A stretch of DNA of 64,000 bases. It comes from Halichondria panicea. Its lineage: Eukaryota; Porifera; Demospongiae; Suberitida; Halichondriidae. Positions 1 to 64,000 of the stretch are shown here, piece after piece; within the stretch, counting starts at the first letter, position 1, and each line of letters opens with the position of its first letter. Both the position numbers and the translations under genes were made by a program. The notes beneath the pieces were generated by a model. That model saw only the letters and a program-made list of their open reading frames with translations. It was not told where the DNA came from and searched no databases. The stretch is from the NCBI RefSeq assembly GCF_963675165.1, contig NC_087389.1, positions 4,400,830 to 4,464,829 of the forward strand. Direction: 5' to 3'.

Positions 1-390
1 CTTATTAGATTTAGAAAATAGTATGCTTTGGAACAGATTGCATTGCAGTGGTTGGTCCATGGGAGTTTGGTTGTCAAAACAATTCCTAGATCTCTTTGTT
101 GGTCACTGATTGAAGTTGGTGGCCATTAATAACGTAATTTGTGGTGTTTGTGCAGGCTAGTGAAATTCTGAATGTTGCACATTTGTTGTGGGTAAGAGTG
201 AGTTTCCATTGGTTGCACCAGGTTGAGATATTGTTAAGTGCAGTTTGTAGGGTATGTTGGCTTTCAGATGAGTCCATACACTGTAGTATCTTAGTGTCAT
301 CAGCGAAAAGGTATATACTTGGGTTGTATATACTTGGGTTGGCTGTACATGTCGGTAGGTCATTCACATAGATCACAAAGTAAGTAGTAG
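1..390 (-). pseudogene. Non-LTR retrotransposon reverse transcriptase fragment
   Basis: On the minus strand the reading begins with a VIYVNDLP-like segment and continues to the catalytic box FADDTKI, a variant of the YADD motif of LINE reverse transcriptases. It then runs to the typical thumb-region sequence DLGIVLT, followed by an AICSKAY stretch near the window edge. The open frame breaks near position 110 and resumes in another frame, so this is a dead, 5'-truncated copy that extends beyond the window start. The strings resemble CR1/Jockey-type LINEs. I cannot name the family more precisely. Confidence 0.8.
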
Positions 391-719
391 TCTAAGTATA
401 TTCCTAGTATACACACATGATAATTATCATGTGCATTATGCAGGCAAAATCGAGGAAACTCAAAGGGTGGGAAATGATTTCATTAATAATGCTCCTTTTT
501 GGAGGTTATGTTGTTAATAGGTATAGACCTATTGTCGGGTGAAAAATCAGCTTGTTTTGCCCATTCGTTCTCCTCTGGCAGCTGTCTGATTATACGTTCT
601 GTCTGATAATTGATACTTTACTCTAGCACAGGCTTGCAGTAACAATAATTATATCTATAGGTTTGTCCAGTTCTTTACTGTCTGCTTGAACAGTCCTAGG
701 ACACAATTACTGGTTGCAT
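391..719. other. Intergenic, nothing recognised
   Basis: AT-rich sequence after the LINE fragment. I see no open frame, RNA gene or transposon end that I can support. Confidence 0.5.
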
Positions 720-1065
720 GGAGGCATGTCAGAGTTGAGAGGGGCTTTTTTTTCAGTAGAGTTTGAGGTGGACTGCTCGAGTTGCTCTGCAGCTTTGCCT
801 TTGGGGTAGTGCTGTTTTGCAGCAGTAGCATTGAGAAGAGAGTGTTTTTGCAACGTTAGGGGGGTGGGGCTGCTTTACGAGGAGCCCAACGCCAATTTTG
901 TGAGTCAAGCCATTCGTCGTGCCAATGACAGTAATCTTGAACGGTCAGATACTGGTGTCTTTGAACAGAGATGCATTAAGCAGCTGTGACCAGTAGTTTT
1001 TGTAGAAGCTGTGGTGTATTAGGGATATAAACTAGTTATAACATGTGCACTCGAGAGATAATGCA
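720..1065 (+). repeat. Interspersed repeat, copy 1 (second copy at 46390-46870)
   Basis: This stretch shares an ordered series of short matches with 46390-46870: GCTGTTTTGCAGCAG, a GTGGGGCTG run, CAATTTTGTG, GTCAAGCCATT, AGATACTGG and GGATATAAACTAGTTATAAC. Order and orientation are the same in both places, so these are diverged copies of one dispersed element. No coding capacity or terminal repeat was recognised, so the class is unknown. Confidence 0.65.
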
Positions 1066-1214
1066 ATTAAAAGTGCACGGGTAAAATGCAGAGTTGAACA
1101 ATCAGCAAGCCGTTTAAGTCAGTAGGGAATTTCAAATCAACGCAGCAAATTCAAATATTGAATGTTCAACTATATAAGTGAGGAATCTGAAATTCTACAA
1201 GCTTAAAAACTGAA

Positions 1215-1325
1215 CCACTCGAAGCAACAGATTCAAATTCTTTTCCAAAGCAGATAGCAGATCGAAACATAATAGCGCAATTGGAGGGCATAAGTTATAT
1301 CCAGTCAGCGCTTGCAATGAAATTT
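1215..1325 (+). pseudogene. Fragment of the type II coiled-coil receptor family
   Basis: About 110 bp match the stalk-to-ectodomain junction of the intact gene at 5990-7168. Shared landmarks are CAACAGATTCAAA, ATCGAAACATAATAGC, TTGGAGGGCATAAGTTAT and CAGTCAGC. No reading frame survives on either side. It is a relic of a further paralogue upstream of the first nearly intact gene, so the array once extended further left. Confidence 0.75.
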
Positions 1326-2128
1326 CTGTCTAAAAACACTTAACATTATTGAAATGAGTACAACAAACATAATGACATGGACAGGTAGGGCAAGCCATTA
1401 TGTATATAGTCTACACAACATGCAGCTTGAACCATAACAGGAAATATTTAAGAACACCTGACCAATTTTTAGTGCTGCTGATCACATGATCTCCAGCGAC
1501 TCTAAAAAGTAGTTACCTCACCATGTTTAATCCACTAAGTGTGCTTTAAGTTGTTAATGAGCGTGCACACTTAAGTGTGGTTTAAAAGCAAATTGAGATA
1601 TTGAATGAAATGGATTCAAATATAGCCAGGTATATAAAACTGGTTTAACAGGTCAAGCTGTACAAATGGCAGGCTGTACACAAGGTTAGAGATCACGTGA
1701 CAGCACTAAATCCTTTAGAACAGCCAAAATCGTGTACTTTAATGCTGGTGCACATGGATGGACTCTTGGTTACATAATGCACTTGCGCATGCACCATGTT
1801 AACCTCAAGTTCATCCTCCTCGCAAACAGATAAAACACTTGACTATAGGTGTTGTCTAAATAATACATAAGCAGAGAATAAGTATAAGTGCATGTTTTTT
1901 CAATATATACAGTGTACCTATGGGTGCATCAGCATTATTTCCTTTTAGAGGTACGTGTTGTAGACTTAGCCGGTCTATTGTTAGGTCTACTTTACATGTA
2001 ACAGTCAAATTACTTTACTGCAACGTTTATACTCTAGCAATTTTGTTTAGAATTGCTCTATGCATGCAAGCCACAATACAGTATCAAAACAAGCTGGTCA
2101 TTAAGTTTGTACAGAACGTTGCATAAAT
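1326..2128. other. Upstream region of the first receptor gene
   Basis: No gene is visible. A segment around 1380-1470 (landmark GAACCATAACAGGAAATA) recurs around 4120-4210 (GAGCCATAACAGGAAATA) in front of the next, decayed paralogue. The array units were therefore duplicated together with 5' flanking DNA that probably contains the promoter. Confidence 0.5.
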
Positions 2129-3312
2129 ATGAATGAAGTTATTAGTCATAGAAATGTTGCGTATGGTATTAACAGTAACAGAGAGGACAACTCTTATGAA
2201 ATAGTCTCACCGGATGATAGCACCCTCCCACAAGATAACGTAGAAGAGGACCTCGATCCTACAACAGGCAAAGAAATGTCAGTCAAAGTGCGATTGAATT
2301 GCTATTTTATTGTCACCATCTTAGCTCTAGTGATAGCTGTCCTTTCTCTGATAGTGGCTTCGATAGGAGTGAGTTATGAATCTCTGATCAATAACTTGAA
2401 GCAGGAAATTCAAAAAGTGAATTTTCAACTAAATCACACAAACCAACAGATTCAAACTCTATTCCAAGCTAATCAAAACATAATAGCAACACTACAATTG
2501 GGTACCATAAGTTATCCAGTCAGCTCTTGCAGTGACATCCCTCAATACAAACCATCTGGAGAGTTCTGGATTGCGACTGACAGTACTAGCTCTCCTGTTC
2601 AGGTCTACTGTGACATGAACCGAACAAGCTGTAGCTGCAACACTACAGGAGGATGGATGAGGGTATAGCCAACCTTGACATGACTGACCCCAACCAAAAC
2701 TGCCCAGATGGATTCAGACTGGTGAACAGGACAACACCACCACTGCGTACTTGTGGCGGACCTGGACCAGCAGGATGTGTATCTGCTACCTATCCAACTT
2801 ATGGGGTGGAGTACTCTCGAGTTTGTGGGAAAGTGATTGGCTATCAAGACAAGACTCCAGATGCGTTTTATTCGTATTTTGATAATAGAGCATTGTCTAT
2901 TGATGATGTTTACGTTGATGGTGTCAGCCTAACTCATGGACTGTCACCTCGTCAGCACATTTGGACGTTTGCTAACGCAATCGATGAAGTTCACTCGGAT
3001 CACTATGTATGCCCTTGCTCAAGACCTGACCTCCCCTACACTGGAATTGTACCTTCCTTTGTCGGTCAGGACTATTTCTGTGAAACTGGAAGCCGACAAC
3101 TAAGTAATCTTATCTTCTATCCTGATGATCCACTCTGGGACGGTCAGGGATGTGGGGGTACCAGTACTTGCTGTGAGTTCAACAATCCACCATGGTTCTG
3201 CAAGCAACTCCCTCAGCCAACTACAGACAATATCGAGTTGAGACGTTGTGCTGATGAAAACACTGAAAATGAAGACATAGCACTGCAGCTAGTGGAGATC
3301 TACATTCGCTGA
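2129..3312 (+). pseudogene. Type II coiled-coil receptor-like gene with one 2-bp frameshift
   Basis: The first frame (2129-2668) gives a cytoplasmic tail with REDNSYEIV, a membrane helix at about residues 59-82, a short heptad-like stalk and the start of the ectodomain (CSDIPQYKPSGEFW, VYCDM, GGWMRV). It then stops. The rest of the ectodomain continues one frame over, from about 2669 to the stop at 3312, with CPDGFR, RVCGK, YQDKT, HIWTF, DYFCETG, DDPLWDGQGCG and NNPPWF. Compared with the intact paralogue at 5990, the only disruptive change is an extra TA at about 2664-2667 (GGGTATAGCC against GGGTAGCC). Everything else is conserved, so the lesion is young, a null allele, or a sequencing error. 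No intron is present. Molecular function is unknown; a surface receptor or adhesion role is inferred from topology. Confidence 0.85.
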
Positions 3313-4340
3313 TTTATATTACGTACATTTGTGACTTAGATTAACATTTAACGCAAGCCATGCCCCTTCACACAAGAATTAGGATATGTCCACAGTGTGC
3401 ATATCGTATTGAGTGGTCCCAGTAGAATTTAATTACGTACTCACTCTGTCACGCCCACTCTATAGTTGGCATGGACAATTAGCTGCTCAGCCTATCAGAA
3501 TACTAGTGCATGACGTTATGTGGGTATAGTTTTTATGATACGAGTGAGTTAATGATGACGTTTTACAATCTGATTGGCGGCGCCAAGATCCTAGTGCAGG
3601 GGAAAACTCCGCATGCACACTATTGCGAGACCCTCTTTGTGTGAATGCATGGGGCATGGCCTAATTGCGAGATGGTACATTCCATCATTTGATGCCACGC
3701 CTAACTAGGCAAACACTACTGCACTCACTAGTAGACTTTTGCTAGGGAGGAATTTGATACTGCTTTGCACGTAGTTTTGGGACCAACGTTTCGTATTGAG
3801 TTCACTTGTAAGTGCATGTATATAATAAACTCGTGTGTTTTCAGGGAATGAACATCTTAATCACCTTCATCCATCGTTGTTATTGGTATGCTAATAACTT
3901 ATATAGATTTAGAAACTGTCACTCAGATAGAATAATTTAAAAACAATAATGTGCGTTCATCCATATAATTTCTAGGCAATAGTTAAATATAATTACCGGT
4001 ATGGTATTGGCTGTAGTAGTAGTATAAAGCTCTGGCACATTCAATGGAGGGTGTGAAATGAGCACATGCAATGGAGCTTATGAATATACATAATAGGCAT
4101 AATATACATAATATACATAATAGGCAGGCAGGGAAAACCACAGTGTACACAATAAACAGCTTGAGCCATAACAGGAAATACTTGAGTACACCTAGCCAAC
4201 TATTAAGCCAGAGGATAAGTCCTGAGTTCAAAATATACCTATATGGTAGCAATCAACTGAAACGTTTCTCTTTTATAGCACCTTTGTGTCCACGCAAGTC
4301 ACAATAATAATCTAAACAACCCAGCAATTAGAACGTTGCA
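3313..4340. other. Intergenic, nothing recognised
   Basis: No supported gene. A short imperfect ATACATAATA repeat lies around 4083-4125. The last 200 bp share similarity with the flank upstream of the previous paralogue. Confidence 0.45.
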
Positions 4341-4343
4341 TCA

Positions 4344-5440
4344 TAATGAGTCATGTATGGTATTAACAGCAAAAAAATGAAAACGTTTATGAAAAAGTAT
4401 TAAATACCACCAGGTATAACACCTTCCCACAAAATAACATAGAAGAGGACCTCGATTGATCCAACAACAGGCAAAGAAATGTCAGTCAAATTAAAGTGCG
4501 AGTGAATTGTTATTAATTTTTATTGTCACCATCTTAGCCGTCTATAGTGATGGCTATCCTTTCTCTGACAGTGGCTTCGGTAGGAGTGAGTTATGAGAAT
4601 CGAGTTATGAATCCCAGATCAATAACTTGAAGCAGGAACTTCAAAAAGTGAATATTCACATTGTCAAACTAATTTACCGGTTTAAACTCTATTCCAAGCT
4701 AATCGAAACATACTAGCAACCCTATATAAATGATTGAAGTTATCCTGTTAGCTCTTGCTACTGGTTTGCGACTAAAAACTAGCTCTCTTGTTCAGATCTA
4801 TATACTACATGTGCATGCATGACATCGACCAAACACGCTGTAGCTGACACATCTCAACATGCATGACTGATCCCAACCAAGCCTTTCCAGATGAATTCAG
4901 ACTGGTAACCAGGCCAACTGGGGTGCCACCACTGCGTGCTTGTGGCAGCCCAGGATATGTGTGCAGTGGCAGATCCAGAGGGGTTCCAGGGGTTTCATTG
5001 AACCCCCGTTTTGCTCTTTCAAGTCTCTTATTGCTGGCTAAGGTTTTTTTTGGCTGAGTGAGCATTTTTTGAGGTTGCAGTAGTACAGTCGATCACACCT
5101 ACGTGGCTATTACTGTGTGGAACTAGCTCTCTAGGCCAGAAACAATTACACAAGTAGTGAAGACCTAGATGTCAGTATATCCTTTTTACTTTCAGATTAT
5201 TTATTATTTTGGGACAGTGCGTGGGCGTTATCCAAAATGTTGCGCTGTTGGAACCCCCCTTTTGGATCCGCCACTGGTGTGTCTACTACCTATCCGACTT
5301 ATGGGGTGGAGTACTCTCGAGTTTGTGAGAGTGATTGGCTATCAAGACAAAACTTCAGCTGCTTTTGAACCCATTATTTCTCAGGGCATTGTCTATTGAT
5401 GATATTTACGTTGATGGTATGAGTGTAACTCAATCAGTTT
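4344..5440 (+). pseudogene. Decayed type II receptor paralogue split by a hAT-like element
   Basis: Nucleotide similarity to the genes at 2129 and 5990 can be followed from the N-terminal tail (GAAAACGTTTATGAAAAAGT) through AGAAGAGGACCTCGATTGAT, the membrane segment, the stalk and the first part of the ectodomain. It resumes after the transposon at 5277 with CTACTACCTATCCGACTTAT and TATCAAGACAAAAC, and fades near 5440. Many indels and stops are present, and the last third of the domain is missing. The tail still shows the family's Asn-x-Tyr-Glu motif. Confidence 0.85.
4964..5276. mobile_element. hAT-like non-autonomous transposon, 313 bp
   Basis: The element begins CAGTGGCAGATCCA and ends TGGATCCGCCACTG, an inverted repeat of the hAT CAGNG type. 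Joining the flanks (GGATATGTGTG and GTGTGTCTACTACC) restores the sequence found in the intact paralogues (GGATGTGTGTCTACTACC) apart from a few bases. This defines the insertion by comparison with an empty site. The flanks share GTGTG; a perfect 8-bp duplication is not visible. No transposase is encoded. Confidence 0.8.
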
Positions 5441-5989
5441 TGGTGTTGACGCCATTTTTATCGAAATGCACGTGTTGCTTCTGACGTGCAGGAAGATTTT
5501 CAATCACTAGAATGAATAAAATAATGCAACTATAAACTCACTATGTTTGACCCACTATAGGAGCTACAAGATGTCACGTCCTCCCATCAGTGTAGCATGT
5601 TTGTGGATCAATTTCTTTTCAAACCTTATCTCCATGCATGCATGTGCATCGTGCATGGTATGCCAGACACTGGTTCTAATTTACCTAACCAAAGCTTGTG
5701 TTTTAGGCACTTTCTTTATCCTGTATATGTGATTGCACATTTCAGTCATAATCACATGCGTGTTCATCTCAGGATGTGATCATGGTCATTGTTTGTTTCT
5801 CCGCTTCATATATATAGTTCAGCTTATATGTTAGGACATAGCTATGCAATTTACAGTACACATTCAATAAGAAGCCTGTCATAGCTGCATGCATGCGCTC
5901 CTGGAAGGAAATCCTTCGAAATGCAAGCCAACAACATTTGTATAAAACATGCCAGCAATTAAATTTGCACAGTATACGTTGGATCAATA
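5441..5989. other. Upstream region of the intact receptor gene
   Basis: No gene is supported; short open frames here do not resemble any family. The stretch just before 5990 should contain the promoter, but I see no convincing TATA box. Confidence 0.4.
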
Positions 5990-7168
5990 ATGGAGGAAAG
6001 TATTATTAGTCACAGAAATGTTGCGTACAGTATTAACAGCAATGGAGAGGACAATGTTTATGAAACACTACCATCGCTGGGTGGCACCCTCCCACACGAT
6101 CTCCCGGAAGAAGACCTTAATGCAGCAACAGGAAAAGAAGTGTCGATCAAAGTGCGAGTGCTTTGCTATACTGTTGTCACTATCTTAGCTCTAGTGATAG
6201 CTGTCTTTTCTCTGATAATGGCTTCAGTAGGAGTGATTTATGAATCCCAGATTAACAAGCAGGAGATTCAGGAATTGAATATTCAATTGAACCACACACG
6301 CCAACGGATTCAAACTCTATTCCAAGCGGATCAAAACATAATAGCAACACTAAAATTGGAGGGTATAAGTTATCCAGCCAGCTCATGCAGTGACATCCCT
6401 CAATACAAACCATCTGGAGAATACTGGATTGCTACTGACAGTACTAGCTCTCCTGTTAGGGTATACTGTGACATGGACCGAACAAGCTGTAGCTGCAACA
6501 CTACAGGAGGATGGATGAGGGTAGCCAACCTCGACATGACTGACTCCAACCAAAACTGCCCAGATGGATTCAGACTGGTGTCCAGGACAACACCACCACT
6601 GCGTACTTGTGGCAGACCTGGACCAGCAGGATGTGTGTCTACTACCTATCCAACTTATGGGGTGGAGTACTCTCGAGTTTGTGGGAGAGTGATTGGCTAT
6701 CAAGACAAAACTACAGATGCTTTTGATCCATATTTTGATAACAGGACATTGTCTATTGATGATGTTTACGTTGATGGTGTGAGTGTAACTCATGGACAGT
6801 CGCCTCGTCAGCATATTTGGACATTCGCTAATGCAGCCGATGAAACTCGTTCGACTAATCTGGTGTGTCCCTGTACAAGACCTGACATCCCCTACACTGG
6901 AGTTGTACCTCCCTTCATCGGTCAAGACTACTTTTGTGAAACTGGAAGCCGACAAGAAATTTCCCGAATCTTTTACTCTGATGACCCACTCTGGGATGGT
7001 CAGGGGTGTGGGAGGGCCAGTACTTGCTGTGAGTTCAACAATCCACCATGGTTCTGCAAGCAACTCCCTCAGCCGACTACAGGCGATATCGAGTTGAGAC
7101 TTTGTGCCAATCTAGATGTAGACAATGAAAACACACCTCTTGAAATTATTGAGATCTATGTGCAGTAA
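5990..7168 (+). CDS. Type II membrane protein: coiled-coil stalk and Cys-rich fibrinogen-like ectodomain
   Basis: Single exon, 392 residues. Residues 1-56 are an acidic cytoplasmic tail with GEDNVYETL at about 19-27. Residues 57-82 form a membrane helix (lysine and arginine just before it give N-in, C-out topology). Residues 85-125 are a short stalk rich in Gln, Asn and Leu heptads. The ectodomain starts at Cys133 and includes SGEYWIATD, VYCDMD, GGWMRVANLDM, CPDGFR, VCGRVIGYQDK, DDVYVDGVSVTHG, HIWTFANA, CPC, DYFCETG, DDPLWDGQGCG, TCCEFNNPPWF and a C-terminal IEIYVQ. The opening resembles the first strands of fibrinogen C-terminal domains (GEYWI...VYCDM); the remainder does not match any domain I can name. 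The ATG agrees with the paralogues. Role is not known; a cell-surface receptor or adhesion molecule is inferred. Confidence 0.9.
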   Translation: MEESIISHRNVAYSINSNGEDNVYETLPSLGGTLPHDLPEEDLNAATGKEVSIKVRVLCYTVVTILALVIAVFSLIMASVGVIYESQINKQEIQELNIQLNHTRQRIQTLFQADQNIIATLKLEGISYPASSCSDIPQYKPSGEYWIATDSTSSPVRVYCDMDRTSCSCNTTGGWMRVANLDMTDSNQNCPDGFRLVSRTTPPLRTCGRPGPAGCVSTTYPTYGVEYSRVCGRVIGYQDKTTDAFDPYFDNRTLSIDDVYVDGVSVTHGQSPRQHIWTFANAADETRSTNLVCPCTRPDIPYTGVVPPFIGQDYFCETGSRQEISRIFYSDDPLWDGQGCGRASTCCEFNNPPWFCKQLPQPTTGDIELRLCANLDVDNENTPLEIIEIYVQ

Positions 7169-7787
7169 AAATGTGCTATGCATGCATGAATGTGTGTATA
7201 AATCACTGCATGTGTCTGCAGTTCATAGTTGTCTTTATTTATTGCATGTTCTGAGCTATATACCATATAGCGCGAAATTCTCAAAGCACTTATATTTTGT
7301 GGAAGGGCCTCTAAAAGCATTTTGTTGCACAATGTTCGTGGGATGACTGCTTACCAAAAGCCACGCCTTTAATCTTTGCACGCTATAGCAGCAATTGAAG
7401 AATAATTTCGTGGACATAATTTTCGTGTAGGATTGCTAACCCACAAAATCAGCAAAAATTTGCGCTTTATACGATATACCTAAGCTGTGACTACCTTCCC
7501 CATTATAGAGAGCTTCTGTATTGCATGTTCTGAGTACCTAACATAATTAAGGTTAGGGTTAGGGTTAGGGTTATAGGCTTTACCTCGCGCATGCACAGCA
7601 GAGGTAAAGTGATTGCATAGTGTATGTGTGTCAGTTAATGGACACAAAATGAGAGCTGTTTGAGCTAACTAGGCAACACTTTCATGGACTGCTTTAAAGG
7701 CATGCATTTACATGCACTTAATAACATTAGATGCATGGGGCAACTTCCTGTGAAGTCAGTACAAATACAAGGCCAGTTATAAGGGAT
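7169..7787. other. Intergenic with short TTAGGG run
   Basis: No gene. Positions 7551-7573 hold three perfect TTAGGG units plus a partial one, an animal telomere-type sequence at an internal site. The surrounding DNA contains CGTGGACATAATTTTCGTG-like pieces related to the foldback MITE at 50475-50666. Confidence 0.5.
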
Positions 7788-7921
7788 CAGAGGAGGTCTG
7801 ACATGCGTGCACGAATCACTATAAGTTCAGTGCATTGATGTCATTGCGGTCACGTGATAATGTCCAGGCCAAATGCACTGAGCTTGTAGTGATTCGTGCA
7901 CACATGTCGGACCTCCTCTGA
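7788..7921. mobile_element. hAT-type MITE, family M1, copy 1
   Basis: A 134-bp near-perfect hairpin opening CAGAGGAGGTCTGACATG and closing with the inverse CCTCCTCTGA. Flanks TAAGGGAT and CAAGGGAT match at 7 of 8 bases, giving an 8-bp target duplication typical of hAT elements. A second full copy is at 35459-35591 with its own 7/8 duplication, and a fragment lies near 22001-22040. Too short to encode a protein. Confidence 0.85.
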
Positions 7922-8338
7922 CAAGGGATTATATATGAATATGCATAATACAATTATTGTACCATAATTATTATAGCTATAAGTACTGCTATAGCTCTAT
8001 CACAAGCATATTCAGTTATAACCCTGCGGCCCTCTGGCATTATGTCATCCAGTGCAATATAGGGCATGTTGCACTCGTGCTGGGCAATAACTAATACATA
8101 GTCATCGGTATAAGGAGATGTTCAAACATGCAGTGGTATGAATGTTGGCACGGTGAGGGGCGGCTCCACAGTTTACAAACCCCCTCCTCTTTCCCCTCGA
8201 GGAAATGGGGGGATATTACTACATCATTGGAATGTTAACTGCTAATGAGACAGCTTTATAGATTCATGATCATTATTTTAATAATTACAGGATTGTATTC
8301 GTTTTGCCGCTGTGCGATGAAGCTCAACGCACCACATG
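7922..8338. other. Intergenic, nothing recognised
   Basis: AT-rich DNA without an identifiable gene or element. Confidence 0.4.
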
Positions 8339-8442
8339 CATTTGGTTCGTATTTCAATAGCAGAGCATAAATATTGATAATGTTTATGTTGATGGTGTGA
8401 GTTTAACCCATAGACAGTCCCCTCGTCAGCACATCTGGACAT
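8339..8442 (+). pseudogene. Ectodomain fragment of the receptor family
   Basis: About 100 bp match the middle of the ectodomain of the gene at 5990 (segment encoding FDNRTLSIDDVYVDG through SPRQHIWT). Landmarks are GTTTATGTTGATGGTGTGAG and CCTCGTCAGCACATCTGGAC. Stops interrupt it and nothing homologous flanks it. It is a relic of another lost copy. Confidence 0.8.
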
Positions 8443-8692
8443 GAATTTTGTTTGTGTGCAAACAATAAACTTCTATCAAATTTTGTCAGTTTTATACATA
8501 TATATCCCTGCACAAACATGGCCTCAACTACAAATGTATACTATAAAGTACATTGAGCTGCATGTACTTCCTTTTGTCAGTCAATACCACTCAGTCTGTT
8601 ATTACCCGAGGTGCGTAGTAGTCGCAGTATAGTAGTCGTCTTAGTTATTTGAGTTTGATAAAAGATAATATGACAGGGAGTGTGATAAATAT
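8443..8692. other. Intergenic, nothing recognised
   Basis: No supported feature between two receptor-family relics. Confidence 0.4.
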
Positions 8693-9312
8693 AGTGTGTA
8701 TCGAAATGCACACGAGGTCATCGACCAAATCCAAGTCAAAAAACAACAAATGAGGAAAAAGGAGAGCCTAAGATTGCTTTTTGCATTTCTATACAATAGC
8801 GGTGATTTATACATCAGTTTTAGTGCTTGTAGTTTTAGTGGTGTTATCTGCGGTAGCAATCATTCTTGTTTCTAAATACAAAGATGATTCCACTGCAAGT
8901 TCAGTAATGCTACAGAGAAACACTACTCAAGAGTTCCAAGCTCTTCAGATACAGATGAACGATGTGCAGCGTTTCAAGACTATATCAATTTCCAGTGCAT
9001 GAAGACTCATGACTCAACTTCATCAAACTTTCCAGAATAAAGTTTTTTTATTACACACAAGAAACTCAGAAACTTTTTGATGATCTCCACACACAGCTGA
9101 ATAATTCAAATTCCAGATTCAAGCTCTTCATTCTCAAACAGACCAGGAAGTTCAAACTCTTTAACTCGAACCATGCAAGATCTCCAGTCCCAGTACATGA
9201 TTTATTGTCCACCACCACTCAGGCTATTCTTACACGAATAAACTCTTCAACAAATGTGGAAATTTATGAGCTTCAATCAGAATCGAAGCATTTAACTTAA
9301 CCATGCGGATTG
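8693..9312 (+). pseudogene. Decayed paralogue of the long-stalk receptor (10111-11667)
   Basis: The sequence tracks the 5' half of the gene at 10111: tail (GTGTGTATCGAAATGC, GAGGTCATCGACC), membrane segment (ATTTATACATCAGTTTTA), then AAATACAAAGATGATTCC and the stalk. Frameshifts begin in the tail and multiply in the stalk. It ends at GCCCTGGCTC, where the ectodomain of the intact gene would start. The ectodomain is absent. Confidence 0.85.
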
Positions 9313-10110
9313 CCCTGGCTCTAAGGGTTGGTAGATTATGCTGGTATACTTTTAAGCATAATAATATTATAGGCACATTGTTTAGGTGAGAATTATGCTG
9401 GCATAATTATATTATGGGCGCTTTTATAAAAATTACGAGAAGAATAATTACCCTCCGGAAGAGATACCTCGGGTCCCTGTGATTCTAGGCATACCAATAA
9501 TTTCTCGCTTGTTCCTGTTACACATTGGCTTACAAACACTCCTTTTTTCCGACGCCATGCGCATGCAAGCGAGGTTATTATACGATACGATACGATGTGT
9601 TTGTGTGTAGAGGTCTTCTAAAAATGCTTCATTCTCAAGACTATAGGCATGCAGGTTTTGGCCCGAACTACAGGTCAGTTGAGTTAGTAGTATAAACATC
9701 TGTAGGCCTGATGATGGGTGACTGAGGAAGATGTTCTTAATTGAAATTTATATGCATTAGCTTTCTATTTACCATTCACTTTTGCTCTATTTACCATTCA
9801 TTTTTATTCATTGTAAATGTATGGTGTATGTAGATCTATAATGATGATGTCTCTCCCAGCTAGAGTCTGAATGATATGTGTCAGTGTGCATCGTATACAG
9901 TATTGATTTACAATGTTTGAGGTACTGAAACAGTATCTATTAACAATAAAGTATTATGTGCATGTAAATCTACACATTTCAGGAAAATTGTATGGGCAAA
10001 CACTAGCTATGAATCACCGATCTCTCGTAGGGTAGCCAGACTGTTCATTTATCGGCTACAATAATAATCATTATAAGGATCAGTAATAATTTTGAGAGAA
10101 AAAATACGAC
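9313..10110. other. Intergenic, nothing recognised
   Basis: Contains fragments of a dispersed AT-rich repeat (ATTATGCTGGCATAATT near 9390, also near 39065) and a GCGCATGCAAGCGAGG piece related to other repeat ends in the window. No gene is supported. Confidence 0.45.
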
Positions 10111-11667
10111 ATGGAATGTGAGAACAGTGTGTATCGAAATGCGAATGAGGTCATCGACCGAATCCAAGTTAAGAAGAAGAATCCAAGAGCCAGTAATGAG
10201 AACAAAGAAGAGCCTAAGATTGCTTTTTTCGTTTCTACACTAGCGGTAATTTATACATCAGTTTTGGTGTTTGTAGTTTCAGTGGTGTTATCTGTTGTAG
10301 CCATCATTCTTGTTTCCAAATACAAAGATGATTCCATTGCAAGTTCAGTAATGCTACAGAGAAACACTACTCAAGAGTTCCAAGCTCTTCAGATACAGTT
10401 TGAAGATCTCCAGACACAGCTGAATAATTCAAATTCCCAAATTCAAGCTCTTCAATCCCAGCTATTAAAATACAAAGATGATTCCATTGCAAGTTCAGTA
10501 ATGCTACAGAGAAACACTACTCAAGAGTTCCAAGCTCTTCAGATACAGTTTGAAGATCTCCAGACACAGCTGAATAATTCAAATTCCCAAATTCAAGCTC
10601 TTCAATCCCAGATATTTCGAACTGATAAACAGGTTGGGATTCTTCAATCTGTATTAACAGACTCTAACGAAGACATCCAGTCCCAGTTAAATGAGTCCAT
10701 TGTTTCCTATCAGTTACAGCTAAACAATTCCAATCTTGAAATACATGATTTACTGTCCGATACCACTCAGGCTATTCTTACGCAAATAAACTCTTCAAAC
10801 GTGGAAATACAAGAGCTTCAATCAGAGATCGAAATATTAACACGACCGTGCCCTGGCTCAGATGCTAGTCAGCCTGCTTCTTCTTGTCAGCAGGTTTTGA
10901 ACTGCAAACCTGATGCTCCTAGTGATCACTATTTCATAATTTCAGAAAATAGTGCTGTAGAATCTCGCTACTGCAACATGAACAGAGTCTGTGGAGGAGT
11001 TGACGGGGGATGGATGAGAGTGGTACAGCTGGATACGAGGGAGTCAGGTAGTTTGTGTCCAGTTGGACTCGTTGGAGTGCTGGAATCTAATAAGAATCTC
11101 TGTAGATCGAGCAGTTCAATTGGATGCTCTCAGGTGTTCTTCGAGACAAATAATGTGTCGTATGACCAGGTGTGTGGAAAGATAATTGCATACCAGTTTG
11201 GCAGCACAGATTCATTCGGTTTGAACGGGTCTCCAATTGATTCAATCGATGAAATGTATCTGGACGGTATTAGCCTGACATATGGTTCAAACCCTCGAAA
11301 GCATATCTGGTCATTTGCAGCTGCTCTCGATGAAGTATCTACCATGAATAGTAATAGTTGCCCCTGTATACATATCAAAAATGCAGCTGATGCTACACCT
11401 CCTCCCGATTTTGTTGGAAGTGACTATTTCTGTGATACAGGTAGTACAGATAGATTCACCAACGGCATCGTCTATGGCGATGATCCACTATGGGATGGTG
11501 CTGGTTGTGGACCTGCCAACACTTGCTGCTCTCTCAACAATCCTCCGTGGTTCTTCAAGCAAATACAGTCTCCTACGACTAGCAACATCGAGATGAGGGT
11601 GTGCCATAATGAGGGTCGAGTCAACGAAGACATACTTATTGAACAGATTGAAATATTTATACGTTAA
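10111..11667 (+). CDS. Type II membrane protein with long duplicated coiled-coil stalk
   Basis: Single exon, 518 residues, the longest member of the family. Tail 1-37 contains NSVYRNANEV and a basic run (KKKNPR). The membrane helix is about 38-69. The stalk, residues 70-255, is rich in Gln, Leu and Asn with several N-x-T/S sequons (QRNTTQ, LNNSNS) and includes two identical 48-residue blocks starting KYKDDSIASS, spaced 50 residues apart. The ectodomain, about 258-518, follows the family plan: SSCQQVLNC, YCNMN, GGWMRVVQLD, CPVGL, QVCGKIIAYQ, DEMYLDGISLTYG, HIWSFAAALDE, CPC, DYFCDTG, DDPLWDGAGCG, NNPPWF and IEIFIR. It differs from the 5990 type in its tail and forms a second subfamily with the relics at 8693 and 18665. 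Function unknown; receptor or adhesion role inferred from topology. Confidence 0.9.
   Translation: MECENSVYRNANEVIDRIQVKKKNPRASNENKEEPKIAFFVSTLAVIYTSVLVFVVSVVLSVVAIILVSKYKDDSIASSVMLQRNTTQEFQALQIQFEDLQTQLNNSNSQIQALQSQLLKYKDDSIASSVMLQRNTTQEFQALQIQFEDLQTQLNNSNSQIQALQSQIFRTDKQVGILQSVLTDSNEDIQSQLNESIVSYQLQLNNSNLEIHDLLSDTTQAILTQINSSNVEIQELQSEIEILTRPCPGSDASQPASSCQQVLNCKPDAPSDHYFIISENSAVESRYCNMNRVCGGVDGGWMRVVQLDTRESGSLCPVGLVGVLESNKNLCRSSSSIGCSQVFFETNNVSYDQVCGKIIAYQFGSTDSFGLNGSPIDSIDEMYLDGISLTYGSNPRKHIWSFAAALDEVSTMNSNSCPCIHIKNAADATPPPDFVGSDYFCDTGSTDRFTNGIVYGDDPLWDGAGCGPANTCCSLNNPPWFFKQIQSPTTSNIEMRVCHNEGRVNEDILIEQIEIFIR
10318..10611 (+). repeat. Perfect in-frame tandem duplication inside the stalk
   Basis: Bases 10318-10461 recur without a visible mismatch at 10468-10611, a period of 150 bp (50 codons). 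The duplication keeps the frame and adds about seven heptads to the coiled coil. Perfect identity means it is very recent or an assembly artefact. Confidence 0.9.
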
Positions 11668-12125
11668 TTGGAGAACTGGAGGTAGAATTGTCTCAATGAT
11701 AGATCGTATCTACAACTTTTCTATGCTAAAATTCCTGATAAATTATTTTTTTTACCCATTATTCTATTCTTGAATTCTTGAAAAATGTGCCTATTATTTG
11801 CATTCGCTTTAAAAAAAGGTTTATAGACAAAATTAAGATGCAGACATGAACACAGCACACAACTGACACAATTCAAGATTCTCAGTGTTATTTTGCTAAC
11901 TTGAACTGATCCATAATTTTCACCTTCAGCCATTTTTTACCAGAGAAAGTTGTTATTGAAAACTTAATGTAATGATCTTTACTAAAAATGGACTGATTGT
12001 CATTAGCAAAACTTAATGTAATGATCTTTAACAAAAATGAACCAATTTTTTGATATAAATTGCGTATTTTCAACTATAATAAGGTGTTAATGATTTGGAA
12101 AAGTATTGTAGTACATGCTAGCTAA
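11668..12125. other. Intergenic, short direct repeat
   Basis: No gene. A direct repeat of about 22 bp (AACTTAATGTAATGATCTTT) occurs near 11961 and again near 12009. Confidence 0.5.
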
Positions 12126-12480
12126 ACAATCCAGCGTCTGGTCACTATTGCAACAATTCCATGGCACTGCATGAGGAATGTAGTCACGTGCAAGATATTT
12201 GTATTAACCAAATTTACATTTTCATTCACAGCTAGCTAGCTAGGTTGGATCTGAGCTCCTTATAACAGAGTTCCTTCGCAGCCAGGTATGGTTCAACACT
12301 AAAATTACCCTTGCTATATTTTTGTAGAGTCAATAATCCTTCTTTTCACGTTCATTTTATGCTATAATAGGAAAATATACGGGGTGTTACCACCCACTGT
12401 CTACATAGACAAATCTGATTGGCACTGCCAACATTCTGGCAGGGTCCACGGAATTGCTGCAATATAGTGACCAGACGTTC
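12126..12480. repeat. Foldback (MITE-like) repeat
   Basis: The left arm CGTCTGGTCACTATTGCAAC is matched in reverse complement by the right arm GCTGCAATATAGTGACCAG. The arms are about 30 bp and roughly 290 bp apart. A target duplication could not be fixed, so the class is open. Confidence 0.6.
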
Positions 12481-13764
12481 CCTCCCTCCCACGTTTGCTC
12501 GCGAGACTATAATATCCACGGTACAGGTAACTTGTACTATGAACACGTGTTGATTAGAAGCAATTAGAAGCTGTTATCCAACCCATTTACAACTGAGTAG
12601 TAGTAAATACTCTTTGATCCCTGACTGCATGCACTGTGCACATTTTGTGTGCGTGTGCTTGCACTTGACAAATCACATTTACAACTTCAAACAACCCAGT
12701 TCCAATGTAGTTCGGTAGTTTTAGTGAATCTGATTGGATACTGAAGAATTCATCTTCACAATGTGATCCAAGTGTGTCACAGTAGTGTTCTATAAAAGAG
12801 AAGGGTGGAGGATGGGCTTTAGGCTGACCACAGCCAATGTACCCTAGGGTACATGGGATTTGTACCCTAGAGTATCCTGAGAGTTTCAATGGATATTCCT
12901 TAGTGTCAGAGAACATCATTATGTATGATGAATGATACTGTTAGTACTAGCAACTGCATGTACGTAAATAGTCTGTGAACAAGTTTCAAAAGTTTTAGCT
13001 TCACTGTACCTATTACCTGCATGCATGGCTACGAACATGTATAAGTACCTAAACTATAGATAGATATGAAACAGACATGCATCCATGCCCAGGCCATGCA
13101 TAGCACCAGGAACGTACATGTGTCCTCGTTGTTGTATACATTCACATCAGAATCCATTCGCTCGAACTCTGCAACAATGTTTACCATTCACTAATTGAAA
13201 GCATCCATGCAGGAGGGAGGGAGCAGCTCATTCAGCCAAAAACCTAGGTTTTCTATAGCAGTGCCAAAGTTTTACATGTAAAGGCTAAATAACTTACCGT
13301 TTTTGCATATAGAACACAACGCTCCCTGCCGACAAGAATGTCTGAATAATCCTTAGAACTATATACCTAATACTATAACACTCTGTATAAGAAATTAAGA
13401 GCTGAAAGAAACCTGTAAGCAACCCATTTAGAGCTAAAATGCTAAGCAGATTCAGCAGTCCTAGTTCTATAACTAGGACTATAACTAGGACCGCTGAATC
13501 AGTTGGCTTGGCAAATTATGTTCGCATAATTTTTGGAATAGGGAAACTTCTAGCAACTGGCATAATTGAGAATAGATCTAACAGGGCACTAAATTAGCAT
13601 GATTTGACCCTCAGAGTCTGGTAGACCTAATTTCACATCTTTTAATGCCAGTAGATAGACATCTTAGTCTATTACTGTGTAGCACCAGGAGCTCCTGATA
13701 GCATTAGCCACTAAGCAGGCATGGAGGAGTATTTTCTCTTGCGGCACTAGAGGATTACCGTATA
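12481..13764. other. Intergenic with a hairpin at 13446-13503
   Basis: No gene is supported; a 110-codon open frame at 12587-12919 (-) has no recognisable features. At 13446-13503 the arm GATTCAGCAGTCCTAGTT pairs with AACTAGGACCGCTGAATC to form a strong hairpin of unknown role. Confidence 0.5.
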
Positions 13765-14115
13765 CAGTAGACTCTCGCTATTCCGGCTCCCTGAAGTACG
13801 GCCACCTCGATATACCGGCCGTTTGGCTTGGCACGGAATGCTAGCTATATGTTTACTACACAAAACTCACCCTGAAGTACGGCTACTCGATCGCTATTCC
13901 GGTTACCGGCCAGTGCTGGCTGCCCCAAACAAGGTTTTCAATGTGATGTTTTGGGTGTGGTTTAGCAAATAAAATTGAATTACACTTAAATAGAGAACAA
14001 ATTGATTCATTATCCTACATTATCCTCGAGACAAGAACCGCAAAAGTAGTCATTAGATTCGAGGTAAGGTCGTTTTTAAGCCGCGGCTATTTCCTGGCTG
14101 ACTTTTTGAGAATAG
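13765..14115. mobile_element. Pogo/Tigger-like non-autonomous element, truncated
   Basis: Starts CAGTAGACTCTCGCTATTCC after TA, the same terminal type as 16071 and 22538. The internal part (TTTGGGTGTGGTTTA, ACAAGAACCGC, GAGGTAAGGTCGTTTTTA) matches 59306-59491, where the opposite end GAGTCTACTG is preserved. The two partial copies together outline one family. No transposase frame is present. Confidence 0.65.
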
Positions 14116-14529
14116 TCAAAAAGAATAATAGGCAAAATAAAAATAATATTTGTCCTAGTCCTTTAATAGGTTACCCGTGTGTGTGTGTCTGTCTGTCAAT
14201 TCCAGCTGTAACTGTTAATAGTTGCAATGCAACAAACTTCTATTTAGAACTCTATTAGAATTAGAATTGTTGCCGTGATGGGGTGCACACGAAAATTACC
14301 CGCTATATATACGGTACAGAGCCACATCTCAGTAAACTGTCGATATAATTTATGATAACACTTATAATTCGCAAACTAAATACCCACCCCTAACAACTAC
14401 GTTATCATGACAGTATTACAATCATATTGATAGAAACTAACAGGCTATACTTAGTGGACAAATAGGGCAAGGGTATGTATGAAGATGAACTGATCGTTTT
14501 ATATTAATTTTATTGAGTCTTCAGTGTTT
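14116..14529. other. Intergenic, 3' side of the minus-strand receptor
   Basis: Downstream of the gene at 14530-15816. A (GT) run lies near 14178. TTACCCGCTATATATACGGTA near 14297 is a fragment of the MITE family whose full copy is at 50475-50666. Confidence 0.45.
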
Positions 14530-15816
14530 TTACTGAACAAAGATCTCAACAATTTCAAGAGGCGTGTCTTCATCGCTTGTGTGTTGATTGCCACAAATCC
14601 TCAGCTCGATATCGTTTGTAGTCGGATGAGGAAGTTGCTTGCAGAACCACGGTGGATTGTTAAACTGACAGCAAGTACTGTTACTCCCACATCCCTGACC
14701 ATCCCAGACAGGATCATCAGAGTAGAAGATAAAACTGTATGCTTGTCGACTTCCAGTTTCACAGAAGTAGTTTTGACCAATGAAGGGAGGTACAACTCCA
14801 GTGTAGTTGCGGTCAGGTCTTGTGCAGGGACATACAGAATGATCAGATTTAGTTTCATCGTTTGCATTAGCAAATGTCCAGATGTGCTGATGAGGCGACT
14901 GTCCATGGGTTAGGCTCACACTATCAACGTAAACATCATCAATAGTTACAGTTGTGTTGACAAAGTACGGTGCAAAAGCATCTGGAGACTTGTCTTGATA
15001 GCCAATCACTCTCCCACAAACTCGAGAGTACTCCACCCCATAAGTTGGATAGGTAGTAGACACACATCCTGCTGGTCCAGGTCTGCCACAAGTACGCGTT
15101 GGTGGTGTTGTCCTGTTCACCAGTCTGAATCCATCTGGGCAGTTTTGGTTGGAGTCAATCATGTCAAGGTTGGCTACCCTCATCCATCCTCCTGTAGTGT
15201 TGCAGCTACAGCTTGTTCGGTCCATGTCACAGTAGACCTGAACCGGAGAGCTAGTACTGTTGGTTGCAATCCAGTATTCTCCAGATGGTTGGTATTGAGG
15301 GATGTCACTGCACGAGCTGACTGGATAACTTAATGTACCCAATCGTAGTGTTGGTATTATGTTTTGGAATATAACTTGAATCTGTTGGTTCAAGTGGTTC
15401 AGTTGAGCCTGAAACATTCGGTTTGAGTTGTTTAGTTTAGTATGCAAATCAGTTATCAGAATTTTGCACTGCTCATTTGATAATTGAATTCGATTAATCT
15501 GGGATTCCACTCCCTGGCTGGAACTGCTCAGTTGACCTTGCTGGTTGTTCAACTCTATTGGAACATAGCTCACTCCTACCAAAGCCACTATCAGAGAAAG
15601 GACAGCCATCACTAGAGCTATGATGGTGACAACAGCATAGCATTTCCTTCGTACTTTCTTCTCTTTGACCGATACATCTCTGCCTGCTGCTAGGTCGAGG
15701 TCTTCTTCCTTGTTATCTGGTGGGAGAGTGCTATCTACCACTACTGAATTGTAAGTATTCTCCTCTTCTCTGCTGTGAAGATTATACGCAGCATTACAGA
15801 CCACATCTTTGTCCAT
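14530..15816 (-). CDS. Type II membrane protein, receptor-family member on the minus strand
   Basis: Single exon, 428 residues. Cytoplasmic tail 1-58 with REEENTYNSV at about 16-25; a basic stretch (KEKKVRRK) precedes the membrane helix at about 59-84. The stalk 88-160 is longer than in the 5990 protein and includes an extra Gln/Ser-rich segment (QQGQLSSSSQGVESQ) and sequons. The ectodomain, from CSDIPQYQPSGEYW at about 167 to the end, is very close to the 5990 copy (CSCNTTGGWMRV, CGRPGPAGC, HIWTFANAND, DYFCETG-type box written NYFCETG, DDPVWDGQGCG, NNPPWF, IEIFVQ). It is the only intact member in the opposite orientation, so the array includes an inversion. Function not known. Confidence 0.9.
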   Translation of the reverse strand: MDKDVVCNAAYNLHSREEENTYNSVVVDSTLPPDNKEEDLDLAAGRDVSVKEKKVRRKCYAVVTIIALVMAVLSLIVALVGVSYVPIELNNQQGQLSSSSQGVESQINRIQLSNEQCKILITDLHTKLNNSNRMFQAQLNHLNQQIQVIFQNIIPTLRLGTLSYPVSSCSDIPQYQPSGEYWIATNSTSSPVQVYCDMDRTSCSCNTTGGWMRVANLDMIDSNQNCPDGFRLVNRTTPPTRTCGRPGPAGCVSTTYPTYGVEYSRVCGRVIGYQDKSPDAFAPYFVNTTVTIDDVYVDSVSLTHGQSPHQHIWTFANANDETKSDHSVCPCTRPDRNYTGVVPPFIGQNYFCETGSRQAYSFIFYSDDPVWDGQGCGSNSTCCQFNNPPWFCKQLPHPTTNDIELRICGNQHTSDEDTPLEIVEIFVQ

Positions 15817-16070
15817 TATGCATGCATTGATACACTCTTTCAGGTTGGATTGACTTTTGGATTGAAAATTACTTGAACATATATATACACATGCATGCAG
15901 CTGCTGGTTTGATGATTAACAGACACTGCATGCATATGTTTATTATATGATTATAGTCTCTTATTCTTATAATTATAAGGTCCCAAAGCTTTCGTGGCGA
16001 CTTGAATTTTTTGCACGCGGTAACAAAGAGTTAAACATCTAACCCACGTAATGAAAAGCGTACATGTATA
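15817..16070. other. Upstream flank of the minus-strand receptor
   Basis: No gene; should contain the promoter of 14530-15816. No TATA box is convincing. Confidence 0.4.
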
Positions 16071-16294
16071 CAGTAGACTCTCATTAATCCGGGCATCCTT
16101 GGGACAGTGCAACTTGGCCGAGGTGGCCGCATTTAAAAAAAATAACGCGGCTAAAAACTCGTCAGAGTGGCCGTATTTCAGTTTCAGGGCAGTTTTTTGC
16201 TTTAACCGTCTAGCTAGCAATCTGTGCCAATTATAAACCGAATGTCTGGTATATCGACGTGGCCGTACTTCAGAGAGCCGGAATAGTGAGAGTA
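16071..16294. mobile_element. Pogo/Tigger-like non-autonomous element remnant
   Basis: Begins CAGTAGACTCTCATTAATCC preceded by TA and ends near CCGGAATAGTGAGAGTA, an imperfect inverse lacking the outermost bases. Related to the elements at 13765 and 22538. Confidence 0.65.
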
Positions 16295-16911
16295 TAATTA
16301 TAAGTTAACATGTTTTTGTGCCAACACAAAAGTATATATACTGCATGGCTATACTGGTACCTATGGTCCAATCGTCAAATGACGGCGCTATTTCCGGCTC
16401 ATGAATTCTTTTCCTTTGGCTCTCCTGAGACTACAGCCCCAGTCACTCGTATCCTTCTCAACACATTGACACATAATATACATTAACATGTGGTTGCCTT
16501 GTATTGCCTGTCCCGTCTGGGAAATGTCGACCATCATATTTTGTCACTTGACACATAACCAGGTACGCCTCCCTCTACAATCTGTACCGGTATCTGTTTT
16601 TCCAGCTACATGCATGTATAAGTCTATCTATCACACCTACTATATATGTCTATATATGTCTATGCACAGCAGTCTTACAGTTGGGTAATGCTATGGGTGG
16701 GTGTCTTGCACTTGCACACCCTCAGATGCTGGGTTGCTTAGCCCACTCCTTCCACGCACACGTTACGTTCGCGTAACCGTTATAAAAGCAAAAAAAAACT
16801 CGACCTGGGATCGAGGCTGACGTAATTGTCTGCCTGCCTTCTTCCACGCACCCACGCACACATATATAGCATATAATATGTCTCACTCTGGCTGTCAGGC
16901 GTATATAAAAC
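16295..16911. other. Intergenic with a Mutator-like terminal repeat remnant
   Basis: Positions 16771-16823 (GTAACCGTTATAAAAGC, CTCGACCTGGGATCGAGGCT) match the right terminal repeat of the 19036-20085 element; the rest of that copy is not visible. No gene. Confidence 0.55.
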
Positions 16912-17236
16912 ACTAACTATAAAGTGTCCGCTAAGACGTCTGGAATATAGTAAACGATTAGATGTCTGCTGAGTCTTGTTCTGTAAATAGACATTAACTA
17001 TAAAGTGTCCACTTAAAACATCTGGAATATAGTAAACGATCAGATGTCTGCTGAGTTTTGTTCTGTAAACAGACACTAACTATAAAGTGTCCTAAAACAT
17101 CTGGAATATAGTAAACGATCAGATGTCTGCTGAGTTTTGTTCTGTAAACAGACACTAACTATAAAGTGTCCTAAAACATCTGGAATATAGTAAACGATCA
17201 GATGTCTGCTGAGTCTTGTTCTGTAAACATGCAGAC
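16912..17236. repeat. Tandem repeat, four units of about 80 bp
   Basis: Units begin near 16912, 16993, 17075 and 17154, each with ACTATAAAGTGTCC, CATCTGGAATATAGTAAACG, GATGTCTGCTGAG and TTGTTCTGTAAA. The last two units are nearly identical, indicating recent local amplification. A fifth isolated end (TGAGTCTTGTTCTGTAAAC) lies near 17863. Confidence 0.9.
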
Positions 17237-18664
17237 ACAAGGAATAAGAGAGTTCATTGAATGCTTGTATTATATATGTACTGTGCAGTATTATTTTATC
17301 TGAACTCTGCCATAAATAATTTATTATGTCAGATAGTGCCGGCATGGCGATGTGGAAGAGGGAAAGTAATGGAGGCAAAGAAGGAAATCCAGAGTGTGTT
17401 AGATTCTTCTTGCAACCATATGCATGCGAAAGAGTATAATAGCTAGACAGGCTAGACTATTGCTAGTTCAGAGATTGACTGCCAATAAATAATTATTTTT
17501 ACAAAGATTCAGCCTTAGTGTGCATGTCAGTATTTATCTGAACTGTGCCATAAATAATTCATTACGTCAGATAGTGGTGATGTGGAAGGGGGAAAGTAAT
17601 GCATGGAGGCAGTACATGTTATATGCTTTAAGGAGGAAATCCAGAGTGATCTACAATAGAATTAGCCTTCAAAACTCAAGCTGTGACTGACATGTCAATC
17701 ACTCTTTAAGTCCAGAACACATGTTATTACCAAGGGCGTATAAAAGAAAAGAGGGCATGCAACTCGACTATCAGTACACGTAGCTAGCCTCGACCCCAGG
17801 CCGATTTGTCAGAGTGCATGGGGACTTAAGAATTGCAGAAATGCTGATCATTACAAACCAAGCTGAGTCTTGTTCTGTAAACAGACACAAGCAACATTGA
17901 ACACTTGTATTATATATACGTAGTTGACAATCGATAAATAAAGCTATGCATGCATGCATCCAATTATGCAGTGTTTGTGACTGATGATATATACAATCAT
18001 TTTTCTGATATCACATGCATTTGCACGTACATCAGTCATGCTTCAGCCTAATACTGTGCCAGTATTTATCTGAACTGTGCCATAAATAATTTATTATGTC
18101 AGATAGTGGTGATATGGAAGGGGGAAAGTAATGGAGGCAGTATATTATACATATTATTGCTTTAAGGAGGAAATTCGGAGTGATCTACAATTGAATTAGC
18201 CTCCAAAACTCATGTCAATCACTCTTTAAGTTCAGAATACATGTTACTACATAATCATGTTATTTATACGTATATAGCTTATAAGCTATTACGTAACTAT
18301 AAGTTATTGCAAAACCAATACTATACCAGCTAATCTCCCTTTATTAGTTTACTGTTCACCTAGGATTATTTCCATGTTGGTTCATCGAGCAACAGGACAT
18401 CATTTTGAAACCAAATACAGTAAGACAGTTACATGCAGACGATTCAAAGAGCCACTGTTAAATATGATATAATTATGTGCATAGATATTGTGATTCTTTT
18501 GGGGCGAAAGTGATTCGTTTTTGTCCAAACTGTTTATTTACACAATTTGCAGCCATTATTATAGCCTCACTGGACACCCCCCCCCCCCCCCCATGCATAC
18601 GTGCGTTCTCACTCAATAAAAGCTAAAACAGTGGCAGGTAGGTTTCATTCATTGCACTTTTTGA
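17237..18664. repeat. Three dispersed copies of a 100-170 bp repeat
   Basis: Copies at about 17287-17395, 17530-17660 and 18060-18225 share ATTTATCTGAACTGTGCCAT, TTATTATGTCAGATAGTG and GGGGGAAAGTAATGGAGGC in the same order. They alternate with unique AT-rich DNA and no gene is present. A 16-base C run is at 18577-18592. Confidence 0.8.
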
Positions 18665-20780
18665 ATGCATGCAGAACAATTCAAACCACGAGAAAATACG
18701 TATAATGATGTGTTTCAAATCGAACAAACATCGGTCGATAGGAATCGAAGGTACGAATTGACCGCTGTGCAACCACGAAAAAGGAATCATGTTCTATATG
18801 TTGTTGTATTGGTATTGTTTTCGTAGTTTCAATTTTAGCTCTGATAGTTGCTACAGTTTCTATAACTCTTGGATTCTTCCCTGAATTGCTGAGTGGAACT
18901 GGCTCTACTCAAATCCAGGTCACTCTACCCAGTTGCCCAGGCTCAAGCTCAGCTGTTTCCTGTCAGCAGGCTCTAAATTGCAATGCTTCATCTCCAAGTG
19001 GAATGTACTGGATATCCACAATTGATGGCGATGCTTAGCCTCGATCCCAGGCCGAGTTTTCGCTTTTATAACGGTTAGGCGAACAACTAGGCCTGGTACT
19101 AGTTGTCTGCGCATGCGTCAAATTTTCATTGTATTTGTGGTCGGCAAAAATATTTAATAAATCAATAATCGAAATTTGTACACAGAAAATGCACAGAGTG
19201 AGTACACACAAAATATGCACATAGGGAGCTGCTTCACAAGGGCCTGGGGAGTTGCCAGTTGTGCTGCAGCACGATTACAGTGACCCAGGGCAACTTCAAG
19301 ATGATTGACAATTACGTTTCAACGATTTAGCAGGCTGCTGGACTTCTCTGATTCTAGGCCCCAACTCGTAGCTCAGTTAAACTTTGCTTGAGAAAACGTA
19401 GATTCTCTTGATGCCTCTGAGCTACCCAGCAACGCTCGAACGAGCAGGTCATACTCCAGTCCTGTAAGTATAGGACAATATTAAAGAAACTAAACACGGT
19501 TAAACCCTTACCTTAAACTGTCCAGTCTCGTCCAGCACTGTTGGGATAGCTGGATATTAGCCATTGCTCCTGTACAGAGAAGTAGACATTCTAAATACGT
19601 GTAGATCTATATTAAATTTCTCGTATTTTAAACAGGTTATAGCGTCATTGTCGACGAGCTGATGATGGCAGCACCAAGTTCTCTAACTCACACTCTTCAC
19701 TTGATCCACCATATTAATGATGAAACTATAGTCTACCTAGATCTTGCCAAACATGATGATAGCACAGGGCCCACACAAAAATGTCTGACCTTAACAAGCT
19801 TGACAAAGCTTTATACCTCTTCCCTTGTTGTTCAGTCTTCAGAATAATGTTTTCTAAGCTTCAGAGAAGAGAGAAGCTTCAGCTAAGAGCCATTCCAATA
19901 ATGATAAAACGGGAACTGACTTCTAGTACACGATAGTACACGAATATAAATGTCACAAAAGTGAACGAGAATATCCATTAGTCAGAATCTGACTAACGAT
20001 TGACGCATGCGCAGACAACTAGTACCAGGCCTAGTTGTTTGCCTAACCGTTATAAAAGCGAAAACTCGGCCTGGGATCGAGGCTAGGCGATGCTATGCTT
20101 AGTTACTGCAACATGAATCGAGCCTGTGGAGGGTTTGACGGTGCATGGGTGGATGCGAGTGGCTATGCTTGACATGAGAGACAGAAGTAGTCAATACCCT
20201 CAAGGATTAGAGAGAGTACATCCTGGACGGAAACTTTGTGTAGAAGCATTGATATTGGTTGCTCCACAAGTTTTCTTCAATAATTATGTCACATATGATC
20301 AGGTGTGCGGAAAAATAATTGCTTATCAAGTAGGTAGTACAGATTCATTTGGATAGTTACTGCTAAACATTCAGCAAAACGAAACCTATGTTGATGGTGT
20401 TAGCCTTACTCACAGTACAAGCCCTCGGAATCACATCTGGTCTTTTGTCGCTGCCCTCGATGAAGTAAGCAGCAGTAATCCTACCTCCAACTGCCCTTGT
20501 ACCAACATAGACTATATATCAAGTGCTATACCTCCTCCCGATTTTGTTGAAAATTACTATTCAGTTCTGTGATACACTAACGGCATCTTCTATGGAGATT
20601 GGAGATGATCCACTATGGGATGGCGCTGGCTGTGGACCTGCCAACACTTGCTGCTCCCTCAACAATCCTCCGTGGTTCTTCAAGCAGCTGAGTCTCCTAC
20701 GACTAGTGACATGGAGATGAGGGTGTGTGCTGACAGGTTCGAGTCAACGAAGACACTTATTGAGATATAATTATACGTTA
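18665..20780 (+). pseudogene. Short-stalk receptor paralogue, frameshifted and split by a Mutator-like element
   Basis: From ATG 18665 the tail reads MHAEQFKPRENTYNDVFQ, retaining the acidic-Asn-x-Tyr-x-x-Val motif. The membrane segment breaks at about 18825 by one base (VVLVLFS then VVSILALIVATVSI in the next frame). There is almost no stalk before SCQQALNC and SGMYWISTIDGDA. The ectodomain is interrupted by 19036-20085 and resumes at 20086 with SYCNMNRACGGF, a frameshift, then VAMLDMRDR, QVCGKIIAYQVGSTDSFG, and near the end DDPLWDGAGCG, NNPPWF. Additional stops occur. AATAAA at 20874-20879 could be its old polyadenylation signal. Confidence 0.85.
19036..20085. mobile_element. Mutator-like (MULE) non-autonomous element with 85-bp terminal inverted repeats
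   Basis: The left end 19036-19120 begins TAGCCTCGATCCCAGGCCGA; the right end 20001-20085 is its near-perfect reverse complement ending GGGATCGAGGCTA. Both sides are flanked by the 9-bp duplication GGCGATGCT (19027-19035 and 20086-20094). Long inverted repeats with a 9-bp duplication are the Mutator pattern. The interior has a 61-codon open frame at 19662-19847 and splice-like sites on the minus strand near 19460-19570, so a captured gene piece is possible, but no transposase or known protein is recognisable. Confidence 0.88.
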
Positions 20781-20903
20781 GAAATTGAATCTATGTTTGT
20801 GCGCATGTTTAACGTATTTACTGTGTTCTGTTAATGATCTTTACCAATAATTATTATTGAATGATGGGCATCAAATAAAAAATATAACTAGCCAATTTTC
20901 AAG

Positions 20904-21194
20904 ATGTCAACGGTGGATATTCCTGAAGGCCTTGAAGAGCTCTTTCAACAGTCACTGTTCGATCATGTCTTACATTACGCGTTGCTAGTGGGAGCCATCT
21001 TCCAACTCATCTGCATCGCGGCTATTGTGGTACTCCCCTCAAAAGAAGATGACAATGAATCGCCCATTGACCAGGCCCAAGATGAGAGGACACAAGACAA
21101 AGCAACAACAGAGGACCAGGCTCAAGTGGTGAAAGGCACTCCAGGAGGTATCTCCAAGAAGGCAGCTGCCAAGAAAGCCAGAAAGAGAAAATAA
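20904..21194 (+). CDS. MANBAL: MANBAL homologue (small ER-type membrane protein, UPF0239)
   Basis: Single exon, 96 residues (human MANBAL has 85). Residues about 24-46 are a membrane helix containing LLVGAIFQLICIAAIVVLP, nearly the same as the family hallmark LGAIFQLIC. The N-terminus is short and acidic (VDIPEGLEELFQQ), and the C-terminal tail is hydrophilic and ends in a strongly basic run (KKAAAKKARKRK), as in vertebrates. The function of the family is not established; a membrane protein of the early secretory pathway is the usual view. The gene begins only 24 bp after an AATAAA that probably served the upstream receptor relic, and it converges on NPHP4. Confidence 0.87.
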   Translation: MSTVDIPEGLEELFQQSLFDHVLHYALLVGAIFQLICIAAIVVLPSKEDDNESPIDQAQDERTQDKATTEDQAQVVKGTPGGISKKAAAKKARKRK

Positions 21195-21726
21195 CTCTTA
21201 AAAAGTGAGGTTGGTATGTTGTTGACTGCTCATTTCACTCTTGACCTGTTCGTACAGAGAAGTACTAGGACTAGATTTGGTGGATTGCGTACATTTAACC
21301 ATGTTTCTAGAAGTGTACATTGTATTAATATGTATTATAATACAAGACCCACCCTCTATTGGATTAACGTGGTTGACTGAAAACATGCGCATATTTTGTG
21401 ACCACAGTTGTCCCTATGGTGATTCCAATGAGTCAAAGTTAGTATTCTCATGATTTTTCATTCTGTGTAGGTTTGTTTCGAGGATGTTGACTGATTTTCA
21501 ATCTCAAGATAATTTAAAAATTCGACTTTGTAAAATTTAACATGCAACTTTTTAAGCATACTACCTCTGCATACATGTTCATAGCTGACCTTCAGTTTCA
21601 ATAAGAGTTTATTTTTCATTTCACATTATAACAATCTAATTATCAACTTATTCTAGTAATTATAAAGTGATGAGGATGCCAGCTATAAATATACGTATGT
21701 AAATAATTATAATTGATAATGGTATA
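21195..21726. other. Convergent 3' region between MANBAL and NPHP4
   Basis: No gene. TTTATT at 21608-21613 is AATAAA on the minus strand, about 115 bases after the NPHP4 stop, and is a candidate polyadenylation signal. MANBAL lacks an obvious canonical AATAAA in the first 300 bases. Confidence 0.5.
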
Positions 21727-24700
21727 CTAGGAGTAGATAGTTTTGACGAGGAAGCACTCTTCTGTGAGGTCTTTGTTGTCGTTGATGAAGATGTACACAT
21801 CAACAGTGGCCCGGGAATGATGCGGGGAGAAGTTCAGATTGAGCACCACCGTTTCTTGAGCATGCAACTGTTGGGAACAGTGTGTACATGTTAGTGTGTG
21901 TTGAGCTCTATAGACAGTTACATTCAGCCATCATAATATATACACGTAGATCGAGGCCTTCATGTTTGAGATTGTATATACCAGGTACAAGAGTTCATAC
22001 CCAGAGGAGGTACGACACGCGTGCCTCGCAATAACGTTGAGCGTGGGCGTAATTATGCCTCGATTATCCGCCTAATTATTCTGATGGTCCCTGGTCAGTG
22101 GTGTGGCTGGGCTAACACACACAGTGGAGGCTTTAGGGCCCACTATATAGAAGCTATAGAGTTGCATACATAGACAGGTTTTTATGTAACCTATTAGGTA
22201 ATGAAGAGCTAGAGGAGAGATTTAAATGAGTGATGTAGATGATAGTAGGGAAGCATGGGGGAAAGTGGGGCATGGGTGACTTGTAGGACAGTCTGAGCTT
22301 TATTGTTAAGCACTATCGCTAGGGACAACCACTTGTGTATGCTGATGAAATAGCTAGGACCTCTTACGTACCTTGATGAGAATGCTGTCAAATTGTACCA
22401 CGTCTGGTCTGTTGGTGGAGAGGTGGAAGCTCTTCTTCTTGGGGTAGGGGTTTGTGAAGGAAATGGTCTGTACAGGGAAAGAGGAGGAAAAAACAGTTAT
22501 TACATGGTAGAATCCTGTGATACAATTATAGCATGTACAGTAGAACCTCGATTATCCGGACACCTTGGTTCCAGAAGCAGGCCGGATAATCGAATAGATA
22601 AACCACGCCTTGATCCACCCACTTTATTGATAAACAGCAATGCCACATGATTGTCTGCGCATGCGCAGAAGATAAGCAGGTATGTCTCCATGGTAACAGC
22701 TGTAACGCGCATGCGCATTTGAGGGACACGCCCATTTTCTGAATTATTTAATCTGATAAAAAAAAAACTGCCAAGCCAGATGATCGAGGTTCCGGATAAT
22801 CGAGGTTCTACTGTACTGTAAACTACAAGAGACGACAGAGATATACATGTAAAACTAACCACTAACCACAGCCTACTAATTCAACTGACAATAATACAAA
22901 ACAAGACATCTGCACCACTAGTTATTAAACAGTCTGTAATATTTAACTTGCCCACCTTTCTCATCAGCTCTCCCCCTCCAGTTGGCAGTGATATCTGGAA
23001 GCCCCTACTAATCGAGGGGAGATGGGACTCGGACACTACCAACCATTGACCGATGGCCATCTTGTTGTCCACGTCCACAGCTGACACGAGGAGGGTGGAG
23101 GTACCGGGGAAGAGCGTGTGTAGGGTGACGGGGAACTCTGTTAGCGATTGAGAACTCAAGAGGAACGGGGTGGGGGTCAGTATCTGTGTGTGTGTGTGTG
23201 TGTGGGGGAGGGGGGTGGGGTAGCTACAGTGAGAGTTAGTATATCTGTGTGTGTAGGGGTGGGGTCAGTATCTGTGTGTGTAGGGGGGGGGGGTATTGGA
23301 CTGTCATTATTGTCAGGCTTGATCAATACCATCACAAGTACTCATAAGTACACGTTAAAGGTAAAGGCATAAATCCATCATACATTGTAGAAGGAGTGCA
23401 TGAATACTCATGAATATTCATGCACTCCTGCTTGTAGTTTGGACAAAAACAAAAGTTGGAATTTTTCTAAATGCTTTGTCAACATATACATGGAAAAAGC
23501 ATTGCGTTCTTTCTAACACGTACGTACAATACCAACTTATATGTACGTGAGTATCTCACTCACCCTGACAGCATGTTGGTTGCACGAGTAGCAGGCCACT
23601 CTCCTGTCAGTGTGGTCACCTCTCAGCATCAGCTTTACCTGAGAGGACTGCCCTACTTGCAGCGAGTGGTCCACCCTGTAACAGGTAAATCAGACAGCCG
23701 TGTTTATTTGAAATGCTCTAAAGGACAGTCCACTAAATGACAGCCTCTCGACACCTGCCTAACAGAAAATATGCTTCTTAAGGACAAATACGACGTTACC
23801 ACTGTCCATGTACTGTAGGGCTACCCTATAACCCTACACGTCCATGTACTGTAGGGCTACCCTATAACCCTACACGTCCATGTACTGTAGGGCTACCCTA
23901 TAACCCTACACGTCCATGTACTGTAGGGCTACCCTATAACCCTACACGTACATGTACTGTAGGGCTACCCTATAACCCTACACGTCCATGTACTGTAGGG
24001 CTACCCTATAACCCTACACGTCCATGTACTGTAGGGCTACCCTATAACCCTACACGTCCATGTACTGTAGGGCTACCCTATAACCCTACACGTACATGTA
24101 CTGTAGGGCTACCCTATAACCCTACACGTCCATGTACTGTAGGGCTACCCTATAACCCCACACGTCCATGTACTGTAGGGCTACCCTATAACCCTACACG
24201 TCCATGTACTGTAGGGCTACCCTATAACCCTACACGTACATGTACTGTAGGGCTACCCTATAACCCTACACGTACACTTTACAGTGTAAAAAATAATTTT
24301 TACACTAAAATTAATGACAGCAAACCACAAAAAGCACCTTTGTACTGAGTGTATACAGAGCTTCCACACTTGACTGGGAGAGATGAGGTATTTCTGATCA
24401 CTGCAGAGGAATTGGAAAATCGGATTGTGAAAATTATTTTAACATGCAAATGTAACACACACACAAGTCCATTGAAAGCTATCGAAGTTCTAGGCTCCTA
24501 CCAGGAGCCATAGGTACAATGTAGAAGAACAGATTACTTGAATAATGGCATGCTTGAGTATACATAATTATATGGCATGAGTATACATTATACATATGGC
24601 ATGACATAATGGTAAAATACGATATCGGATATGGAGTAGACACAGTAGAGGAATGTATGATTTGTTAGTTCTTACTAGTAGATTATGATGTAGAGAGTGC

Positions 24701-27700
24701 TCAAAGCCGGTGATGATTGGACGGGCACTTTGATGAACACACTACCAGAGTTGCTCTAAAATAGAAAAAATAGCCAAAGGCAATGATAATAATTTTCTGG
24801 AGCAAACGCGTTTGCATATGAAGGTACATGGGGACAATCGCAAAAGGATATAACATGACCTCATTGACAAAGCGCTCTACAATGTACAGCATAATAGATT
24901 TGTACTCTTAGAATGTTTCGTGAGTGAAACCATTCCAAATCACAGAAAATTTGACACTTTGCTATCCATAACTTTTGCGATCAGGATGCCATTACAAGTA
25001 TGTACACCGATATAGGTATTTGCAATTATAATTATTTTGCGATGTCATAATAATTATTATAAGCGCTAGCAAAATTAATGTTTGATGCTCGCAGCATTGT
25101 AGTAGTAATACACTCACTATAATTATCATCACTGAACTCACCGAGTGCTTGACTTCACAAACTGCCTCAGGCTCACTACAACACACAAACACATCTCCGC
25201 CAGACAGTGACAGAGACAGCTGTTTCTTCAAAAAGCTCTTCTCCGAGTGGTAGAAATGGAGCAGCTGATCCAGTCGAGGGGGGAGGGGCTCCACCTGCAC
25301 GTTGAGGATAGCCAGTACCTCCTGGTGGGCGGCTTGTAGGTACACCTAAAAGAGGGGGCACGTGTTGAGAATATAGAAACGTTCGATTCGATAGTAAAAC
25401 AAAATGCTGTTGCTGTTGCTCTTAGAGTGATCTATCACATGAGGTACGTATTTATATCCGAGGTCATTTTCAGACCCAAAATCGGTGCTACTACTAAATA
25501 CTCGGGTCTTTTGGCGAAAATGGGCCCTGATCAAAAATGCGATTATAATGGTGACTATCGATAAAGAGGGCTTCAGAAAGATTGTTTCAATTTTGAAATT
25601 GAATATTCTGAACAGTTATGAACACTCGTAGAACCAACCACCCACACACACACACCCACACAGAAGGAGTACAAGCTGACACTTCAGTATTATGGTGGAA
25701 TGTACAAACATTAGGCGCAAGTCGAGCATGCTACTAGGAAAATGACTGTAAATCGCAACTTGAGTTTTGAAGGATTGTAGATCACTCATACCTTAATGGA
25801 TTTCCTCCTTGAAGCATACTGCTCTCCGTTAGTCTCCCCTCCCACATCACCACTATCACAGGGGGTGGTCTGAGGGCAAGATCTAAAGGTCAGGTACTTG
25901 AATGGCAGGTGAACTGTCTCTCCGGGATGTACGAAGAACTCGTACTGACCTGCCACCAGGCCCTCGCTCAGTAGATTGTCGTCCATAACTGCATGGTAGT
26001 AGGGGGGAGGGTCCAATCAACACACTCATTATACTGATTATACTGAAACTAAAACTATCCTAATGAAAGCACCGCGGGTGCTGATGCCTCGGTGGAGGTG
26101 CCAAAGCTACATAACATAAAACTACTAATAGCTAGCTTTTATACACACATTGATTATAACTATCATGATGAACATCTTTAATTTTGCTGCATGCAATCAA
26201 CCGAATAGTGGGTAATGATCAACCATGATTGTTGTTAAAAACGATCGATGCCAAAAGTTCAAGTAATGGCTGCAAGTCAGCAGAGCCTTGCAGCTCTCTG
26301 CTCACTCTTGCAGCTACCAGTAGCTTAGCGTTCTAGTGCAGAGCTAACTACTAAGTAGAGTAGTAACACTCGGTGAACAAGTTTTGCTACGGACTCTTCT
26401 GAAAAGGCTGCAATGGCATAACTCGAGAACAAAGCATTATTTTGCAAATCCACAAATTAAAATCCAAGTAAACATGACTAGAAGCCTATAGAAACTCTTA
26501 CTTGCACTTGATTCATCCTTGAGCAGCTGTAGCGGTCTACACAGACACACAAACACACTACCGTATACCTCGCTTGCGCATGCGCACCGAGGCATAACAA
26601 AGTATGTATACATATATGCAGTCAGATAGCATCTCTCCACAGTGACTATTAGATTACTTACTGGTGTGGATTGAGAAGTGCTGTCTCAGGCAATTAACTT
26701 CTTGTCTGTCAACCACCAACCTGGATTAGTACACATACTATAGAGCGACTGAATGCACATTCAAATACTGAAGACATTCCTGCAAATATTTTGCACTGGC
26801 TCAATCACAACAACAATGTCTACGCCTATCGTACGGATAGCTCAACATTTTCAATGCACTTCACTTTAATTTGTGGAAGTACTCAATTTCGCTTTATGTG
26901 GAACGGAGTTGCTAACCCTCGAAAACAGCGAAACTTAAAAGCGCCTCCAAAATTTCGCCGGTATACTCACTTTAGCTCAGGGTCATTCCAGGCCACACTG
27001 ACAGTGACAGGGTTCGTTTGGGAATTGGTGAACGGGTGTTCGAAATAGACCACCCTCCCCATCCTGACTCTGAGACGGTAACTAGTGGTGACGGACTCTT
27101 GTAGGACGGCAGATATCCTCTCTCTCTTCAGCTCCTCTCTATACGGAGAGACAGTTATGACAAGATAATCAGAAGTGACACACATAATTATACATGACTG
27201 TATAAGACTCGTGGTTAGATTGCAGAGTATTATGTTTCTTTGTAGTGTGCAGTGAAGCTAAACAAGTGAGCAGGAATTGGCTGGGTACAACACCACCCTA
27301 TGAGCACCTTTACTAAGCTAGCATTGTAAGCAATGAACAATTGTCAGTTGCCTCACCGTTGTAGGTCAATAACGTCTGATTGGTTGCTTGGAAACGGCTT
27401 GTTAGACTCGACCTACATGGAAACAATCAGATCATATCACCCATAACAATTTTGTATGATGTGTACATACCATGAAGGACTTGTTTTCATTTTCCATTGC
27501 TTTCATTTCTCGCACTCTCTGCATTCTATCAAACTTCCTATGGATAGTAAAGCAATTATAGTTATGTACTCATTTTTTTGTAATTCTGACCTTTTTCTCG
27601 TCTGCTCATCTTCGTCGTGACACTGTTGCTCCTCCTTCAAGTGGGTGTGGTTACTGTATAGTCGACGAGCTATGGTACACATTCTCTTAGTTCCTTTGTT

Positions 27701-30700
27701 TAAATTCTCCATTTTAGCAATGCGATCTAGTTCCGGGGGCAGTCGAGCGATCCTAACGTAGAGTGTGCCGGTCTGTGAGGATGAGGGGGTGGTGTGTGAG
27801 GGTGTGAGGGTTGTGAGGGATGTGTCTGTGGTGTGGGCGGAGAGACGGAGGGGCAGAGAGAGGTGTGACTGGCAGTACGAGGGGGAAGGGTTGTCAGGAG
27901 AACTCAGGAGAGTCTATATGAGAGAAAAATACAATGCTACATGGTATGAATTCCAAAAAATTTTATGCATAAAATTGATCCGTTAAAATGCTAAAGCTAC
28001 AAATACACCTAACACCTAATTATCATACCCAATACTTAATAGCTGTTAATTATCATTCTTACTCTTAGAGGGAGGCGGGCTGTTCCCAACAGGAAGAGGG
28101 AGTCCCTGTCGTAGAGGTCGATAATGAGGCAGCCCGAAGAGAGGAGAGAGGAGAAGTCGGAATGGTCAGTCTTGGAGGGCAGTGTGGTGTGGTTGGCATG
28201 GTAGCAGTGCTGGGTGGGAGAGAGAGAGAGTGCAGGCGGATCTACAATGTACATGTAAGAGGCACATGCAATGTTCTTTAATAACAGGGGGGAAACCCCT
28301 TTACTGCAACATACATGAACGCTACTTTCATTTGATTAAGTATCTAACCTGGTCTGCATGTAGATGTCCCTGTAGGTATAAAATTTAAATCTGACTTATG
28401 CATCAACTCACTGTAATTCCTGCATGTGTGCCGTCACTGTCAAGAGGTGAGAGTAGGTGGGGCAACTGGGTGGAGCTTCCAGATGGGGGTGGGGCACAGG
28501 AGCAGTGGACTACGACGGTGGAGAACAGGGGACAGTGGAGGGTGAGGGAGACAGAGTGTTGGGGGGAGGGCTGGTCGTCAGAGCTGTGCGTGTGCATGTG
28601 CAGTGTTGGAGTTACGAGTAGCAATACATACATACATACATACTGCAAGACAGCAAAAGAACTACATCCCACTACAACCACACATGCACAATTATATTTG
28701 AGGTGCTCGGACAATATCCCACAAAGCAGTCTAAACTCCATCAGCCGACAATACAAATGAATTCGGAGCATTTATGGCATGCATTGTATATACATTTTCA
28801 GTACTGGCTGCTAATTGAAAGACCTATGACAATGCACACTACATACACACGTACAGTGTGTGTCCCAGTATCTGCACTGCAAGGACCAGAGGACTATCAG
28901 AGAGCACATCTACGCTGGGGTCTATGGTCGCCTTGGCGGCACTGTGAGGGGTAATCGTGGGCAGGGAATTCCCCTTCTTGTCTTTGAACTCCTCTATCCC
29001 AGCATTGTGAAAGTAGGCCAGAACAGAACGGGGCACATGACCTGCACTAGAATGAACAATAGAAACAAATAATGAACCAATGCATTTGATTCCACCAGCA
29101 CAAGGTATGATAAATGGCTACGACCTTTAATTGTACTAACCAGACTTCAAAATGCACCCATTAATTAATTTGGGTACTCAAAGTTAACTCAGAAAACAGG
29201 CCAGTTTCGAAAAAAACACCAACACTACTTTAAAAACGTAAGATACGGGTACAAAAACTGGTTAGGCATGCGTACACCATCGAACAGCTAGAGCTATCAA
29301 AGAGCTATCATACACAAAAACAATACGTACACACGGTCATCAGTTAATGAATACCTGATATGATGAGGGGGTGTGGTTACGTGTGGATACCTGATATGAT
29401 GAGGGGGTGTGGTTACGTGTGAATACCTGATATGATGAGGGGGTGTGGTTACGTGTGGTTCAGCTGTGCCCAATATCTCAACAGAGTGGAGTGGCTTTGA
29501 ACTAGTACGTGTCGGTGTTGTAACTATGGGAACAGGAGAGCTACGGACATGAGGGGGAGTGGAGGGAGGACGGCTGTAGAGAGTATGAGATTATACCATA
29601 ACACACATGTTACAATCATGTACACTGTGCAAAATAGTTTAAATGACGCAAACACTTTTGTAATTGCGGCTGTAATCAAACTTAAGTGCATGCTTTAAAT
29701 TCCACGAAGTTTTTGGGCCAAAATAATTTGTAAAATTACACAAGGTTGCGATCGATAAGGAAGTCGAAACCTTTCTACCAAATAATAGCCAGCAGACCCA
29801 AACAGCCCAACCAATATGGTAACAAGAACCATTCAGACCCTCAAAGGCCTATCGACAGTTGACACTCACCCTGAGTCTGCTAGGTCTCTCCCTCCATTGG
29901 GCATGTGCCTGGGTGATTTCATGTCCTGAGAAAATCATAAACAATAATACACAAATAATACATAGGTAGTCAATTGCATGGGTCAATTAACAAACATAAA
30001 ATTTACACAAACATACTGTAAAAGTAGCACAAGTCTTAATTGTTAGGTGATGCTTGATAAATGGATAAATGACTATAACAATAGCTCATACGTACCTCAA
30101 ACTGCACTCCACTGGTTGTGGTCAAGGTCTGACTACCCTCCATTCTGCTGGATGACCTCGAGGGGGTGAACTTGAACGTCAGCTTCCCAGCATCACTCAG
30201 ATTGCCCTACAATCACAATAGGTTGTAATCACCACTGACACCACACACATACGTACAGTACATGTAGAACACGAATATTGAGTAATGATGACCCAAACAC
30301 ATATTCTAGAGGTATCTGGAACTTCTGGTCCTTAACTGCATGACCCTAAGGCGCACGTTACTTAAGGACTTGTTAGTCATAATAATATGACATCACCGTT
30401 ACCTGATAACAAACGCTGTGAGCAGAAGAAGGAATGAGGGTGGGCTTGAAACCACACCCTCTCTTTAGTTCCAGAGAGACGGACGTGTTCTGTTCAGCCT
30501 CAGGGTTCCACACCGCCCACGCAAGTGTGAGGGTGGTGGAGTGGGTGGTCGAAGGCTGTGTGCGTGTGTGTAAGAAAAGAAGACTGTACTGAAATGCAAT
30601 GGAGCAGTTGGTCAGTATAATTACATTACGTATTGATAAACTTGACGTCATTTTCCCCCTACTTTGTCAGTTGTCTTAGAAGTGGCCCTTCTTGAGAGAG

Positions 30701-33700
30701 TGTCACGTGTAGGGGTCTGGAAAATGGCCGCTCTGCTCCAACTGACAACGTACTCCAATTGAAAGACCACCTCCGTATCAGCATGGACAATCAGGTCCGA
30801 TACCTCCAAAGAGCCCTGCATGTGATATATACAGTTACATATGTAATCATGCACACACGAATTAATATACAGATGCCTTTCAAATTGACAACTACCGTTG
30901 TGTTTAGAAAGAACCTATAGCTATATAGTTAACACTGAAAGTTACTGGTCTTCGCCATAACAACGACTACATCTGACAATTAAAAGTAAATTAAAAATGG
31001 AAGAGCTATACATTTTAAAAACAAACACACTATTTCTACCTACGCAGGTTAATTTAAGAGTTGTCCCATTAAATTGTGTTTTCTAGCCTCTATTCTCCGC
31101 TCTCTGTCAGTCAACAGACGATCGTATATCTCCTCCACTTGACTCTGCGAGTACGGAGCCTCCTCCCTCTTCCTGTACTGGTACTTCCTTGCTGCTATGA
31201 TGAATGCAATGAGCCCTGCTATTGATATGACAGCAGTGAGCAAATAATAGCTCGACTCACAGCTAATTTTACAGTCAAATGTCTCCCAAATTGTTTGGGA
31301 AAAGAAAGGAATGAGTGAGATTGCTTCTATCAGTTGGAAGAATCCACGCACAGCAAACAGCATTCCCACTAGTACTACTTTCATTGTGTGGGGGCTCTGG
31401 GCTGAAATGAACTCAAAGGCAGACGCCATTATTAAATCTAGTGCTAACGTTTTAGTAAGGTTAGGAAAGATGAGAACCCACCAGTGAAGGTTGAGCGGCT
31501 CGGATATAATTGAAGGGAATTGGGTTAACATGCATGTACTATTTCGCTCGCCCATGACAAGTACATTCCCTGCAACATCCACCGCAAGCATGTTGGTGAT
31601 AGTTATGGTGAAAAGTATCGAGCCTAAAACAATTCTGTTGAGAATTTTAGGAAGACAGTTCCTTCTTGAAAGCACCGGGAAAAGCAACATATAAAGTGGC
31701 AGTATTGCTGTTGAAAATAAGCCAGACAAAAGTCCACTCTCTAAGAGTAACCAATTTGCATTGCAGAAATTACGACTGACAACAGTGGAAGTTCCTAAGT
31801 TAACAGCAAAGTATGAAAACAAGAAAAACGAAGTAGGTACACATGTAACAAATATAGGCCCTAGAATTAAGAGCATTAAGAATATTCTTATAAATGTTTT
31901 AACATCTTCAACATCAGCTGTAGTGAATGGTCCACCGTATCTCTCCTTTGCAAAGTCCATTCTCGAAGGTTGGTAGTTGTCACAGTAAGCAAAGGCAGTG
32001 GGATGGCCTACTGGGCGTTTGTGTTTCTTTGCAAACCTGAGCACTCTGACAATCATCTTGTAAGGATTGTACTTCACTTTCTCTTTGTTAAACATTCGAT
32101 GGGCACAGCAGTTGAGGAGAATCAGGGCTAACAAAACTACAAATAAACTTGACGGTAGTGCATAAAGAAGTCCATCTGTTAACTTAGTTTCAATACTTGT
32201 GTGGAAAAAACACTCCTTTACGGCATACATCATATCGAACACTGTGTTTCCGAGCCTATTGGCCCAAACATACAAGTGAATAAATGCTGAGAGCTTGATA
32301 CTTGGTACATCTTGAAGTTGGTCTAGTCCAAATTGTACAATATTTGATGTGAATCCAGCTAGCCCTATTGCTAACGGTATAAACGTCATCAGAGCACCTA
32401 AAACAAACATTCCTTTCTTCCATACACTACTCAAAATGTTCACGTGAATTTGAATAGAACACAGAAACAGGATAAACGCCATGAGCATAGATAAGGCCAA
32501 ACAGATCAGACTTGCTGCAATGACCTTGTAACGTCCGTAATATACATCAGCCAGAAAACCTCCAAATGGATAGCAAATCATATTAATTGCAAAAGCAATG
32601 TAAAGTATAACTACAACATCTAATATAATATCCTCAGACACTATCGATGTAATAATATGGTCAGGAGATGCATTGATGACACTGTTGATGAATCCAACGA
32701 CTGCAGTCCAGATGAGAACTAGCACTAGAGATTTGCTTGTTGGGTACGGGCAGCATCTGCTTCTAGAGCTCCCAGTCGGACGAGGAGGGTCAAAGGTCGA
32801 ATAGGATCGCAACTGTCTTACATTAGCTCTCATGATCTCTTTTAGACTCTTAATAAGTAGACAAATAGTTTATGCAACAGATTGCTATATATCATTGTGA
32901 AACTGATTAAGGGTAATCCAAGATAAGTGAAACAAACTAACTATCATGAGATAAATCTTGTGTAAGGTGTTTGTCAATAATCAGCATGTTGACATAATTA
33001 GCACCAGATGCGTACACTTAACATGAGAGTTATTATTGAAAATTGAAAATGCGTACAAGTTGAAGGTAAAACAATGCATCGGTTTGAATGTGGGGTGGGG
33101 GTGCTGCTTGACTGCTTTTAGTATAATTATACAAACGGTATAATATTATACTGATATTTATATACGTAGCCAGAGTCACAATGAACGATAATTAAGGGGC
33201 TATAGTTTTGATAAATGGCTCGCAATACCTCAACCTGTATTAATTGAGCCACCTGAACTCAAGCTATGGGCACTAACACACAATAAAGACACTTAAACTT
33301 GATACAGCATGCAGACACCTGGACACACGTACCTTCAAGACAAGGCTGTCCCGCACGCCAAATGTAGAGCCTCGTAGAGAGCTAGACACTTTCCCGGTAG
33401 TTGGTGAGCCTCTCTCTAGGTAACCAATGGCAGCAGAGCTGTTATAACGCCACCCATTGTAGGGCATCACCTTTGAGTGGTAAAGGTTAGTGTATTATTT
33501 TTTGTCAATCATAGCAAAACTACTGTAATAGGAGAACTGTTGGAAAAATGTTCAGTACAGTTTACTTCTTGTTAAACTCAATTGTTAAATATTACTAGTA
33601 CCTTTAATCGCCTCTCCTCAATTGCAACTCTTGTGGCATCCGAGTCAATGCCCTGTACAGGGGAGAACATATGCCAACAGTATCAATGGACACAATAAGT

Positions 33701-36700
33701 GTTTACTATACACTATGTCATCCAATACATACACGATTATGTACACCTGCACATACCTTCATAGCATATATACACATGCATTCATAGCAAGCACCTTCAC
33801 ATTCAATCCTAATGTAAACAGTGTGTGATATCGTTGATACGCACATTATAATCAGCCAAAACAACAGAAAAAAAGAGAGAGGATTCAATAGAATAATTAT
33901 TATAGTCAGTGTTCAAAAGTCTAAAGAACTGTTTCGTTCACTTATGTATAATTATTTCATAGTTTAATTATAGACACAATGCGCTTTGACTCCCTTTTCT
34001 TGTACACAGGTCATATTCAAAGCTTGACAATCGAGTTCGCCACACGTATCAGGACCAGGCACATGCTTGACACATCGTGGTCGAGTACGTCTCCTCCCAA
34101 ACAGAGCACACTCGAATCCCTTCTTGCACCTCACTCCAGAGCAATCGAGAGGATGTTTAGAGTGTTTAGCAACACATTGAGCAACAGAATCGTGCTTCAC
34201 TTTGCAAATCATACCATTATCACAGGGTCCAAGCTCAGAACAATTTGTAGGCTTTTTATTCACACAGTTAGCTAATTTACCATTCCTTGTATACGCAACG
34301 TTACAGACAGTTTCGGCTGGGCACTCAACCATGCTACAATCAGAGGGTGCTGTATGGATATGCTTTGAAACGCAGCGAGGCCTCACATGATGTTCACACT
34401 TATGATGGCGACAAGTTAACGGCACCATCTCTTCAACACACACACGCTTTTCAGAACATTTCATTTCCGAGCAAGATGTGCGATTACATTTGTCGGTGAT
34501 GTCTTTTTGAAGGTTGTGCTTGTGGAAGAACAATGGCTGGCATGTTTCGTTGCAGTTGTTGGGTATGCAGACTGCGTACGGGTAAGGGGAGCAGGTTGCA
34601 TTCAGACACGGGTCCACAGGGCATGGCTCTTGTTCAGGACACAAGTATGCGGTGGCCTGTGCGATCGAACAAACGTACATGGTAATGCAATTATACAACT
34701 CATGAGATAATCTATCAATTGATCTACATGTATAAATTACCAGAACCAAGTATACAGACTAATCATGCTAGTGTTGTGCTATATAGTGAGAGTGGCATAT
34801 GAATTTTAGAATGTGAACTGTATTTGTATATAGTGCACTTACTTCACATCCAGTTAGTAGCAGGAGAACAGCTACAAGAAGAGTGCTCGAAATCATATCT
34901 ATAACTATAATTATGAGCTGTTTGATCACTTCAAGACTACTGATAATGAAATTGGTCAACAGTTATGATATTGAAAACAGTTGCTTCCAGGAAAGAAACC
35001 CAGCCAGTGTATATAGAGAGACACTCAATGTTTTCATTCAGTCAGGAACAAAGTTAAGCGGAATTGCCAGCTACACGCGCCCACACAAGGTACATGTACT
35101 AATTTATCATTGCACACTGCACATGTACACATGACATCATTGCCAATTAAGGAGAGTGGGTATAGGTAGCACGCACGCACACATACACACACACGTACGT
35201 ATACGTGTGTGTATCTAGAACGGCCAACACAATATCACTACCATTAAATTGCTAGAGCCCTTAACAGTAAAGTCATCTGGCCACAATAAGAGCTCTATAG
35301 TATCACATGACATACACTACACCCACCCCTGAGGCCAGATCCTCTGATATAGCTGAGAGGAGGAGTTCCTCGAAGTCCTCCACAGAGGGTAGAAGCAGCA
35401 AAGACACCTGGCATAGTACAAAGGTTAAAGCTAATGACAGCATGCATATACTTGTACCCAGAGGAGGTCTGACGTGCGTGCACTAATCACTACAAGTTCA
35501 GTGCATTGTGGTCATTGGGGTCACGTGATATTCCAGGCAAAATGCACTAGCACTTGTAGTGATTTGTGCACGCACGTCGGACCTCCTCTGACTTGCACCA
35601 TAGAATAGTTTTTGCGACATCACTTAAAGGATAAGAGAATGCTTTCGACATATGTATCAGCACATCACTTAAAGGATAAGAGAATGCTTTCGAAATATTT
35701 ATCAGCGTATCAGCTTCACTTAGTGTACATCGAGGCTATAATTATTGTATGGTGTACATTGAGGCTATATTGTATGGTGTACATTGAGGCTATATTGTAT
35801 ATTGTATGGTGTACATTGAGGCTCTATTGTATGGTGTACATTGAGGCTCTATTGTATGGTGTACATTGAGGCTATATACATGTATGGTGTACATTGAGGC
35901 TATATTGTATGGTGTACATCGAGGCTATAATTATTGTATGGTGTACATTGAGGCTATATTGTATATTGTATGGTGTACATTGAGGCTCTATTGTATGGTG
36001 TACATTGAGGCTCTATTGTATGGTGTACATTGAGGCTATATACATGTATGGTGTACATTGAGGCTATATTGTATGGTGTACATCGAGGCTATAATTATTG
36101 TATGGTGTACATTGAGGCTATATTGTATATTGTATGGTGTACATTGAGGCTCTATTGTATGGTGTACATTGAGGCTATATACATGTATGGTGTACATTGA
36201 GGCTATATTGTATGGTGTACATTGAGGCTTCACTAGAAATGGTACTATAGGTTTAAGAATAGAGCTATAAGCTTAAAGATGCATGCATGCAGTACACAGC
36301 CTACAGGTATGAAATGTATAAAGTTAGTGAGTTCACCTTCTCGAAGGTTCCAGAGCTGGTCTTGAGAAGTTTGGGAAACGCTACAAGTAAGAAGTTAACG
36401 AAAAAAATTATTACGTACTACAGTACGTAATAATTAACTGAGCGCTATAGTGCTACATGTATAAGTACGCATAGTCACAATGCTACGTAAGTACGTTCTT
36501 TAAACGTGTCTAGTCTAAAACACACAGACATTGTGTTCACCTTCGAGTACATTGGTGTGTGCGAGGCCCGGCACGTGGTCGTCCAACGAGATTAGAGTAT
36601 TGGGTGGTATAAAGGATGTGGCCTTGAGGAGGGTGGGGTGGGGACACAGGGAGCATGTCAGGATACACCCGGGGATGGGGACCAACTCTTTCTTATCTGT

Positions 36701-36917
36701 GGGAGGTAATGTGTGTGTCGGAGGGGGAGTCAGACACAATAGGACTTGAAATAAACTACATGTACAATGTACATAATTACAGTTGACAAAATTCAAGGAT
36801 GCAGTAAGGATGTGCACACACTGGTTGTGGTGGTAATTTATACTCCCACCTCTTGACAACCACCCACTATAATTATAGTCTATGACCTCTTTGGGCCTAG
36901 TTACTTGTAAGAGGCAA

Positions 36918-36984
<67 letters not shown>

Positions 36985-38824
36985 TTGAACTGAGATTGAG
37001 AATTGAAAAAATAGCCACCACTTTGAAAATCACTCAGTGACTCGACTTCGTGATTTTGAGAAAGATGGTAACGATGATAACTATACATAGGTAGCTCCTT
37101 AAATGTATGCACCTTCTCCTGTTGGGTGTGTCAGGGAGAACAAAGCTCTCGGACTGCCCTCGTATAGAGCCAAACGAACTGTGTTATGTGAGGGGGATTT
37201 CCCTCCTCTTGTCACGTTGACACGGCGATCAAACAGCGGGAACATCGACCAACCGAGACAGATCTGATGCTTGACAGAATCTGAGTGGACTAAAATACAA
37301 CTATCTTATCAAAGATGCACGTACCTGATAACACATACACAGTGGGGTTACTTACAAAAATCACTATTACAGCACAAACCCACAACGCCTAAACCCTTTC
37401 TAATCTGCTATAGTTGGGCGATTCTTCTATCAAAATTAATGAACAGCACAGCATACATACATTGTACCGCAAAACCGTTTAAAAAATTGTGCAAAATGTG
37501 GGTTTAATTCATCATTACCAAAGTTACAGTGCTTATGTTCGACTGACTGGTGGTGGTTTGTGACTCACATAGTGCGGTGAGCTCTATCACCAGGATGAGG
37601 GTGGGGTCTGACCCATTGCAATAGAAGAAGGCAACCTGGGAAAAGTAAGGTAGCAGTTGCTATGACAACTCAATAAATACACGTATAGTGATGTGCCCAG
37701 ATTTTCAAAAGGCTGCATGGATATTTCCATCCTCGAAATCAAATCAATACGCATAATTATTAGCCTCTTTTATGTACCTAAACATGTAGTGGTGGTTATT
37801 ATTTGTCTATATAATTCCGAGCAAAGCGAGGTTATGTTCGAGTCCTATCGAGATTTTCCGTGGCGGTGGCGGTGGTGGTGGTTGACGTCGAGGCAAAAGG
37901 AGCTCTACCTTGACTTCTGGTGAACATGTAGGCTTTGATACTTGGCGTGGAGTCTTGCAGATGCTGAGGGACGTTGACTCAAAGTCTTAGACCTCAGCAA
38001 CAGCCAGGAGTGGCTAAGCCGGACCCTGGACGGTCGAACTTATTTCTTGTATGTTGACCATTAGACGTCTTTACCAGATTGAATGCACATAGAACTAGCT
38101 TTCTTATGTGACAATTATTAGGTCCAGATCAGGCCATAAAACAACAAATCCCAGAGAGAGGTTAGTATAAAGTACAAATCCGCGTGTATTAAACATGCGC
38201 ATGCGTAGCGAGGTTTGCACTCCAGTGTAATGGTTTTGTTTAGAGGTGGTAGTACTAACCACCACCGACCAGTGTGCAGGGCACATCCCTGTACACTGTG
38301 ACTGAGTCACATCAATCTTTTGATTGACGTATTATTTTGTTAATTTTCTAAGCGCAGTGCTAGTAATAATGTAGAAAGAAGGATGATGTCAATTCATCTA
38401 AGCGTGGGTATTTCCAAAATCTAAGTTCCTGATTATAATACCTGCTCAATTGGGCACATGACGGCTCCAGTTTTCAGGCTCTCCACCAGCCTACAGGGCA
38501 TGCTGTCATAGAAACGCCCTTCAAACCTCTTGTAGGCATTGTTGAAGATGCATGTACGGAACTTGTACTCAGCCAAATGAACAGACGTCTGCTTCTGCAT
38601 AAGAGATTGGTTCTAAAAATTAATGGAAGAACGCAGAGCTATTGATTCGAAGGAATGTTTTCATGCATTTCATGCACGAAAACATTCACTTTCAAGTGAT
38701 GTACAACCAGACTTCTTAATTTTAATACCTCAACTTTTCGGCCTAGCAAATTAGCATATCCCTCAAGAGATCTGTATGCCAGCTGGAAAGACTTCTGATC
38801 GCTGCTACCTCCTTTCAGCGACAT
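21727..38824 (-). CDS. NPHP4: Nephrocystin-4 homologue, about 31 exons
   Basis: Conceptual splicing gives about 1,320 residues (human protein 1,426), colinear with vertebrate nephrocystin-4 from the N-terminal region to the last residues. NPHP4 is a scaffold of the ciliary transition zone that works with NPHP1 and RPGRIP1L. Matching landmarks in order: LAEYKFRTCIFNNAYKRFEG, LYEGSPRALF, PSVEDFEELL, IEERRLK, VVFQLEYV, WAVWNP, GKLTFKF, CLIIDLYDRDSLFLLGTA, KFDRMQRVREM, VAWNDPELK, HPGETVHLPFKYLTF, LLHFYHSEKSFLKK, SAVDVDNKMAIGQWLVVS, ISFTNPYPKKKSFHL, VYIFINDNKDLTEECF. Two other genes lie in its introns. The start is uncertain: ATG 38824 follows a stop, but the frame upstream (PKKS, about 38835-38924) also resembles the family N-terminus in a different phase, so either an indel or a missed intron exists there. 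Confidence 0.93.
22538..22813. mobile_element. Pogo/Tigger-like MITE, complete, 276 bp
   Basis: Ends are CAGTAGAACCTCGATTATCC and its perfect inverse GGATAATCGAGGTTCTACTG, flanked on both sides by TA (22536-22537 and 22814-22815), the TA duplication of Tc1/mariner-pogo elements. It lies in an intron between the third-last and second-last NPHP4 exons. No transposase. Confidence 0.9.
23175..23300. repeat. GT/GGGG-rich low-complexity tract in NPHP4 intron
   Basis: Irregular GTGTGTGT and GGGGTGGGG runs repeated with GTCAGTATCTGTGTGTG. The open frame across it is only a translation of the simple repeat. Confidence 0.7.
23805..24272. repeat. Minisatellite, 13 units of 36 bp
   Basis: Exactly 468 bp made of 13 copies of a 36-bp unit TCCATGTACTGTAGGGCTAC..., nearly identical; a few units have TACATG for TCCATG and one has CCCCA. 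Each unit contains TGTAGGG and its inverse CCCTACA around CTACCCTATAA, so each can form a hairpin, and it reads like distorted TTAGGG/CCCTAA. It sits in the NPHP4 intron between 23675 and 24338. Confidence 0.95.
26060..26600. repeat. Interspersed repeat R2, copy 1 (copy 2 at 51507-51960)
   Basis: Shares with 51507-51960 the start AATGAAAGCACCGCGGGTGC, GGAGGTGCCAAAGCT, TTAATTTTGCTGCATGCA, GATGCCAAAAGTTCAAGT, CATAACTCGAGAACAAAGCA and the end CTCGCTTGCGCATGCGCACC. NPHP4 exon 26502-26536 lies inside the similar stretch, so copy 2 in the BORCS6 intron may carry a dead copy of that exon. Class unknown. Confidence 0.75.
29349..29456. repeat. 36-bp minisatellite overlapping an NPHP4 splice donor
   Basis: Three units of 36 bp (29349-29384, 29385-29420, 29421-29456). 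On the minus strand each unit reads GTAACCACACCCCCTCATCA followed by TATCAG|GTAT, so each offers the same possible donor site (after 29427, 29391 and 29355). The unit is 12 codons and stays open in the exon frame. Confidence 0.85.
31049..32833 (-). CDS. POT/PTR (SLC15-like) transporter, intronless, nested in NPHP4
   Basis: 594 residues in one exon with about 11-12 hydrophobic segments. After the first two helices comes FGGFLADVYYGRYKVIA (about 90-106), the signature of proton-coupled oligopeptide transporters (G-G-x-x-A-D-x-x-x-G-R-Y). A hydrophilic central loop with KKHKRPVGHPTAFAYCDNY separates the two halves. The second half starts VEDVKTFIRIFLMLLILGPI. It ends in a basic cytoplasmic tail (RKYQYRKREEAPYSQ). 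The central-helix motifs of bona fide peptide symporters (such as FDQQ) are not seen, so the substrate cannot be predicted. It lies on the same strand as its host, inside the intron 30816-33332. Lack of introns in an intron-rich host suggests retroposition. Confidence 0.7.
   Translation of the reverse strand: MRANVRQLRSYSTFDPPRPTGSSRSRCCPYPTSKSLVLVLIWTAVVGFINSVINASPDHIITSIVSEDIILDVVVILYIAFAINMICYPFGGFLADVYYGRYKVIAASLICLALSMLMAFILFLCSIQIHVNILSSVWKKGMFVLGALMTFIPLAIGLAGFTSNIVQFGLDQLQDVPSIKLSAFIHLYVWANRLGNTVFDMMYAVKECFFHTSIETKLTDGLLYALPSSLFVVLLALILLNCCAHRMFNKEKVKYNPYKMIVRVLRFAKKHKRPVGHPTAFAYCDNYQPSRMDFAKERYGGPFTTADVEDVKTFIRIFLMLLILGPIFVTCVPTSFFLFSYFAVNLGTSTVVSRNFCNANWLLLESGLLSGLFSTAILPLYMLLFPVLSRRNCLPKILNRIVLGSILFTITITNMLAVDVAGNVLVMGERNSTCMLTQFPSIISEPLNLHWWVLIFPNLTKTLALDLIMASAFEFISAQSPHTMKVVLVGMLFAVRGFFQLIEAISLIPFFSQTIWETFDCKISCESSYYLLTAVISIAGLIAFIIAARKYQYRKREEAPYSQSQVEEIYDRLLTDRERRIEARKHNLMGQLLN
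33964..34896 (-). CDS. Secreted cysteine-rich protein with FOLN-like repeats, nested in NPHP4
   Basis: Two exons: 34843-34896 (MISSTLLVAVLLLLTGCE, a signal peptide) and 33964-34656, joined in phase 0 at GAA|GTAAG and CAG|GCC; 248 residues in total. The mature part begins CPEQEPCPVDPC and then repeats a module of the form C-S-x-x-x-C-x(4-6)-C-x(8-12)-C-V about five times (DCSMVECPAETVC, NCSELGPCDNGMIC, DCSGVRCKKGFEC, TCGELDCQALNMTC). That spacing resembles the FOLN/follistatin N-terminal and antistasin-like small cysteine domains. Basic linkers (RHHKCEHHVRPR, GRRRTRPR) could bind glycosaminoglycans; that is inference. It sits in NPHP4 intron 7 on the same strand. Role unknown: extracellular matrix, inhibitor or cue. 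Confidence 0.8.
35459..35591. mobile_element. hAT-type MITE, family M1, copy 2
   Basis: Full-length second copy of the hairpin at 7788-7921: CAGAGGAGGTCTGACGTG to its inverse CCTCCTCTGA, flanked by CTTGTACC and CTTGCACC (7 of 8 match). The inner part is about 85% like copy 1 by eye. It lies in the NPHP4 intron between 35407 and 36337. Confidence 0.85.
35723..36229. repeat. Tandem array of about 25-bp units with higher-order structure
   Basis: The unit GTGTACATTGAGGCTATATT plus GTATG repeats about 20 times. Variants (ATCGAGG, GCTCTATT, TATACATG, TATTGTAT insertions) recur in the same order every 170-175 bp, which shows a higher-order repeat. Open frames on both strands here are repeat translations. 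Within an NPHP4 intron. Confidence 0.9.
36919..36981. repeat. (TG)n microsatellite
   Basis: About 31 uninterrupted TG dinucleotides in the NPHP4 intron between 36696 and 37113. Confidence 0.98.
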
Positions 38825-39849
38825 TTAATACAGCTCTTCTTAGGAACCCACATGGTCTGCTGTAACTGTGCCTGTGGAGGGAACGCCCCCAAAATGTCTT
38901 TTCTGGTAATGATGGTTTCTAAAATAAGTATATTTTGACTCCAGCGCGCGCGGTCTCTTCGCGGCCTGGAATCGAGGCTAATTAGGAGCACATGAGGATA
39001 TCTCCTCATGATGCTCCTGATACAATGAATAGCTAGTATAGGTAGTGCACATTTTGTTAAAAATTATGCTGATGCTGGCATAATTCTTAACGAGAAAATA
39101 GGCAGGTTTTAGAAATACAGGTCTTCTGTCGATCGTGGGAAAATGTGCTAAGCATGTTGCTCACCAACTAATTAGCAACGATATTTTAGTCTAGATCTGC
39201 TATATAATTACAGTGGAGGCCGGACTCTAGCTCCCAGCGGATGGGAGCGTCTGCATGGGTACGTAGTTATCGTACATTTTTGTACAATTGCTGCAACTCA
39301 TCACCGAATATTAATTCGGAGGAATAATTAATGGAAATAATAATTATACATGGTTATACCTGACAATAATTACCTATAGCTAGCTCATAGCTATAGCTGT
39401 TAATTCTTCTTAGCAGTAACCATTATACATGTATATAGCATTAACCAATTGCAAGGGGTGAGTGTAAAAGCTGGAATGTGGAATATGGAACGGAATATGG
39501 AATGACATGCTTAGTAATAAAAAGAGAGCTGCTGATGGTGCTCTGTATTTTTTTTTTAAGTCATACTATACACTAAAAAAGTACAGAGCACCATCAGCAG
39601 CTCTCTAGATCTTTTATTACTAAATTTGTCATTCCGTATTCCGTTCCATATCCGTTCCATATTCCATTCCATTCCGCATTCCAGCTTTTACACTCACCCT
39701 TAACCAAGTACAGTTTATGATATACAGTGTACGTACAATCGAAACAATCCAATACCATACATGCAGTCAAGTACATTAAGATGATGATAATAACTGTGAT
39801 AACTGATAGTCTGTAGTGCACACATAAAGACAGCTAAGATGTGTAAACG
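38825..39849. other. Region between BORCS6 and NPHP4 with a foldback element
   Basis: Both genes run on the minus strand with roughly 1 kb between BORCS6 stop and the first clear NPHP4 exon, so this holds the NPHP4 promoter. A hairpin (GGAGCACATGAGGA / TCCTCATGATGCTCC) is at 38985-39017. A foldback element fills 39456-39705: arms GGGTGAGTGTAAAAGCTGGA and its inverse, about 100 bp each, with imperfect flanks AACCAATTGC / AACCAAGTAC suggesting a 10-bp target duplication. CCTGGAATCGAGGCTA at 38967 is a MULE-end fragment. Confidence 0.65.
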
Positions 39850-40962
39850 TCAAGTAGTTCTGAACTGTCTTTCTAACACTCTCAGTTTGATATCCACTTC
39901 TCGTCTGTAGGTGATAGACATTAAGGATCGAACAGATTATAATTCCTTGCCTGCTCTATCGATTCAAACGCTTACTATACAACATCAGTCAATAATAGCC
40001 AACCACCTCTGTTCTCGCTTCTTAAAAAATGATGAAATTTAGTATTAAGTGAGGATACATTTGCGATGCTATCTGCTGCAGTGGACCCAACGATTTGTGA
40101 AGCTCTTCAAACTTGGACATAAACACATACATTGCCTGAGGGGAAATAAAACAAATACACTAAGTATAGCAAATAAATACAGTGTCCTATAATCATAGAT
40201 TGAAGAGTTAGAGGGATAGGAAACGGAGTGGTGCACGTGATGATTTTACATTGAATCTGCAGTGGAGCCTCGAAAAATATCCGCGTTACGAGGCTATTAA
40301 GCACATTTTTGCCGGGTAACTCCCAAAGCTGTGTTTCCTCGAGACATCATCTCTTTCAGCAATTTATAACACGCCTAGTCCATGAGCCACGTGTAGTACT
40401 TGCTAATGTCTGACCACACCCAGTAAAAAGAGACTTTCCATATATGTTCCCAAGGCTGTTTTAGAGCTATTGGAACATATAACGTGTAAGCGTGCTGGTT
40501 ATGACTATTACAATAGGTATAGACCTTGAAATATAAGTGAGTTGCACGGACTAAGCACAGTTACTTGTAGTTTATTATGCATTGAGTGTAGAAATAGACA
40601 TTGTTGTGATGGCCTCGATTAAACTGCAGCGTAGCGCGGATGTTACTCGAGATACAAATCGTTTCCTATCCCTCTAACTCTTCAATCTATGCTATAATCA
40701 AAGAGTTGAATTGGGATTTTGATACTAGATCATGTTACGAACTATAAGATATACTTACTGTATGTATGGAACATTGCATGCATGTATGTGTACGTTGTGG
40801 AATACTAAAAGTCTATCCATGCATACGTGCATATACTCGGGTGTTAAGTGCATGAAAAAGTAGAGGGTTGAATCGTACCTTGATATTGGAGTCCACTACA
40901 GTGTGTAAGTTATCCACAGACTCTCTGTGTAGTTCAATAGACTGCTTGGAACACACCGACAT
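39850..40962 (-). other. BORCS6: BORCS6 3' exon block
   Basis: Exon 40879-40962 (28 codons, MSVCSKQSIELH to DSNIK), exon 40059-40135 (25 codons plus two bases, donor CAAAT|GTATCC) and terminal exon 39850-39904 ending RQFRTT. The joint at codon Ile (AT|A) continues the helix as QQIASQIREVDIKLRVLERQ. The distance from 62458 to 40962 is 21,495 bp. Confidence 0.8.
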
Positions 40963-43900
40963 CTGTATGTGATGTATGAGAGAAAAGCAGCAGATAATTA
41001 TAGTGTCAACGATAGTAGAGGAACCTGCATATTGCAGTCACCCCCCAGGGCAGACAATATGCTGTATAATTATGTATAATAAAGGCAGGTTGAAACACAT
41101 TCTATATAGGGGACTTTGTGGGGCTTGGCTGTATTATATGATCATGCACAATACACACATATGCAGGTATACATGTAAGGGGTGAGAATGACAATAACGC
41201 CTCAGGGCATGTGATGTATGCACTAAAAGACTTCTCCTAAAAAATTAATTATGCTCATTTCATAATAATGATAGGATCTATCAGGAGCCCATAAAGAGAA
41301 GGAGCGGCTAACTACGGGGATCATATCTCGTAAGTGGTTATGACCGCATTTCCATATATGCAGGGTCCACTAAGTGGTTGAATCCCTACACGTATTATAC
41401 GCAATGCAGGGATGCGGTTTGCAACCACTTAGTCGCTTCCATACAAGGAAGTGCGGTTTCACCGGCAATTACGAGATGTGATCCCCGAGTGTACGTTGAA
41501 GTTGGCCGCTCCTTCTCTTTATGGGCTCCTGGATCTATATATACATTGAACTAACTAATATGAACCCCTTAACAGTTAAATCTGGACACAAAGTGTATGG
41601 ACACTTAAAAAAGTATACAAGCCTCTCTAGGAAAACAGTTTGTACAACACATCACATACTGCTATTAGAAAGCTTGGTGTGAACAAGAAAGCATACAGTT
41701 CATGCAGAGTGTACAACCACATATTACAAGCCAACAATGGCAATTCAAAACACTTCAATTCTACATCATGAAAAAATCGATTTGGGTAAAGGAAACATAC
41801 ACATACACATTCAACAAGTCTACGTGTTGTTCTGATTTGTGTTGGGTGCATTCTGTCTAGAGCCTTCCCCGGTATTCTGTTGAACAGCCGAATCATAGGC
41901 AGGTGGCAAAACACCACCACCTTGTTGTTGCCGTGTACCCCTACTCTCGACAGCCACTGTAGCCGGTGTGCCAGCTGTGGTCGAGGGGATATTCTGCTGC
42001 TGATAACGCATGGCCGACGAATAAGAAGGTGGAGCATCACCGAGGTTGCTAGGAGCGATGTCAGAGAGATTGGGAGCAGTAGCTGGGAGGGAGCGATCGC
42101 TTATTCCAGCTGCTCTCTGTATATATATAAGCGTGAAAACAAATTTATCAAAATGAGGTACTACTGCATGTACACTATGAATGCATCAATTACGTATAGT
42201 ATAAATTAAGCCCCTTTGGTGATCTTATCGAAAGAATGACTGACAGAGCTTGTGATTTCTTCTCACCTGGCCTTGTCCATTGTACATGGTGTTAGTAGAC
42301 GGAGGATAGTACTGATGGCCAACAACTCCGCCAGCTTGCGCGTTATTTTGTCCTCTCATGCGTTCATATCGTCTCTGTCTTCTCTGGTTGCTCCACGGGT
42401 AATACTGATTAGTTTCATACGGGTCTTGCCTTCTGTTCAAATTATTTGTCCCATTTGGGTTTCTTCGCCACGAACGGTTGCTCGATCCAAAGAACCTTTC
42501 GCTCTCGATACCTCTCGATCTTGGACTTTGGCACATTCTAAAACAGTATGAAGCCATTACACATAAAATCAGAATACCAGCAATTGCCGGTGCGATGTAG
42601 TAGAAATAGCTCCAATTGAAATAAGGGTAAATAAAGTCATTTCCATTGGGATCATTCACAGCTACCATTTCTTTCAGCTACTGAAGTACTAGTCTTGGAA
42701 GATTGACTGTGGTTAGTTATGGCAGCTGAAACTGCAACTACAGAGCTAATGTGACTGTCGTCATGAATAGAGTTGCATAGTGTATAGGACAGGTACAAGC
42801 TGTGAACAGTGTAGACCATTAAAATACATGTACACACTGCACGTGCTCAATTAGTGGAAAGCTATTTCTGTACAGTTCTACAAATTATATATAATAATAT
42901 GAGGTGAACAGCATGCAATCACTACAAAATAAATATGGTTTCAGGACACCTTTATAATTATGAAGCAATAATTACTATACATTTTGGTGTGCATGTGAGT
43001 CAACAACACTGCGTGAGCAAAATTGGTGAATGTAATAGTACAATTATTATATAGTTCTGGTACGTTCGTATCTATCTTGCATCATTGTCTTGTCTCACTG
43101 CCACATCGTAAGCTGGAGGCAAAACAGTAGTTATAGCTTCAGCCCCTGTGGGGAGGGGGTTAGCCGAGACGCTAAAGGTCAAAGGTGAGGGTGTTCTGGG
43201 TTGGTATCGCTGAGAGAGTATAGCTGTAGCGTAGGGAGGTGGGGGGTCAGTAGCCGAAGACGATTGTGGGTTCCCAAGGGGATCACTTGTTTCCGCTACT
43301 CTCTATACAGGAAAAGAAGACATGTACGGTGAAGGTCCTTCATGACCATTATTTTGTTATGCCATTATGAAAGGACTACTGCGTATATACTCGAAGGCAT
43401 GGAATTTTTTGTTTGCACATCAGTTTTATGGGTTTGAATCCCCAACAGGGGACAGATATATTGTACACAAAGAACATGGTTTCTGATACATGCATACAAC
43501 TGCATGATACACACATTAGCTTATAGTTACCTGTGTACTGAGGAAAGGGCTAGGTGGACTGTAGTATTGGTAGTCCACTCCTGGTTCAATCCTATACTGA
43601 TCATCTGTTTCAACCAATATCCGCCTCTGGGAATTACCCGATAAAGAAAACTCACTAGATGGATCGTCTCTCCTCAAATTATTTGAATCTGAAGGAGCTC
43701 GTCGGAAAAAGTTTTGACCTCTTTGAGAACGACGAAACCGAGAGCAGTACAAAAACACAGCAAAGGCTATGAACAGTCCACCAATAACAGAGGCAGCAAT
43801 GAAAATGTAGTCATTGTTGATGTCAAAACTTGAAATGATACCGCTCATTCTAGATTTAGTGTTTAGCTATATGACTTGTTTCACTAGCTTCTATAAAGGG

Positions 43901-46900
43901 GATGAGCTTCAAATAGGACTGAATGGACATGACATTTTGTGAACAACATTCAGCATTGTGCTGACATGTATCAAACATATAAGAGACAAAAATTATATAT
44001 AGCTATAGGGCACTCAATAGGAGAACCATAATTATATGCAGCAGATATATAGCTGGCCATGGAGGATTACAATTATCATTTACCTACTACACTGCACAAT
44101 GCAGTATATACACATGTAAAAATAGAAATAACCTCAACACCCAGCATAATTATAATTTATTATGCTTGCAGGAAACGAACAGAGAAATTATATGAACTCT
44201 GTTATCACAACTGATAACATGCATGTTAATAGGTCAACATGTCGGATATAAGAACACCATGTTAGTCGTTATAGTCAGTCACTATAGTCACTAAGTATAG
44301 TCGTTAACACAGTGTCTTTTGTCGTATGATTACAATTATCATTTACCTACTACACTGCATAATGCAGTATATACACATGTAAAAATAGAAATGACCTCAA
44401 CACCCAGCATAATTATAATTTATTATGCTTGCAGGAAACGAACAGAGAAATTATATGAACTCTGTTATCACAACTGATAACATGCATGTTAATAGGTCAA
44501 CATGTCGGATATAAGAACACCATGTTAGTCGTTATAGTCAGTCACTATAGTCACTATATAAGTATAGTCGTTAACACAGTGTCTTATAGTATTGGTGAGA
44601 TGGCCATCGATTCGTCGGTATTGTATCTTGTTTCACTCATTGGTGGTGCACTATTAGTGGCACTCTATATAGCAATGTGTGTGGGATGCTGTATTGCTCA
44701 TCTGAGAAGGAGAAATGAAAGTTATTCGAGGAGGGGAGATGATCACACACCACTATTACCGACAAGAAGAAGCAGGGTTATTTATCAGAGAGGAGCAGAA
44801 ATTACTGCCGCCACAGGACCACAATATACTTTCACTATCTCGAATCCTCTTACTAACGCGTTAAAACCAGAATCTGATGCTATTGGTGAGACAGTCAACG
44901 ACAGATCATTATCAAATGAACCACCACCCTCATACAATGAGGTTCAGGAACAAGGAACAGCTTTGCCTTCTTACACTGAAGTAATACAAGAGAATCGGTT
45001 GCAGAAATCTATAAATGCTGCAGGTCTAAGTAAAGTAACTGTAGCTCAAGAACAAAGGCAGCTTCAGGAAACAGCCACTACACTAGTACCAACAAGAAGA
45101 AGCAGAGTTATTTACCAGAGAGGAGCAGAAATTACAAGGATTGACAAACCACAGCCTCCGTGCAGAGACGTTACATGAAGCATAAGACAACAACAACAAG
45201 CAGTTAGAGCCATTGTTACAATACTATAGGTAGAGTGGAAGCCGATAGTAAACTCTGCACCGTAAGAACAAAATTCAGACACATGTCAAGCTATATAATA
45301 TTGCTGCATGCATGATACAGAATGTTTGCATATCGTATATAGCGGGTTATTTTTGAGAATAGAGGTTCAAATGCATGCATGACCTACAGTAGAATGTCTT
45401 TTAATACCGGATGGCCTTTATTCAAGGTACGTATTTACAGCTGAAGTGATCCTATACCAGGAACAATGGAAAAGGGTCACTAGAAAAGAAAGCTAGAATG
45501 TGGTTGTGGCTTCTTAATTTTGTTGATGTTCTTTATTGTAGGATGGAAATTGATCTAGGGTGCAATTTGATAACACTATTCTAGCCCAGAACAGGAGCCA
45601 TTATTTCTAATACTTCAAGCTCCTATAGTCCACAGTGCATGCATGTCTCATGGACTACTAAAACTCCATTTTCAGCATGCCTCAGGCTCTAATTTAATAC
45701 ACTGCTCCTGTTACTTCCTGTTTAGCCAGCATGTTCACTGCATTTATTGCAAGACAAGACTACTCTTGACAACACCTATTATTCATGTCACAGCCGAGGT
45801 GTTCACACTTCAGTGCTCTAGTTCTGATAGCGACAGGATATGTAGTTGATATCCAAATCTTAAGTCATTCCTTAGTAAACGAGATTCAGTATAATTACGT
45901 ATGTTGTTTCACTATAGCTTCTATAAAGGGGATGAGCTGAGACTGAACGGACATGACATTTTGTGAACAATGTACTCATTACTGCATTGACATGCATGTA
46001 TCGAACAATTTAGGGCACTCGATAAATACAGCATATTATATGCAGCTTATATCCCGTTGCTACGTTGTTGCCAAGTGCAATATGCAGCATAATGCACTGC
46101 TGAAAGTCATATTGCACTGACCGCAAAGTCATAATGCACTAACCACAAAACGCCCCTCTGGCAATTAGACAGACAATTAAATTAAAATTAAATTAATACG
46201 CATGAGAAATAACAAGTATCAAAGTGTGTCCAGCCATGCAGGAATGAATGTTCAGCACTGCTGGAGTTTCTTCTTGCAACCATGCAGGTTTTAAAATTGT
46301 CCAAGATTCATTTTGTGGAAGATTCTGTGTTCCTAGATCGACCTAGTCCTCGACCTCGTGATGCATGTCAATTCTGCTTCACCTTAGCACTAGAAGTGGC
46401 TCTTTTTGCTGGGGGCATGAGCTGTTTTGCAGCAGTGTAGAAGCGAGCTTTCTTGGCTTGGTTATGAGGCCGAGCGTAGACCAGCAGCTAATACATGTAT
46501 TCACTGAGTAGTGGGGTGGGACTGTTTCTTTGCAGCATGCAGTAAGTGGGGTGGGGCTGTTTTGCAGATTTCAGTTGGAACTCCAACAATTTTGTGTCAA
46601 GCCATTTGTCCGTCATGCCAATCTTATACGCTGCAGATACTGGCGTCTAGAAGAGAGAAGAGATGGAGCTGTGTCTAGAGTTGTCTCTGTCTTTTTTTTT
46701 GTGCTGTTTATATTGTGTTACTAGGACAGTGTTATGTTGCTATGCCCTCGGGATATAAACTAGTTATAACACGTGCACTCGGGCTGCATGGCATATATTG
46801 CACTCAGCCCTCGGGGCTGGCGCCCTCGTGCTTCAGTGCAATATATTCCATACATCCCTCGTGCCCGTGTTATAACTATAACATAATTAAAGGCCATGCA

Positions 46901-49900
46901 GGGTTATATACACATAACTAAATTGGGTCAACATTAATTTTGTTATCACATGTGACCCAGCATAGACATGGCATATTCGACTCCTGGCCACAACAGTACA
47001 CATACAAATGACCTCAACATGCACTCAAGGAAAACACACTAACAGCTTGGGGAATTATTTGCAGACAAATTACGGACTCTGTCTTCACAATGAACATGCA
47101 TGTCACATGTACAACAAGGTTCATAGTTTTATACGTCAAAATCTGAATTGATTCTATAATTAAACACAGATCAGATTCCGTACTTATTAAGCATATAGCT
47201 ATACGTATGACTCAACACTCAAACATGTTCCAGGAATTGAAGCAGGGATTAAGTTACTTCATGGGAAACAGATTATTTGGGAAATCTACATTAGCTGCTA
47301 TATATAGCACAATTAATGGTTAGGTCAACAGGTGTGTGTATAAAAGTACACCAAGTACGTCAAGATTATTAGATTCAGTAATTATGATTTATAGTCATTA
47401 GACAGTTTCTTGTTATTAGTACAGAGTACAGAGGAGATGACGGTGATACCAGCTATCAGTCAAGCGCAGAACAGACCATCCAATACTGGTTCTGATTCTT
47501 CAACATCTTCAACACTGTTAATTAGTGGACTTGGTGTTGGTATTCCAGGACTAATCGGTATAGCAATATTTTTGGGAATTGTATGCCGTGTTATGAAAGA
47601 TAGAATTAATCATCCACGAACTCGAACAATCTCAACTCGAGTGGACCCAGGAGTAAGAAGAATTAGACTCATTCATTACAGACAAACAGAATATAATAAC
47701 AACGACGACAATGACAACAACAACAACGATGACAACGATGACGTCGCCACCGCCGCCGCCACATTAGCACCACAACAACTTTTGGCTTTCTCACTTCCTC
47801 AAACTAGTCAATTAAGACAACCTGTAAACACAGACTCTGATTCTATTGATGAGACAGTCAATGACAGATCATTATCAAATCAGCCACCACCCTCATACTA
47901 TGAGGTTCAAGCACAAGGAAAAGCTTTGCCTTCTTACACTGAAGTAATACAAGAGAATCGGTTGCAGGAATCAGTTGAAACTATAAATGCTGCTGGTCCA
48001 AGTGAAGTAACTGTAGCTCAGGAACAAAGGCAATTTCAGGAAACAGCTGCTACAAGCTAGGATTGACATACGTACTATAGTATACATGTGTAGGTGCAAA
48101 GGCACCACACGAAGCACAATGCAATAACTCAGCAAAGCCATGCAAGCAGTTGAGATTGTGAACTATGCACTGTGGCAATTAAGTCAAAATACCAACTACG
48201 TACATGCGTGTATAATGACGATATTATACATGTGGATTGATTATATTTATCAACATTGTTAAATTTTCCCAGAATGCCGAAAGAAAGCATGCATACATGC
48301 AGCTGAGTACAAAAACACAACACAAACTATATACCCCCGGGTTAGGATTAAGGTTAGGGGTTAGCCCATGCATTGATAACAGGGGTACTATATAGATCCC
48401 ACTTGAGTGTGTTTAGCAGGGAACTATAATTATGATGTCGATGAGCTATGAAGCCTTGCTTGTACAACCACCTCCAGCCAAATCTCCGCAACTGCGAGAC
48501 AGTCATGGACTGACTGCATGGTCATCCGATTACAGAAGGGACCGAACTCAATCCTATCTTGACCTTTCGTCTCTCACAGTGTACTCCATCAATCTTGATG
48601 CTGATCATAGAAAGAGTTGTATATGTTAAACCAGCAATGTTGATCAAACATTTTTCAGAACCAAATTGACAGCAGTAAAAAAACACAGCATACGTTATAG
48701 TTTGGAAATCACTCTAGAACTATAGAGTGCCAGGTAGGAAGTTTTGACATCAATTCTTGTACGTGAAATCGCATTTCCTGTAAAGCCATGCACAAACACA
48801 TAATGAATGTTTGATGTTGCCACTGCCAACAGATGACCAACATGTACTCAGACATACTAATTTAGGGAAATATGAAACAGGAAGTTACTTCAAAGGAACA
48901 GATTATTTGGGAGAAAATGTATGGAATGTATATCATTATAATTACGTCACCACTGACTGACTCATGATTCATAAGACGTTTCACAACTAGACGAAAAACG
49001 CCAGATACATTGATTTCTGATAACACAAAGACATTTAAGGCGGCATCAGTTTCGACATCGAGCATTTGTGAACGACCAGAAGTGAATAAATTCTTCAGTA
49101 CTGTACATATACAGTGGCAATTTAATCTTAAGAAGGCCCCTTGGTAGGGTGGAGCTTTCGAACGCATGATAAAATGTGCAAAACGATGCCTAAGAAAATC
49201 CGTAGGGAAAACCTGTCTGACCTTTGATGAACTCTTGTGACAGAGGTGGAAGGGTGCTAAATTCAAGACCCCTTACTTACATGATGTTACAGAGGCCCTG
49301 ACACCATCTCACCTATATACTGGTCGGATATAGGATCCTCTCTTTCCAGATGCCACAGAGCATGAGAAGACTCACAATGAGGACTATTCTCCTGAGAACC
49401 TCACCCGAAGAGCGAGTCATCTCCCTAGAACGCTGGATACATTCTGGAAGCGATGGAAACAGGAGTATTCATTAGAGTTAAGAGAGTTTCATCGCACTCG
49501 CCAGCAAAAGGGAGCCACCTATACTCTTCAGGTGGGCGAAGTTGTGGCGGTTTACGCAGATGAAGGACACCCACGAGGAATGTAGAGATTGGGTAGAGTC
49601 GAAGAGCTCATCCCAAGCTCAGATGATAAGCTTTATGGCGTGCGTGTAAAGGTAATATCTAAGGGAGGGCAGATCAGGATCATTCGGAGATCTGTCCAAC
49701 ACATAATACCCGCTAGAAGTTCGTACTGATCCCCAAGAGACACAGCACACGAATATGAGTGATCACTCAACTGAGAACGTTATCGTTCGAGCTCAAGATA
49801 CACAGAACACCGATCGCCCAACTGAGAATGTCGTTGTTCGGGCACGTTCGACTAAATTCTTTTACTGAGTGCTTGATCGAAGATGATGAACTAATGAACT

Positions 49901-52900
49901 GATTAACTGTATGTGCGTGTATTGATTAGCTATATGTATATCATTATAATTACGTCACCACTGCATGACTATCATTTTACTATCTATTTGTACAACATAT
50001 CTTGTGCACGTCTGGAGACTCAGTCAGCCACATGTTATATTACATGAAAAAGTGAAACAAAGTGAAGTGAAGTAAATATATAACAAGTAGACAGCTATAA
50101 TAGGTGAGTGTAATAGAGATCCAGTTAAGAATCCACTACAACATGTGACCCATGCAGCATAGACATGGCATATTGGACTCCTGACCACAACAGTATACAT
50201 ACAAATGATCTCAACATGCACTCAAGGAAAACACACTAACAGCTTGGGGAATTATTTGCAGACAAATACGGACTCTGTCCTCACAACAAACATGCATGTC
50301 ACATGTATAAGTTGCACTGTACATCAAGTTAGTCATTACAATTACAGACATGTATCTTTTGGGAACCCTGCACTGTATGCTATTGAACATGCCAGCGAAT
50401 GAAGACACCATAACAATCAATGCCAACCTATAATATTGCTGCTAATGTCACATAATGTTTTCGTATTATTATACTACCGTATAGCTGGTAATTTTCGTTA
50501 TTTTCGTGGGCAGGCTGACCTCAACGAAATTTTAACGTAGGCGTGGCTTATCGGAACGTAGGAATGCCGTGCAGCCACGAGACTAAACGAAATTTTTACT
50601 CACGAAAACCACTGTTTCTCGAGTTGAACAATTTTTTACCCCACGAAACTTACCCGCTATACGGTATACAAGGGAAAACAAACATGCATGCAGAATTGCT
50701 ACAGACATGTATATAAACACTGCATAAACAGTCATATTTAGATTGTCCCCGAAATAGATGGTCACAATGTCCTTATTGACCGGGGTAACCTTATAAATTA
50801 ACCTTTAACTAAGCAAACTATAAATTAATGAGTATATATTAATAATTATACAGCTCATCACAATGTATATACAGTTAATACATGCATTACTATTTTGTGT
50901 ACACTATTGTGGAAATAATAAGACATTTCTCTACATATTGTGATATTACAGTAAGTGTATACTGCTACACAGTCATATGCTATTATATATGTGGCACACT
51001 TGACACTATGGATATATGTAAACATAAATATAAGGATGACTGACGTGTATTGTTGGCGAATTATGATGACACATACATGCACAGACAGTGACACACACTC
51101 TCATGGATATACTATAAGCCATTCAGTTTCAGCTAGCTCTTGTACTGACATAAGTGCTCTATATCAATGATATCGTTCTCCAATATCTTGCTTTGAAGTC
51201 TTGCTTGTACAACCACCTTCAGCCAAAACCTCGCAACCATAATGACTGCGAGAGAGTCACTGTCATCCAGTCACAGAAGGGTCTATTTTGCTTTCAAACT
51301 CATTCCCATATCGATCTTTTGTCTCTTGACTATATATAATATAGTGCCATTGTCCACTCAAGGTTTAGAATTTCTAGTTCTGATGTTCGACTCTTCACAG
51401 CTATTGGAGTATAATTATGCTGGTGATATAGTCCATTCTTAACACGTAATTAATAGTATAATAAGGCCACTATTCATGTTTCTGGTTTGGGAATCACCCT
51501 ACATAATGAAAGCACCGCGGGTGCATGCTGATCCGTAGAGGTGCCAAAGCTATAATAACATATACACACATGCATTATATCATGATGGATATTTTTAATT
51601 TTGCTGCATGCAGGCAGAAATCCAGGAATCATAGGGAAACTCAAAGAGTGGGTAATGATCGACGATGGATTATTGTTAAAAATTATTGATGCCAAAAGTT
51701 CAAGTCTAAAATTAGTGGTTGGATCAGAGCCTTGCAGCTCTCTTCTTACTCTTCCAACTATACCAATAGCTAGAATATAGGCATAACTCGAGAACAAAGC
51801 ATTATTTTACAAATCCACAAATACTGAAAACATGACTAGAAGCATATAGAAACTCTTACTTGCACTTCATTGATGCTATAGCAGTCTACACAGACACAGA
51901 CACAGACACAAACAAACACACTACTGTATACCTCGCTTGCGCATGCGCACCGAGGCATAATTAGTGTGAGTGGATGGTTATCACATAACATCCTATTCCT
52001 AAAATCACATTTATTAAGCAAGTCACATGCACAGGTTCCAATAAAGCCACAGACACATAATAAACGTTTCAAATATAATATAGTTGGGGAAATATACAAC
52101 AGGAATTTGCTTCAAAGGAACAGATTATTTGGGAGAAAAAGAAATCTATATTAGCTGTTATCACAATGATCAGGTACCTATAATTCAATTTCTACGGTAA
52201 TACAATTATAATAAGAGAGTGATCAGATGCAAAAATCGACTGATGCTTCATGTCACAGTCATAATTCCTATCTCAAAATTTCGTCTCTCAACTAGTCCTA
52301 TCATCCATTCAAGGCTTAGAGAGAATTTCGTCATTTACACATTTTTCACAGCTACTGAGGTACAGCCCATCCGTCTTGACTTGAACAAAATAATATTGAC
52401 TTGAAGGATATAAGGAAAATAATGTTAACCCTTTAACCGTCGGATTCTTAATTAACAGTGAAGTGAAATGTCTGTAAATTCTCTATCGGGTTTCCAGAGC
52501 AATAAAATGCCTAGCAACCATATACCAATAGAATGCCCATACAACAAGGAATAAAATGGTGCAACATGTGTTGCCATAACAACCACGGTTATTACGCTCA
52601 CCCGTTTTTATCATTTTAAATGCTCGGCCAGCGGTGAGATAAAATCCAAAAATTTTTTTTTATGGATCAGCCTATCATATGGTATAAAGGCTTGACTAAA
52701 CTTGATTTTCACATCATATGAATGTAACAGTGCTAAGATATATCAATTTGAAGTACAATACGTACATGTAATACTATATCCGTGAACGATCTATGAAATT
52801 TACAAGCTCACATAAAGACTGTTCATTAATGCTAATTCTATTTTAGCTATACTATACTTACTACTGATATTCAGGCTATACTATACTACTTGCCAGAGTC

Positions 52901-55900
52901 ACACAGTGAGCCCTCTCCTGGTCTTTCACCGTCCTGGTCCATAGCTCTAGCGTCTAGGTCCATGTCATGCATGTCCTCAGTCCCAGACAGTTCATCAGCG
53001 TCTGGCATAAAGCTGGTAGCCTTTGGGAGGTATCCTACTATCCTCTCTCCTTCATAGGCACTGTCATCACCAGAGGAGACATCGCCATTGCTGTCCTCAA
53101 GCTGTTCAAGCACATCGGCACAAGTAAACAACCTAGCCATAGCTATAAACTTCGTGCGGTAAGATGCTAATGAAATTTTAATATAGCAACGTGGCTTGGA
53201 AAATTCTAGACTAAATTGCACGTGATTCTACAGCTCTTCCTCTATACAGGGATGTGCGTAGTTCGAGCTACTTCCTAAGTATCGCAGAATTAGAATTTCG
53301 CAAAAAAAGTCACTATTGCGGGCCACGATCGTGGCCCGTGACGGTTAAAGGGTTAAACGTTAAATCAAAATAAATTCTAAGTTTTTTCTGAACCCCAAAA
53401 TCGAGAGCAGTAAAAATCACAGCATGCACACGCTATATTATAGTCAATGCCAACAGATGACCAGAACATTATGAATTTCGGCCTAATAGAATAACAATTA
53501 AGGTTCATGGTTAAAAGGATTCTATATAGTTAAACACAGATCAGATTCCGTACTTAAACATAGCTACTCAAACACGCTCCAGGAATTGAAGCAGGGATTA
53601 AATTACTTCATGGGAACAGATTATTTGGGATAATAGCTGCTATATAACACAATAATAATAATAACACAATAATGGTTAGGTCGACAGGTGTGTGTATAAA
53701 AGTACACCAAGTGAGTCAGATTCAGTATAATTATTAGACACTTTCTTGTTATTAGTACAGAGGAAATGACGGTGATACCAGCTATCAGCCAAGCGCAGAA
53801 CAGACCATCCAATACTGGTTCCGATTCTTCAACATCTTCAACACTGTTAATTGGTGGACTTGGTGTTGGTATTCCAGGACTAATCGGTATAGCAATATTT
53901 CTGGGAATTATATGCCGTGTTATGAAAGATAGAATTAATCATCCACGAACTCGAGCAACCTCAACTCGAAGAATTCAATACAGACAAACTAACAACGACG
54001 ACAACTACAATGACAACGACAACGATGACGCCGCCACCGCCACTGTCGCCACATTAGCACCACAACAACGTTTGGCTTTCTCACTTCCTCAATTAAGACA
54101 ACCTGTAAACACAGACTCTGATTCTATTAGTGAGACAGTCAATGACAGATCATTATCAAATCAGCCACCACCCTCATACTATGAGGTTCAAGCACAAGAA
54201 AAAGCTTTGCCTTCTTACACTGAAGCAATACAAGAGAATCGGTTGCAGGAATCAGTTGAAACCATAAATGCTGCAGGTCCAAGTGAAGTAACTGTAGCTA
54301 AGGAACAAACGCAATTTCAGGAAACAGCTGCTACAAGCTAGGATTGACATACGTACTATAGTATACATGTGTAGGTGCAAAGGCATCACATGAAGCACAA
54401 TGCAATAACTTAGCAAGCCATGCAAGCAGTTGAGATTGTGAACTATATATGCACTGTGGCAATTATACGTACATGCATGTATAAATACATGTGGACTGAT
54501 TATATGTTTATCAACATTGTTAAATTTTCCCAGAATGCCGAAAGAGAGCATGCATGAAGCTGAGTACAAAAACACAACACAAGCTATGCCCCCATGCATT
54601 GATAACAGGGTATTATATATAGATCCCATGCTCTTGAGAGTGTTTAGCAGGGAACTATATACAATGATGTCATGAGCTATGAAGCCTTGCTTGTACAACC
54701 ACCTCTAGACAAATCTCCGCAACAATGACAAGAGCGAGACAGTCGTGGACTGCATGGTCATCCGGTCACAGAAGGGACTGTCTGGCTATTGAACTCAATC
54801 CCATCTCGATCTTTTGTCTTAGAGTCATTTTCGACTCTTCACAGTGTACTCCATCCATCTTAACTCGTTGACTTGCTGATCATAGAAAGAGTTTTATATG
54901 TTAAACCAGCATTACTTGAAATGTTGATCAAACATTTTTCATCGACAGCAGCAAAGAAAAAACACAGCATAAGCTATAGTTTGGGAATCACTCTAGAACT
55001 ATAGAGTGCCAGGCAGGAAGTTTTTACATCAATTCTTGTACATAAAATCGCATTTCCTGTAAAGCCATGGCACAAACACATAATAAACGTTTGATGATTG
55101 CCACTGCCGACAGATGACCAACATGTACTCAGACATGCTACAGGAAGACAATGTTTGGGGAAATATGAAACAGGAAGTTACTTCAAAGGAACAGATTATT
55201 TGGGAGAAAATACGAAATCTTAATTATAGCTGTTAACACATAATCAGGCCAACAGGTCGACGTATATAAGTACACTCGATCACTATATAGAGTCAGTAAA
55301 AACAGCTATATAGTGATTAGTATACAGTTTTTAAGTACATGCAGAGGAGATGACGGTGATACCAGCTATCAGTCAAGCGCAGAACAGACCATCCAATACT
55401 GGCCCCAATTTTTCACCACTAATATATGGTGGACTTGGTGGAATTCCAGGACTAATTTGTATAGCAATATGTCTGGGGTGTATGTGCCGTCATTTGAGAC
55501 ATAGAAATAATCACCCACGAAGATTTATGTTTCGAGTGGAGCCAATTGCAGGAGTAAGAACAGCTAGGGCCACTTATCAGAGAGGAGCAGAATATAATGC
55601 TGCTGCCACAATACAACCACAACAACCTATCGCTTTCTCAATTCCAATGGTACCTCAAACTAGTGCATTGAGACAACCTGTAAACACAGACTCTGATTCT
55701 ATTGGTAAGACAGTCAACGACAGATCATTATCAAATGAACCACCACCCTCGTACTATAAGGTTCAGGAACAAGGAACAGCTTTACCTTCCTACACTGAAG
55801 TAATACAAGAGAATAGATCACAAGAATCAGTTGAAACTATAAATACTGCTGGTCCAAGTGAAATAACTGTGGATCAGGAACTTCAGGAAACAGTCACTAC

Positions 55901-58900
55901 AAGAATCGACATACCACATCCAAGTGAAGGTGCAGAGACGTCACATGAAGCACAAGACAATACCGTATAGTGCTAGAAATGTATGCGTGATATTACACTC
56001 TAATGCTATTTATGTGAGTGTCTATCATACTGTATATCGCACAATTATTGGCTTTTATTCGAGGCCTGCATGTATACAATCCCTATTGAAATCGCGACAT
56101 TTAATCGCAAATTAATAGCATAAATAAAATCGTATAGCGTTTTCGTAGCCTTAAAATTGGCCAAAACGCAATATTTTAACTAGATACGTAGCACTATAAT
56201 GGCATAATTATGCAGAAACAACAAGAAGTTGGAGTAAATGCTACAAGACTATAGCTCGGACAGATTGTGAACAATGCCATATAATAATCATTACCTGAGG
56301 TGCGCGTGGGCGGCCACGGGTATAGTAGTCTGTTGGTTGGTTTGTTTGTGATAGCCTTTTCTACTCACCTGGATGCCACAGCACTGCGTTTACAGCATGG
56401 ATAGCCTTCATACAACAATATCTTGGTTTAAATAGTGGCAGATTTTGATGTTAAAGCTTCTTTGTCGAGCAAAAGCTAAGAAGCTTGAACTTGCACATTG
56501 GGCAGCTAGCTAGCTACACGTGGCCTTGACTATGCATTTGCAGCTGAAGTGATCCTTACCAGGAACAATTGACAGTCAAAGCATGGTTATTGACTGACTC
56601 TGGATCCTATACTCTAGCCTGGCAGGAGCCATACTTCTCTAAGTCTAAGACTCCAGGCTTCTTTGCTGTGATCCCAGTCCACAGTCCATGATGCATGTAC
56701 ATTGTTAATTGCTCTTGAGCCGTTACTGTGCTAGTCAGTCATACATGTTACATGCACTGCATTATAATTATATCACTCTTCTGGTTTCTTTATTCATGTC
56801 ACCAGCCGAGGGTTTGCACTTCAGTGCTCTAGTTATAATGTTTATTTGAAAAAGGATAATTTAGAATGCCGAAATTGAGAGTGTATAGAAGTTATCCTAT
56901 TCCCAGGGGTAGTATAATTATGATGAAGTAGATGTGAAACATGCACTGAAGAGATGTGCATGTATCACTCATTCTAGTAAAACACAGATGTATAGCACTT
57001 TATAGTAAGCTAATCAGTGCATGCTAGCTATATAACTTTGGGTAAGCGTTTGATGTCAATAAAATCAAAACCACAACAGTACACACATAGAAAAGACCTC
57101 AACACTCAAATATGCTCATGCAAGGAAAACAAAATTATAACGCAGGAAGTATAAAGTGGATTACTGGGAAGACATGAACTTTGTCATCACAGCTGATTAT
57201 AGGTCAGCCTGTCATCCATATGTATATAAGTAAGTAACAGTCAGTATAGCTATACAGTACAGCTATTCATTATAGCAAAGTGTCGATCATTATTAGTAGA
57301 GAAATATGACTGTGATACCACCTATCAGCCAATCGCAGAACAGAACATCCAATATTGATCCCTCTGGATTATCGTGGTTATATTATGTTGCAATTGTTGT
57401 TGGTGTAGTCTGTATAACAGTGTGTCTGATATGTATATGCTGTCATTTGAGAAAGAGAAATGATCGTCCACAAGAATCTACTAGGTCTAACGTAGTGCCA
57501 AGATTTATCGAAACAAGCGGGGCCACTTATCATAATCAGAGAGGAGCAGAATATAATGTCGACACAAGACCACAACAAACGTTCACTTTCTCAATTCCAA
57601 TGGTTCGAGCATTAAGACAACCTGTAAGCACAGACTCTGATTCTATTGATGAGATAGTCAATGACAAATCATTATCAAATCAGCCACCACCCTCATACTA
57701 TGAGGTTCAAGCACAAGGAAAAGATTTACCTTCTTACACTGAAACAATACAAGAGAATCGGTTGCAGGAATCGGTTGAAACTATAAATGCTGCTGGTCCA
57801 AGTGAAGTAACTGTAGCTCAGGAACAAATGCAGCTTCAGAAAACAGCCACTATAAAAGGATTCACATCGTATGGCGTCCTATAGTGCAGGTGCAGAGGTG
57901 TCACGTGAAGCACAAGACAACACAAGTTATTTCATGAGAACAGATAATTTGGGAGGAAACACAAAATCTATATATACGTAGCTGTTAACAATGATTAGGA
58001 CAACATGTACGTGTGTACACCAAGTTAGTCGATCACTATAATTATATAGATTCAATAATTATATAGCTAGCCATTATTAGCACAGTTTCTATGTTATAGT
58101 ATAGACGAGATGACGGATTTAAGAACAGTGTTAATAATTAGTGTAAGTGTTAATAATTAGTGTAAGTGGTGGTGATACTCTAGGACTATGTTGTATAGCA
58201 ATATGTCTGGGAATTGTCTGCCGTATTTTGAACGATACAAATAATCGTCCATGAACTCTATTGGAGCCAAGAAAAGTAAGAACAGGCAGGGTCACATATA
58301 CAAGGATTGACATGCCATGGTGTGCGGAGGCGTTACATCACTCAGCAATTACAACAACCAATTGGATATTAAACAACTTAGAGTATCTTAACTGTGAGTT
58401 TGATATCTCAATTTGTCATGACCAGTGACAATTGATCTTAAACCACATCATATAGCGCACTTAAAATGACCCCAACACTCAGACATGCTACAGGAAGACA
58501 ATGTTTGGGGAAATATGAAACAGGAAGTTACTGCAAAGGATTATTATTTGGGAGAAAAATACAAAGTCTAAATAGCTGTTAACACATAATCAGGTCAATA
58601 AGTCGTGCTTAAGTACACTGAGTTAGTCGATACTGCAAAGGATTATTATTTGGGAGAAAAATACGAAGTCTAAATAGCTGTTAACACATAATCAGGTCAA
58701 TAAGTCGTGCTTAAGTACACTGAGTTAGTCGATCACTATAGAGTCAGTAATTATATAGCTAGTACAGTTTTTGAAGTACAGATGAGATGACAGTGATACC
58801 AGCTATCAGTCAAGCGCAGAACAGACTATCCAATACTGGCCTCAATTTTCAACACTGATATTTGGTGGACTTGGTGGTGGTATTCCAGGACTAATCTGTC

Positions 58901-61900
58901 TAGCAATAATTATGTCTGGGGTGTATGTGCCGTCATTTGAGACATAGAAATAATCTCTCGAGTGGAGCAAATTGCAAGAGTAAGAATAATAGCCTCCTTC
59001 ACTGGCCTCTGAAGAAGAAGTGCGGCCTGGAATTGAAGCAAGAGTAAGAACAGCTAGGGCCACTTATCAGAGAGGAGCAGAATATAATGCCGCCGCCACA
59101 GTAGAACCACAACAACCTATCGCTTTCTCAATTCCAATGATACGTATGCATCAAACTAGTGCATTGAGACAACGTTATATTGGTGAGACGGTCAATGACA
59201 GATTAATTATTATCAAATGAACTACCACCCTCATACTTATAAGGTTCAAGCACAAGGAACAGCTTTGCCTTCTTACACTGAAGTAATACAAGAGAATAGA
59301 TCGCAGGAACTATTTTGGGTGTGGTTTAACTGGAAATAGAGAGCAGCATTATCCTCTAGACAGAACCGCATCAATTAGATTTGAGGTAGGGTCGTTTTTA
59401 GCAGTGGCTATTTTCTGAAATGTGGCCACCATGCTATTTTCGGCCAAGCTGCACGATCCCAAGGGTGGCCGGATTAACAAGAGTCTACTGTATCGAGATG
59501 GGAATGAGTTTAATAGCAAAATGGACTCGGATTACAGTGACTGTTTCGCGGTGGTCATAGTTGCGAGGCTTTGGCTAGAAGTGGTTGTACAAGCAAAACT
59601 TCAAAGCAAGAAGTTGGAGAACAGTCAGTGTCATTGGATAACGAGCACTTACGGACAACAACTTGAACTGAATGGCTACGTATATACATAATTTCATGAG
59701 CGTGCATGTATGTCATCATGCATTTAGCCAACAATTTTTTATAATTTGTGATTCACAATCACATTCTACTGCCTATATTGTACCATGTCATATGCCTTAA
59801 ATCAGTACATGTATACAGTGAAACCTCTAATCCCTTATATATAAAACAGCCATTTAACTGTGTTAGCAGGCCACTTCTCTTTATTGCTGGCAACCATGCA
59901 GGTCAATATTACACACACAATAATTATTAAGGGTGACCACAGGTTTCATTGTGTATAACACAACACGTACATACATATTTATAAGCAAGTGTATATCATA
60001 ATACAGTATATATAGTACAATCATGTGTAGCATCAGAATTATAAATAAATGCACATGCAAGTTGATAAGTTGTTTAATGCATGTACAAACACAAGGGAGA
60101 TCATTTCCTTTGTGAACGTTATACACTATACTTTTCACAAAAGAGCTAACAGTAGCAGCCAACTATCAAAGAATTTGTATGCTAATAAGTATTCTTGGCT
60201 CAGAGAAGACACTACACTTAGGTCACAGTATAGGACAGTATAGACACATCAGAAGCAGCTAACAATCTATTATAGCTACCTAAAGAGCAGTTAGAGTATA
60301 CTTCTGAGATTCAAAAGTCTATACATGTATATAGCTTATATGTACCAGTAGCTGCTCACTAATGGAGAGACCGGGTCTTACCATCCCCACAGAGTCACTA
60401 AACACAGTCATTATTGTGAGCACAGCCTCTGCTACTGGACTTATTGTGCTACTGGTACTCAACCTCTTTGTGTGTGGATGTATCGTGGCAATGTGCCTCA
60501 AACAAAGAAATGAACCAACGTACCAACGATGCACACCGACGTCAGTGCCTTCAGTGCCTTCGATTAGGGCTCCTGTTAGAGTACAGTTCCAAGAAGAAGC
60601 TAACTACTCTGAAATAGCTCCTCGTACTGAAGACATGTTCCAAATGAGGCTAATACAGAATCATCGTATTACAATGAGTCAACCACATTTGATGACAACG
60701 TCATTTGGACCTCACGGTCTACATAGTGAACATGTAGCTATGAGTCAACCGCACTTGTCTACAAGACAATGGATATCGCAGAGAACAACTTCTTTCGAGA
60801 ATATTTACTCATCAGTCGTGGATTCTCAAGAAGATCTAACCGAAGAACACATCCACCAGGTACATGCATGCATACACGTACAATGTCTGCTAATACAAGC
60901 TAGTAGTAAATCATTATGACACCCGGCTCATTAGATTAGGCACAAAATGCCATAGGCTAATGGTACAGAGTCCCCGTAGATTAAGTATACAGACAGATAG
61001 AGGATTCATAGATAATTCAGGCACACATGGATTAGTGAATCTCATCAGTTTGATAAGGTACAAACTATTGCACTCTCTTAAAGGTGTACATATAGTACAG
61101 TACATATAGTACAGTACATGTACATGATGGTCTAACCTCTCTAATTGCATGGGGAGGCAGTGAACATTTGCACTGATACAAAAGCAGTATAATTATGAAC
61201 ATCAACTCTCCTACGTCTTTTAAAAACAGTCGCTATGTATTAGAGTGAACTTCTTTATGTCCACACCTTTATGCCCTACATAATTATGCTCATATACAAA
61301 TTGTGCAAAGGTTAGGCCAGCCATTATTACACCAGCAAAATTTAAGTACCATGTATAAAATCGTTTCTCAGCATAAGTATACACAAATGCTCCGAGGCTC
61401 TGAAGTGTTGTGATGGTGTATGTACGGTAGCTATAAAGTACATTATTATAATATTGCTATACAGGTCCCTTTGTACCGTGAACTGGAGGGGGTGCCCATG
61501 AGAAGGGAGTACTCGAGTGAGAGACATCTGTCACTAGGGGAACGAGCATACACACTACAGAACTCGCTGTCACAGAGCGCAGAAATAACACTGATTTAGG
61601 AAACGCTTAATTATCACTGTTATCTATTTATTGTGTTTACGAATACTTATAGGGACTGTATTTTCTGAAAGTGCATGCCAACATTTAATGATATAATCTA
61701 AGAATAGCAACAACAATACCTGAAACTAAAAAACGTTCACAAGATTATTGTAAAACAAAATTGAAAGTGCATTATAATTATGCAAACAATCTCCAAATGT
61801 TTACTAAGCATGGGTATTTCGTTTACTACAACAAGTTCAAACACGGTTAAAATTTCGCAAGCAATAGCAAATGAAATATTCACAACAAATTACCCACTGC

Positions 61901-63809
61901 ATTCAAAAACTATTACACAGATGATTACTGAAGCTACAGTTATCCACACAATGTTAAGTCTTAGAGAACATCTCTTAACAACACGCACAGCTTATAACTA
62001 TAGTAAAACCATAACAGAAAACGTATGGGGATTTCATATTAAAGCACCTGACAATGCAATGGTACACATTGTACAGTTAGAAATGAGCCTCAACGTTAAT
62101 TATACAGTATTAATTACTAGCAAGTGAAAACCTTTGCGACTAAGCCAAATCAGCAGAAATGTTTACACTTTCGCGATCTGCGTTCTGGCAAGGATCATCA
62201 TATCATCGTAATATCTGTATTAAATAGGTTTTTGCGAAGCAATCAAAACTCGCAAAATTCGCGTATGTTTGATGCTCGATGCTCGCAAACATTCTAGTAA
62301 TAGTAATTACGGTGGTTGCACTCAAACTAATGTGGTTAGCCCTTTATTTACATAATTGCACAATGAATCGACAGTCCATAAATTATTATGCCCACTACAA
62401 AAACATTCTCTTTACAAAAATGTACATTTCAACCATTCTTTCTATTGACTGACTCACTGCATGTAGACTGTTCCTGAGGTTATCCATAACGTGGTTGAGG
62501 TTGCCAGCTATGACCTTTGCCCTCCTCTCAAGGTCACCCAGGACGTCGGGATCAATGAGGGACACACCCTCCGAGAGCTGGGACAGAGGTAACGTCCAAA
62601 TCAGTGAAATAAAAAAAAAATGACATGTAGTGGGCATAACAATTAAAATTAACGTATGGCCTGTGTATACAATAGCTACGTAGCAACTACGTTCTTATAA
62701 ATTTTTCAATGCTACATGTAGGACTAAAATTGAGATATTGGCCTCCTCTTCCTATGGTTGATACAGCTGGCACTTGATAAGTAATTAAAAGGTCACGTAC
62801 AAGTACAGTGTGTATTGTAAAAACAAATGAATGTGTGTGCAGCTAGAACGAATAGAGCTTACCCCAACTTCGTAGGAGTTCTCTTCAGCGTCTGTACAGT
62901 ACATGAACAAAGTCACATCAGAGCATTAGTTAATAATTATGTTATGTTAATTGCAATGTATAAACTTAGTAGTACTTGGACTGAAAGATCACGAGATATA
63001 CTCACTAGCTGTTCCGGATAAAGATCTTTCCCAAGATCTTTCTTTATCATAAACTGAATGTACGTATTAACGATTTAGATACCCACGCATGTAGCCACGC
63101 CCACCTTCACTGTCCTCTCCCTCCACCTCCGCCCCCTCCTCTCCGTCATACTTCTCCAGTACATCAACTGCCACCTCATCAGCCACCAGCTCACTGTGGG
63201 GGGTATTACATGTTTAATTGAAATACTCTAGGGGTACCCTCAGGCTAGAAATACACGCACAAAACCATTGTGGCATCAGAATAAAATGTATTCTGCTGCG
63301 CTATATATACTACAGACCTTAACATAGAGGTAATCTACACCATGATGATCGATGTAAGCTAGGTAGGGTTAGGGTTAGTCCATATAACCTACTTTCATTC
63401 ACATGTTCTAGACCCATACCCCTAACCTGAACCGAAACCCAGCTAGTGTACACCTTATACGAAATGCAAAAACTTTATACTCAATATTTACTGTAAGTAG
63501 CCTCTTGGACATCGATGTATAATTATTTGCACGAGCAAAAAGGAAGTACATTCACACACACCCACACCCACACCCACCCACGCACACACACAAGAACACA
63601 CCTCTTATTATTCTTGCTGGTGGGTCTGGCATAGAGCAAACCAGGGGATTCGAATTCCGTAACCCTGGCAATGTTGCCCTCCTTATTGATCATTAGATAA
63701 GGGGACATTCGTCCACTCTTCTCGCCCCCTGAGGCCACATCTGTTTCCTCAGTACCTGTTCGTCCCACCTCACCACCTGTGGCCAACTGCTCCTCATTAA
63801 CTGATGTGT
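39850..63809 (-). CDS. BORCS6: BORCS6 (lyspersin) homologue with a 21.5-kb intron, 5' end outside window
   Basis: Seven exons found: 63602-63809, 63105-63193, 62863-62891, 62458-62577, 40879-40962, 40059-40135, 39850-39904; all six joints agree in phase. The peptide has an N-terminal segment SGRMSPYLMINKEGN and VTEFESPGLLYARP, an acidic linker (EGAEVEGEDSEG), then a helical C-terminal domain: LIDPDVLGDLERRAKVIAG, NHVMDNLRNSLHA, SIELHRESVDNLHTVVD, AMYVFMSKFEELHKSLGPL, QQIASQIREVDIKL. That succession is the BORCS6 domain as I remember it; the protein is a subunit of BORC, which links lysosomes to Arl8 and kinesin for outward transport. Intron 40963-62457 houses the PY-motif gene cluster. The true start codon lies beyond 64000. 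Confidence 0.8.
40186..40701. repeat. Foldback element in BORCS6 intron
   Basis: The left arm TAGATTGAAGAGTTAGAGGG continues to AGGAAAC; the right arm GTTTCCTATCCCTCTAACTC is its inverse. Arms of about 40 bp bracket roughly 430 bp of unique DNA with no open frame. Both ends carry TATAATCA-like bases. Class unknown. Confidence 0.7.
41282..41530. mobile_element. hAT-like MITE, about 249 bp
   Basis: Starts CAGGAGCCCATAAAGAGAAG and ends with its inverse CTTCTCTTTATGGGCTCCT, with about 33-bp arms. The flanking octamer GGATCTAT is present on both sides (41274-41281 and 41531-41538), an 8-bp target duplication. It lies 3' of the first PY-motif gene, inside the BORCS6 intron. Confidence 0.88.
41820..42668 (-). 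CDS. Small single-pass protein with two PPxY motifs (PY family, A)
   Basis: Two exons, 42267-42668 and 41820-42116, phase 0 at CAG|GTGAGA and ACAG|AGAGCA; 232 residues. A short N-terminal ectodomain (NGNDFIYPYFNWS) without signal peptide precedes a membrane helix at about 21-43 that ends in Cys and Arg residues, so N-out/C-in is likely. The long cytoplasmic tail is Arg, Asn and Gln rich and carries APPSY at 162-166 and LPPAY at 204-208. PPxY is the ligand of WW domains in Nedd4-family ubiquitin ligases and YAP-type proteins. Paralogue of the gene at 43072-43848 in exon structure and motif placement. Role inferred: membrane adaptor or ligase substrate receptor. Confidence 0.8.
43072..43848 (-). 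CDS. Small single-pass protein with two PPxY motifs (PY family, B)
   Basis: Two exons, 43531-43848 and 43072-43302, joined in phase 0 at CAG|GTAAC and TATAG|AGAGTA; 182 residues. Extracellular MSGIISSFDINND, membrane helix at about 15-36 followed by CSRFRRSQR, and a tail with DPPPPYATAI (PPxY at 127-130) and VLPPAYDVAV (PPxY at 168-171). The intron falls between the linker and the PY-bearing C-terminus, as in gene A. The same DPPPxY...LPPAYD spacing suggests bivalent binding to tandem WW domains. The 5' flank at 43876-43950 has a dispersed copy at 45905-45980 without a following gene. Confidence 0.8.
44065..44587 (+). repeat. Direct duplication of a 5' flanking region
   Basis: About 255 bp starting GATTACAATTATCATTTACC at 44065 recur at 44328 with only a few differences (period 263). 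Copy 2 leads straight into the gene at 44600 and contains its TATA-like ATATAAG; copy 1 has the same box followed by no gene. Confidence 0.9.
44509..44515 (+). promoter_or_regulatory. TATA-like box of PY gene C
   Basis: ATATAAG, 85-90 bases before the ATG at 44600, at the same relative position as in four paralogues. Confidence 0.55.
44600..45178 (+). CDS. Single-pass protein with PPxY and LPxY motifs (PY family, C)
   Basis: Single exon, 192 residues from the ATG that aligns with the paralogues' start (an in-frame upstream ATG at 44486 lies in the duplicated flank). Short N-terminus MAIDSSV, membrane helix about 8-33 ending in CVGCCIAHLRRR, tail with PPPSYNEV (PPxY at 109-112) and ALPSYTEV (LPxY at 122-125), preceded by acidic/Ser sequence ETVNDRSLSNE. 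PTRRSRVIYQRGAEIT occurs twice (54-69 and 164-179): the second copy extends the C-terminus and looks like an internal duplication. Lies in the BORCS6 intron on the opposite strand to the host. Confidence 0.85.
   Translation: MAIDSSVLYLVSLIGGALLVALYIAMCVGCCIAHLRRRNESYSRRGDDHTPLLPTRRSRVIYQRGAEITAATGPQYTFTISNPLTNALKPESDAIGETVNDRSLSNEPPPSYNEVQEQGTALPSYTEVIQENRLQKSINAAGLSKVTVAQEQRQLQETATTLVPTRRSRVIYQRGAEITRIDKPQPPCRDVT
45179..46389. other. Intergenic within the PY cluster
   Basis: No gene. Segment 45470-45860 (CTGAAGTGATCC, CAGGAGCCAT, TATTCATGTCACAGCCGAGG, CACTTCAGTGCTCTAGTT) is repeated around 56540-56850, part of the duplicated units. 45905-45980 is a copy of the flank of gene B. Confidence 0.6.
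46390..46870 (+). repeat. Interspersed repeat, copy 2 (copy 1 at 720-1065)
   Basis: Diverged second copy with TGAGCTGTTTTGCAGCAGTG, GTGGGGCTGTTTTGCAG, CAATTTTGTG, AGATACTGGCGTCTAGAAG and GGATATAAACTAGTTATAAC. Followed by a CCCTCGGGGC-rich imperfect palindrome near 46795-46860. Confidence 0.65.
46871..47436. other. Upstream region of PY gene D
   Basis: Region 46964-47110 recurs at 50147-50310 (ATGGCATATT, CTCAACATGCACTCAAGG, CAGCTTGGGGAATTATTTGC); 47160-47360 recurs at 53525-53710 before gene E. Both are duplicated promoter-side DNA. Confidence 0.6.
47339..47346 (+). promoter_or_regulatory. TATA box of PY gene D
   Basis: TATAAAAG within GTGTGTATAAAAGTACACC, 91 bases before the ATG at 47437; identical in gene E. 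Confidence 0.7.
47437..48060 (+). CDS. Single-pass protein with PPxY and LPxY motifs (PY family, D)
   Basis: Single exon, 207 residues. The ATG starts the conserved MTVIPAISQAQNRPSNTG ectodomain (Ser/Thr-rich, one N-x-x). Membrane helix about 27-51 ends in Cys and RVMKDR, giving N-out topology. The tail has a low-complexity Asn/Asp run (86-102, from AAC/GAC repeats), an acidic segment NTDSDSIDETVNDRSLSN, PPPSYYEV (PPxY at 151-154) and ALPSYTEVIQENR (LPxY at 164-167). Closest to gene E. Nedd4-type WW binding is inferred from PPxY; the LPxY is the weaker variant used by some Nedd4 substrates. Confidence 0.87.
   Translation: MTVIPAISQAQNRPSNTGSDSSTSSTLLISGLGVGIPGLIGIAIFLGIVCRVMKDRINHPRTRTISTRVDPGVRRIRLIHYRQTEYNNNDDNDNNNNDDNDDVATAAATLAPQQLLAFSLPQTSQLRQPVNTDSDSIDETVNDRSLSNQPPPSYYEVQAQGKALPSYTEVIQENRLQESVETINAAGPSEVTVAQEQRQFQETAATS
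48061..48926. other. Duplicated 3' flank of gene D with an intracluster repeat
   Basis: Shares 48061-48620 with 54342-54860 (behind gene E), including CTACTATAGTATACATGTG-like bases and a segment GCCTTGCTTGTACAACCACC at 48452. That last segment, about 130 bp, also occurs near 51188, 54683 and, inverted, at about 59498-59615. A 65-codon open frame (48432) is not preserved in the copies, so I do not call it a gene. Confidence 0.65.
48927..49963 (+). mobile_element. BEL/Pao-type retrotransposon fragment (integrase C-terminal region)
   Basis: Plus-strand translation between about 48960 and 49730, with stops and shifts, reads FISDN-like LISDNTKTFKAA, then QWQFNLKKAPW, GGAFERMIKCAKRCLRKS, ALTPSHLYTGR, TLDTFWKRWKQEYSLELREF, VGEVVAVYADEGHPRG, LGRVEELIPS and VRVKVISKGG. 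These are the conserved boxes at the end of BEL/Pao integrases. Neither LTRs nor gag are present, so this is a dead 3' piece. A perfect 29-bp direct repeat flanks it (48927-48955 and 49935-49963), far longer than a normal 4-6 bp target duplication. Confidence 0.8.
49964..50474. other. Duplicated promoter-side DNA without a gene
   Basis: 50147-50310 is a copy of 46964-47110 upstream of gene D. No PY open frame follows, so a unit was lost or partially copied. Confidence 0.55.
50475..50666. mobile_element. Foldback MITE, about 190 bp
   Basis: Begins TACCGTATAGCTGGTAATTT and ends TTACCCGCTATACGGTA; the inner arms CGTTATTTTCGTGGG and ACGAAA also pair. TA at both borders suggests a TA-duplicating family. 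Fragments of the same family are near 7420 and 14290. Confidence 0.75.
50667..51506. other. Intergenic within the PY cluster
   Basis: No gene supported. 51188-51320 is a copy of the intracluster repeat (TCTTGCTTGTACAACCACC). Remaining DNA is AT-rich. Confidence 0.5.
51507..51960. repeat. Interspersed repeat R2, copy 2
   Basis: Diverged copy of 26060-26600 in the same orientation, ending with CTCGCTTGCGCATGCGCACC followed by GAGGCATAA. Includes a (CAGACA)n stretch near 51888-51910. Confidence 0.75.
51961..52428. other. Duplicated promoter-side DNA without a gene
   Basis: 52016-52160 resembles the flank of gene F (CACATAATAAACGTTT, GGAATTTGCTTCAAAGGAAC, ATTATTTGGGAGAAAA). No PY gene follows; the piggyBac derivative lies next. 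Confidence 0.55.
52429..53352. mobile_element. piggyBac-type deletion derivative, 924 bp
   Basis: Both ends are CCCTTTAACCGTC (right end inverted, GACGGTTAAAGGG), each directly flanked by TTAA (52425-52428 and 53353-53356): the hallmark of piggyBac elements. The only long open frame is the N-terminal fragment at 52886-53221 on the minus strand; the catalytic domain is missing. It is thus a non-autonomous derivative inserted between PY genes D and E. Confidence 0.93.
52886..53221 (-). pseudogene. piggyBac transposase N-terminal remnant
   Basis: About 84-111 codons; the likely start is the internal Met in MARLFTCADVLEQLEDSNGD. The piece has the acidic, Ser/Asp-rich N-terminus (SSGDDSAYEGER, ADELSGTEDMHDMDLD) seen before the catalytic domain in piggyBac transposases, and the DDD catalytic region is absent. 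A domesticated use cannot be excluded but position inside intact terminal repeats favours a deletion derivative. Confidence 0.65.
53353..53765. other. Upstream region of PY gene E
   Basis: Duplicate of 47160-47436 (CAGATCAGATTCCGTACTTA, CCAGGAATTGAAGCAGGGAT), with the TATA box at 53695. Confidence 0.6.
53695..53702 (+). promoter_or_regulatory. TATA box of PY gene E
   Basis: TATAAAAG in the same GTGTGTATAAAAGTACACC context as gene D, 64 bases before the ATG at 53766. Confidence 0.7.
53766..54341 (+). CDS. Single-pass protein with PPxY and LPxY motifs (PY family, E)
   Basis: Single exon, 191 residues. Almost identical to gene D in the ectodomain (MTVIPAISQAQNRPSNTG), membrane helix (about 27-51) and PY region (QPPPSYYEV, ALPSYTEAIQENR). 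It differs by a shorter Asn/Asp run and loss of a short Arg-rich segment. The 5' and 3' flanks are duplicated as well, so D and E arose by a recent segmental duplication of at least 1.5 kb. Predicted N-out, C-in. Confidence 0.87.
   Translation: MTVIPAISQAQNRPSNTGSDSSTSSTLLIGGLGVGIPGLIGIAIFLGIICRVMKDRINHPRTRATSTRRIQYRQTNNDDNYNDNDNDDAATATVATLAPQQRLAFSLPQLRQPVNTDSDSISETVNDRSLSNQPPPSYYEVQAQEKALPSYTEAIQENRLQESVETINAAGPSEVTVAKEQTQFQETAATS
54342..55349. other. Duplicated 3' flank of E and 5' flank of F
   Basis: Mirrors 48061-48900 (including the TTGCTTGTACAACCACC repeat and ATCACTCTAGAACTATAGAG), which continues upstream of the BEL/Pao fragment. No gene supported. Confidence 0.6.
55263..55270 (+). 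promoter_or_regulatory. TATA box of PY gene F
   Basis: TATATAAG followed by TACACT, 80 bases before the ATG at 55350. Confidence 0.65.
55350..55970 (+). CDS. Single-pass protein with PPxY and LPxY motifs (PY family, F)
   Basis: Single exon, 206 residues. MTVIPAISQAQNRPSNTG ectodomain, membrane helix about 23-46 ending CLGCMCRHLRHR (juxtamembrane cysteines could be palmitoylated), tail with TARATYQRGAEYNA, NTDSDSIGKTVNDRSLSN, EPPPSYYKV and ALPSYTEVIQENR. The C-terminal extension TRIDIPHPSEGAETSHEAQ resembles that of gene C (TRIDKPQPP). It joins features of D/E (ectodomain) and C (tail), suggesting recombination or gene conversion between members. Confidence 0.87.
   Translation: MTVIPAISQAQNRPSNTGPNFSPLIYGGLGGIPGLICIAICLGCMCRHLRHRNNHPRRFMFRVEPIAGVRTARATYQRGAEYNAAATIQPQQPIAFSIPMVPQTSALRQPVNTDSDSIGKTVNDRSLSNEPPPSYYKVQEQGTALPSYTEVIQENRSQESVETINTAGPSEITVDQELQETVTTRIDIPHPSEGAETSHEAQDNTV
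55971..57305. other. Intergenic within the PY cluster
   Basis: No gene. 56540-56850 repeats 45470-45860. Flank of gene G begins around 57050. Confidence 0.55.
57223..57230 (+). promoter_or_regulatory. TATA box of PY gene G
   Basis: TATATAAG within ATGTATATAAGTAAG, 76 bases before the ATG at 57306. Confidence 0.65.
57306..57884 (+). CDS. Single-pass protein with PPxY and LPxY motifs (PY family, G)
   Basis: Single exon, 192 residues. MTVIPPISQSQNRTSNID ectodomain with an N-x-T sequon, membrane helix about 22-46 (YYVAIVVGVVCITVCLICICC) followed by HLRKRNDR, tail with ATYHNQRGAEYN, STDSDSIDEIVNDKSLSN, QPPPSYYEV and DLPSYTETIQENR. The C-terminus (TIKGFTSYGVL) is unlike the others. The Cys cluster at the inner membrane face is a plausible palmitoylation site. 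Membrane adaptor role inferred from PPxY. Confidence 0.87.
   Translation: MTVIPPISQSQNRTSNIDPSGLSWLYYVAIVVGVVCITVCLICICCHLRKRNDRPQESTRSNVVPRFIETSGATYHNQRGAEYNVDTRPQQTFTFSIPMVRALRQPVSTDSDSIDEIVNDKSLSNQPPPSYYEVQAQGKDLPSYTETIQENRLQESVETINAAGPSEVTVAQEQMQLQKTATIKGFTSYGVL
58110..58320 (+). pseudogene. Broken PY-family copy H
   Basis: ATGACGG at 58110 is followed by a stop within 20 codons. The following DNA matches the membrane segment (TATAGCAATATGTCTGGGAA, TGCCGT) and the Arg-rich juxtamembrane part, then jumps to ACAAGGATTGACATGCC from the 3' end. The PY region is deleted. Confidence 0.8.
58321..58786. repeat. Direct duplication in the 5' flank of copy I
   Basis: A 102-bp segment beginning ACTGCAAAGGATTATTATTT at 58530 is repeated at 58632 with one or two changes; it includes GCTTAAGTACACTGAGTTAG. 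Similar in kind to the flank duplication before gene C. Confidence 0.85.
58787..59330 (+). pseudogene. Broken PY-family copy I
   Basis: Starts ATGACAGTGATACCAGCTAT like F but shifts frame at GGCCTCAATTTTCAACACTG, then has further indels and an insertion of about 58 bp at 58985-59040. Recognisable relics are CTAGGGCCACTTATCAGAG, CTTTCTCAATTCCAATG, CTACCACCCTCATACTTAT (PY region, with a deletion of the acidic segment) and CTTCTTACACTGAAGTAAT. It is cut by the pogo-like fragment near 59306. Confidence 0.85.
59306..59491. mobile_element. Pogo-like element fragment
   Basis: TTTTGGGTGTGGTTTAAC, CTAGACAGAACCGC, GAGGTAGGGTCGTTTTTA and the end GGATTAACAAGAGTCTACTG followed by TA match the family at 13765-14115. 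Its left end is missing and abuts PY copy I. Confidence 0.65.
59492..60361. other. Intergenic within the PY cluster
   Basis: 59498-59615 is an inverted copy of the intracluster repeat found near 48452, 51188 and 54683. No gene; no TATA box was found before gene J. Confidence 0.5.
60362..61599 (+). CDS. Single-pass protein, divergent member of the cluster (J)
   Basis: Two exons, 60362-60859 and 61465-61599, joined in phase 0 at CAG|GTACAT and ACAG|GTCCCT; 210 residues. Short N-terminus, membrane helix about 15-45 (IIVSTASATGLIVLLVLNLF, then VCGCIVAMCLK), cytoplasmic tail with two MSQPHL repeats (separated by about 20 residues), ENIYSSVVDSQED and PLYREL. It lacks PPxY but has two Tyr-based motifs (YSSV, YREL) that could be sorting or phosphorylation sites. 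Same size, topology and two-exon layout as A and B, so common origin is possible but not shown. Confidence 0.78.
61600..62457. other. 3' end of the giant BORCS6 intron
   Basis: Contains an open frame at 61780-62127 (+, 115 codons) that lacks a membrane helix, PY motif or known domain; I do not call it. Otherwise AT-rich intron. Confidence 0.5.
62458..63809 (-). other. BORCS6: BORCS6 5' exon block
   Basis: Exons 63602-63809 (phase 2 in, 2 out), 63105-63193, 62863-62891 (29-nt micro-exon encoding AEENSYEVG) and 62458-62577 (LSEGVSLIDPDVL to RNSLHA). Donors and acceptors are canonical, for example GCA|GTGAGT at the end of the last one, which opens the giant intron. Confidence 0.8.
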
Positions 63810-64000
63810 CTAATAAACAAAATTTGAATATTCGCAGGGATTATCTTCAGAGTGAACAACAACGCACACTATAATTTCGGACATAGTTAAGTATATGAAT
63901 ATGGGGATAATCCACGGGTATAATGGACATGGATGAGACACAATCAAGAGATTTACTATATAGCAAAGGTGAAATAAGTGCATGTATAATAATTATGGTT
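63810..64000. other. BORCS6 intron upstream of the first visible exon
   Basis: The acceptor TTATTAG|ACACATC at 63810 shows that at least one more 5' exon lies beyond the window. Nothing else is recognised. Confidence 0.6.

Follow-up and report, generated by a model that had tools for sequence, protein, structure and literature searches.

We found that the segment from 41,820 to 61,599 of the window (the whole 64,000-nucleotide stretch of DNA that was analyzed) holds eight intact genes, G1 to G8, and two relics. Seven of these genes, together with one further copy outside the cluster (GX), may encode adaptors of the Commissureless (Comm) and NDFIP kind that are largely shielded from their own ligase, a reading to which we give about an even chance. 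The observations behind it are a single transmembrane (TM) segment, paired PY motifs, invariance of the PY residues in six copies, depletion of lysine, and WW and HECT exons in the genome. An earlier sequence-only reading had interpreted the genes as Nedd4-type trafficking adaptors, which appears to be partly supported; it lacked the likeness to Comm, the scarcity of lysine, the mosaic structure of the tails, and the presence of two or three adjacent groups whose kinship could not be demonstrated.

The gene models rest on reading frames and splice signals, and the reading frames agree with the sequence-only reading on the numbers of intact genes and relics. G1, on the reverse strand, comprises exon 1 (42267..42668; short N terminus, TM segment, and linker), a phase 0 intron with gt..ag borders (42117-42266), and exon 2 (41820..42116), which encodes the PY tail with PPSYSSAM and PPAYDSAV and the stop. 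G2, also on the reverse strand, has a TM and linker exon (43531..43848) and a PY tail exon with PPPYATAI, PPAYDVAV, and the stop (43072..43302), separated by a phase 0 intron at the position corresponding to that of G1. G3 (44600..45178), G4 (47437..48060), G5 (53766..54341), G6 (55350..55970), and G7 (57306..57884) are single forward-strand exons with PPSY and LPSY. G5 lies inside a segment of approximately 1.7 kb that it has in common with the unit of G4, the two being 80% identical across 1,875 aligned columns. The relics follow on the forward strand: R1 (about 58,154-58,299) retains only a TM/linker part in a broken frame, while R2 (58787..59313) runs from a start codon through a PY tail in broken frames, 72 bp of the tail being 93% identical to G4. 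G8, on the same strand, has a first exon encoding a TM segment and a tail without a PY motif (60362..60859) and a second with the stop (61465..61599). The battery proposed for this interval is not confined to it, since GX, intact and intronless, lies on a different contig. An Rfam scan of the window gave no match at the gathering threshold.

The predicted proteins of G1 to G8 contain 232, 182, 192, 207, 191, 206, 192, and 210 amino acids, respectively, and a Kyte-Doolittle analysis detected one hydrophobic stretch in each of the nine proteins including GX, consistent with the small single-pass proteins (180 to 235 residues) proposed before. In the eight window proteins, the 15 residues C-terminal of this stretch are positively charged (net, +2 to +4), and the corresponding flank of GX is basic as well; by the positive-inside rule, the proteins are probably oriented N-out/C-in with cytoplasmic tails, which we judged to be disordered. 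Only some 9 to 31 residues precede the TM peak, and the one to five cysteines of each protein all lie outside this N-terminal part. The paired PPxY/LPxY motifs previously noted in seven proteins were confirmed: 7/8 window proteins, and also GX, have two [L/P]PxY motifs, the first at residue 109 to 163, and G8 has none. Motif starts are 13 residues apart in G3 to G7 and 42 and 41 apart in G1 and G2. G3 to G7 and GX carry PPxY followed by LPSY, the latter within LPSYTE[V/A/T]I, and G1 and G2 carry PPxY twice. When residues were shuffled within each protein, at least two motifs arose with a probability of 0.0001 to 0.009 per protein.

Lysine scarcity is a new observation. The nine proteins together contain 19 lysines and 130 arginines, a K/(K+R) of 0.13 (19/149), compared with 0.43 (90/209) in seven neighboring open reading frames, two of which are also lysine-poor (0.19 and 0.25). 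G1 has no lysine and 21 arginines, and G2 no lysine and 16 arginines; the other seven proteins have one to five lysines each in 190 to 210 residues, with longest lysine-free stretches of 70 to 163 residues. G8 is lysine-poor (1 in 210) yet lacks PY motifs, so low lysine is not strictly tied to PY. Lysine-free stretches with arginine kept, which extend over the whole of G1 and G2, are shared with the lysine-desert proteins of the ubiquitin system, in which they are thought to prevent stray ubiquitin; unlike the proteins here, those named in that account are mostly ligases and shuttles, and NEDD4 does not appear in its main text (PMC10169902).

This composition bears on whether the proteins could themselves be ligase substrates, surface proteins whose turnover is set by their PY motifs. 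Such motifs are found on many direct ligase substrates, and each of the nine proteins contains YxxPhi strings, which might serve as endocytic signals; in G2, however, these lie solely within the TM segment, and in the intronless copies they mostly overlap the PY motifs. Against this, G1 and G2 offer no lysine and the others few, and the stretch ahead of the TM segment is too short for a receptor fold. We consider a substrate role unlikely.

WW and HECT exons occur together at three loci of the genome, on C7 at 0.17 Mb, C7 at 5.50 Mb, and C17 at 5.30 Mb, whose best HECT matches are NEDD4, RSP5, and SMURF2, respectively, indicating two NEDD4/Rsp5-like loci and one SMURF-like locus. Since 32 of the 39 genomic WW matches lie away from any HECT match, the tails might instead bind other WW proteins, of the YAP/Hippo, KIBRA, or MAGI type, or they might recruit NEDD4/ESCRT for vesicle budding, for which PPxY is a known motif (PMC6803667). 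GX contains PTLP and PTVP, and G8 contains PSVP, which loosely resemble P[T/S]AP, another motif of budding; however, the exact P[T/S]AP string is absent from all nine proteins. In addition, the published Comm motif likewise has E and hydrophobic residues after its LPSY (PMC5578492), and LPxY is among the motifs of NDFIP2 (PMC12720080), so that these other uses of the tails seem improbable to much the same degree as a substrate role.

The genes adjoin one another, as the term cluster had implied, but membership of a single family could not be demonstrated. A profile of five intronless copies, compared with G1 and with G8, gave probabilities of 2.3% and 2.4%, respectively; one gene family for all eight genes is therefore unsupported. 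The two-exon genes G1 and G2 are 29% identical (E = 4e-14), and G8 is a PY-less loner. Thus, as judged from sequence, the genes form two or three adjoining groups between which no relationship could be demonstrated. The N termini described as changeable do differ between groups and in G3; in contrast, G4 to G7 and GX have a common N-terminal segment, which G3 lacks, and it is the TM segment and linker that vary most within the intronless group. G3 also contains PTRRSRVIYQRGAEIT again, as a second copy close to its C terminus. The tails are mosaic: a tree of the N-terminal part pairs G3 with G7, whereas the tail tree places G7 with G4 and G5. The likeness of GX to the cluster extends about 145 bp 5' of its start codon, as part of a 70% match between L004 1355-1683 (off-cluster) and 47,269-47,625 of the window, and a retrocopy origin of GX is for this reason not favored. 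A search for a viral or prokaryotic source gave 163 pattern matches among viral contigs and 36 among genome contigs, with no confirmed relative in either set.

We then asked how constraint is distributed, using pairwise pN/pS counts among six paralogues (G3 to G7 and GX). The pooled ratio was 0.88 for the whole protein, 0.44 for the PY tail (bootstrap, 0.22 to 0.94), and 1.0 elsewhere (0.83 to 1.23). On three sets of independent pairs, the tail ratio was 0.44 to 0.54 (Fisher P = 0.011 to 0.028) and that of the rest of the protein was 0.81 to 0.92 (P = 0.04 in one of the three); direct comparison of N:S between tail and rest on these sets was not significant (P = 0.09 to 0.15). The nine core PY codons showed 0 nonsynonymous versus 26 synonymous pairwise differences, with silent variation in four of the nine. 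Synonymous divergence is also lower in the tail (0.18 versus about 0.3), so gene conversion adds to tail likeness. A whole-protein ratio of about 0.9 means that relaxed constraint and diversifying selection are indistinguishable outside the tail. The sequence-only reading had named a ratio near 1 and PY residues that vary freely between orthologues as grounds against itself; the former was found for the whole protein, whereas free variation was not seen in the six paralogues, in which no core PY residue changed.

These results can be set against a decaying tandem array, in which weakly constrained duplicates with little function remain alike through conversion. Two of the ten units are relics, the ratio is near 1 outside the tail, and the tail is partly homogenized, all of which fit decay. 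However, six intronless frames are intact, one of them on a different contig, and the low tail ratios and the unchanged PY residues argue against it; we regard decay as quite unlikely. Least probable are ligase decoys, whose lysine-poor paired-PY tails would titrate out NEDD4-type ligases, shielding surface proteins from them: the lack of lysine suits a decoy and overexpressed Ndfip2 can sequester Nedd4 and impair ENaC downregulation (PMC9282857), but the PY motifs of NDFIP2 release WWP2 rather than block it (PMC12720080).

Under the adaptor reading, the seven PY proteins and GX would be short N-out/C-in single-pass proteins, whose expression is predicted from sequence. The cytoplasmic tail would dock a NEDD4- or SMURF-type WW-HECT ligase through its two PY motifs, which by avidity may recruit and release the autoinhibited ligase. 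The TM segment and fast-changing linker would pair with cargo membrane proteins, and the cargo would be ubiquitinated and then sorted to endosomes and the lysosome. Lysine scarcity would leave the adaptor itself largely outside ubiquitination; with paired docking sites and very little lysine, the proteins therefore probably direct other surface proteins to degradation, like Comm in the fly, and mostly escape the tag. Against this, ARTs and, by some reports, Comm undergo ubiquitination for their own activity (PMC9282857). A bolder version, which we put forward tentatively and think doubtful, is that Comm-like, ubiquitin-proof adaptors form a tandem battery in which conversion and selection fix the docking tail while the TM segment and linker diversify, giving each copy its own cargo.

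If this is correct, G1 and G2 would be natural counterparts of the lysine-to-arginine mutant of Comm known from the laboratory. It is disputed whether NEDD4 adaptors have to be ubiquitinated themselves, with two opposite reports on Comm (PMC12101832), and naturally lysine-lacking adaptors would bear directly on that dispute. Such adaptors would also occur in a genome in which no Comm match exceeds the cutoff and, if this is a sponge, in an early-branching animal. The array would suggest that short paired-PY membrane adaptors have arisen repeatedly and can expand in a genome that also has an NDFIP-like gene.

No Pfam family reached its cutoff in the eight window proteins or GX. Comm (PF15957) matched G7 at 19.2 bits (E = 0.0015), below the cutoff of 27 bits, with no match in the other seven window proteins (E up to 10) or GX (E up to 1). 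Nine shuffles of G7 that preserved its TM segment and PY motifs were made, and six were scanned against Pfam; none of the six matched Comm, so that more than the TM segment and the PY motifs must contribute to the match of G7. A genome-wide Comm search gave nine matches, all of them below the cutoff (best E = 0.085). The same shuffles led us to reject TMEM51 (G7, 17.6 bits; 3/6 shuffles matching, best 17.7), RCR (G7, 13.7 bits; cutoff, 27.8; 2/6 shuffles higher), and WBP-1 (PF11669; G7, 11.8, and G3, 10.9 bits; cutoff, 28.1; 2/6 shuffles at 13.2 and 10.7); WBP-1 had no match genome-wide and none in control genomes. Other subthreshold matches were TMEM52 in G1 (18.4 of 26.4 bits) and G3, Fn3_arc in G4, G5 (18.2 of 28.9 bits), and G7, TMEM171 in G6 and G7, DUF1627 in GX and G5, and DUF2448 in G8. 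NDFIP proteins have three TM segments, whereas those here have one each, and no window protein nor GX matched PF10176; membership was therefore rejected, as the sequence-only reading had anticipated in calling the proteins unlike NDFIP. The one PF10176 match of the genome, over the cutoff, is on C16. A PDB sequence search with G7 gave eight matches, all at chance level (E = 0.14 to 0.95), and literature listings on sponge PPxY transmembrane proteins, Amphimedon Nedd4, and PY single-pass and Shisa proteins did not show the family.

Among known systems, PRRG4, which can act like Comm, and yeast Rcr1 and Rcr2, of which Rcr1 binds Rsp5, are likewise short TM proteins with PY motifs (PMC5578492); unlike PRRG4, our proteins had no Pfam match to a Gla domain. 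The Shisa-like/STMC6 proteins (with CYYR1, WBP1, VOPP1, and TMEM92) are also short, single pass, and PY bearing (PMC5578492), but their Cys-rich N-terminal ectodomain is missing here. SUSD6 has one TM segment and a cytoplasmic LPSY that binds WWP2 (PMC12720080); compared by description only, SUSD6 and TMEM127 have one motif each and work as a two-protein pair, whereas two motifs per protein occur here. NDFIP1/2 and yeast Bsd2 (PF10176) share tandem PPxY and LPxY motifs, at least two of which are present in 7/8 window proteins and GX, and are ligase-releasing membrane adaptors (PMC12720080). Comm acts for Nedd4 as the substrate adaptor of Robo1 (PMC12101832, PMC5578492), with PPCY at 220 to 223 and LPSY at 229 to 232 (PMC12101832), the latter printed as LPSYDEAL (PMC5578492). 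Like G3 to G7 and GX, it is a short TM protein whose cytoplasmic part has PPxY ahead of LPSY[D/T]E, and its ectodomain, like those here, lacks cysteine; G1 and G2, with PPxY twice, and G8, with neither motif, depart from this arrangement. It differs in a motif spacing of 9, compared with 13 in G3 to G7, and in a first motif at 220 rather than 109 to 163, the tandem array and the low lysine being features of the present proteins. Judged by this sequence anatomy, Comm, rather than NDFIP, is the closest analogue.

Eight intact genes lie at 41,820-61,599 of the window, which spans C13:4,400,830-4,464,829 (genome of 131.5 Mb, 39 contigs). G1 and G2 are on the minus strand, each with two exons and a single phase-0 intron at a corresponding place ahead of the PY part. 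On the plus strand, G3 to G7 are single open frames and G8 has two exons; the interval from G7 to G8 holds the broken relics R1 and R2. The proteins are 182 to 232 residues long, each with one hydrophobic stretch whose C-terminal flank is net positive, which by the positive-inside rule would place the long tail on the cytoplasmic side. Exactly two [L/P]PxY motifs, putative docking sites for WW domains of NEDD4-type ligases, are present in seven of the eight proteins, G8 having none; at least two motifs occurred in 0.01-0.9% of within-protein shuffles. The sequence-only reading had described the array correctly as eight genes and two relics, with paired motifs in seven of the eight. G1 and G2 align with 29% identity (E 4e-14), and hhalign of five intronless copies against G1 and against G8 gave probabilities of 2.3 and 2.4%, neither convincing. 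The architecture is common across the groups, but descent as one family appears unsupported.

Selection was assessed from paralogue pairs of the six intronless copies, G3 to G7 and GX, an off-cluster copy on C7. Pooled pN/pS was 0.44 in the PY tail, 0.87 at the C-terminal end, 1.02 in the N-terminus plus TM, and 1.05 in the linker, where many indels make alignment uncertain and near-1 values rough; overall it was 0.88. By codon bootstrapping the tail ranged over 0.22-0.94 and the remainder over 0.83-1.23. On three independent-pair sets, pN/pS was 0.44-0.54 in the tail (Fisher P 0.011-0.028) and 0.81-0.92 outside it (P 0.04-0.31), while direct comparison of N:S between tail and rest on such sets gave P 0.09-0.15. 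The nine codons of PPPSY and LPSY showed 26 synonymous and no non-synonymous pairwise differences; four of the nine vary, every change being silent. By hand arithmetic from site counts, zero replacements under neutrality has P of roughly 0.005 to 0.0004 if the differences represent four to six events. Synonymous divergence was lower in the tail than in the remainder of the protein, and the N-part tree joined G3 with G7 (support 0.99), whereas the tail tree set G4, G5 and G7 apart from G3, G6 and GX (0.93). Gene conversion of the tails is the simplest cause of both observations.

A genome search with G6 recovered G3 to G7, the relics and an additional intact copy, GX (C7:5,593,728), which is intronless, encodes 190 aa and has both motifs. 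A composite PY tail query returned the six intact intronless copies, R2 and one match at E 2.5, and searches with G1, G2 and G8 gave other matches only at E 0.115 (G1, on C8) and 0.13 (G2, hitting the tail of G1). Because some 145 bp ahead of its start codon are in common with the G4 unit, GX looks like a DNA duplication and not a retrocopy. Inside the cluster, duplicate units at 47,150-48,918 and 53,518-55,211 match at 80%. A linker segment of G3 (44751-44805) is repeated in-frame near its C-terminus (45081-45135), and directly 5' of G3 a 263-bp tandem duplication (44065-44585, 97% matches) may represent a doubled promoter region. A fragment at 49334-49582, between G4 and G5, matches DUF5641 (25.9 bits, cut-off 23.1), a domain of BEL/Pao-type retroelements.

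Elsewhere in the window, four related membrane proteins at 2105-15915, type II on reading and alike in their C-terminal part, form another local surface-protein family; two have weak, sub-threshold matches to Pfam COLFI. Within one, a 150-bp in-frame tandem duplication (10318-10616, 99%) extends a stretch reading as a coiled-coil stalk. At 23804-24273, a 36-bp unit is repeated 13 times (98% matches) and is open on the plus strand as a 12-aa repeat.

At three loci, C7:173-177 kb, C7:5.497-5.502 Mb and C17:5.298-5.302 Mb, exons matching HECT and WW domains lie no more than a few kb apart. PY-binding WW domains are marked by a tyrosine, a histidine and a second tryptophan; these were kept in five of the seven WW sequences inspected at the three loci, and the remaining two, which belong to the C17 locus, each miss one of the three residues within the stretch that matched. 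The HECT pieces matched best to NEDD4 at the first locus (87 aa, E 6e-31; one WW there matched NEDD4-like best, E 5e-37), to RSP5 and then NEDD4 at the second (68 aa, 1e-26), and to SMURF2 at the C17 locus (77 aa, E 6e-36). GX lies about 92 kb from one of the two NEDD4/RSP5-like loci (C7:5,496,600-5,505,500), which may be coincidence. Five consecutive WW matches at C1:2,997,734-3,001,283 have no adjoining HECT match.

The nine proteins (the eight plus GX; 1,802 residues) contain 19 lysines and 130 arginines, and G1 and G2 together (414 residues) contain 0 and 37. Background K/(K+R) was 0.43 in seven neighbouring stop-to-stop ORFs, a small sample in which two ORFs are low in lysine as well, and 0.385 from base composition alone. 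For G1 and G2 together, with no lysine among 37 K+R residues, these two ratios give P of 9e-10 and 2e-8, respectively, and for the intronless group, whose members are not independent, 4e-7 and 2.5e-5. G8 is low in lysine although it is PY-less. Lysine deserts with arginine kept have been proposed for ubiquitin-system proteins (PMC10169902), an idea that the scarcity seen here would fit.

The proposal that these genes encode paired-PY adaptors for Nedd4-type ligases was reasonable, but Commissureless (Comm)-like substrate adaptors is the better wording, a role to which we give about even chances. The lysine-free G1 and G2 are of most interest, because adaptors are described as often ubiquitinated themselves (PMC9282857) and the need of Comm for its own ubiquitination is reported as disputed (PMC12101832). 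The genes were not assigned to Comm or NDFIP. The Pfam Comm match is confined to G7 and is below cut-off (19.2 against 27 bits). Since six shuffles of G7 preserving the TM and PY motifs did not reproduce this match, remote kinship with Comm is possible.

Binding and release of WWP2 by NDFIP2 are reported to depend on multiple PY motifs; SUSD6, which has one TM, is reported to employ a single LPSY (PMC12720080). One account groups Comm with yeast Rcr and vertebrate PRRG, CYYR and Shisa, several of which set surface levels of other proteins (PMC5578492); short PY membrane proteins are therefore already known as a kind. Comm itself is described as short and membrane-spanning, with its PPCY and LPSY spaced nine residues, and as recruiting Nedd4 to Robo1 (PMC12101832, PMC5578492). 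Its second motif is printed as LPSYDEAL (PMC5578492), whereas the intronless copies here read LPSYTE[V/A/T]I.
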